Origin: Thauera sp.
GTDB taxonomy: Bacteria; Pseudomonadota; Gammaproteobacteria; Burkholderiales; Rhodocyclaceae
NCBI GenBank assembly: GCA_017302295.1
Contig: JAFLDS010000023.1
Coordinates: 1 to 45,986 of the forward strand
Length of the DNA stretch: 45,986 bases
Direction of reading: 5' to 3'
Position numbers and translations under genes: made by a program. The notes below the pieces were generated by a model. The model was not told the DNA's origin. It was given only the letters and a program-made list of their open reading frames with translations, and searched no databases. Positions 1 to 45,986 of the stretch are shown piece by piece (within the stretch, counting starts at the first letter, position 1; every line of letters begins with the position of its first letter).

Positions 1-115
1 TGCAGATCACCCGCGTGACCGCAAACACCAGCACCAGCGCCAGCGCCAGCAACGCGTAAATCGCGCCGTTGGTCAGGCCGTCCTGCGCCAGCATCATTGC
101 TATTGTCAGATCCAT
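1..115 (-). CDS. Liv-type ABC transporter permease, N-terminal fragment
   Basis: Reading leftward from the ATG at 113-115, the protein starts [19 protein letters not shown] and runs into a leucine/alanine/valine-rich first membrane segment before leaving the window. The short polar start, the (G/N)G-A-I-Y-A-L stretch and the hydrophobic helix are typical of LivH-type inner-membrane permeases of branched-chain amino acid ABC transporters. It lies 135 bases downstream of a substrate-binding protein gene on the same strand, with a terminator hairpin between them, so it should belong to the same transporter operon. Only about 38 codons are visible; the rest of the gene is outside the window. Confidence 0.75.
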
Positions 116-195
116 CGTTTCGCCCCGTTGCGGCCGACCGCTCTGCGGTCCGCCCGCCCCTGCCGAATTCCTGCTCAAACCACCCGGCAGCGTCG

Positions 196-233
196 AAAAA
201 ACGGGGTGCGAATCCCTGCGGACACGCACCCCG
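196..233 (-). terminator. Rho-independent terminator/attenuator between binding-protein and permease genes
   Basis: On the minus strand CGGGGTGCG (225-233) pairs perfectly with CGCACCCCG (202-210) across a 14-base loop, followed directly by six T residues (196-201). It sits after the substrate-binding protein gene and before the permease start at 115. A partial terminator here would give more binding protein than permease, a common arrangement in ABC transporter operons; that role is inferred. Confidence 0.85.
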
Positions 234-250
234 GCCAGACTTGCGAAAAC

Positions 251-1399
251 TTACTTCAGCAGCGTCCAGGTGCCGTTGCGGATCTCGATCATCACCCGCG
301 AGCGCTGGTCGAGGCCGAGGTGGTCGGTTGCGCTCATCGAGTAGATGCCGGTCGCGCCCGCCACTTCCTTGACCTGCTCCAGGCTGTCGCGCAGCGCGGC
401 CCGGAACTCGGCCGTGCCCGGCTTGGCCTTCTTGAGCGCCACAGGGACGGTCGCATTCAGCAGCACGCCGGCATCCCAGGCGTAGGCGCCGAAGCTGGAC
501 ACGCTACCCTTGCCGTAGGCGGCCTCGTACTTCTCGACATAGGCGAGAGCGCTCTTCTTGACCGGGTTGCTGTCGGGGAGACTGCGCGCCATCTGCACCG
601 GGCCGACCGGCAGCAGCGTGCCTTCGCAGTCCTTGCCGCAGATGCGCAGGAAGTCGTTGTTGGCCACGCCGTGCGTCTGATAGACGACACCCTTGTAGCC
701 GCGCTCGCGCAGCGCCTTCTGCGGCAGGGCGGCGGGCGTGCCGGAGCCGGCGATGAACACCGCATCGGGCTTCACCGAGATCAGCTTCAGCGCCTGACCG
801 GTGACCGAGGTGTCGGCCGGGTTGAAGCGCTCGTTGGCAACGATCTCGATGCCGCGGGCGTCGGCGAGCTTCTTGAACTGCTCATACCAGCCTTCGCCGT
901 AGGCGTTGGCGAAGCCGATGAAGGCGACCTTCTTGACGTTCGTCGACAGCATGTGCTCGACGATCGCGGTGGCCATCTGCAGGTCGTTCTGCGGAGTCTT
1001 GAAGACCCACTTCTTCTTGTCGTCCATGGGCTCGACGATACGGGCCGAGGCAGCCATCGAGATCATCGGCGTCTGTGCTTCGGCGACGACATCGATCATG
1101 GCCAGCGAAGCCGGGCTGGTCGTCGAGCCGATGACCACATCCACTTTGTCCTCGGCCACCAGTTTGCGCACGTTCTTGACCGCGGTGGTGGTGTCGGAGG
1201 CGTCGTCGAGCAGGATGTAGTTCACCTTCTCGCCGCCGATGGTCTGCGGCAACAGCGAGATGGTGTTCTTCTCCGGAATGCCCAGCGAGGCGGCGGGGCC
1301 GGTCGCCGACAGCACGACACCGACGTTGATCTCGGCCTGGGCCGCGGTGGCAGCGAATGCAAGACCGATGGCGGTCATCAGGGTGTGACGCAGCTTCAT
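251..1399 (-). CDS. ABC transporter substrate-binding protein (branched-chain amino acid / aromatic acid type)
   Basis: This 382-residue periplasmic protein begins with a classic signal peptide (positively charged start, hydrophobic core, AAQA cleavage site near residue 22). The mature part opens with EINVGVVLSATGPAASLG, the usual first strand of Peripla_BP_6 (LivJ/LivK) proteins. A strong GGAGGAG ribosome site lies six bases before the ATG. Proteins of this family capture amino acids or small carboxylates and deliver them to LivHM permeases. Because the gene neighbours IclR and PaaX regulators and the phenylacetate operon, an aromatic acid such as phenylacetate or a relative is a reasonable ligand, but the sequence alone does not show this. 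Confidence 0.88.
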   Translation of the reverse strand: MKLRHTLMTAIGLAFAATAAQAEINVGVVLSATGPAASLGIPEKNTISLLPQTIGGEKVNYILLDDASDTTTAVKNVRKLVAEDKVDVVIGSTTSPASLAMIDVVAEAQTPMISMAASARIVEPMDDKKKWVFKTPQNDLQMATAIVEHMLSTNVKKVAFIGFANAYGEGWYEQFKKLADARGIEIVANERFNPADTSVTGQALKLISVKPDAVFIAGSGTPAALPQKALRERGYKGVVYQTHGVANNDFLRICGKDCEGTLLPVGPVQMARSLPDSNPVKKSALAYVEKYEAAYGKGSVSSFGAYAWDAGVLLNATVPVALKKAKPGTAEFRAALRDSLEQVKEVAGATGIYSMSATDHLGLDQRSRVMIEIRNGTWTLLK

Positions 1400-1444
1400 G
1401 GATGCTCCTCCGTGAGAGTTTCGGAAACGCTCGGCATCACCGAG

Positions 1445-1463
1445 GATTCCGTATTTCGTAATC
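1445..1463. promoter_or_regulatory. Candidate operator upstream of the substrate-binding protein gene
   Basis: A 19-base interrupted palindrome, GATTcCGTATTTCGtAATC, is centred in AT-richer DNA about 55 bases upstream of the transporter gene start at 1399. Seven of nine opposed positions pair. IclR-family proteins bind short palindromes of this kind, and an iclR gene is next door, but the binding protein is a guess. Confidence 0.4.
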
Positions 1464-1552
1464 AGTTCTGTGTATTAGAAATGAGACAAAAACTCTCGTC
1501 AAGTTAAAAAAATGTATCGAAAACCGCCCGCAGTACGGGAGCAGCCGCGCCG

Positions 1553-2362
1553 TCAGGCCGTGGCGTTCGCCCCATGCGCCTCAAGCGACGCGCCCAGCCT
1601 TGTCGACAACGCACTGCAGGCGCGGCGCAGCTCCGTCAGTGCGAGGCTGTCCGGCCCCAGGTTCATCGAGCCTTCGACCCCGACCAGGGAGACGGCCATG
1701 GTGATCTCGTTGCGGAAGTTGAACACCGGCGCCGCCGCGGCCTCGACCCCGCGCGCGAAATAGCCGAGCGAGACGATTGCCTGCCCCTGCGCCTTCACCT
1801 CGGCCAGCATCTCGCGCGCCTGCGCGAGAGTCGTCAGCCCCGCAGGCGCCCTGCCCGACTCGAGCTCCTTGCGGATCAGCGCCTCGGTCTGGCGCTCGGG
1901 CAGCCAGGCGGCAAAGATGCGGCCCGCAGCGGAAGACAGCAGCGAGAGATGCGTGCCGGTTACCACGTTCACGGTGATTGGCCGCCGGGGTCGCTCCCAA
2001 CGCACGACCACCGGGCCGCTCTCGCTCCAGACCGCCAGCGACACGGTCTCGTTGGCCGCATCGCGCAGCTCGGTGATCGCGGCGAGCCCGAGCCGGATGC
2101 GGTCGATGCGGTCGAGCGCGACGAGGCCCAGGTTGAGCGCGAACGGGCCGAGGTCGTAGCGCGAAGTCAGGTGGTCCTGCTCCACCAGCCCGCTGCGGAT
2201 CAGGCTCACCAGATAGCGGTGCGCCTTGGACGGCGGCATGTCAGCCGCGGTGGCGATGTCCTTCAGCATCATCGAGCGCTGGCCGGTCGCCATCGCCCTG
2301 AGGATGGACATGCCCACCTCCAGCGACTGGACCCCCTGCTTGCCTTCGAGTTCTTCGCTCAT
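1553..2362 (-). CDS. IclR family transcriptional regulator
   Basis: The 269-residue protein has the IclR layout: an N-terminal winged helix-turn-helix (about residues 12-75, with LEVGMSILRAM, then LKDIATAADMPPSKAHRYL as the recognition region) and a C-terminal effector-binding domain of about 170 residues (LSLLSSAAGRIFAAWLP, then YFARGVEAAAAPVFN near the ligand pocket). IclR proteins are usually local repressors or activators of aromatic and carboxylate catabolic or uptake genes. It lies between the transporter and paaX, on the same strand as both. The adjacent transporter is the most likely target. No strong ribosome site precedes the chosen ATG; a perfect inverted repeat lies 27 bases upstream of it. 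Confidence 0.9.
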   Translation of the reverse strand: MSEELEGKQGVQSLEVGMSILRAMATGQRSMMLKDIATAADMPPSKAHRYLVSLIRSGLVEQDHLTSRYDLGPFALNLGLVALDRIDRIRLGLAAITELRDAANETVSLAVWSESGPVVVRWERPRRPITVNVVTGTHLSLLSSAAGRIFAAWLPERQTEALIRKELESGRAPAGLTTLAQAREMLAEVKAQGQAIVSLGYFARGVEAAAAPVFNFRNEITMAVSLVGVEGSMNLGPDSLALTELRRACSALSTRLGASLEAHGANATA

Positions 2363-2388
2363 GTTCGACGCACCGCCGCATTACAAAA

Positions 2389-2406
2389 TAAAGAATTTGT
2401 TCTTTA
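2389..2406. promoter_or_regulatory. Perfect inverted repeat upstream of the IclR gene (candidate autoregulatory site)
   Basis: TAAAGAA (2389-2395) and TTCTTTA (2400-2406) form a perfect 7-bp inverted repeat around a 4-base centre, in the only AT-rich stretch between the iclR start (2362) and the 3' end of paaX (2480). Position and symmetry fit an IclR dimer site controlling its own gene; no binding data are implied. Confidence 0.45.
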
Positions 2407-2479
2407 ATGTGTAACACAACTCAACGGGGAGGAAAACCGCCATGCAGGGAGCTCGGCCGCCACTCGCCGCCTCAGACCT

Positions 2480-3517
2480 TCAAGCCTGCATCAGCAGGGG
2501 ATCGACGTCGCGGAAGCGCTCGACCAGCGCCACCGAGGCTTCCGGCGTATGACCGTCCGCGAGCACGAACTGGCTGTCAAGGTGACGTTCGGAGGGCGGC
2601 AGCAGGCGACGGTACAACTCGCGGCACAGCAGGCGTGCGCGCTGGCCCGACCAGTCGGGCGACAGCAGCACGTCAGGCAGTTCCGGGTCGCGCAGCAGCA
2701 GGCGGCGGTAATCGTGGATCAGCAGCACGCGCAACAGGAAGGCGCTGTCGTCGCCGACCTCGCCCCCTTCGTCGCGCAGCTGGGCAAGGATGGGCTGGTA
2801 GCAGGAGACGAAATCCTCGTACATGCCGGCCAGGCGATCCAGATTCCACGCGCGGTGCACCAGATCGCCGTCGGTCGCCGCGGCACCCAGCGCGGCATCG
2901 GCCGCCAGCAACGGTTTCAGCCGGTGCAGCAGGCCGCCCAGCCCTTCGGCGGCGAGGGCGTCGAACGCGGCGATCAGGTCCGCGCTCGGATGGATGAAGC
3001 AGTCTCCGCCCAGCGTGCCGAAACCCTGCCAGAACAAGGCCTGGCGCAGCGACTCCCGCTCCCGGGCGCTGAGCTCGCCCACCGCCATGATCAGCCGCCA
3101 GCGCCGATCCCAGGGCGGCGTGCTCGAGGCGTAGATGTGCCGCGACGCCTCCTCGAAACGCTGCTGCCCGGAGGGCGTGAGCAGGTAGTCGGTGCGCCGG
3201 CCCGAAGGCTCGCTGCGCAGCCAGCCATCCTTGCTGAGACGGAACACGGAAGTGCGCACCAGGCGCTCGTTGAGCCCCAGGGGCTCGAGCAGGCGGATCA
3301 GGCTGCCCAGCCAGATGCGACCGCCGCGCGGCACCACGGCATCGCCGAACACGGAAATGATCAGCGAGCCTGCGTGTACGCGGCTCAACTGCCGGAAGTC
3401 ATCGAGACGTTTCTGGATCGGGGGCAGCACTTTCTTGATGGGTCCACGGTTGCTTACGGACGCGGAGTCTATCGATACACCCCGCTTACGGGTAGCGTGC
3501 GCCGGCACGTCGGCCAC
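2480..3517 (-). CDS. paaX: Phenylacetate catabolon repressor PaaX
   Basis: PaaX is the GntR-like repressor that binds phenylacetyl-CoA and controls paa genes. The protein shows the PaaX N-terminal winged helix (SLIISVFGD, RGGRIWLGSLIRLLEPLGL, ERLVRTSVFRLSKDGWL) followed by the central and C-terminal PaaX domains (PPWDRRWRLIM, AWNLDRLAGMYEDF, HDYRRLLLRDPELP). It is divergent from paaN, with the promoter region between. As drawn from the ATG at 3517 it has 345 residues and no visible ribosome site. Starting at the in-frame GTG at 3430 would give 316 residues, which by recollection equals the E. coli length and aligns the start better, so the first 29 residues are doubtful. Confidence 0.93.
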   Translation of the reverse strand: MADVPAHATRKRGVSIDSASVSNRGPIKKVLPPIQKRLDDFRQLSRVHAGSLIISVFGDAVVPRGGRIWLGSLIRLLEPLGLNERLVRTSVFRLSKDGWLRSEPSGRRTDYLLTPSGQQRFEEASRHIYASSTPPWDRRWRLIMAVGELSARERESLRQALFWQGFGTLGGDCFIHPSADLIAAFDALAAEGLGGLLHRLKPLLAADAALGAAATDGDLVHRAWNLDRLAGMYEDFVSCYQPILAQLRDEGGEVGDDSAFLLRVLLIHDYRRLLLRDPELPDVLLSPDWSGQRARLLCRELYRRLLPPSERHLDSQFVLADGHTPEASVALVERFRDVDPLLMQA

Positions 3518-3551
3518 AGGACAGAGCGCGACTCGCTTCGTCCGGTGTATA

Positions 3552-3590
3552 TGATACGTTTTTTTAATTATATTTTACGTATATGTATCA
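3552..3590. promoter_or_regulatory. Candidate PaaX operator overlapping the paaX promoter
   Basis: TGATAC (3552-3557) and GTATCA (3585-3590) form an inverted pair around an AT-rich core. The core contains, on the minus strand, TATAAT (3567-3572), a consensus -10 box for paaX; a weak TTTCGT (3590-3595) lies 17 bases further upstream as the -35. Flanking the -10 box would suit autorepression. PaaX of other bacteria recognises TGATTCG-like repeats; the match here is only partial. Confidence 0.35.
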
Positions 3591-3760
3591 CGAAAAGAAA
3601 TTTATCACCCACACTCAGTACACTCCGGAAGGCGAGAACACGACATTCCGCAGCTAAAATATAACATAAGATGTTGTTATACAATATGTTTTGTTAAACA
3701 AAAGACCTTCTGTAATCCAGAATCAAACCTCCGTCCGAACATGAAATTAGATACTTATTA

Positions 3761-3789
3761 TTGACATTCATCAAAACACTTCGTATCGT
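3761..3789 (+). promoter_or_regulatory. Sigma-70 promoter of the paa operon
   Basis: A consensus -35 box TTGACA (3761-3766) is followed after exactly 17 bases by TATCGT (3784-3789). Transcription would start near 3796, giving a short leader with a GGAGAG ribosome site (3812-3817) before the paaN ATG at 3824. The -10 box is embedded in TTCGTATCG, which resembles the half-sites upstream of paaX and could be where PaaX blocks the operon. Confidence 0.65.
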
Positions 3790-3823
3790 TTGACCCCACA
3801 TAACCGCCCCCGGAGAGAGACGA

Positions 3824-5491
3824 ATGACGCATCCCCTGTTCGAGAAGCATCACGCGACCCTCGATAACGCCCTCAACGCCATCGCCACCCGCGGCTACTG
3901 GTCGCCCTTCTCCGAGATGCCCAGCCCAAAGGTTTACGGCGAAACGGCACCGGACGACGGCAAGCGCGCCTTCGAGTCTCACCTCGGGAAGCAATTCGAA
4001 CTGGGGCAGCCGGGCCAGACCGGCTGGCATGGCGGCGAGTCCTCGCCCTACGGTGTCGCGCTCGACGTCAGCTATCCGGTGTGCGAGCCCGACGCGCTGA
4101 TCGCCGCTGGCCTCGAGGCGATGAAGGGCTGGCAAGCGGCGGGCGCCGACGGCCGCACCGGCATCTGCCTGGAAATCCTCGATCGTCTGAACAAGCAGAG
4201 CTTCGAGCTCGCCCATGCGGTGATGATGACCACCGGCCAGGGCTGGATGATGGCCTTCCAGGCCGGCGCGCCGCATGCGCAGGATCGCGGCCTGGAGTCG
4301 GTCGTTTACGCCTGGCGCGAGCAGAGCTTCGTACCGGCTGAAGCCACCTGGGAAAAGCCGCAGGGCAAAAACCCGCCGCTGGTCATGAAGAAGCACTTCC
4401 AGATTGTCGGCCGCGGTGTCGGCCTGGTGATCGGCTGCGGCACCTTCCCGACCTGGAACACCTACCCGGGCCTCTTCGCCGCGCTCGCCACCGGCAACGC
4501 GGTGATCATCAAGCCGCACAGCAACGCCATCCTGCCGGCCGCCATCACCGTGCGCACCATCCGCGCCGTGCTCGCCGAGAACGGCATCGACCCCAATCTG
4601 GTGAGCCTGTGCGTCGCCACCAAGCGCACCGTCACCCAGGCGCTGGCCACCCACCCGGCGGTGCAGTCGGTGGACTTCACCGGCAGCAACGTCTTCGGCC
4701 AATGGCTGATCGACAACTGCCGCCAGGCGCAGGTCTATGCCGAGCTGGCCGGCGTGAACAACATCGTCATCGACTCCACCAACGCCTACAAGGCGATGCT
4801 GGGCAACCTCGCCTTCACCCTGTCGCTGTACTCGGGCCAGATGTGCACCACCTCGCAGGCGCTCTTCGTGCCGGCCGGCGGCATCGACACCGAAGACGGC
4901 CACAAGAGCTACGACGAAGTCTGCGCCGATCTGGCCAAAGCGATCGAACGCTTCCTGTCCAAGCCGGAAGTCGCCTTCGCGGTGCTCGGCGCGATCCAGT
5001 CCGCCGACACCGCCGAGCGCATCGAGCTCGCCAACAGCGGCGCACTGGGCAAGGTCGTGCTGGCCTCGCAGAAGCTCGACAACCCGGAATTCCCCGGCGC
5101 CAAGGTGCGCACCCCGGTGCTGCTGGCCTGCGATGCGGCCGACGAAAAGGCCTACATGGAGGAGCGCTTCGGCCCGATCAGCTTCATCGTCAAGGTGGCC
5201 GACACCGCCGCGGCGATCGCGCTGTCCGAGCGCGTGGTGAAGACGCATGGCGCATTGACGGTCGGCCTCTACTCGACCAAGCAGGACGTCATCGACGCCA
5301 TGACCGAAGCCACCTGGCGCGGCAAGGTCGCGCTGTCGATCAATCTCACCGGCGGCGTGTTCGTCAATCAGTCGGCGGCCTTCTCCGACTACCACGGCAC
5401 CGGCGGCAACCCGTCGGCCAACGCCTCTTACGCGGATTCGGCCTTCGTCGCCAACCGCTTCCGTGTCGTTCAGCGTCGCTACCACGTTTGA
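3824..5491 (+). CDS. paaN: PaaN-type aldehyde dehydrogenase of phenylacetate degradation
   Basis: This 555-residue enzyme is an aldehyde dehydrogenase of the PaaN type. It should oxidise the semialdehyde formed when the oxepin-CoA ring opens (3-oxo-5,6-dehydrosuberyl-CoA semialdehyde), using NADP. Visible features: the nucleotide-fold start GLVIGCGTFPTWN (about 200-212), the NADP-site lysine in IIKPHSN (K230), FTGSN (286-290), the general base glutamate in AELAG (E307) and the catalytic cysteine in SGQMCTTSQ (C341). Unlike E. coli PaaZ (681 residues) it has no C-terminal MaoC hydratase domain; it ends shortly after the dehydrogenase fold. First gene of the operon, with a good ribosome site; 130 bases separate it from paaG. 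Confidence 0.92.
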   Translation: MTHPLFEKHHATLDNALNAIATRGYWSPFSEMPSPKVYGETAPDDGKRAFESHLGKQFELGQPGQTGWHGGESSPYGVALDVSYPVCEPDALIAAGLEAMKGWQAAGADGRTGICLEILDRLNKQSFELAHAVMMTTGQGWMMAFQAGAPHAQDRGLESVVYAWREQSFVPAEATWEKPQGKNPPLVMKKHFQIVGRGVGLVIGCGTFPTWNTYPGLFAALATGNAVIIKPHSNAILPAAITVRTIRAVLAENGIDPNLVSLCVATKRTVTQALATHPAVQSVDFTGSNVFGQWLIDNCRQAQVYAELAGVNNIVIDSTNAYKAMLGNLAFTLSLYSGQMCTTSQALFVPAGGIDTEDGHKSYDEVCADLAKAIERFLSKPEVAFAVLGAIQSADTAERIELANSGALGKVVLASQKLDNPEFPGAKVRTPVLLACDAADEKAYMEERFGPISFIVKVADTAAAIALSERVVKTHGALTVGLYSTKQDVIDAMTEATWRGKVALSINLTGGVFVNQSAAFSDYHGTGGNPSANASYADSAFVANRFRVVQRRYHV

Positions 5492-5540
5492 ACCCGTGCA
5501 TAAATCTACTGCGCCCGCCCAGCCCGGCCCTGCGATGCTC

Positions 5541-5558
5541 GCCGTACATGAGTACGGC
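5541..5558. repeat. Perfect hairpin in the paaN-paaG spacer
   Basis: GCCGTAC and GTACGGC form a 7-bp perfect stem around ATGA. There is no T tract, so it is not a usual terminator; it may stabilise or process the operon mRNA between paaN and paaG, or be a copy of a dispersed intergenic palindrome. Nothing else recognisable lies in 5492-5610. Confidence 0.4.
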
Positions 5559-5621
5559 TGCGCTTCTCGAACCGGCCTGAACGGGCTCGCTACGATTTCT
5601 GCACGAGTTCAGGAGATCTGA

Positions 5622-6416
5622 ATGAAGTTCGAGAACATCCAGTTCGAAATCACCAACGGCGTTGCGCGCCTCACGCTGAACCGCCCGGACAAGCTCAACA
5701 GCTTCACCGGCGAGATGCACGCCGAGCTGCGTGACGCGCTCGACCGTGTGCAGGCCGACAAGTCCGCGCGCGTGCTGGTGCTGACCGGCGCCGGCCGCGC
5801 CTTCTGCGCCGGCCAGGACCTGGCCGACCCCGACATGGCCTCGGTGGGCGGCAGGATGCCCGACATCGGCAACGTCGTCGAAAGGAACTACAAGCCGCTG
5901 ATCCTGCGCCTGCAGAACCTGCGCGTGCCCACCCTCGCCGCCGTCAACGGCATCGCCGCCGGCGCCGGCGCCAGCGTGGCGCTGGCCTGCGACCTGGTGG
6001 TGGCGACGAAGTCCGCCTCCTTCCTGCAGGCCTTCAGCAAGATCGGCCTGATCCCGGACACCGGCGGCACCTGGTTCCTGCCGCAGCGCGTCGGCATGGC
6101 GCGCGCCATGGGCCTGGCGATGCTGGCCGACAAGCTGCCCGCCGAGAAGGCGGCCGACTGGGGTCTGATCTGGGCCGCATACGACGAAGCCGAGTTCGCG
6201 TCCAAAGTGGACGCGATGGCGGCGCAGCTTGCCACCATGCCGACCAAGGCGCTGGTTCGCACCCGCCAGGCGATGCATGCGGCGCCGGGCCACACGCTGG
6301 AGCAGCAGCTCTCCTTCGAGGGCGGCTTCATGCGCGAACTGGGCTGGAGCGCGGACTACGCCGAAGGCGTCGCCGCCTTCATGGAAAAGCGCGCACCGAA
6401 GTTCACCGGGGAATGA
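5622..6416 (+). CDS. paaG: 1,2-epoxyphenylacetyl-CoA isomerase PaaG
   Basis: A 264-residue crotonase-fold enzyme. PaaG converts the ring epoxide of phenylacetyl-CoA to the seven-membered oxepin-CoA and also shifts double bonds later in the pathway. The sequence has the crotonase hallmarks: LTLNRPDKLNSFTGEMH at the start, the oxyanion-hole segment GAGRAFCAGQDL (about 59-70), the second oxyanion region GIAAGAGASVALACDL, and IGLIPDTGGTWFLP, whose aspartate is the usual catalytic acid of the PaaG group. AGGAGA lies five bases before the ATG. The stop overlaps the paaH start by four bases (ATGA), so the two are translationally coupled. Confidence 0.93.
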   Translation: MKFENIQFEITNGVARLTLNRPDKLNSFTGEMHAELRDALDRVQADKSARVLVLTGAGRAFCAGQDLADPDMASVGGRMPDIGNVVERNYKPLILRLQNLRVPTLAAVNGIAAGAGASVALACDLVVATKSASFLQAFSKIGLIPDTGGTWFLPQRVGMARAMGLAMLADKLPAEKAADWGLIWAAYDEAEFASKVDAMAAQLATMPTKALVRTRQAMHAAPGHTLEQQLSFEGGFMRELGWSADYAEGVAAFMEKRAPKFTGE

Positions 6417-7978
6417 GCGTGACCGATACCCAAACCTCCAAGCCCGCCGCACAGCCGCTGCCCCTGCCCCCCTCGGCCGTCATCGCGGTAATCGGCACCG
6501 GCGCGATGGGTGCCGGCATCGCCCAGGTGGCGTCGACCGCGGGCCATGTGGTCAAGCTGCTCGACAACCGCCCCGGCGCCGCCGCCAAGGCGATCGAAGG
6601 CATCCGCACCCAGTTCGCCAAGCTGGCCGAAAAGGGCAGGATGACGGCCGAGGCGGCGCAGGAAGCCGGCGCGCGTCTGGTCGCCGTCGAGCAGCTCGCC
6701 GAGCTGGCCGACGCCGCGCTGGTTGTCGAAGCCATCGTCGAGAGCCTGGACGCGAAACAGAAGCTCTACAGCGACCTGGAAGAGATCGTCGGCGCCGACT
6801 GCATCTTCGGCACCAACACCTCGTCGATCTCGGTGACCTCGATCGGCGCCGCGCTGAAGCACCCCGAGCGCCTCGCCGGCCTGCACTTCTTCAACCCGGC
6901 GCCGCTGATGAAGCTGGTCGAGATCGTGTCCGGGCTGGCCACCGAGCGCGCCGTCGCCGACACCCTGTTCGCCACCGCTGCGGCCTGGGGCAAGACGCCG
7001 GTGCATGCGCGCTCGACGCCCGGCTTCATCGTCAATCGCGTCGCCCGCCCCTACTACGCCGAGGCGCTGCGCATCCTCAACGAGGGCGGCGGCGACTGCG
7101 CCACGCTGGACGCGATCATGCGCGACGCCGGCGGCTTCCGCATGGGGCCGTTCGAGCTGATGGACATGATCGGCCACGACGTGAACTTCGCCGTGACGCG
7201 CTCGGTGTGGAACGCCTTCTACAACGATCCGCGCTTCACGCCGTCGCTGATCCAGCAGGAGCTGGTCGATGCCGGCTTCTTCGGGCGCAAGAACGGGCGC
7301 GGCTTCTACGACTACCGCGAAGGCGCGGCGCGCCCTGAGCCCAAGGTCGCGGTGAGCCAGAACGCCCCCACCGACATCGTGCTCCACGGCCACTCGGCCG
7401 CCGCACACGCACTGGCCGACCGCCTGCATGAACGCGGCGTCGCCTACACCTGGGGCGAAGCGCACGATGGCCGCATTGCCGACGCCGGCGGCGCCGTGGT
7501 GTTCGTGACCGACGGGCGCACCGCCACCCAGCGCGCCGCCGAGAGCGGCATCGCCAACGTGGTGCTGATCGACCTCGCGCTGGATTACGCCACCGCCACC
7601 CGCATCGCCGTCGGCGCGGCGATCAACTGTTTCGCGCCCGCAGTGGGCGCCGCCATCGGCCTGCTGCAGGCCGCCGGCTTCGAGGTCTGCCGCCTCGGCG
7701 ACACGCCGGGCCTGGCGGTGATGCGCACCGTGGCCATGCTCGCCAACGAGGCCGCCGACGCGGTGAACCAGGGCGTATGCGACGCCGCCGCAGCCGATGC
7801 GGCGATGAAGCTGGGGGTGAACTACCCGCGCGGGCCGCTGGAATGGGCCGACCGGGTGGGCGTGCCCACGATCTGCACCGTGCTGTCCAACCTTGCCCGC
7901 TTCTACGGCGAGGACCGTTATCGCGTCTCGCCGCTGATCCAGCAGCGCGTCTTTGCCGGAAAGAAGATCCATGACTGA
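6413..7978 (+). CDS. paaH: 3-hydroxyadipyl-CoA dehydrogenase PaaH
   Basis: This 521-residue NAD-dependent 3-hydroxyacyl-CoA dehydrogenase should oxidise 3-hydroxyadipyl-CoA to 3-oxoadipyl-CoA. A Rossmann fold opens with VIGTGAMGAGIAQVA (GxGxxG, about residues 24-38), followed by the family segments TNTSSIS, LHFFNPAPLMKLVEIV (catalytic histidine) and TPGFIVNRVARPYYAEAL. It carries the extra C-terminal dehydrogenase-like domain of PaaH proteins, ending with KLGVNYPRGPLEWAD. It is somewhat longer than E. coli PaaH (475), mainly through a hydrophilic start. It overlaps paaG by four bases and paaI by eight. Confidence 0.94.
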   Translation: MSVTDTQTSKPAAQPLPLPPSAVIAVIGTGAMGAGIAQVASTAGHVVKLLDNRPGAAAKAIEGIRTQFAKLAEKGRMTAEAAQEAGARLVAVEQLAELADAALVVEAIVESLDAKQKLYSDLEEIVGADCIFGTNTSSISVTSIGAALKHPERLAGLHFFNPAPLMKLVEIVSGLATERAVADTLFATAAAWGKTPVHARSTPGFIVNRVARPYYAEALRILNEGGGDCATLDAIMRDAGGFRMGPFELMDMIGHDVNFAVTRSVWNAFYNDPRFTPSLIQQELVDAGFFGRKNGRGFYDYREGAARPEPKVAVSQNAPTDIVLHGHSAAAHALADRLHERGVAYTWGEAHDGRIADAGGAVVFVTDGRTATQRAAESGIANVVLIDLALDYATATRIAVGAAINCFAPAVGAAIGLLQAAGFEVCRLGDTPGLAVMRTVAMLANEAADAVNQGVCDAAAADAAMKLGVNYPRGPLEWADRVGVPTICTVLSNLARFYGEDRYRVSPLIQQRVFAGKKIHD

Positions 7979-8438
7979 AACGCAGACCGTCCCCACCGAT
8001 CCGCAGGCGCTGGCCGAGGCCGTCGCCGCGGCGATGTGGTCGCGCGACCGCGCCGCCCAGGCGCTCGGCATCCGCATCGACAGCGTCGGCCCCGGTCACG
8101 CGAAGCTGAGCATGCCGGTGCGCGGCGACATGGTGAATGGCCACCACATCTGCCACGGCGGCCTGATCTTCGCGCTCGCCGACACCGCCTTCGCCTACGC
8201 CTGCAACGCCTACAACCGCAACACCGTGGCCTCCGGCTGCAACATCGACTTCGTCGCCCCCGGCAAGGAAGGCGACACGCTGCAGGCCGAGGCGGTCGAG
8301 CGCGCACTGTCGGGCCGTACCGGCGTCTATGACGTCACCGTGCGCGACAGCGCTGGCAAGGCCATCGCCCATTTCCGCGGCAAGAGCTACCGCATCGCCG
8401 GCGAAGTGATCGCCGGCCTGGCTGCCGAACAGGCCTGA
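7971..8438 (+). CDS. paaI: Phenylacetyl-CoA-type thioesterase PaaI
   Basis: A 155-residue hotdog-fold thioesterase that hydrolyses phenylacetyl-CoA and ring-hydroxylated CoA esters, rescuing CoA when intermediates stall. The key helix NGHHICHGGLIFALADTAFA (about 49-68) contains the HGG turn and the LADxAFA aspartate used as nucleophile or base in this family. The ATG at 7971 overlaps the end of paaH by eight bases and has GGAAAGAAG upstream. An in-frame upstream ATG at 7953 would lie inside paaH and has no ribosome site, so it is not preferred. Confidence 0.92.
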   Translation: MTETQTVPTDPQALAEAVAAAMWSRDRAAQALGIRIDSVGPGHAKLSMPVRGDMVNGHHICHGGLIFALADTAFAYACNAYNRNTVASGCNIDFVAPGKEGDTLQAEAVERALSGRTGVYDVTVRDSAGKAIAHFRGKSYRIAGEVIAGLAAEQA

Positions 8439-8476
8439 CCGGCCACCCGAAAAAACAGAGAGGAGAGGACAACACC

Positions 8477-19034: not shown

Positions 19035-19471
19035 CACGCGGCAATGCCGTAGAACAGCCTCCACAGCAAAGTTTCGACCCTGCGCGCGCCGAGTTCGGTC
19101 ATCGCTACCTCGAGCGGCGGCTGCCCCCCGAGCATTGCATGCGGGGCATGCAGGAAGGCGAGCGCATCCTCATCCGAATCCCAGACATGACGGGCGGTCG
19201 CGTACACCCGGGCAAGACGCTCCGTCTTCTCGGACTCGTTCGCGGTCAGGCGGTCGCGCCGACGTTTGAAGGTAGCTTCCGGCACGACGCGGTAAAGCAG
19301 CGCGCGGCGCTCCTCAGCGGTACGCCCCAGCCGCTCGACCCCCGCCTTCAGGGCCGTCTTGGGCAATCCTTCAGAAACCTGGTCATCAAGTTCGGCAAAC
19401 GAATGTGGCGCTGGCACCAACGCCATCACCGCGGCGATCTGTTCGGGCGTAACGAGTTGCACGACTAACAT
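19034..19471 (-). CDS. Xre/MbcA/ParS-type antitoxin of the RES toxin
   Basis: A 145-residue DUF2384-type antitoxin, first gene of the pair. The C-terminal toxin-binding region is recognisable (ARVYATARHVWDSDEDALAF, LHAPHAMLGGQPPLEVAMT, GARRVETLLWRLFYGIAA); the N-terminal part holds the Xre-like DNA-binding region. The ATG at 19471 directly abuts an AAGG ribosome site. The GTG at 19462, eight bases from that site, is the better-spaced start and would remove three residues. Upstream palindromes suggest autoregulation. Confidence 0.9.
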   Translation of the reverse strand: MLVVQLVTPEQIAAVMALVPAPHSFAELDDQVSEGLPKTALKAGVERLGRTAEERRALLYRVVPEATFKRRRDRLTANESEKTERLARVYATARHVWDSDEDALAFLHAPHAMLGGQPPLEVAMTELGARRVETLLWRLFYGIAA

Positions 19472-19477
19472 CCTTGG

Positions 19478-19522
19478 ATCACATGGCTAAACAAATATGG
19501 ATCATGTGATACCGAAGATCAA
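19478..19522 (-). promoter_or_regulatory. Promoter and palindromic operator of the RES/Xre pair
   Basis: On the minus strand TTGATC (19517-19522), 17 bases, then CATATT (19494-19499) make a plausible sigma-70 promoter. ATCACATG (19478-19485) and CATGTGAT (19503-19510) form a perfect 8-bp inverted repeat bracketing the -10 box, the expected place for antitoxin autorepression. Confidence 0.55.
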
Positions 19523-20125
19523 GGATCTTGGGCTTGCTTCAACTGATTGAACGGCGGGACTTCGGCCTGAGCCGACATTGGGTTACCGGTCCGGGGTAGG
19601 CGGCAATGTGATGCTTACCTGACGTTCGGTTGCTAATGGTGGTCAATGACAGCCGTTATCGGTGACGTAGGACAGCACCCGACCCACAAGAAACATTCAC
19701 CCATTCGGTGATTCCGTCGCCGGTTTCTGAGCGGAGCCCAACAGTACTTGTTAGACCGGATCGCACCGCGTTTCGAGGAGGTCATTCGGCGTGAGTCAGT
19801 CCCAACGGTCTGTACCTTCGTCTGCAGTAGTCGTTTCCTTCACTCCCGGGCAGGCGGAATGTACCCGAGCGGCTCAAGCAACCAGTGGAGACCGAACGAT
19901 AGGAGTCATGCGGACGTGGCCAACTCGACCGCTGCAACACTTTTCCGCGGGCCTCACCGTTGGATGACTTCCGCCTTGTCTTTATTGCTGTGCAGTCGCT
20001 CGGCACGGCCAAGCTGGAAAGCACCGTCCGCTGTATAGCCCCTGCGTGCGAGTGCCCTTGTCATGTCAGATAGGAATTGAAGGTATCGTCTACTTGTTCC
20101 GCATGATTATGGGCATAGAACTTTC
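19523..20125. other. Gene-poor stretch, no recognisable feature
   Basis: About 600 bases between the antitoxin promoter and the metallophosphoesterase gene. Short open frames on both strands here have unusual composition and no family resemblance. No transposase, tRNA or repeat was recognised. It looks like decayed accessory DNA. Confidence 0.5.
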
Positions 20126-21091
20126 ATGGCATACGACATCATCGGTGACCTTCACGGCCAAGCGGAGAAGCTGGAGCGGCTCCTGCGAGCGCTCGGCTAT
20201 CAACTGCGTGATGGATCCTGGCGTCACCCCGAACGAAAGGCGATCTTCGTGGGCGATTTCATCGACCGCGGCCCGGCGCAGTTGCGCACGGTCGGCATCG
20301 TGCGCCGGATGGTGGAGAGCGACGCAGCGTTCGCCGTGATGGGCAATCACGAACTCAATGCGGTTGCCTGGCACACACCTCATCCGAATGGAAGCGGCGA
20401 CTACCTGCGTTCCCACTTTCACCCTCAGTGGGGCGACAAGAACCGCCACCAGCATCAGCGCTTCCTCACCGAGGTTGAGCACCAGCCCGACGTCCATCGC
20501 GAGCTGATCGAATGGTTCCTCACGCTCCCCCTTTGGCTCGATCTGCCCGGCATCCGGGTGGTGCACGCCTGCTGGCACCAGCCCTACATGGACTGGCTGA
20601 ATCCCTTCCTGACCGACAACAAGCAGTTGCCACGCGCACTGCTTGAAGCGGCAACTTGCGAACCCGATGACCCCGCAACGAAAGACGACGCTACGCCGTC
20701 CGTCTTCAAGGCCGTCGAGGCGCTGCTCAAAGGCATCGAGATTCCGTTGCCCGAACCACATCACTTCACTGACAAGGACGGTATCGTGCGCAAGCGGGTA
20801 CGCGTCCGCTGGTGGGACGGGCAGGCTCAGCGCTATCCGCAGGCAGCCATGCTTTCTCCCGACCTGCGCGAACAACTCCCGGATTTGCCGATCCCCGCTC
20901 ACGCCGTCCTGCCGCACGCGGCGGGCAAGCCCATCTTCTTTGGGCATTACTGGCTCACGGGCGAGCCCGAAGTGCTTGGCCCGCCTTGCGCCTGTGTGGA
21001 CTACAGCGCAGGTAAAGGTGGCGCCTTGGTAGCCTACCGCTGGAACGGCGAGTCGACGCTTGCGGCGGCCAATTTCGTCGCGATTTCCTGA
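20126..21091 (+). CDS. Calcineurin-like metallophosphoesterase
   Basis: A 321-residue cytosolic phosphoesterase with an intact two-metal site: GDLHG (residues 7-11), GDFIDRGP, GNHELNAVAW, a histidine in VVHACWHQ and the last metal histidine in FFGHYWLTG. The order and spacing are those of PrpE/serine-threonine-phosphatase-like enzymes, which can cleave phosphoproteins or dinucleotide polyphosphates; the substrate cannot be told from sequence. It ends 11 bases before an ADP-ribosylglycohydrolase-like gene in the same direction, so the two are probably co-transcribed. No strong ribosome site precedes the ATG. Confidence 0.88.
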   Translation: MAYDIIGDLHGQAEKLERLLRALGYQLRDGSWRHPERKAIFVGDFIDRGPAQLRTVGIVRRMVESDAAFAVMGNHELNAVAWHTPHPNGSGDYLRSHFHPQWGDKNRHQHQRFLTEVEHQPDVHRELIEWFLTLPLWLDLPGIRVVHACWHQPYMDWLNPFLTDNKQLPRALLEAATCEPDDPATKDDATPSVFKAVEALLKGIEIPLPEPHHFTDKDGIVRKRVRVRWWDGQAQRYPQAAMLSPDLREQLPDLPIPAHAVLPHAAGKPIFFGHYWLTGEPEVLGPPCACVDYSAGKGGALVAYRWNGESTLAAANFVAIS

Positions 21092-21102
21092 AGGCGCGGA
21101 CC

Positions 21103-22284
21103 ATGGCACGTTTGTCGAAACAAGGGCTGCGCGAGCACTTCCGCGGGTGTCTGCTCGGCGGTGCCTTGGGAGATTCACTCGGGGCAAATGTCGGGTCCAT
21201 GCCTGGCGGCGAGATTCGGCAAGCCGCCGGGGCGGATGACCTGCAGGGGCCGGCGCGCACGTCTTGGCGGCCGGGCACCATCACGCATCAAACTCAGTTG
21301 ACGCTCTTCACCGCGGAAGGTTTGTTGAGCCCACTAGCCGCCGAGAAGCGGCATGATCCGGATACGGTGCGGCAAACCCTGGCCGCGGCCTATCTGCGCT
21401 GGCTGTGCACCCAAGGCGAGTCGCCTTCATTGCAGCACCAGGTCGCCTCGGGCTGGCTGCTCGATCACGCCGCATTGCATTGCCGGCGCAGCCCCGGAAA
21501 AGCCGTCATGGACAGCCTGACCACTCTCACCCGTCTCGATGATGCTGCGGGCAACGACAGCAAGGACTGCGATGGGCTGATGCGCGTTGCGCCTGTGGGC
21601 ATGTTTGCGCGCGCGCTCAACTATCGCGTGCCGCGATGGTGCTACCGCAGCAAGGCGCTCGAGTGGGCATGCGATGCCGCACTGGTCACCCATGGACACA
21701 TCACCGCGCAGCTTGCCGCCGGCGCGTTCTCGCTGATGGTGTACCGGGTGCTCTGCGGCTGCTCGATCACCACGGCGGCGAAAGACGCCCTCAAGGAACT
21801 GAGCGCATACCCGGGGCATGAAGAAGTCACACTCGCCGTTCGCATCGCCCTGAAACTGGCGAAGTCCCAGGTCACGGTTTCCGCGGGCATTCGCCGCCTG
21901 GGCGACGGCAGAACCGCCGATGAGGCGCTCGCCATCGGCGTACTCTGCGCGGTGCGCGCCGAAGATTTCGCTGGTGGCGTCCAGGCAGCGGTCAGTCACG
22001 ACGGTCATCGCAGCGCGACCGGACTGATCACCGGCACCCTGCTCGGAGCCCGTCTAGGCGCATCCGCACTACCACAGGACGGGCTGGAGCAGCTTGACTT
22101 GAGGGACGTGCTTGAAACCGTCGCAGATGACCTCTCGCTGCAGTGCTACGCCGATACTGCCGACGGCAATACGGCCGAACGCGCCCAGCGCCGCGCACGG
22201 TATGGTCTTGCAGCGTCACTCTCTATGATGACCCCGGCCAGTATTGCAGATATCGAGGAGCTGAGTGCCTTGTTCGACTATTGA
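21103..22284 (+). CDS. ADP-ribosylglycohydrolase family protein lacking the metal-binding aspartates
   Basis: A 393-residue member of the ADP-ribosylglycohydrolase (DraG-like) family. Strong family segments: FRGCLLGGALGDSLGA (14-29), TQLTLFTAEGLL (64-75), NDSKDCDGLMRVAPVGMF (151-168), LVTHGHITAQLAAGA (194-208) and TGLITGTLLGARLG (306-319). Active members bind two magnesium ions through TDDT near residue 62 and GDSDST near residue 302. Here these read THQT (H62, Q63) and GHRSAT (H302, S304), so all four signature aspartates are replaced. It is therefore probably not a hydrolase but may still bind ADP-ribose or an ADP-ribosylated partner. Co-directional with the metallophosphoesterase upstream; convergent with the ankyrin gene 32 bases downstream. 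Confidence 0.85.
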   Translation: MARLSKQGLREHFRGCLLGGALGDSLGANVGSMPGGEIRQAAGADDLQGPARTSWRPGTITHQTQLTLFTAEGLLSPLAAEKRHDPDTVRQTLAAAYLRWLCTQGESPSLQHQVASGWLLDHAALHCRRSPGKAVMDSLTTLTRLDDAAGNDSKDCDGLMRVAPVGMFARALNYRVPRWCYRSKALEWACDAALVTHGHITAQLAAGAFSLMVYRVLCGCSITTAAKDALKELSAYPGHEEVTLAVRIALKLAKSQVTVSAGIRRLGDGRTADEALAIGVLCAVRAEDFAGGVQAAVSHDGHRSATGLITGTLLGARLGASALPQDGLEQLDLRDVLETVADDLSLQCYADTADGNTAERAQRRARYGLAASLSMMTPASIADIEELSALFDY

Positions 22285-22316
22285 GCGAACAGGCACCGCT
22301 TACCTTCCGCCGAGGG

Positions 22317-22994
22317 TCAAACAAAGCCTTCTTCCACTAACAGGCTGCCGGCCGAGGTGATCTCGTGCCGCTGCCCAGAGCCGCCGAACACACGGCACCA
22401 ACTCTCCGTTACCAGTTTCGCATCGACACCATCGGCGACGAGATCGTAAGCAAACCCACCGTACATCCCCGGTACAGCGAACCACATCGTGAAAGACCCG
22501 GGTTCGCGTGGCGCCGGCAGCTCAAGCAGCGGCTCCAACTCGGGTAAGCGCAGCGCATGCTCGCGAACCAAGTCGTCCACACGTCCGCGAATCACCGCAT
22601 GGAAGTGCTGCTGGATCTTGAGCAGTATCCCGACAGGCACTTGGCGCTGGAGCACTGGCGTGAGGATCGCGAAAAGATGGGAATGCCCCTTGCGAACAGC
22701 CACATCCAACGGCCTCTCTCCTCGTGCATTCTGCAGTGTGCGCCACGCCCCCAGCCGGATCAGCCTGCTGACGATTTCAACGGGGGCTCCAGCATGTGCC
22801 GCCTGATGCAGGGGCGTATACATCGACTTGCCATCCGGACGGCAGCCATTGACGCCAAACGGAGAATTTTCCAGTAGCGTGAAAAGCTGAGGCCAGTCGT
22901 ACCGCTTGGCTGCATCAGCCAGGGCATGAGCCTTCTTCACCACGTCTTTTTTCAGCGTTGCAGCCTTCGTGATCCCACACCACTCTATGCTCAT
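22317..22994 (-). CDS. Ankyrin-repeat protein
   Basis: A 225-residue protein whose first half has ankyrin repeats (YTPLHQAAHAGAPVEIVSRL, then the following repeat with RGERPLDVAVRKGHSHLFAI). The second half, from about residue 120, is a distinct domain ending in FAVPGMYGGFAYDL and SWCRVFGGSGQRHEITSAG, with glycine/aromatic-rich blocks, whose function I do not know. No signal peptide. It is convergent with the ADP-ribosylglycohydrolase-like gene and may be a separate unit; ankyrin repeats point to protein binding. Confidence 0.75.
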   Translation of the reverse strand: MSIEWCGITKAATLKKDVVKKAHALADAAKRYDWPQLFTLLENSPFGVNGCRPDGKSMYTPLHQAAHAGAPVEIVSRLIRLGAWRTLQNARGERPLDVAVRKGHSHLFAILTPVLQRQVPVGILLKIQQHFHAVIRGRVDDLVREHALRLPELEPLLELPAPREPGSFTMWFAVPGMYGGFAYDLVADGVDAKLVTESWCRVFGGSGQRHEITSAGSLLVEEGFV

Positions 22995-23129
22995 GAATTC
23001 TCACTTTGGCAGCAGTATCGCCCTCCGCGTACGCGGCATACGCATTGCAATCTGCAAACATTCGCTTCAGATAGTCGTGACTGGACTTCTGGATCCAGCG
23101 TGACTTTCAGTCCACAACACGCACGCCGA

Positions 23130-23603
23130 TTAGGGCCGCGGCCGGGCCCACAGCGCAGCGAGTGCATCGGGAGACAATGTCAGGTGCTCCCACCAGTCCA
23201 TGCCGGTTCGTGCCACGCGGCCCGGCAACTCCCTCCACGTGTATTCCTGTCCGGATGCTTGTGCAGCCTCAAAGGCTTTGCGCTCCTTCTTCACCTCCTT
23301 ATCGGTGAACTCCTTGCCGTAACCACCTCGGCGCATGTGCGCCTTGTACGCATGCCAGGCAAGTGACTTTCCAAAACGCTGGTGCAACCAATAGTGGCAG
23401 CTACCGCACAGGGCGTACTCAGCAGGAGGTGTCCAGCGATAGGGCTTTGAGTAATCCTCACTGTGCTGTTCGACCGGCGCCTCAGGGTCACCGCACATCA
23501 TGCAGGGGGTGCTCTCTTGGGGAAGTCCAGCTGCCCGACGACGCTTGAGTTCATCAAATTTTTCTTGTCGCTCTTTGGCGGTATAGCCGTTATAGGGCCC
23601 CAT
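23130..23603 (-). CDS. HNH-like zinc-binding protein
   Basis: A 157-residue protein with a treble-clef-like zinc site: C34-x2-C37, H47 in QHSEDYSKP, then C66-x2-C69-H70-x3-H74. The C-x2-C...H-x2-DY-x-P...C-x2-CH-x3-H pattern is frequent in small phage- and island-encoded proteins related to HNH nucleases. A full HNH catalytic set is not obvious, so nuclease activity is uncertain. The start is set by AAAGGAGG six bases before the ATG at 23603; an ATG five codons upstream would place that site inside the gene. The C-terminal 70 residues are not recognised. Confidence 0.65.
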   Translation of the reverse strand: MGPYNGYTAKERQEKFDELKRRRAAGLPQESTPCMMCGDPEAPVEQHSEDYSKPYRWTPPAEYALCGSCHYWLHQRFGKSLAWHAYKAHMRRGGYGKEFTDKEVKKERKAFEAAQASGQEYTWRELPGRVARTGMDWWEHLTLSPDALAALWARPRP

Positions 23604-23618
23604 CCTGCCTCCTTTCAT

Positions 23619-24108
23619 TGGGTATGGCTATCATACAAATTCAGATCAAAGGCGGTACGATCAAACAGTCCTCGTGCACTCCCATTGGTGGGTCAATTAC
23701 CCACCTCAGGGCAATGTTACCCATAATGGAATCTAGCCGACAGGAGGGGAGTCGTCCCGTTGCAGCCTATCTCATTGATCAGATCAATCATTGCCGCCAA
23801 GCAAAAATTGGAGAGGTTGCACGTAATCAGGCGGCGGCAGGTCTGAACCCGGCGCGGCTGCCCGCCAAGCACCCTTTGCCGGCCGGCGGCTGCTTACCGT
23901 GACGATGCCGAGAGGGTACTATCGGCCATCTACGTCGTTCCACCTCTAGAAGCCATGGTCATTCGAGTGTCAGGTCCACGCCGAAACATGTCCGAATGTC
24001 CACTTCGGCTGCTCGGCCTTTGCTGAAGTTCGTTCCGCATCAAGACACCGGTCGCTCTGAGTGGCAAAACACTCCTAGGACGTATCTACATAAATCGAGG
24101 CAACTCAC
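23619..24108. other. Intergenic stretch with repeated TGGGTA-like half-sites
   Basis: About 490 bases between two minus-strand genes. The first 100 bases hold three TGGGT(A/C)A-like half-sites, including one perfect hairpin described separately. A 92-codon frame from the ATG at 23624 (MAIIQIQIKGGTIK...) runs rightward but has no ribosome site and no family resemblance, so I do not call it a gene. The rest shows nothing recognisable. Confidence 0.4.
23687..23705. promoter_or_regulatory. Perfect inverted repeat, candidate operator
   Basis: GGTGGGT (23687-23693) and ACCCACC (23699-23705) form a perfect 7-bp inverted repeat around CAATT. Related half-sites occur upstream (TTGGGTA near 23619) and downstream (GTTACCCA near 23715). 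The cluster lies just upstream of the HNH-like gene; the binding protein is unknown. Confidence 0.35.
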
Positions 24109-26036
24109 TCAGCTATTCGCGATCAGTGAATTGTCGCTCGGGACTACTACCGGTAGTGCCGGCCATATCTTGCCCATCTGCAAATACAAGTGACGTGTCC
24201 GTTTCTCAATAGCTTCTTCGTTCCAATATTCAGCGTCACTACCGTGGAAATACTGGGTGAGGTTCAGCTTGCTGAACTTCAGTAGTTCAGGGCGCTTAGT
24301 GCCCCAGTTACTATTGGACAGTGACGGGTTCAGGCTGCCGGTGATAAGCGTCAAATTGCCGAGGGTATTAACCAGCCTATTACGCCGCGCAACTGCTTGT
24401 TGTTCCGTTACAGGGTCCACCTTGTCCTCATCCGAAAGCGCCCAATGGGTCTGCCAAGACTGAGGCATAACGTGCTCGATGGTCAGCCCGGGAGGTAGGG
24501 GAAGTGGTTCGCTCTTCGCGTCCGGAGAGTAGGCGTCAAGCGCTTCGAGAATAGAGCGCACCTTGTACTGGGCGAGACGGTTATACAAGGGCATACCGAA
24601 AGTCGCTGTCTCGAATGCGCTGTCGTCGGGGAACAGTGTGCTGTCGGCGGTGCTCTTCGCCATGTATTCAACGACATTGGCAGCGGTGATTGCCCCCTTC
24701 TTATCGAGCGCCCGCATCAAATCGATGAAGTAGCGGTTGTAGTTCTTGGTGGTCATCGCGCAAATCATGCGCCGCATCAGGTAGGACTCGATCAACTCAA
24801 GGATCCGGTCGAATTCGTCGGTGTGTTTGGGTACGAGCTCGGCATAGGCATAGAGCAGGAACGGGTACACCGTAGTCGTGTCGATGGCTTCCAGGCGGCG
24901 CAGGAATGTCGCCAGGCGTGCGTGTTTGCCTGGTTCGTAGAAAGTCTTGAAAACATCAGCGTAGCGAGCGAGTCGCGCTAAATGTTCGGCGGGGGTCTGC
25001 GGGGTCTTCAATAGCGAGCCGGTTGCTGATTCTGATTGCTCGGCAAAAGCCTTGAAGGCATTGAACAGGTGCGAAGATTTCACCTCGTCCCGGGTCATCA
25101 TCGCCAGATAGTGGTTGATGAAGACATCGACGCGGGGGCGGGTGATGCGGCCCTGCTTGACCTCCTCTCGCCACCAGTTGGTCTCGAAACGCTGCCAGTA
25201 GTCGGCGTAGAGCCTTTCAACATCCTTGCCGCCAGAGGCCGCGTCGGCGCGTCGGCGCGTCGGAACAGAAAATTCTTGATCAGATCGGCAGGCAATAGGT
25301 CCTCGCCGCGCGCATTGAGCGTTTCGAAGATGACTTGGGTCTCATCGTCCTTGTCGAGGTCTATCACGACAAGCTGTAGGCAATCTTTGACGACATGCCA
25401 GAGAGAATCGAAACGATCGTCGAGCGTCTTGGGTTTCAATACTTCCTCATCAAGGTCATCGTCTAGTTCGCCATTAAGCCAGTCCGTGAGCTGGTAATGG
25501 AAGTAGCGATAGCCATCGACGACGTTGTTGGTGCTGTCCTTCAGCGCGGGTTCATTGCTGATGATTTTATCAAGGGCGTCGGGTGAGCCGGCCGCGTGAA
25601 CCGCCTTGAACGCAGCGCGATTGCTGTTAGTGGGCCATACTTTGTAAACCTCGTTATCATGATCAATGCGGTTGCGCCGATTGGCGACGAGATCGGTAAA
25701 ACGCTCGGCGTACTTCGTGTTGCCATGTGCGTTGGCGTGGTCGCGGGCCGCCATAAGGAATAGCTGCAGGGTGGTGAAGCGCTGCTGTCCGTCGATGACC
25801 TGCCGGCTTTCGATTGACCCCGTTGGATTCGCCAGTTGCTCCAGAACGACTGCGCCCAAGAAGTGTGGATGAACCTTGCCGCCACGCAGATGCTTATCGA
25901 GCAGTGCTTGAATGTCTTCCCACAGCGGTTCCCAGTTGGCCTCTTGCGTCCAAACATAGGGGCGCTGAAAAAGTGGTACCTGGTAGGTGATGGTCGAATC
26001 GAAAATGCGTTCGAGCTTACGGGTGTTGGCGTCCAT
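24109..26036 (-). pseudogene. DUF262/DUF1524 (GmrSD-like) restriction protein, frameshifted
   Basis: Two adjacent frames make one GmrSD-type protein. The first (from 26036) has the DUF262 motifs VPLFQRPYVW (20-29) and VIDGQQRFTTLQLF (80-93), the DGQQR nucleotide-handling motif, and runs to LIKNFLFRRADA. The second continues with KDVERLYADYW, RPRVDVFINHYLAMM and the DUF1524 HNH-type end (TIEHVMPQSW, NTLGNLTLITGSLN). The break falls at three copies of an 8-bp repeat (25240-25263). Removing one copy restores one continuous 639-residue protein. GmrSD enzymes cut modified phage DNA. Base composition is more AT-rich than the flanking core genes. It is either an inactive allele or a reversible phase-off state. 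Confidence 0.88.
25240..25263. repeat. Triplicated 8-bp repeat (CGCGTCGG)x3 at the frameshift
   Basis: Exactly three perfect tandem copies of CGCGTCGG lie inside the GmrSD-like gene at the point where the reading frame breaks. Two copies would keep the frame (the protein then reads FRRADAASGGKDVERLY), whereas three shift it by two bases. The pattern is what slipped-strand replication produces. Confidence 0.9.
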
Positions 26037-26612
26037 GACGAGCAGTTTTCTTTTTAGCTAGTTAAGTGATGTGGGGATGATACTTTAGGCGCTTTCCCTT
26101 AGCTCATGCCCCGAGTGAACGCCGCCGACAAGCCATAGTCTGGCCCCCCGACTTACTGAGACCCATCCGATGACTGCTTTTTCAATCAAAGTGGTCGGCC
26201 TCATAGAGGGATTCGAACGGCATGGCCGACATGGAGTCAACCGGTTGCTGCGCTTTGTGACCGCTCTACTCGCTTACCTGCCGGATAGGCGACGTTTGAG
26301 CGAGTGACTGTTCCGGTCGGGTTGCGACCGACGCCTACTTGGGTTCATCGCCGGAAAGCCGCCGCTGGAGGTTCGCTTCCCGTAAGCTGCCGCTCGCCCA
26401 CGAGTCGTCTCGACCCTGACCTGCCTGATGATGTTTGCAAGATCGCAGTCGGCTTTCGAATCTTCAAGCGGTCAGTCGTTTCTTTAGGCTGCCCCTCGTC
26501 GTCCACCGAATCCAAGGGTGAGGAAGTCGACGCGAAGAGCACAAGACGAACAGCAAACGACAGTTATCTATGACGCGTGCCCAGTTGGACGGACGTTCCG
26601 CTCACCACAGAC
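26037..26612. other. Gene-poor stretch upstream of the GmrSD-like gene
   Basis: About 575 bases without a credible gene. Short frames on both strands have no family resemblance. The left 60 bases must contain the promoter of the GmrSD-like gene, but no convincing -35/-10 pair or ribosome site was found. The remainder looks like decayed accessory DNA. Confidence 0.5.
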
Positions 26613-27389
26613 TCAGGCCACGAGCGGGATTGCTCGCGCAGCTTCCTCGACGCATCGGTCCATCAACGATTGATCGACATTCGCGAGTGCCTGCCCTGCT
26701 TGATCACGCAGCAAGTAAAGACAAACCTGGAGGCGGTGGTTCACCAGGACGTTTTGCGAACCCGCTCGAAAAACATCAATACCGCTGACATAGCTGAGGT
26801 GACGCTTAATCGTTTCTCCATACTTCGGATGCATGCGTCTGAACTGCTCATCCGTCAGGCCGGCTCCCTGCAGGATATCCAACAATTTGCTCGTTCCTGC
26901 CGGTGACGCGGGAGCAAGGGGCGGCACGACCGGTCGCGGAGGCGACGTCGGTTCGATGGGTGCAATCTTGATGGGCTCATCGTGACTTCGGCGCTGCAGC
27001 ATGGTCGCGATCTCCTCGAGGGTGGTCCGGATCTGTTTCCGATCCAATCCGCTACGATCCGGCGACACGATCACCTCGATGCCCTCTGCAATAACGCACC
27101 GAACGAGCGGCTCCATGTGAAGGCCCCGCGGGTCGTTCTTCGGGCTCGGGGCCTCGGCCAGGGGCTCTGCTTGTTCCGAGTCGACCTCCGTACGGCTTCG
27201 AGAAGCTCCCCTCTTGCCTGTGCTCATAATCTTGCGCAGTTGATCGAGGTGGTCCTGCGAATAGGTGGCGTACCTGCCCTGAAGAACCGGTGGTGCGAGA
27301 AGGCCTTCGGTCTGGTAGTAGCGGATCGTTCTCGCGGGGAAGCCGCTCAGTTCCGCGAGCTCATCAATGCTCCAGGCTTGCTTGGCCAT
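26613..27389 (-). CDS. MerR-like regulator with a novel C-terminal domain
   Basis: A 258-residue protein with a MerR-type winged helix-turn-helix at the start (SIDELAELSGFPARTIRYYQ, TEGLLAPP, residues 7-34), a polar linker, a middle segment of about 50 residues (VRCVIAEGIEVIVSPDRSGL), a proline-rich linker (about 148-165) and a C-terminal domain from about 167 to 256. That last domain resembles the C-terminus of the divergent neighbour (14 identities in 40 ungapped positions, 217-256 here). The ATG at 27389 has GGAG five bases upstream; a TTG one codon earlier is too close. It probably controls the shared intergenic promoter. Confidence 0.8.
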   Translation of the reverse strand: MAKQAWSIDELAELSGFPARTIRYYQTEGLLAPPVLQGRYATYSQDHLDQLRKIMSTGKRGASRSRTEVDSEQAEPLAEAPSPKNDPRGLHMEPLVRCVIAEGIEVIVSPDRSGLDRKQIRTTLEEIATMLQRRSHDEPIKIAPIEPTSPPRPVVPPLAPASPAGTSKLLDILQGAGLTDEQFRRMHPKYGETIKRHLSYVSGIDVFRAGSQNVLVNHRLQVCLYLLRDQAGQALANVDQSLMDRCVEEAARAIPLVA

Positions 27390-27421
27390 CAACGCTCCAA
27401 TCGAGGATCTATCATTGCAGT

Positions 27422-27456
27422 TACTGTTGCAGTACTAGGCATCGTAGATGTAATAT
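27422..27456 (+). promoter_or_regulatory. Divergent control region: promoter plus palindrome
   Basis: TACTG (27422-27426) and CAGTA (27430-27434) form an inverted repeat with a 3-base centre, overlapping a rightward -35 box TTGCAG (27427-27432). After an 18-base spacer follows TAATAT (27451-27456). Long spacers with a dyad near the -35 box are typical of MerR-controlled promoters, and the MerR-like gene starts 33 bases to the left. Confidence 0.5.
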
Positions 27457-27489
27457 AAATCAACTAAGTTCATCGCGGAGAATCATCAT

Positions 27490-28326
27490 ATGTTGGAGAG
27501 CTCAACCCAAAGCGGTCTCTATCTCGTCACTCTCAACAATGATGTGCCGATCTCGGTCAACGCCGACGACCGTCGTCTCGCTGACCGCGCGATCAAGGTT
27601 CGGCGGGGGAATCTCAAGGTCGGCAAGGCCGTAGATCTCGTCCGCCGCCATCGAAACTACACCAAGACCTTTGGCAGTGGCAGCGTGAATTTTCACATCC
27701 TTGCGTACGTTTCCGGTGGAAAAGGTGATCTTCAGCGGGTCGAGAAGGCCGTCCTTGAAGGTCTGGCTCCTTTTCGAATCCGGGGTCAGCGACGGTTGAC
27801 AGAATGGCTTGGCGGTGTCGGCGAGCCGCGCGCGCGCGAGGTGGCATCCGAGGCATTACGTCGGTCCGGCGTTGAGTACGTTCTTGCTTCAGAAGGGGCT
27901 CAAGGTTCAATGGAAGTTCAGAAGATTCAGAGCGAGAAAGGGAGTGCTTCGATGGTTCATCCGCTCAGCTGCGCCCCGGGGCATGACTCAACCCGGTCGT
28001 CCCTGCAAAGTGGAACTTACGCCGGCCGGTCCATTGAGTTGATGAGTCTTCTCATCGCTAGCGGTCTTCTCACGGATCCGCTTTTCCGGTCACTGCACCA
28101 CTCAGGAACAGGGTTGAGGGCTCACCGGACACATTGCGAAGGACTGGTCGAGAACGGTAGCGATTTCGCCCGAGGCAAGAACGGGGAGAAGAATCGAAGG
28201 GTCTGTCGACGCCTTGAACTGATAGCCGATCAACTCGGGCGCCTTAACTCGCAGGTTAACGGGGAAGAATTTGACGAGCTTGTTCAATATGCGCTTCGGG
28301 AGTACCCGCTTGAAACGGCAGCGTGA
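27490..28326 (+). CDS. GIY-YIG-like protein with a C-terminal domain shared with the MerR-like neighbour
   Basis: A 278-residue protein. Residues 9-130 look like a divergent GIY-YIG (T5orf172-like) nuclease domain: GLYLV (9-13) for GIY, LKVGKA (42-47) for YIG, arginines in DLVRRHRNY, and the conserved glutamate in VEKAVL (E85), then RIRGQRRLTEWL. The second tyrosine is lysine, as in some family branches. Residues 183-274 resemble the C-terminus of the divergent MerR-like protein: GLLTDPLFRSLH here against GLTDEQFRRMH there, and an ungapped 40-residue block with 14 identities (235-274). GGAG lies nine bases before the ATG. The domain call is from motifs only. Confidence 0.65.
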   Translation: MLESSTQSGLYLVTLNNDVPISVNADDRRLADRAIKVRRGNLKVGKAVDLVRRHRNYTKTFGSGSVNFHILAYVSGGKGDLQRVEKAVLEGLAPFRIRGQRRLTEWLGGVGEPRAREVASEALRRSGVEYVLASEGAQGSMEVQKIQSEKGSASMVHPLSCAPGHDSTRSSLQSGTYAGRSIELMSLLIASGLLTDPLFRSLHHSGTGLRAHRTHCEGLVENGSDFARGKNGEKNRRVCRRLELIADQLGRLNSQVNGEEFDELVQYALREYPLETAA

Positions 28327-28708
28327 TCCCGTGATCGGTTCCAGAACGTTTCTCGTTTTCGCCGTGCTCGCATTGTCGATGCTTGGCTTGCCAGGCAGTG
28401 CCCATGCCTCGGCGATTGGAGCAATCGCTTTTCTGGTCACCAAAGTTTTCGGTGAGGGGGCGGTTGTCCGGGAACTGGGCCACGTCGGGCGGGCCGCTGA
28501 CGGCAAGACCACAACGCAGGCGACTGGCGTGCGAGCAGCGGATGTCGCTCCCGTTCGTGCAACAGAGCGTGACCTCGCTGCCGCGCGGAATCCTGAACTG
28601 CCGCAGCGCACAGCCCTTCAGCGGCCTGAGTCCTCAGCTTCTGTTAGTGCAGGGCCAGTCGATGCGCCGCAAGCGAAGGCAGTAGTACCCAGACGGCGGC
28701 TAGCCTAG
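28289..28708 (+). CDS. Small exported protein of unknown function
   Basis: A protein of up to 139 residues with a clear signal peptide: a basic start, the hydrophobic run SRTFLVFAVLALSMLGLPG and a SAHA cleavage site. The mature part is about 100 residues, rich in alanine, arginine and threonine, with no recognised domain. The start is uncertain: TTG at 28271 has GGGGA upstream, ATG at 28289 overlaps the previous gene by 38 bases, and GTG at 28331 would give the most compact signal peptide. Same strand as the GIY-YIG-like gene and probably in its operon. Confidence 0.5.
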   Translation: MRFGSTRLKRQRDPVIGSRTFLVFAVLALSMLGLPGSAHASAIGAIAFLVTKVFGEGAVVRELGHVGRAADGKTTTQATGVRAADVAPVRATERDLAAARNPELPQRTALQRPESSASVSAGPVDAPQAKAVVPRRRLA

Positions 28709-28779
28709 CGATGCCCACGCATAATTGTCACAGTGAACTCTGCTGCCGATATTGATTTATCCCGATTAAGATTTTTTCT

Positions 28780-29211
28780 ATGTACCCTAAAAACCAAGCA
28801 CGACTCATCATGGAAGCTGTCGCGATACTGCATCAAAGAGGCTTTGGTCGCCTAAAACTTTTCTGCTATTTCAAAGAAGGCCTGGGAGCTTGGAGGCATA
28901 TGCTCTTTGCTTCGGAGACCTTTCCCGACCACATCCGCGACTTGCCTGAGCTAACGGCCAGCTGCTCTCTTCCAGGTTGGCCCGTCTCTTGGGGCAAGAC
29001 TCCAGAGGAGATCGCCGACGGAATCACTGCCAAGTATCCCCAACTAATGGAGGCTGCACTCGGGAGCGATGATCCCTATGTAACCTGGTACCGGAACGTG
29101 CTCGCAGAGATCCCGAAGGGCATCCTTCAAATGGAGTCTTCAAAAGTGGCAGTAATTAATGGCGTTTCGCTGAGCCCGAAAATCTTCAATACTTTCTCGG
29201 CGACGGATTGA
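28780..29211 (+). CDS. Hypothetical protein
   Basis: A 143-residue soluble protein beginning MYPKNQARLIMEAVAILHQR and containing GFGRLKLFCYF and WRHMLFASETFPDH. The start resembles small accessory-region proteins with an AVAxLHxxGYGRLR-like beginning that I have seen but cannot name. It is more AT-rich than flanking genes and has no ribosome site; the ATG follows a T-rich stretch. No operon partner is obvious. Confidence 0.5.
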   Translation: MYPKNQARLIMEAVAILHQRGFGRLKLFCYFKEGLGAWRHMLFASETFPDHIRDLPELTASCSLPGWPVSWGKTPEEIADGITAKYPQLMEAALGSDDPYVTWYRNVLAEIPKGILQMESSKVAVINGVSLSPKIFNTFSATD

Positions 29212-29477
29212 TACCCGAAATTCGCGCTAGGTGACGTTTCTCAGCCGCTATGTTTCTTAATTGCCGGGCTGAGTCCTTCACCCCTGGTTCCGCTCGTAGG
29301 GACCCAGCGAATCGGATCGTCTGCGACAGGCTTGAGCCAACATAAAACCGGCGTTCACCGAGTCGGAGACTGAGTGGCTGCTTCGCAAGCAGCGGGCTAC
29401 AAGCGCGCGACTGCTCGATCCTTGACTGGCATCACCTTGTATGCATGACGCTACCGCACTGGACGAAGCAGTAAGGT

Positions 29478-30338
29478 ATGCTCAGCTACGAGAGACAGCC
29501 GACGATGCGATACCGCAAACCGAGCACTACAACATCTCGCCTTCGGCTGACACTTCTGCTGCTCACATTCTGCGCGTCCCTATATGCACTGACCGTCGAA
29601 CCTAATTGGGTGGAGAGTAGGCATTACGAGAAAAGCGCCCCTGGACGCCAGTCTGTTCGTATTGCCCTCGTGACGGATCTTCACCTAAACAGTATCGGCT
29701 ACCGCGAACGCAGTCTCATCAAGATACTTGAGCAAGCCAAGCCCGACATCCTTGTCCTCGGAGGCGATGTCGTCGATCAGTCCGATGATCTACCGGTGCT
29801 ACGCGAACTGCTGTCCCGGGTTGCAGTTCCGCAAACGGTTGCTGTGCTTGGCAACTGGGAATACTGGAGCGAGATGCCTTTTAACGAGTTGGAGGCGCTC
29901 TACCGCGAAAACAAGGTAGCGTTGCTGGTCAATGCTGCCGTAGAGATCACGGTCACTGGCCGCCGAGTTCGCTTGGTCGGCCTAGATGACGCTACGGCGG
30001 GTACGCCACGACTAGATGTCGCGACGCGGGCGCCCGACGACGATAAAGCTGAAATTTCTATTCTGATCCAGCATTCGCCGGGTTTCTTCACTACTAAATC
30101 GGCGCGCCGCGACTTGGCTGGAAAAGGATTCGATCTCTGTTTGTCCGGCCACACCCACGGCGGCCAAGTTACGATTTTCGGTTGGCCACTTGGACTGTTG
30201 CCGCCCGGCAGTGGTGATCTTGTGGCAGGGTGGTATGAAACGGCGATGTGTCCGCTGTACGTGTCGCGGGGGCTGGGCACCTCACTGATACCGGTTCGGT
30301 TCTTCGCACGGCCGGAAGTGACGCTATTCGACTTGTAG
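29478..30338 (+). CDS. Membrane-anchored metallophosphoesterase (YkuE/YaeI-like)
   Basis: A 286-residue protein with an N-terminal membrane anchor or uncleaved signal (RLRLTLLLLTFCASLYALTV, about 22-41) followed by a periplasm-facing calcineurin-like domain. Metal motifs are DLHLN, LGGDVVDQ, VLGNWEYW, QHSPGFF and SGHTHGGQV. In most relatives the GNHD/GNHE motif has histidine where this protein has tryptophan (GNWEYW). YaeI/YkuE relatives act on UDP-sugar lipids or other envelope phosphoesters; the substrate here is unknown. An internal ATG at 29505 is an alternative start. Confidence 0.82.
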   Translation: MLSYERQPTMRYRKPSTTTSRLRLTLLLLTFCASLYALTVEPNWVESRHYEKSAPGRQSVRIALVTDLHLNSIGYRERSLIKILEQAKPDILVLGGDVVDQSDDLPVLRELLSRVAVPQTVAVLGNWEYWSEMPFNELEALYRENKVALLVNAAVEITVTGRRVRLVGLDDATAGTPRLDVATRAPDDDKAEISILIQHSPGFFTTKSARRDLAGKGFDLCLSGHTHGGQVTIFGWPLGLLPPGSGDLVAGWYETAMCPLYVSRGLGTSLIPVRFFARPEVTLFDL

Positions 30339-30445
30339 GCCAGCGTTGAGGGTGCGGAGGGACATCTTCTGGGCTTGGAAACAAAACCCGATGCAGGGAA
30401 AAGGCTGCGACGCTCCGATGACCTGCTATTTCGTCAGTTGGGATG

Positions 30446-30583
30446 TCAGTGTGTGGTACTGCGACGGCAACAAGAACAGCGCACGCTGATGCCCATCCGA
30501 GCCGCCGCGATCTGCTGCGTCGCCTGCCTTCTTGCTTCCTTGTATTTGCGCACTTGTTGGTCCGTGATCTTCTTGCCGGGCAC
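30446..30583 (-). pseudogene. IS21-type transposase (IstA) N-terminal fragment
   Basis: From a GTG at 30583, with GGGAGG upstream, the frame reads PGKKITDQQVRKYKEA then ATQQIAAARMGISVR before breaking off after 45 residues. This is the characteristic helix-turn-helix start of IS21 IstA transposases (KRITDQQVR...AAAKAGISVRSARR). The rest of istA and all of istB are absent, so this is a remnant. Confidence 0.75.
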
Positions 30584-30658
30584 CGGGCGCCTCCCAACGC
30601 CTCTCGTCAGAAGAGCACTCTATCCCTCGCTTCCGGACCTTCCCGGCTGCAGATCCAA

Positions 30659-30703
30659 CCGGCCAAGATAGTTGTCGTCGACCGGTCAGGCTAATTGTCG
30701 CCG
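30659..30703. repeat. Two direct repeats, probable IS21 end
   Basis: Two 22-base units (30659-30680 and 30682-30703) agree at 17 of 22 positions; each contains CCGG at one end and TTGTCG near the other. IS21 elements carry several such repeats at their ends, just outside istA, and the IstA fragment lies 76 bases away in the right orientation. Confidence 0.6.
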
Positions 30704-30757
30704 GCCAAGCTTCCCCTTGTTCCAGGCTCCGCGATGCGGATGTTCTCGGGTTTCCAT
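30686..30757 (-). pseudogene. Tyrosine recombinase (integrase) N-terminal fragment
   Basis: From the ATG at 30757 the frame reads METREHPHRGAWNKGKL. This matches the first residues of a common family of tyrosine-type integrases (HPHRGAWNKGKLVGQK...). Homology ends exactly where the IS21-type end begins (about 30706), after which the frame reaches a stop, so the integrase was probably interrupted by the insertion element and the rest later lost. Confidence 0.55.
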
Positions 30758-30905
30758 GACAGGCTCCTTGCTGTTGATCGGAGTCTGATTCTTGAACCCG
30801 TGGCGTGCGGCGGCTATCGGGGAAGATGCCCACAGCGTACGACCGGCCAATGCTGCTGCCCGATGTGCAGGGCTGATCCTCTCGGTTTTCGCCACCGGTT
30901 CACCC

Positions 30906-30934
30906 TTGTTCAACCGTATCCATATGGATACAAT
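30906..30934 (+). promoter_or_regulatory. Promoter with perfect 16-bp palindromic operator of the HigBA-like module
   Basis: TTGTTC (30906-30911), a 17-base spacer and TACAAT (30929-30934) form a good sigma-70 promoter. The perfect palindrome GTATCCATATGGATAC (30916-30931) covers the spacer and -10 box, the standard position for autorepression by an antitoxin. The predicted RNA start (about 30941) coincides with the toxin ATG. Confidence 0.75.
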
Positions 30935-30940
30935 TCCACT

Positions 30941-31240
30941 ATGAACACCTTCCTGCGTACGGACGATTTCGACGCCTGGCTTGTCGGCTTGAAAGACAAC
31001 GTGGCACGAGCTCGCATCGTCCACCGTATCCGCTCTGCCGAACACGGAAATTTTGGCGACTGTGAGCCGGTAGGTGAAGGCGTTTCGGAAATGCGCATCC
31101 ACGTCGGCCCTGGGTACCGCGCTTACTACACGCGACGTGGGGCAGTGATCTATCTGCTTCTGCTGGGCGGGGATAAGTCGTCGCAAAAGCGCGACATTAA
31201 ACGTGCCATCGAGATGGCGCGGCTTTTGGACAAGGAGTGA
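30941..31240 (+). CDS. RelE/HigB-like addiction module toxin
   Basis: A 99-residue toxin of the phage-derived Gp49-like/HigB group (RelE superfamily mRNA interferases). The signature is ARIVHRIRSAEHGNFGDC, then GEGVSEMRIHVGPGYRAYY and LLLGGDKSSQKRDIKRA. It precedes its antitoxin by three bases, the usual toxin-first order of this group. There is no ribosome site before the ATG and the predicted promoter would start the RNA at or next to it, so the toxin may be translated from a leaderless message, keeping its output low. Confidence 0.92.
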   Translation: MNTFLRTDDFDAWLVGLKDNVARARIVHRIRSAEHGNFGDCEPVGEGVSEMRIHVGPGYRAYYTRRGAVIYLLLLGGDKSSQKRDIKRAIEMARLLDKE

Positions 31241-31243
31241 ACG

Positions 31244-31531
31244 ATGGTCAAGACCGCCACCTTTGACGCTGCCGACTACCTGAACGATGAGGAAACCATC
31301 GCTGAGTATCTGACAGCAGCCCTGGAAGACCCAAACCCTGATGTCTTCCTCACTGCCGTTCGCGACGTTGCGCGCGCCCGTGGCATGACGCAGCTCGCCA
31401 AGGATGCGGGTCTTGGCCGTGAGAGCCTGTACAAAGCACTCACGCCCGGCGCGAAGCCACGCTATGACACTGTACTCAAGCTGCTTCATGCCCTGGGCGT
31501 GAAGATCTCCGCAACACCAGTCCATTCTTGA
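31244..31531 (+). CDS. HigA-like antitoxin (addiction module antidote protein)
   Basis: A 95-residue helix-turn-helix antitoxin. DAADYLNDEETIAEYLTAAL is the typical start, and the DNA-binding part reads ARARGMTQLAKDAGLGRESL with YDTVLKLLHALGVKI after it. It binds and inhibits the toxin and is the likely ligand of the palindromic operator at 30916-30931. AAGGAG lies seven bases before the ATG, in contrast with the toxin gene, so antitoxin translation should be much stronger. Confidence 0.92.
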   Translation: MVKTATFDAADYLNDEETIAEYLTAALEDPNPDVFLTAVRDVARARGMTQLAKDAGLGRESLYKALTPGAKPRYDTVLKLLHALGVKISATPVHS

Positions 31532-31741
31532 GGCTTGCGGTAGCGTCGGCCACCGTGCCCGAGCAGTCGATCGACAGAAGCGCCTGCAGTTTCCCTCCGA
31601 GCTTCAATCTCTGACGCTCGAACGGCAGGTGACCAGCACATCGCTGCCTGACTGCGCCATCAAGCCACCGGCAGCTCAGGCCGATTTGTGTGACTTTGCC
31701 TTCCGACAGGCTCCGGAGTGTAGCGGTCGGCCATATCGCTG

Positions 31742-33994
31742 CTAGCTCACGGTCGCCCAACACCCATCTACGTCTTTCCACACTTCCTCACCCTCGATCA
31801 CTTCCAGAAATCGGGGAGCACTGAACCCCTCGGGATACAAACTCTTCGACACTGGGTCCTCCATGTCCGGAAGAGCGCTCTCGTCCAAGTTGCCGCGCAG
31901 GAGGCCGGCCGGATCCTGCAGGAGGTACGAATCATCCCGCAGTGCGATCAAGACCTCTTCCAGCGACACCTTGAGAAAACCCTCGAACCGCTGGTGGTCA
32001 CACTCGATGGAGGTATCGACGATCCACCCGTGAGTACTCAACTCCTCCTCGCCACCATTCAGCGCGTGCATTTCTGAGAACTGGATATCCGTTAGCGCCC
32101 GCTGGACCGCCGCCACCTTACGCCGCAGCTGGATGCCTGCCTTGCGGAGTGTTGTCGTCGAATGCAGCCAAGCGTCGCGCTTCGATTGCCTCAGGTAAGT
32201 GGATTTGAGCTCAAGAACGAGCACTACGCCGTCACGGGCGCAGACTAGATCAACCTCGCCGGGGATCTCAGAGTCGGTAGGCGGCGGTGTCCAATTCAGG
32301 ACAACACGAAACCCTCTCGATTCGAATAGCTGGCCGAGCCGCTCCTCGATTCGTCGCGTCTCGTGCCGGGCTTCGTCGCGACGCGCCCCCAAGCGACGCA
32401 GGTTGTTGATCGCGGCGGAGCTGTTGTTCTGTACCCCCACGACCCATGGCAGTTGCACGAGGAGCGACCCAAGCTTCAAGACAGGCCGCTCAAATAGCCC
32501 CGGCTGCAAGCCGCCTCCGCCCTCGCGCATCCGCTTGCCTAGGTGCCCCCAGTCACTGGTCCAGAAGTCCAGAATCGCTGCCGCCATCTGCAGGCTGCCG
32601 TTGGGACAGTCGTCGCGCACCGTCCAGCCTAGGATCTTTGCGATCTTCTCTGACCGATCGGACCACGTCAGGGGGAATCGATTCTGGAGCCCGTCAGCAA
32701 GGCCAAAGAAGGCGAGGCGACTCAACGCAGCGAGCGTGTTCCTGCTGTCCTCGAGGTGCTCGGCAAACACCAACAGAAAGTCCCGTTGGAAGAACGCGGA
32801 CATCAGTTCAAGCGACAGCAGCGCCGTAAAGAGATGCACTTGCTCGCCAGTGTCGGCGGTCACCGTCTCATCGGCGCCGTACACCTCTGTCAGCCGAAGG
32901 TGGGTCCGCATGGCGGCAATGTAGGCAAACTGGTTTGCCTCATGATTCTCGGGGCGACCGATGATCTCTCCTGCCTTCTCCGACGATGCGAAGGCATACA
33001 TCGCCCGGTAGAGCCAGTAGACATGCAAGCGATCGAGTTTGCGACCATCCCTCGACCACGCCGCCCGCAAATCCGGATTGATCAGTTCGATCTCCAGCCG
33101 GTGGTCGTGCCGCACGAAGCGGATTGTGTCGTCGTAGCAAAACGCCTCTGCCGAGCGCGAGAGGAATCCATTGAGCTCCACCTGGTCCGCCATGACCTGC
33201 GCGAAGGCCGACACGATATCGTGCCGTGGCGGCGACCCGGACGGAGACGGAAAGATCAGCGGAGACAAATGTTTCCCGACTGACCTTGCAGCGTCAGTTT
33301 CCGAAACGCGCAGTGTGTGCTCCGGCGCCGTGGCGAGCTTCCAACTCACGAGGTCGGTGACGGCATCCCAGAACTCCTCGTCCGACGGCTGCTCGTCTCG
33401 CTCGTCCAGGACGGTGGTCCCCACGTTTCGCGGGACGAGCGTGTGGAAAGCATGAAGACTCGCGTATATGAGGAGTTCGAATGGCGTCAGTTCGGATAGC
33501 CGCGCCCGACTTTTCTCGAGCGCAACAATTCGTAATTGATGAGCCGCCTCGAAAATCTCAAGGACACGGCAAAGTTCCGCCACCTCAGGAGCGACGTCGG
33601 CCACCCCAGCCAACTCCGCGAGTCGCGGGGATGTCGAGCGCAAGACGAGTCCCGAGCGCCGCACCGCGTAACACACGGTGTCGGGCAACGACTGCGCGAG
33701 CCTCGAGAGGAGCGGGATATTGGCGACGCGATCCTGCGAGAAGTACCGCACCAAGGCCAACGTGAAGGGCTCTGCGGCCCATCGCTCGGCGGGCACCGCA
33801 CACACGACGGCACTGCTCCAGAAGGCCTCATCCCGCTCTGCCTTCGAGACCTTCTTTTTCCCGCGCAGGCGTGGCTTGCCATCCAGGTAGTCTTCAAACA
33901 CAAGACGCAGGGCATCCCCGGGCGCTCTTCCCGACGCCTGCAATCGCTCAAACGCCGCGTCGTAGGCGTTGAAGGGCATCTCGGATCCGCACAT
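31742..33994 (-). CDS. Large PD-(D/E)XK nuclease-domain protein of unknown system
   Basis: A 750-residue cytosolic protein. The first 550 residues are mostly helical with no domain I recognise. Near the C-terminus is a restriction-endonuclease-like core: GEVDLVCARDGVVLVLELKS with D582 and E595-x-K597, a helix with Q622 (AGIQLRRKV) and an upstream glutamate-rich helix (RRIEERLGQLFESRGF). The ATG at 33994 lies six bases beyond the stop of the Mrr-like gene; its ribosome site GGAGGGG is inside the last codons of that gene, so translation is coupled. An ATG at 33979 is an alternative. Paired with a membrane Mrr protein in a defence-rich block, a role in restriction of foreign DNA is likely but inferred. 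Confidence 0.75.
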   Translation of the reverse strand: MCGSEMPFNAYDAAFERLQASGRAPGDALRLVFEDYLDGKPRLRGKKKVSKAERDEAFWSSAVVCAVPAERWAAEPFTLALVRYFSQDRVANIPLLSRLAQSLPDTVCYAVRRSGLVLRSTSPRLAELAGVADVAPEVAELCRVLEIFEAAHQLRIVALEKSRARLSELTPFELLIYASLHAFHTLVPRNVGTTVLDERDEQPSDEEFWDAVTDLVSWKLATAPEHTLRVSETDAARSVGKHLSPLIFPSPSGSPPRHDIVSAFAQVMADQVELNGFLSRSAEAFCYDDTIRFVRHDHRLEIELINPDLRAAWSRDGRKLDRLHVYWLYRAMYAFASSEKAGEIIGRPENHEANQFAYIAAMRTHLRLTEVYGADETVTADTGEQVHLFTALLSLELMSAFFQRDFLLVFAEHLEDSRNTLAALSRLAFFGLADGLQNRFPLTWSDRSEKIAKILGWTVRDDCPNGSLQMAAAILDFWTSDWGHLGKRMREGGGGLQPGLFERPVLKLGSLLVQLPWVVGVQNNSSAAINNLRRLGARRDEARHETRRIEERLGQLFESRGFRVVLNWTPPPTDSEIPGEVDLVCARDGVVLVLELKSTYLRQSKRDAWLHSTTTLRKAGIQLRRKVAAVQRALTDIQFSEMHALNGGEEELSTHGWIVDTSIECDHQRFEGFLKVSLEEVLIALRDDSYLLQDPAGLLRGNLDESALPDMEDPVSKSLYPEGFSAPRFLEVIEGEEVWKDVDGCWATVS

Positions 33995-33999
33995 CGATG

Positions 34000-34977
34000 C
34001 TACCCCTCCACGCCGTGACGATGCGTGCTCTTGTCGGCAGCACGCATGGGCAACATCGAACGGCACCTCGGGAAGCTTGGGCAGCCCCAGAAGGGCCCGC
34101 GCTTGCTCTCGCGAGCCATCATCTTGGCACCGCAGCCCGGGCAGGTCGGCGTAATCCAGTCGCCCTCCGTAGCAAACGCCAGAAGCTCCGCACGAGAGGT
34201 CTCGGGCAGACGCTCCAACATGGCCAGAAAGAGTCGGCCGTCGACCAAGGTGATCCGATTCTCGCCCGCGAATGCTCGCGCATCATCGGTGAAGCCGTTC
34301 GGCGCCATGAAAAACCCCTTTTCGACGCTCTGGTGCGCCATGACACCACGCAGCTCGCGAATCAGCTTGACGCCAACGGCCTGGCTCCATGCCTTGCATT
34401 GAACGATCGCCGTGCAACGACCAGGATCACCATCATTCTGAAAAAGCCGGATGTCGACGCCGCCGTCAGCGCCCAAGTCCGTGGTCTCGGCCCGTATCCC
34501 CTTAATCCGGTAAAACTCGCAGCACACATCTTCGAAGCGCTTCCACTCGAGCCGATCGATAACCTCCCGTGTCCACTCCGTCGGGCGCTCTGGGACGCAG
34601 AGGGGCATGCTCTTCTCGCTGCACGCAGGCATGAGGGCCTCGTCAAGCGCCGAGAGCGGCGGATTAACCGCTGCGGACACTGGCTCAGTCCGCCTCACCT
34701 CCCCGCTGCCCTCGCTCGGCAATGAGGTCTTCGCCTGCTGCCTGGAGAAGCGAAGCAGGGAAATGCAGCCGAACACGGTGGCCATCATCCAAGCCAAGGG
34801 GGTGACGAGCGCAGCCACCCCGCGCAGTAATGGCTGTCCACCAAAGAGAACAGGCACGATCACCAAGGCACCTACTACGCAGAAGGCGGACATGCCTGCG
34901 GAGACCTTCCAGTCCGAAGTGAGTGCGATCTCGATCAGCCCCGGTTCGCGACGGGATTTGCGGTAACGTCGATTCAT
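34000..34977 (-). CDS. Membrane-anchored Mrr-like restriction endonuclease with zinc finger
   Basis: A 325-residue protein in three parts. Two membrane segments (about 29-46 and 53-76) come first. An Mrr_cat domain follows (about 140-255): EWKRFEDVCCEFY, TDLGADGGVDIRLF with D175, and AIVQCKAW with Q193-x-K195. A C-terminal topoisomerase-type zinc finger has C279, C282, C299 and C305 (CPGCGAKM, FWGCPSFPRC). Mrr enzymes cut modified DNA; membrane-tethered versions are found in many proteobacterial islands. First gene of a two-gene unit with the 750-residue nuclease-domain protein. No strong ribosome site at the ATG. Confidence 0.88.
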   Translation of the reverse strand: MNRRYRKSRREPGLIEIALTSDWKVSAGMSAFCVVGALVIVPVLFGGQPLLRGVAALVTPLAWMMATVFGCISLLRFSRQQAKTSLPSEGSGEVRRTEPVSAAVNPPLSALDEALMPACSEKSMPLCVPERPTEWTREVIDRLEWKRFEDVCCEFYRIKGIRAETTDLGADGGVDIRLFQNDGDPGRCTAIVQCKAWSQAVGVKLIRELRGVMAHQSVEKGFFMAPNGFTDDARAFAGENRITLVDGRLFLAMLERLPETSRAELLAFATEGDWITPTCPGCGAKMMARESKRGPFWGCPSFPRCRSMLPMRAADKSTHRHGVEG

Positions 34978-35025
34978 GGCGTGTGATTATGCTGAAAGCA
35001 ATGAGAGAAGGTGTCACGGGAATGG

Positions 35026-35370
35026 TCAGAGGTGTGAATTTCGCCGCGGCACGAAGGGGCAGCCTTGCGGGGCGTGCTCACGCGCCTGCAACTCGGTCAG
35101 GAACTGGTCGAGACGCTCGTAGCATTCCTCGCCTCGCAGCAGGCGGGATTCCGAGATTCCGAAGTACACGCAATGGAGCCCCGCGGCGCGGGCAAACTCC
35201 AACAACGCGGCGTCGTACTCACTGGTGCGCGAACCGGGGCCGGAACTACCTAAGGTCACGAGGCAGGAGCGATCACCATGAGGGTGATGCCGAAGAAAGG
35301 AGATCGCATGGGCGAGGTGAAAAGACCCACTACCCGCTGACGGGTAGGAGCGCAGACGGAGTCGGCTCAA
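35026..35370 (-). CDS. Hypothetical protein or gene fragment
   Basis: A frame of up to 114 residues with a plausible protein-like middle (SEYDAALLEFARAAGLHCVY, FGISESRLLRGEECYERL) but an implausible arginine/serine-rich beginning. It could be a short gene with a different start or the remains of a longer gene at the island edge. No family recognised, no ribosome site seen. Confidence 0.3.
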   Translation of the reverse strand: MSRLRLRSYPSAGSGSFHLAHAISFLRHHPHGDRSCLVTLGSSGPGSRTSEYDAALLEFARAAGLHCVYFGISESRLLRGEECYERLDQFLTELQAREHAPQGCPFVPRRNSHL

Positions 35371-35422
35371 AGCACGATTCAGACTAAAAATCCATGTAAT
35401 CCCGAGCGTAGCCCCACCGCCG

Positions 35423-35451
35423 GCGACGCCGCCTTTGCGGGCGGCTGTCGC
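35423..35451. repeat. GC-rich hairpin at the island/core boundary
   Basis: GCGAC-G-CCGCC and GGCGG-CT-GTCGC form an almost perfect stem around a short TTTGC-containing loop. There is no T tract. It lies where composition returns to the GC-rich core pattern, about 90 bases before the YbaK gene. Confidence 0.35.
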
Positions 35452-35543
35452 GCCTTATCAGCGATGGTCGATCCTTGATCCCGCGCCGAACAGGCCGTTA
35501 GCATGCCCGCCTCTCCACCGCGAACCGAACCCTGATCGCCACC

Positions 35544-36032
35544 ATGAAACCCGCCCAGCACCCCACCGCGCTCCGTACCCAGAACCTGCTCGCCGAGGCC
35601 GGAATCGACACCCAGGTGGTCGAATTCGAACAGCCCACCCGCACCAGCGCCGAAGCCGCGGCGGCGATCGGCTGCGCGGTGGCCGAGATCGCCAAGTCGG
35701 TGGTGTTTCGGGCGAAGGAGAGCGGGCGGGCGGTGGTGGTGGTTGCCTGTGGCGACAATCGCGTGTGCGAAAGCAAGGTGTCGCACCTGGTGCGCGAGAA
35801 GGTGGGACGGGCGGATGCCGATTTCGTGCGCGAATCGACCGGCTACGCCATCGGCGGCGTGTCGCCGATTGGCCATGCCCAGCCCGTCACGCTGTTGCTG
35901 GACGCTGACCTGCAGCGATTCGACCGGATCTGGGCTGCGGCGGGCACGCCGTTCTCGGTGTTTCCGCTGACGCCGGCGCAGTTGTCCGCGCTGACCGGCG
36001 CCGCGTGGGCGGACATCCGGCAGCAGCAATAG
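35544..36032 (+). CDS. YbaK/EbsC-type aminoacyl-tRNA deacylase
   Basis: A 162-residue protein of the YbaK/ProX editing family, which hydrolyses mischarged tRNAs such as Cys-tRNA(Pro). The family core is visible: EAAAAIGCAVAEIAKSVVF, VVVVACGDNRVCESKVSHL, ESTGYAIGGVSPIGH (the GxxxPxG loop that holds the substrate) and a compact end. It stands alone upstream of a convergent nucleotidyltransferase gene 51 bases away. Which mischarged tRNA it edits cannot be told from sequence. Confidence 0.88.
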   Translation: MKPAQHPTALRTQNLLAEAGIDTQVVEFEQPTRTSAEAAAAIGCAVAEIAKSVVFRAKESGRAVVVVACGDNRVCESKVSHLVREKVGRADADFVRESTGYAIGGVSPIGHAQPVTLLLDADLQRFDRIWAAAGTPFSVFPLTPAQLSALTGAAWADIRQQQ

Positions 36033-36083
36033 GGCCACGTCTGAAACGTCGATTGCACGCTGAGGCCCAGTCGGACAGCATCA

Positions 36084-37112
36084 TCAGAAATCGATGCCTG
36101 GCAGCCGGATTCCATCGTTGCCGGCCAATGTGCGGTGTGCCTGTTGCAGCATCTCTGCGCTGAAGTAGCGCAACTGCGCCGGATCGAACTCGAGCGTCGG
36201 CAGATGGGCCAGGACGATCTGGGTAACAAGCACTGCCTGTGCCCGGTCGCGCCCCTTCTTCACCGGCTCCCGATCCTGCCGTGCGGAGAGCCAGGCCTTG
36301 TGCAGGGCAAATGCCCGCGGATCAGGTACCCGCATCATCACTGGCCGACCGTCGGCTGCGATCGCGACGACATCGTGCTTGGGCGCATTCACCAGCCAAT
36401 GCAGGTTGGGCAGCTCGACCGCGACAAGATCGTCCTGGCCAAAGGTCACGTCTGTTGCGTCGCGCATGTCTCGCGCGGGGATCACGAGATCGACCATGAA
36501 ACCCTTGTCATTGACGGCACGGAAGGGCGCGTCGCTCGAGGGCGCAAAGCTCGGATCCGCCTTCCGGAGCAGCCCGAGCAGCCCTCCCTGGTCGAGCTTT
36601 TGCGTCACGATCGACAGATGGCGACGCGGATCGTAAAGGAGATCCACGTCGCCCGAGGCCAGCAGTTCCATCCGGCAATGTACGCCTGCCATCGCCTCGT
36701 AGGCGTGGATCGCATGCGTCCCGATCACGCAGAAGTCGTGCTCCATCCGCGCCGCCGCCAGGCCGAGCAGGATGTCGCCGACGATGTTGGGTAGCCGCCC
36801 CAGGCGCAGCGCACGGTTTAAGCGCGTCTGGCTCTTCACGCGTTCGGACAGGGCTTGCAGGCGAGCTTTCGCACGCGCCTTGCCCTCGGTGAACGCGGCA
36901 AAGACGGCCTCGGTTTCGCCATTGCGCGGGCCGAGCGACTTGCCGTTTCCGCGCGCGTCCTGCAGTCGCAGGAGGTATTGGTGCCCCTTCGATGACACCC
37001 ATCGCATTCCGTAGCGATAACTACGGGCGTGATGGAGCGCGTCGATCCATGCGCGGTAAAGTTGGTCCGACTCAACCATGAACAACTGCTGCTGGTGATC
37101 GAGAGGCAGCAC
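36084..37112 (-). CDS. GSU2403-type nucleotidyltransferase-fold protein
   Basis: A 342-residue protein of the GSU2403 family. The nucleotidyltransferase-like core is in the middle: CVIGTHAIHAYEAMAGV, then the metal-binding ASGDVDLLYDPRR (D-x-D). The N-terminal part has LYRAWIDALHHARSYRYGM and the C-terminal helical part HKAWLSARQDREPVKKGRD. Members are often found in accessory regions and may act like toxin or modification nucleotidyltransferases; no function is established here. GTG start at 37112 with CAGGA eight bases upstream. Transcribed away from paaY. Confidence 0.75.
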   Translation of the reverse strand: MLPLDHQQQLFMVESDQLYRAWIDALHHARSYRYGMRWVSSKGHQYLLRLQDARGNGKSLGPRNGETEAVFAAFTEGKARAKARLQALSERVKSQTRLNRALRLGRLPNIVGDILLGLAAARMEHDFCVIGTHAIHAYEAMAGVHCRMELLASGDVDLLYDPRRHLSIVTQKLDQGGLLGLLRKADPSFAPSSDAPFRAVNDKGFMVDLVIPARDMRDATDVTFGQDDLVAVELPNLHWLVNAPKHDVVAIAADGRPVMMRVPDPRAFALHKAWLSARQDREPVKKGRDRAQAVLVTQIVLAHLPTLEFDPAQLRYFSAEMLQQAHRTLAGNDGIRLPGIDF

Positions 37113-37177
37113 GTGGTTTTCCTGTTTTTCTATTAAATCGATAATAACCGGAAAGCCGGCTGCAGGTCGCGCGGTTC

Positions 37178-37199
37178 CTGCAGGCAGCGCAGCCTGCAG
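37178..37199. repeat. Inverted repeat between the nucleotidyltransferase and paaY genes
   Basis: CTGCAGGC (37178-37185) and GCCTGCAG (37192-37199) form a perfect 8-bp stem around a 6-base loop; further CTGCAG copies flank it on both sides. It may be an operator in the divergent 209-base promoter region or a dispersed palindrome. Confidence 0.35.
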
Positions 37200-37321
37200 A
37201 ACCTGCAGCCGAGGACAGTTGAGCTGGGTAAAGCCGTGACGGCAACGATGGCGATCGTTCGCATGGCAGAATCAAAACCGATCATTACCATCCCCGCCGC
37301 CCCCGAACCGAGGACCGCCCC

Positions 37322-37933
37322 ATGCCCTGCTACGAAATCGACGGCCTGAAGCCCGTCATCCACCCTACCGCTTTCGTCCACCCCGACGCGGTGCTGATCG
37401 GCGACGTGATCGTCGGGCCGCGCTGCTACGTGGCGCCGCTGGCCTCGCTGCGCGGCGACTTCGGCCGCATCGTGCTAAAGGAAGGCAGCAACATCCAGGA
37501 CACCTGCGTGATGCACGGTTTTCCCGGCACCGACACGGTGATCGGCGTTGACGGCCACGTCGGCCACGGCGCGGTGCTGCATGGCTGCCGCATCGGGCGC
37601 AATGCGCTGGTGGGGATGAACGCGGTGATCATGGACAACGCGGTGGTGGGCGAGGAATGCATCGTCGCCGCCTGCGCCTTCGTCAAGGCCGGCATGGAGA
37701 TCCCGCCGCGCAAACTCGTCGCCGGAATGCCGGCCAAAGTCATGCGCGACCTTTCCGAGCAGGAAGTGGGGTGGAAGACGGACGGGACCCGCACCTACCA
37801 GGAACTGACCGAACGCTGCCTCGCCACGCTGAAACCGTGCGAGCCGCTCACCGAGATGGAACCGGGCCGCAAACGCTTCGAATTCGAGGGCGTCAAGCCG
37901 CTGATCGACATGAAGAAGGAAGGCAAGGCTTGA
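37322..37933 (+). CDS. paaY: PaaY, hexapeptide-repeat thioesterase of the phenylacetate pathway
   Basis: A 203-residue left-handed beta-helix protein of the gamma-carbonic-anhydrase-like PaaY/CaiE group. Hexapeptide repeats run from about residue 15 to 130 ([31 protein letters not shown]), with the metal-binding histidines in VMHGF and GHVGHGAV. PaaY is a metal-dependent thioesterase that hydrolyses ring-opened dead-end CoA esters. It is far from the main paa operon (over 20 kb). GAGGA precedes the ATG; the stop overlaps the start of the cupin gene. Confidence 0.93.
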
Positions 37934-38265
37934 GCGAGCGCGGCAAGCTCTTCGCTGACCTCCCGCCGGCCGCACCGCAGGAGCATTTCGACACCCTGCT
38001 CGACCATCCGGCGGCACGCATCGAGCGCATCGCCTCCTTCGCCCACGCCAGCCCGCCGGGCTTCTGGTACGACCAGCAGGGCGACGAATGGGTGATGCTG
38101 GCGGCGGGGCGCGCCGAACTGGTGCTGGAACACCCGGGCGGCGATCGCGAAACGCTGGCGCTGGAGGCGGGAGACTGGGTCTTCATCCCGGCGCACGGGC
38201 GGCACCGGGTCGAGTCGACGAGCGCGGATGCCGTCTGGCTGGCGGTGCATTTCCCGCAGCGGTGA
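37930..38265 (+). CDS. Small cupin-domain protein
   Basis: A 111-residue single-domain cupin. The two metal-binding cupin motifs are present in part: [19 protein letters not shown] (motif 1, with glutamate) and [17 protein letters not shown] (motif 2, with two histidines). Such proteins are often unannotated phosphoribosylaminomethylideneamino or sugar-binding relatives; substrate unknown. It starts with TTG overlapping the paaY stop (TTGA), so it is translationally coupled to paaY. Confidence 0.8.
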
Positions 38266-38321
38266 GTCACCCTCGGTGCCGGTTCAGTCGCCCGCCCCAC
38301 CACGTATCCGGAGTCATCAGC

Positions 38322-38744
38322 ATGCCAGCGAACACCCTGCCCTCCGCCGAACTCGTTGCGCTGCTCGAGCGGGCGCCCATCACGCACCTGCTCGGCCGCC
38401 GGATCCTGGCGCTGGACCTCGACGCCGGCACGCTGGTCGTGGAGTTCGACGGCAAGGCGGAATTTCAGAATCCGGCGCGCCAGATCCAGGGCGGCATGCT
38501 GAGCGCGATGCTCGATGACGTCACCGCGGTGCTCGTCACCGCCACGCTCGAACCCGGCGCTTTTTGCGCCACGCTGAGCCTGAACACGTCCTTCCTCGCG
38601 TCCGCGACGACCGGCACGCTCACCGGCAAGGCGAGCTTCGAGCGCCGGGGCAAGACGATCTGCAACGTCCGCGGCGAAATCTGGCAGGGCGACACCCTGA
38701 TCGCCAGTGCGGTGGCGGTGTGCATGGTCCGCCGCCCGGGCTGA
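38322..38744 (+). CDS. PaaI-family hotdog thioesterase
   Basis: A 140-residue hotdog-fold protein. The central helix segment FQNPARQIQGGMLSAMLDDV replaces the usual HGG with QGG, while the DD of LDDV sits in the catalytic position; LNTSFLASATTG follows as the second strand. It is a second PaaI-like thioesterase in the window, downstream of paaY and a cupin, so a role in hydrolysing aromatic or dicarboxylic CoA esters is possible. It faces rlmI across 21 bases. No strong ribosome site. Confidence 0.82.
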   Translation: MPANTLPSAELVALLERAPITHLLGRRILALDLDAGTLVVEFDGKAEFQNPARQIQGGMLSAMLDDVTAVLVTATLEPGAFCATLSLNTSFLASATTGTLTGKASFERRGKTICNVRGEIWQGDTLIASAVAVCMVRRPG

Positions 38745-38765
38745 TCTGCCCGGCGGCACTGCGCA

Positions 38766-39956
38766 TCACCCCACCTGGCAGGCCAGGCCCTTGAGGTATT
38801 CGCCTTCCGGCACCGCCAGGCCGATCGGGTGGTCCGGCGCGGCGGACAGGCGGTAGATGATGCGCGCGTCGACGCCGGAATCGGTGGCGGCGCCGGCGAC
38901 GATCTTCTGGAACAGCTCCTGGCCGATGCCGCCCGAGCAGGAGTAGGTCATCAGGATGCCGCCCGGGTTGAGCAGGCGGAAGCCGAACAGGTTGATGTCC
39001 GTGTAGGCGCGCGCGGCACGCTCCGCATGCGCGGCTGAGGGCGCGAACTTGGGCGGATCGAGCACGATCAGGTCGAAGCGGCGGCCTTCGTCCTTCAGTG
39101 CGCGCAGCGCCTTGAACACGTCGGCCTCCAGCCACTCCGCACGGCCGGCGTCGAGTTGCGGGTTGAGTGCGAGGTTGCGCTTTGCGGACTCCAACGCCGG
39201 GCCGGAGGAATCGATCGACAGCACCGATTGCGCGCCGCCCGCCAGTGCCTGCAGCGAGAAGCCGCCGGTGTAGCAGAAGCAGTTGAGCACGTCGCGGCCG
39301 GCCGCGAGCTGGCCGGTGAGCAGGCGGTTGTCGCGCTGGTCGAGGTAGAAGCCGGTCTTGTGGCCGCCCTCCACATCCACCTCCATGCGCACGCCGTTCT
39401 CGACGATGGTGAGCCCGCCCGCGGGCAGCTCGCCATGCGCGACGCCGGTGCGCGGCTCCAGCCCTTCGAGGGCGCGCACTTCCGAATCCGAACGCTCGTA
39501 GATGGCGGCGCAGCCGGTGGCCTGCACGAGGCCGGCGACGATCGCCTCGCGCCACTTGTCGGCGCCCGCGCTGGTCAATTGCAGCACCACGACGTCACCG
39601 TAGCGGTCGGCAATGACGCCGGGCAGGCCGTCGGATTCGCCATGGATCAGGCGTACGCCCTGCAGCCCGCGCAGCGCCGGGATGGCCGCACGCCGCGCCA
39701 CGGAAGCGGCCACCGCGCGCTTGAAGAAGGCATGGTCGATCGCCGCGTCGACATCGAAGCTCCACACCCGCGCGCGGATCTGCGACTCCGGCGCCCACGC
39801 GGCGCGCGCAAGCGGCTTGCCTTGGGCGGTGACTACGGTGACCGTATCGCCCGGCCGAGCGCGGCCGTCCAGACGCTCGACCGAGCCGGCGAAGATCCAC
39901 GGGTGGCGGCGTAACAGCGAGCGTTCCTTGCCGGGTTTGAGTATGAGTTGGGCCAT
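38766..39956 (-). CDS. rlmI: 23S rRNA (cytosine-C5) methyltransferase, RlmI-like
   Basis: A 396-residue S-adenosylmethionine-dependent methyltransferase. The N-terminal PUA domain (LILKPGKERSLLRRHPWIF, residues about 3-80) is followed by an EEHEE-like middle and the Rossmann catalytic domain with VLNCFCYTGGFSLQAL (SAM loop), DPPKFAPS and the TYSCSG catalytic cysteine motif. RlmI methylates C1962 of 23S rRNA. The ATG at 39956 has GGAG seven bases upstream; an upstream in-frame ATG at 40082 lacks support. Confidence 0.9.
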   Translation of the reverse strand: MAQLILKPGKERSLLRRHPWIFAGSVERLDGRARPGDTVTVVTAQGKPLARAAWAPESQIRARVWSFDVDAAIDHAFFKRAVAASVARRAAIPALRGLQGVRLIHGESDGLPGVIADRYGDVVVLQLTSAGADKWREAIVAGLVQATGCAAIYERSDSEVRALEGLEPRTGVAHGELPAGGLTIVENGVRMEVDVEGGHKTGFYLDQRDNRLLTGQLAAGRDVLNCFCYTGGFSLQALAGGAQSVLSIDSSGPALESAKRNLALNPQLDAGRAEWLEADVFKALRALKDEGRRFDLIVLDPPKFAPSAAHAERAARAYTDINLFGFRLLNPGGILMTYSCSGGIGQELFQKIVAGAATDSGVDARIIYRLSAAPDHPIGLAVPEGEYLKGLACQVG

Positions 39957-40196
39957 GAGGGCTCCGGACAAAAGACAGGCGGCCGGCCGAAAGCGGGTTG
40001 ATCGCGTAGTATTCGCAGCCTTCGAAGGCATCGCGAAAACGACGCGCGGCATCCATGCCGGACAAGGCTGCGATGATGGCAACAGCGGCGCCGCAGCGGA
40101 AGGGTTCTGACGCGGCCCGGATTATCCCCGCGGCCGGCGACAGCGTCGAGCGCCCTCAAACAGCCTTCCGTAACGGCAACCACACACAGGCAGCAC

Positions 40197-41258
40197 ATGA
40201 GTGAATTTGCACGACGGCTCGTCGCCTGGCAGCGCGAGCACGGCCGCCACAACCTGCCCTGGCAAGGCGGTAACGACGCCTATCGCATCTGGCTGTCGGA
40301 GATCATGCTGCAGCAGACGCAGGTGGACACGGTCATCCCTTACTACCTGCGCTTTCTCGAACGTTTCCCCGATGTTGCGGCGCTCGCCGCCGCGCCGGTC
40401 GAGGACGTGATGGCGCTGTGGAGCGGCCTGGGCTACTACGCCCGCGCCCGCAACCTGCACCGCGCGGCGCAGCAGGTGGTGGAACGCCATGGCGGGCAGT
40501 TCCCACGCACCGCGGCGGAAATCGAGACCCTGCCCGGCATCGGCCGCTCCACCGCGGCGGCGATCGCCGCCTTCGCCCATGACGAGCGCGCCGCCATCCT
40601 CGACGGCAACGTCAAGCGCGTGCTGTGCCGGATCTTCGGCATCGAAGGCTTCCCGGGGGAAAAAGCGGTCGAGAACCGCCTGTGGGCGCTGGCCGAATCG
40701 CTGCTGCCCGAGCGCGGCATCGGCCCCTACATCCAGGCGCAGATGGATCTGGGCGCCACCGTGTGCACCCGCGGCAAGCCGGCCTGCGCGCGCTGCCCCT
40801 TCCACGACGACTGCGTGGCACGGCGCGACGGACGCATCGCCGAACTGCCCGCGGCGCGACCGAAGAAGGCGGTGCCGCGGCGCAGCGTGCGGGTGGCGGT
40901 GGTGCTGCACGACGGCCAGGTGCTGCTGGAGCGCCGCCCGCCGACCGGCATCTGGGGCGGGCTGCTGGCGCTGCCCGAGATCCCCGAGCAGGTGGCCGAC
41001 GTAAAAGGCTGGGCCGACACGACGCTGGGCGTGGAGTGCGCCACCGCGTCGCCGCTGGCGCCGCTGACCCACACCTTCACCCATTTTGTGCTCGACATGC
41101 AGCCGCTGCGGCTGGACGCGACGCGCGTCGCCGCCCAGGCCATGGAGCCCGGCCACGGCTGGCAGCCGCTGGCGACGCTGGCCGACGCCGCGCTGCCGAC
41201 GCCGGTGCGGCGCATCCTGACGGCGCTGAGCGCGCCAGACCTGTTCAGCGGGGTTTGA
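40197..41258 (+). CDS. mutY: A/G-specific adenine DNA glycosylase MutY
   Basis: A 353-residue base-excision repair enzyme removing adenine opposite 8-oxoguanine. Signature residues: catalytic glutamate E35 in WLSEIMLQQTQV, the helix-hairpin-helix LPGIGRSTAAAI, the catalytic aspartate in ILDGNVKRV, and the 4Fe-4S cluster CTRGKPACARCPFHDDC (C-x6-C-x2-C-x5-C). The C-terminal NUDIX-like domain begins around residue 230 (RVAVVLHDGQVLLE). Its last 14 bases overlap the 3' end of the convergent LON-domain gene. Confidence 0.96.
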   Translation: MSEFARRLVAWQREHGRHNLPWQGGNDAYRIWLSEIMLQQTQVDTVIPYYLRFLERFPDVAALAAAPVEDVMALWSGLGYYARARNLHRAAQQVVERHGGQFPRTAAEIETLPGIGRSTAAAIAAFAHDERAAILDGNVKRVLCRIFGIEGFPGEKAVENRLWALAESLLPERGIGPYIQAQMDLGATVCTRGKPACARCPFHDDCVARRDGRIAELPAARPKKAVPRRSVRVAVVLHDGQVLLERRPPTGIWGGLLALPEIPEQVADVKGWADTTLGVECATASPLAPLTHTFTHFVLDMQPLRLDATRVAAQAMEPGHGWQPLATLADAALPTPVRRILTALSAPDLFSGV

Positions 41259-41868
41259 GCGGCGCATCCTCGCCGTCGGGCAGCATGCCGAGCTCGTACA
41301 GCGCATCGCGCACGAACGCGAGGCGCTCGATGGGATCGTCCAGTTCGAGCAGCCGCTGCTTGGCCTCGGGCTTGAGCGGCAGCCACTCGGCAAAGCGCGT
41401 GCTCACCCAGCCAGCGTCATCGTAACGATACGGTTCGACGACGTGGCCGCCGCCGTATTGGTCGATCAGCTTTTGCAGCAGCGGCACGACTTCCGCGAGG
41501 TGCTCGGGCACCGGCTGCGGCGGTGGCTCGGGCAGCCAGCTGACGGTGCCGGTCAGCAGGCCGCCCTCTTCCAGTTCGTGGTCGAGCACGCGAAAGCGCC
41601 GCCGGCCGCGCACGACGATCTCGACCACGCCGTTGCGCAGGTGGTCGGCGCTGACGATCTGCGCTTCGGTGCCGAGCAAGTAGGGCACGGCCGGAATGCC
41701 GACTTCCTGCCCGGCGGCGATCAGGCACACGCCGAAGGTGGTGTGATCCTTCAGGCATTGGCCGATCATGCGCCGGTAGCGCGGCTCGAAGATGCGCAGC
41801 GGCAGGCTGCCTTCCGGGAACAGGGCGGTGCCGAGCGGAAACAGCGGGAGATGGGCGGTGTCGGTCAT
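41245..41868 (-). CDS. LON N-terminal-domain protein
   Basis: A 207-residue protein made of the LON substrate-binding domain alone, without ATPase or protease. Family segments are LPLFPLGTALFPEGSLPLRIFEPRY and VVEIVVRGRRRFRV; the helical end is also typical. The function of these stand-alone proteins is unclear, perhaps binding unfolded proteins. The start overlaps the ubiX stop by four bases (ATGA), indicating coupling with ubiX. Confidence 0.9.
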   Translation of the reverse strand: MTDTAHLPLFPLGTALFPEGSLPLRIFEPRYRRMIGQCLKDHTTFGVCLIAAGQEVGIPAVPYLLGTEAQIVSADHLRNGVVEIVVRGRRRFRVLDHELEEGGLLTGTVSWLPEPPPQPVPEHLAEVVPLLQKLIDQYGGGHVVEPYRYDDAGWVSTRFAEWLPLKPEAKQRLLELDDPIERLAFVRDALYELGMLPDGEDAPLKPR

Positions 41869-42494
41869 TGCGCTTGCTCCTCTTCGCCCCAGCGCGCCAT
41901 CAGGCGGTGCGGCACGCCGAGCTGGTCGAGCACGCGGGCGACGACGAAATCGATGAGGTCCTGCACGGTTTGCGGGTGGTGGTAGAAGCCGGGGTTGGGC
42001 GGCAGGATGCAGACGCCGAGGCGGGCGAGCTTGAGCATGTTCTCGAGGTGGATGGCGGAGTACGGCGTCTCGCGCGGCACCAGCACGAGCTTGCGGCCTT
42101 CCTTGATGACGACGTCGGCGGCGCGCTCGATCAGGTTCTGGCTGAGCCCGCCGGCGATCGCCGCCAGCGTGGCCATGGTGCAGGGGCAGACGACCATCGC
42201 GTCGGGCGGGTTGGACCCGGAAGCCGGCGGCGCGAACCATTCCTCGCGGCCGAACACGTGCAGCTGGCCGGGCGCGGCATTGAAGCGCGCCGATAGCTCG
42301 GCCTCGACCTCGGCAGGACGCGCCGGCAGGTTCCAGTCCATCTCCTGGCGCGCGACGATCTGCGCCACCTGCGAATACAACAGCCACACCCGGCAGCCCG
42401 CCTGCAGCAGGCATTCGACCAGACGAACGCCGTAGGGCAGGCCGGACGCGCCGGTGAAGGCGACGGTGATGGTGCGAAGTTGATTGTTGCTCAT
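41865..42494 (-). CDS. ubiX: Flavin prenyltransferase UbiX
   Basis: A 209-residue enzyme that makes prenylated FMN, the cofactor of UbiD-type decarboxylases used in ubiquinone synthesis and aromatic acid metabolism. Hallmarks: VAFTGASGLPYGVRLVE (flavin site), PCTMATLAAIAGGLSQNLI, and RETPYSAIHLENMLKL, then PPNPGFYHHPQTVQDLI. The ATG at 42494 is preferred; an upstream frame extension is not family-like. In one unit with the LON-domain gene. Confidence 0.94.
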   Translation of the reverse strand: MSNNQLRTITVAFTGASGLPYGVRLVECLLQAGCRVWLLYSQVAQIVARQEMDWNLPARPAEVEAELSARFNAAPGQLHVFGREEWFAPPASGSNPPDAMVVCPCTMATLAAIAGGLSQNLIERAADVVIKEGRKLVLVPRETPYSAIHLENMLKLARLGVCILPPNPGFYHHPQTVQDLIDFVVARVLDQLGVPHRLMARWGEEEQAQ

Positions 42495-42546
42495 GTTCAA
42501 TCTGGAATCTGGATCCGTACCCGCAGCGTACCCGATACAAGGCACC

Positions 42547-43716
42547 TTACTTGAGGTAATCCGAGATCAGCTCCCACTTCCCGTTCCGGATCTGCGCCAA
42601 CCGCCCATACCGGTTGCCAAGATGATCGTTCGGGCTGAAGCGGTATTCCGGGCTACCGAAATAGTCGCGGGTGAAGTCCATTTTCTCCAGCGTGCGGGCG
42701 AAGCCCTCGATCGTCAGATGCGGCCCTGCCTCCTGCGCCGTGCGCACGAACATGTCGGCCAGTGTATAGCCCATCACGCTCCAAACATTCGGCTCGACCT
42801 TGTAGCGTGCCCGGTAGCGGCGGATCCAGTCGGCGAGCTGCTTGTTGGCCCCCTCCGCATACGGGTGCGGCAGCACGCTGACGCCGTACAGACCTTCCAC
42901 CGCTGCGCCGCCCAGCTCATGCGTCTGCGCCGAATAGCCCGACGCGGTGACCAGCATGTCGACGTTCCAGCCCGTCTTGCGCGCCTCGCTCATCGCCGCG
43001 ACCGTCTCGCGCACCACGGTGGCGAGCACGACGAAATCGCAGCCGGCGCCGCGCAGGCGCGCGATCTGGCTCGACAGGTCGGTGGCGCCGCGTTTGTAGC
43101 TGGTTTTTTCCACCAGCGGACGGCCAAGCTTGCCGAGCGCGGCCTCGACGCCCTTCATCACCTCCAGACCATAGTCGTCGTCCTGGTACAGCAGGCAGGA
43201 GCGCTGGTAGCCATGGGTCTGCACCATGTGGCGGGTGGCCGCCTCCATATAGGTCTGGTAGGGCGCGAAGTTCTGGAACTTCAGCGGATGCAGCGGCAGG
43301 TAGGTCGATTCGTGCGGCGAGAAGGGGAACAGATGCAGGCGGCCGGCGTCGACGATGACCGGCATCGACGCCATCACCACCGGCGTGCCCATGTTGGCGA
43401 TGAAGGCGAAGGCCTGGTCGCGCTGCACCAGCTTGCGCGCCGCAAGCACCGCGCGCTTGGGGTCGTAGCCCGAATCTTCCACCGCGAGGCGGATCTTGCG
43501 GCCGTGAACCCCGCCCGCGGCATTGGCCTTGTCGAAGCGCATCAGCATGCCGTCGCGCACCGGCACACCGAGCAACGCGATCGGGCCCGAGAGGTCGGAT
43601 ACGGTGCCGGCGACGATCTCGCGGTCGGTGACGCCGGGCGTGGCCGCGGCTGCGTGGACAGTTGCGAGGAAGGTGCTCGCAAGAACGGCAAGCGCCAGCT
43701 TCAAAAGCAGGTTCAT
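42547..43716 (-). CDS. ABC transporter substrate-binding protein (Liv type)
   Basis: A 389-residue periplasmic binding protein with a signal peptide (LLLKLALAVLASTFLATVHA) and the Peripla_BP_6 beginning VTDREIVAGTVSDLSGP. The Liv family ligand region is recognisable (FAFIANMGTPVVMASMPV, SCLLYQDDDYGLEVMKG). It is about 690 bases from the livM-livH pair at the right edge, with a REP-like element and a glycine-zipper gene between, so it may serve that transporter. Ligand unknown. It precedes ubiX by 52 bases. Confidence 0.9.
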   Translation of the reverse strand: MNLLLKLALAVLASTFLATVHAAAATPGVTDREIVAGTVSDLSGPIALLGVPVRDGMLMRFDKANAAGGVHGRKIRLAVEDSGYDPKRAVLAARKLVQRDQAFAFIANMGTPVVMASMPVIVDAGRLHLFPFSPHESTYLPLHPLKFQNFAPYQTYMEAATRHMVQTHGYQRSCLLYQDDDYGLEVMKGVEAALGKLGRPLVEKTSYKRGATDLSSQIARLRGAGCDFVVLATVVRETVAAMSEARKTGWNVDMLVTASGYSAQTHELGGAAVEGLYGVSVLPHPYAEGANKQLADWIRRYRARYKVEPNVWSVMGYTLADMFVRTAQEAGPHLTIEGFARTLEKMDFTRDYFGSPEYRFSPNDHLGNRYGRLAQIRNGKWELISDYLK

Positions 43717-43815
43717 GGGCGGGGATCTCTACGCGGGCAGGTCTGAACCGGCTTTATACCCCCAAGCGGATCATGGCGTGCCTGCGATGACGCCCATAAA
43801 GCAATCGACGCGGTG

Positions 43816-43890
43816 GATCGCGCTCGAGCGCGCTTCTACAGACCCTTCCCACCGCCGCTACTTCGTGCAGGAGCGCGCTCGAGCGCGACC
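43816..43890. repeat. REP-like inverted repeat pair, second copy
   Basis: GATCGCGCTCGAGCGCGCTT (from 43816) and its inverted near-copy ending GCTCGAGCGCGACC at 43890 form the same two-armed unit as at 15715-15782, here with a 25-base spacer. Sharing the arm sequence across 28 kb shows a dispersed family rather than a local hairpin. Confidence 0.8.
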
Positions 43891-43939
43891 GCCTCGGCCA
43901 CATTGCGGCCAGGCCTGCTCCTGCACGCTCTTCTTCCAA

Positions 43940-44278
43940 TCAGCAATTGCCCTTCTTGGCCTGACCCGGCGGGCAGAAGTGCCCATGGCGACGGTGGTGG
44001 CGGTGGTCGTCTTCGTAGTAGCGGCGTTCTTCGTAGCGCACGGTCTCGCGTTCGCGAACACGGGTGCGCTCGCGGCCCGCATCGCTTCCGACCGCGGCGC
44101 CCACGCCGCCGCCCAGCGCGCCGCCAATCACTGCGCCGTCGCGTCCACCAATGGCTTCGCCGACGGCCGCGCCGACGCCGCCGCCGATCGCACCGCCCAG
44201 AATCGTCGAACTACCTGCCTGCGCGGCACCGGCGATGGCAAGGCCGATCAGCGCGGGAATCAGTTTCTTCAGCATCAT
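43940..44278 (-). CDS. Glycine-zipper surface/lipoprotein-like protein
   Basis: A 112-residue exported protein. The signal peptide (KKLIPALIGLAIAGAAQA) is followed by glycine-zipper repeats (ILGGAIGGGVGAAVGEAIGG, then GAVIGGALGGGVGAAVG) and a charged tail rich in arginine, histidine, tyrosine and glutamate (RERETVRYEERRYYEDDH), ending with a CPPGQAKKGNC tail. Glycine-zipper proteins sit in or near the outer membrane; function here unknown. GGAG lies eight bases before ATGATG. Confidence 0.75.
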   Translation of the reverse strand: MMLKKLIPALIGLAIAGAAQAGSSTILGGAIGGGVGAAVGEAIGGRDGAVIGGALGGGVGAAVGSDAGRERTRVRERETVRYEERRYYEDDHRHHRRHGHFCPPGQAKKGNC

Positions 44279-44405
44279 GTCGAGATCTCCAGTTTTCTGT
44301 TCGGGGGCGATCCTAGTCGGCGTGCTGCGCGCTTGTCCATGAGCAACTGTCAGCAATTGTTGCGCCTGCCACGACCGCGATTCCGCCTGGCGGCCGCGCG
44401 AGGAC

Positions 44406-45347
44406 TCAGGCGCGCCCGGCGATGCCCCCCGGGCGCAGCAACACCACGACCACGATCACCGCGCCGAACAGCATCGTCTCGAGGCCCGCGCTGCGCGCGA
44501 CATCGCCCGGCAAGGAGTCGCGCAAAACCGCGATCAGTTGCGGAATGGCGACGATGACGAGCGCCCCCCACACTGCGCCCGCCAGACGCTGCGCGCCGCC
44601 GATGAAGGCGAGCATCAGCAGCTCGAAGGAGAACATCAGGCCGAACTGCTCCGGGCTGATGAAGCCGATCCAGTGCCCATAGAGGCCGCCGGCGAGCCCC
44701 GACAGCGCGCCGCCGAAGACGAAGGCCAGCATCTTGGCGCGAGCGGGTGCGATGCCGCAGGCGTCGGCGGCCAGTTCGTCCTCGCGCACCGCGCGCCAGG
44801 CGCGACCGATGCGCGAGGACAACAACCTGGCGCACAGGGTGGCGGCGACAGCCAGCGCGGCGAAGCTGACCACAGCCTGCGCGGCCGGGGAGTCGATACG
44901 GACTGCGGAAAGCTCCAGCGCCGGCACCGCAAGGCCGGCAGCGCCGCGCGTGACCGACTCCCAGCGCACCAGTGCTTCCTCGACGATGAGCGCGAACGCC
45001 AGCGTGCTCATGCCGAAGTAAAGCCCGCCGAGACGGCTCGCCGGCAGGCTTGCCAGCCCGCCACCCGCCGCGCCCGCCACCACCGCGGCCGGCAGCGCGA
45101 ACAGCGGCGAACAGCCGGCCGCGACGAGCAGCGCTTCGACGTAAGCCCCGATCCCCACCATCGCCGCCTGCCCGAGCGCGATCTGCCCGGCCTGGCCGAC
45201 GACGACGATCACGCCGAGCCCGGCGATCGCATAGGTGGCGACCATCGTCGCCTGACCGAGCGCGTAGTCCGCGCCCAGGGAGAGCATCGCGACCACGAGC
45301 AGCGCCGCCCACGCGAGCAGCGGGCGCAGCACCCCGCGCGGCCTCAA
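44406..45347 (-). CDS. livM: Branched-chain amino acid ABC transporter permease LivM
   Basis: A 313-residue inner-membrane permease with at least eight hydrophobic segments and the family loop GRAWRAVREDELAADACGI, which contacts the ATPase. AGLGVIVVVGQAGQIALGQA is the first conserved region. It starts with TTG at 45347, overlapping the livH stop (TTGA), with GGGAGG upstream. The ATP-binding subunits are not in the window. Confidence 0.9.
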   Translation of the reverse strand: MRPRGVLRPLLAWAALLVVAMLSLGADYALGQATMVATYAIAGLGVIVVVGQAGQIALGQAAMVGIGAYVEALLVAAGCSPLFALPAAVVAGAAGGGLASLPASRLGGLYFGMSTLAFALIVEEALVRWESVTRGAAGLAVPALELSAVRIDSPAAQAVVSFAALAVAATLCARLLSSRIGRAWRAVREDELAADACGIAPARAKMLAFVFGGALSGLAGGLYGHWIGFISPEQFGLMFSFELLMLAFIGGAQRLAGAVWGALVIVAIPQLIAVLRDSLPGDVARSAGLETMLFGAVIVVVVLLRPGGIAGRA

Positions 45348-45986
45348 CGCCCGCCTCCCGACGTGCGGCGTCCGGCCGCAAGGCCGCCCGGGAACAGCAG
45401 CAGGGCGAGCATCAGCAGCACATAAGGGACCACGTCCTTCACACCTTCAGGCAACAACAGCCCGGCCAGCGCCTCGGCGACGCCGAGGAAGATGCCGGCA
45501 CAGAGCGCACCCGGCAGGCTGGTGAGCCCGCCGAGCACCGCGGCAGGAAAAGCCTTCAGCGCGATCAGGCCCATGTTCAGGTGGATGAAGGTGACTGGCG
45601 CCAGCAGCAGCCCGGCGAGCGCGGCGAGACCGGCGCCCAGCGCCCAGGCCAGCGTATGCATGCGCGCCACCGGCACACCCATCAACGCGGCAACGCGCGC
45701 ATCCTCGGACAGGGCGCGCAAGGCCAGTCCCGCCCGCGTGAAGCGAAAGAACAGCGCGAGCAGCGCTGCGATCACCACCGTCGCGGCGATGACGAGCACC
45801 TGCCCCGCCGCCAGCGTCAACGCACCGACATTCAGCGCCTCGCCGGCGATCGGCAGGCGATAGGTTTCCTGCGCGGCGGCCGGCACCGACGCGACCGCGC
45901 CGCGCAGCATCAGGCCAAGGCCGAAGGTGAGCAGCACCGCCACCAGATGCGGGCGGCCGAGCGCCCGCCGCAGCGCGACGCGCTCG
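45344..45986 (-). CDS. livH: Branched-chain amino acid ABC transporter permease LivH, 5' end missing
   Basis: The C-terminal 214 codons of a LivH-type permease. The frame is open to the window edge and reads ERVALRRALGRPHLVAVLL, a typical internal LivH stretch, so the real start lies outside. Later segments RFTRAGLALRALSEDARVAALMG (the ATPase-contact loop) and LGGLTSLPGALCAGIFLG are family hallmarks. A GTG at 45943 is internal, not the start. It is coupled to livM by a 4-base overlap. Confidence 0.9.
   Translation of the reverse strand, partial: ERVALRRALGRPHLVAVLLTFGLGLMLRGAVASVPAAAQETYRLPIAGEALNVGALTLAAGQVLVIAATVVIAALLALFFRFTRAGLALRALSEDARVAALMGVPVARMHTLAWALGAGLAALAGLLLAPVTFIHLNMGLIALKAFPAAVLGGLTSLPGALCAGIFLGVAEALAGLLLPEGVKDVVPYVLLMLALLLFPGGLAAGRRTSGGGR

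Follow-up and report, generated by a model that had tools for sequence, protein, structure and literature searches.

The window, meaning the whole stretch of DNA that was analysed (45,986 nucleotides of a Thauera sp. contig), contains two divergent genes that encode a MerR-like regulator and a GIY-YIG-like protein. The two proteins have in common a helical C-terminal region of about 95 residues, which we named D. The following features were located:

26616..27389, minus strand: MerR-like regulator, 258 amino acids (Pfam MerR_1, E = 2.6e-14; listed ORF 26613-27392)
26616..26906, minus strand: first copy of D (MerR_D), Smith-Waterman score 81 against GIY_D, placed by profiles that contain MerR_D itself
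27390..27489, no strand: divergent intergenic region, 100 bp from the MerR ATG, with no dyad above chance
27490..28323, plus strand: GIY-YIG/T5orf172-like protein with C-terminal D, 278 amino acids (Pfam T5orf172 and MUG113 under the cut-off, alignment with a relative; listed ORF to 28326)
28018..28323, plus strand: second copy of D (GIY_D), placed by Smith-Waterman alignment and by profiles that contain GIY_D itself
28271..28708, plus strand: small ORF with a signal-peptide-like start as judged by eye, overlapping the nuclease gene by 56 bases

The GC content is 0.55-0.59 at 22 to 32 kb of the window versus 0.63-0.72 on most of the flanks, and this low-GC stretch and its edge carry GmrSD and Mrr-type genes. 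The GmrSD-type (type IV restriction) gene at 24109-26036 on the minus strand consists of two overlapping frames, one for the N-terminal domain (25098-26036) and one for the C-terminal domain (24109-25101). Both match consecutive parts of the PADLOC model mREase_IV, and they probably result from a frameshift or from an error in the assembly. At 34000-34977 on the minus strand, a topoisomerase-type zinc ribbon accompanies an Mrr-type restriction endonuclease domain. An ORF at 30695-31240 on the plus strand has a Gp49-like (DUF891) match slightly under the cut-off, and a 279-codon ORF overlaps it in antisense. Short stretches at 23839-23928, 26315-26504 and 30478-31684 recur at several places in same-genus genomes, in both orientations, around the island and could be mobile-element ends or dispersed repeats. 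No Rfam match was found at 20000-37000. When the 19.9 kb surroundings were searched in 29 genomes (the own genome, 17 of the same genus and 11 others), 23 matched some part; among the matches listed, none outside the own genome covered the MerR/GIY pair.

The MerR-like gene likely begins one codon after the listed TTG, at an ATG (27389) preceded by a GGAG identified by eye. Its product has an N-terminal MerR winged helix-turn-helix (HTH, about residues 8-58) according to Pfam, followed by a disordered stretch, a middle domain made of a beta-hairpin and a helix (about 95-134), a proline-rich linker and the C-terminal D. The structure model is of fair quality, with a mean pLDDT of 72 and values of 60-94 for the blocks within D. 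Foldseek placed MerR-family structures first, and the matches listed (50 of 197) were mainly of that family, none of them at E ≤ 0.001. A search with this protein gave matches in 67 of 150 related genomes, many over the HTH only, and none in viral contigs.

The assignment of the second protein is less firm. It matches T5orf172 with E = 0.018 (16.0 of 20 bits) and MUG113 with E = 0.026 (15.6 of 22.3 bits), both under the curated cut-off. Its one clear relative, found in a betaproteobacterial MAG (G149), matches the same two families at corresponding places (E = 0.0065 and 0.0063; 17.4 and 17.5 bits), again under the cut-off. The N-terminal domains of the two proteins are identical at 49 of 110 positions, and G9-x-Y11, K43-V-G45, R52/R53, E85 and E105-W-L are present in both. 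We take G9-x-Y11 to be the GIY motif, K43-V-G45 a YIG-like motif, and R52/R53 and E85 the catalytic arginine and glutamate. Overall the structure model is poor (pLDDT 48), though parts of D are modelled better, and Foldseek returned no match below E = 2.5. Judged from its sequence, the window protein is a probable GIY-YIG-like protein.

The original prediction had described a palindromic promoter between the two genes and a small exported protein as a further part of one module. Neither description held. As many as 685 of 1000 shuffles and 349 of 500 random island stretches contained a dyad as good as the best one of the intergenic region, TACTG-TTG-CAGTA. The only other repeats listed for the region are a 7-nt direct repeat and one short palindrome, which overlaps the start of the nuclease gene, and a simple promoter scan of the gap gave no site. 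Thus, no MerR operator dyad above chance is present in the intergenic region, while a real operator could be imperfect. At E ≤ 1 neither Pfam nor NCBIfam assigns the small ORF to a family, and it has no convincing homologue: weak matches only (E of 0.0037 or more) were obtained in 6 of 149 other genomes.

The claim that the regulator and the putative nuclease share a C-terminal domain was borne out. The two C-termini align with a Smith-Waterman score of 81, which was reached by none of 5000 shuffles, nor by any of 5000 when slightly different segments were used. The full-length proteins score 83 (0 of 2000 shuffles), and BLASTP reports the pair with E = 5e-6. As a control, 1585 other C-terminal segments of 100 residues, drawn from six-frame ORFs of the window and the other loci analysed, reached at most 49 against MerR_D and 53 against GIY_D. 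A hand count on the translations confirmed the 14 identities in 40 ungapped positions reported earlier. A profile built from the two GIY-family D domains hit MerR_D with E = 8e-5 in a single comparison (2 of 5000 shuffles were as good), and a profile from the two D copies of G149 alone did so with E = 7.5e-5 (1 of 5000). A significant profile-profile hit between the C-termini had also been expected, and this was not obtained: with a GIY-family profile of two sequences only, hhalign against MerR_D did not reach significance (probabilities of 2.5 and 1.1%, with E = 0.019 and 0.05). We regard MerR_D and GIY_D as homologous on the strength of the pairwise score and because a chain of scores links MerR_D to GIY_D (81), GIY_D to a stand-alone D at the G149 locus (64) and this in turn to the D of the G149 nuclease (104). 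Cross-locus scores of 41-48 taken alone lie within the range of unrelated ORFs.

In both structure models D comprises about 95 residues and five to six helices, the GIY-YIG-like model being of low confidence. D of the MerR-like protein is all helical (163-175, 180-186, 194-202, 204-207, 210-231 and 240-253), and the GIY-YIG-like protein shows the same helix order (177-190, 196-203, 213-221, 223-228, 232-252 and 258-271), an agreement that is not independent, as each input alignment held the D of the other protein. Searches of Pfam, NCBIfam, PHROGs, PADLOC and PDB sequences gave no match over D below E = 0.1. The best partial matches were DUF1882 (Pfam, E = 0.1, for one of five D rows) and a PDB chain (E = 0.12); the five rows were scanned against Pfam at E ≤ 10, where HMMER filters remove most matches above 0.1. 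Neither RepA_N nor any other DNA-binding family was among the Pfam matches of D.

D is rare as far as could be searched by sequence: four clear copies were found, two at each of two loci. Among 150 related genomes, relatives of the GIY-YIG-like protein occur in three, namely the own genome, G149 and, weakly, G030 (E = 6.4e-4). No further relatives were found beyond the own genome among 369 genomes of the class, beyond G149 among 11 genomes of its family, or in the plasmids, phages and viral contigs searched. A wide scan of genome contigs for this protein, which rested on two short peptide patterns only, yielded one locus. With one D profile (A2), 32 of 297 family genomes gave a match at E ≤ 0.1; all but the own genome had E ≥ 0.0099, and those inspected looked like chance. 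A second profile (A3) matched 3 of 399 order genomes, namely the own genome, G149 and G739 (E = 0.0035), and 4 of 398 phylum genomes, which were the own genome and three weak cases (E = 0.002-0.007). The G739 match was rejected, since it runs antisense to transporter-like genes. D alone had no match in viral contigs, and plasmid matches appeared only at E of 3 or more.

At the G149 locus the nuclease frame is intact and is adjoined by a PDC-S41 helicase gene; no literature on PDC-S41 was found. The second D copy is a stand-alone frame located 2.3 kb from the nuclease gene among restriction and defence genes (L062:9612-9908). It was detected by profiles built without it, with E = 2e-7 for profile A1 and as two pieces of 16.5 and 17.3 bits for A2, each reached by none of 3000 shuffles. 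A single in-frame TAA interrupts the frame, and the sequence matches before as well as after it; this reflects either recent loss or a MAG error. Two copies of D thus recur at the only other locus found. The 40 kb read there, part of a 64-kb contig, gave 38 rows at E ≤ 1, none of them a MerR-relative frame. Likewise, G149 is not among the 67 MerR-matching genomes.

To place the regulator, 19 loci with relatives of its N-terminal core were examined, which are the best 16 from the genome search and the best 3 of 14 plasmid records; two of the 16 (L003 and L004) look identical. The first ~140 residues of the window protein match short MerR regulators with 28-42% identity. In 18 of the 19 loci a VIT-VWA gene adjoins the MerR gene, so that a short MerR regulator and a VIT-VWA gene form a recurrent pair. 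The exception (L060:5980-6414), with no VIT-VWA gene in the 12 kb read, lies in a region of a Piscinibacter plasmid that carries TniQ, TniB and TnsA-type genes. Among the papers listed for the combination of VWA, MerR and VIT, none was apt. These short regulators, whose hosts include Aquabacterium and Massilia, have the HTH and middle domain (about residues 1-140) as in the window protein. In contrast to it, all 19 lack D: their frames stop 132-156 residues past the match start and score no higher than 2.6 bits with the D profile. In the 53 contigs of the window genome, VIT had no match at E ≤ 0.001. Because D is absent from all 19 relatives and 18 of them are paired with VIT-VWA, D was probably added to the window regulator, which seems to be a member of the VIT-VWA-linked group that gained D and another partner.

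While the shared domain of regulator and putative nuclease stood up, their conserved divergent pairing did not. The two genes occur independently: the 40 kb read at the GIY-YIG-like locus of G149 contain no MerR relative, none of the 19 MerR-core loci has a GIY relative, and 18 of these loci have VIT-VWA instead. We therefore rejected a conserved MerR/GIY pairing.

The addition of D to the regulator would also fit a passenger. In that case, part of the nuclease gene would have been copied and joined to the neighbouring MerR gene, with a loose copy left at G149, and the products would have no working link. Local duplication would give the best scores within a locus, as observed, and the extra copy of G149 carries a stop codon. 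However, the window copies are identical at only 33 of 88 positions, yet both frames are open and MerR_D is modelled with pLDDT 60-94, which points to copies that are old and kept, and a similar outcome would have been needed twice. We consider a passenger unlikely.

A toxin-antitoxin-like arrangement, in which the D of the regulator binds that of the nuclease to neutralise it while the regulator represses transcription, appears more improbable still. It would draw on adjacent genes, a DNA-binding partner and a common domain, and the Gp49-like ORF under the cut-off is another toxin-like ORF in the island. Type II toxin-antitoxin genes, however, form one operon in which the antitoxin is always present with the toxin, whereas the genes here are divergent. 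At G149 the nuclease frame is intact, whereas the one partner D found is interrupted, so that no intact partner was seen there, and a MerR relative is missing from the 40 kb read.

We then compared the four D copies with each other. The Smith-Waterman scores within a locus are 81 (window) and 104 (G149), and those across loci range from 41 to 64. The lowest score (41) belongs to the D copies of the two nucleases, even though their N-terminal domains are identical at the 49 of 110 positions noted above. In quartet trees the within-locus grouping was best in all four alignments (bootstrap 50, 78, 95 and 64%), and the AU test excluded one alternative in one alignment only. These data hint that each locus is the unit in which D copies evolve or are exchanged. 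Percent identity does not cleanly follow the scores. In local alignments the within-locus pairs have 33/88 and 27/72 identical residues, and GIY_D against the stand-alone D of G149 has 31/73 with more gaps; in global alignments the two nuclease copies have 28/86 and the G149 pair 27/83. Because by percent identity the within-locus pairs are not closer than one cross-locus pair, our confidence in a coupling role of D and in the stronger form of that reading, both set out below, was slightly lowered.

Such a pattern is reminiscent of effector-associated domains (EADs) of bacterial conflict systems, which follow an effector-plus-core logic (PMC7159879; PMC8195603). EADs are small and mostly helical, one copy resides on the core and one on the effector, often encoded by an adjacent gene, and adjacent copies are most alike (PMC7159879). 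D resembles them in being small, helical and, as we assume, non-catalytic, in occurring on two products of one locus, and in having its best scores within a locus, where percent identity disagrees in that one cross-locus pair is as close. The first two of these signs are seen for D, and the third, the closeness of neighbouring copies, is hinted at. Unlike EADs, D matches no Pfam EAD, and the core would be a MerR regulator, as no NTPase/vWA core was found among 14 window proteins scanned with Pfam (one 774-residue ORF has no match). For these reasons D was not assigned as an EAD. EAD1 was not detected in the own genome, and control genomes gave no match either. The words GIY-YIG and MerR are absent from the main text of PMC7159879 and PMC8195603. 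Literature searches found no work combining GIY-YIG with an effector-associated domain, and among the papers listed no system of GIY-YIG, MerR and defence was apparent; those listed for MADS offered nothing of use.

We tentatively favour the reading that D works in an EAD-like manner and links a GIY-YIG effector with a regulator or partner, while holding it to be somewhat short of probable. This is favoured because two D copies are present at both loci, with the best within-locus scores and trees and the same predicted helix order, because the window copies of D are not strongly basic, and because EADs show comparable signs and GmrSD, Mrr and PDC-S41 genes provide a defence context. It is disfavoured because only two loci with four copies are at hand, tree support is weak, hhalign is not significant, no Pfam EAD matches, the G149 copies are basic and the two models are not independent. 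In a coupling role, D would tie the MerR-type regulator to the GIY-YIG nuclease effector within a defence island. The HTH of the regulator may bind DNA near the divergent promoter and control transcription, and MerR_D would contact the D of the nuclease, keeping the nuclease inactive or taking it to its target until a trigger releases it. At the G149 locus, the stand-alone D, interrupted in the assembly, may take the role of the partner. Since this D has a stop codon beside an intact nuclease gene, the partner may not be strictly needed at G149, or the MAG is in error. We infer in this scheme a contact between D copies, promoter control, nuclease activity and an anti-phage purpose.

The main rival to coupling is that D is a recognition domain: the nuclease would cut what D recognises, be it a sequence, a modified base or a phage product, and the regulator would sense the same feature or trigger with its own D and switch the nuclease on. 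We regard this as a real possibility, though a doubtful one. Some described GIY-YIG nucleases carry a recognition domain apart from the nuclease part (PMC8263062; PMC12923530). In Odn (ICP1 Gp88), a T5orf172 nuclease is combined with a DNA-binding domain of the RepA_N type that the PLE initiator RepA also has (PMC8263062). As at our locus, a T5orf172-type nuclease and a DNA-binding protein have a domain in common there. However, the shared domain of Odn is N-terminal and comes from the rival element PLE, whereas D is C-terminal, its partner is encoded by the neighbouring gene, and it has no RepA_N match. CMoRE/PD-T4-3 is a single-component type IV restriction enzyme with an N-terminal GIY-YIG domain and a C-terminal modified-cytosine sensor (PMC12923530). 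The order of N-terminal nuclease, linker and C-terminal domain of its own kind is the same here, a likeness to D by description only, and CMoRE differs in acting as a single component. Also in favour, several neighbouring genes are type IV-like restriction genes, and the D copies of G149 are basic (pI 10.4 and 9.2). Against this, the window copies are near neutral (pI 8.1 and 6.5), no Pfam DNA-binding family matches D, MerR already has a DNA-binding HTH of its own, and a D standing alone would be less expected if the domain served recognition only. The passenger and the toxin-antitoxin-like arrangement are both less likely than recognition.

A stronger form of the coupling reading, which we consider rather unlikely on the present data, is that D founds a new EAD-like family outside NTP-driven conflict systems, with a regulator that both controls the nuclease gene and holds or recruits the nuclease via D. 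If D instead serves recognition, the locus would provide another case, like Odn, of a nuclease and a DNA-binding protein with a common recognition domain. Should D couple regulator and effector, the logic of conflict systems, in which regulator and effector carry one and the same domain, would extend to a DNA-binding transcription factor as the core, and control of the gene would be directly and physically connected with control of the nuclease in a defence island. D itself is a searchable domain by which further loci may be found.
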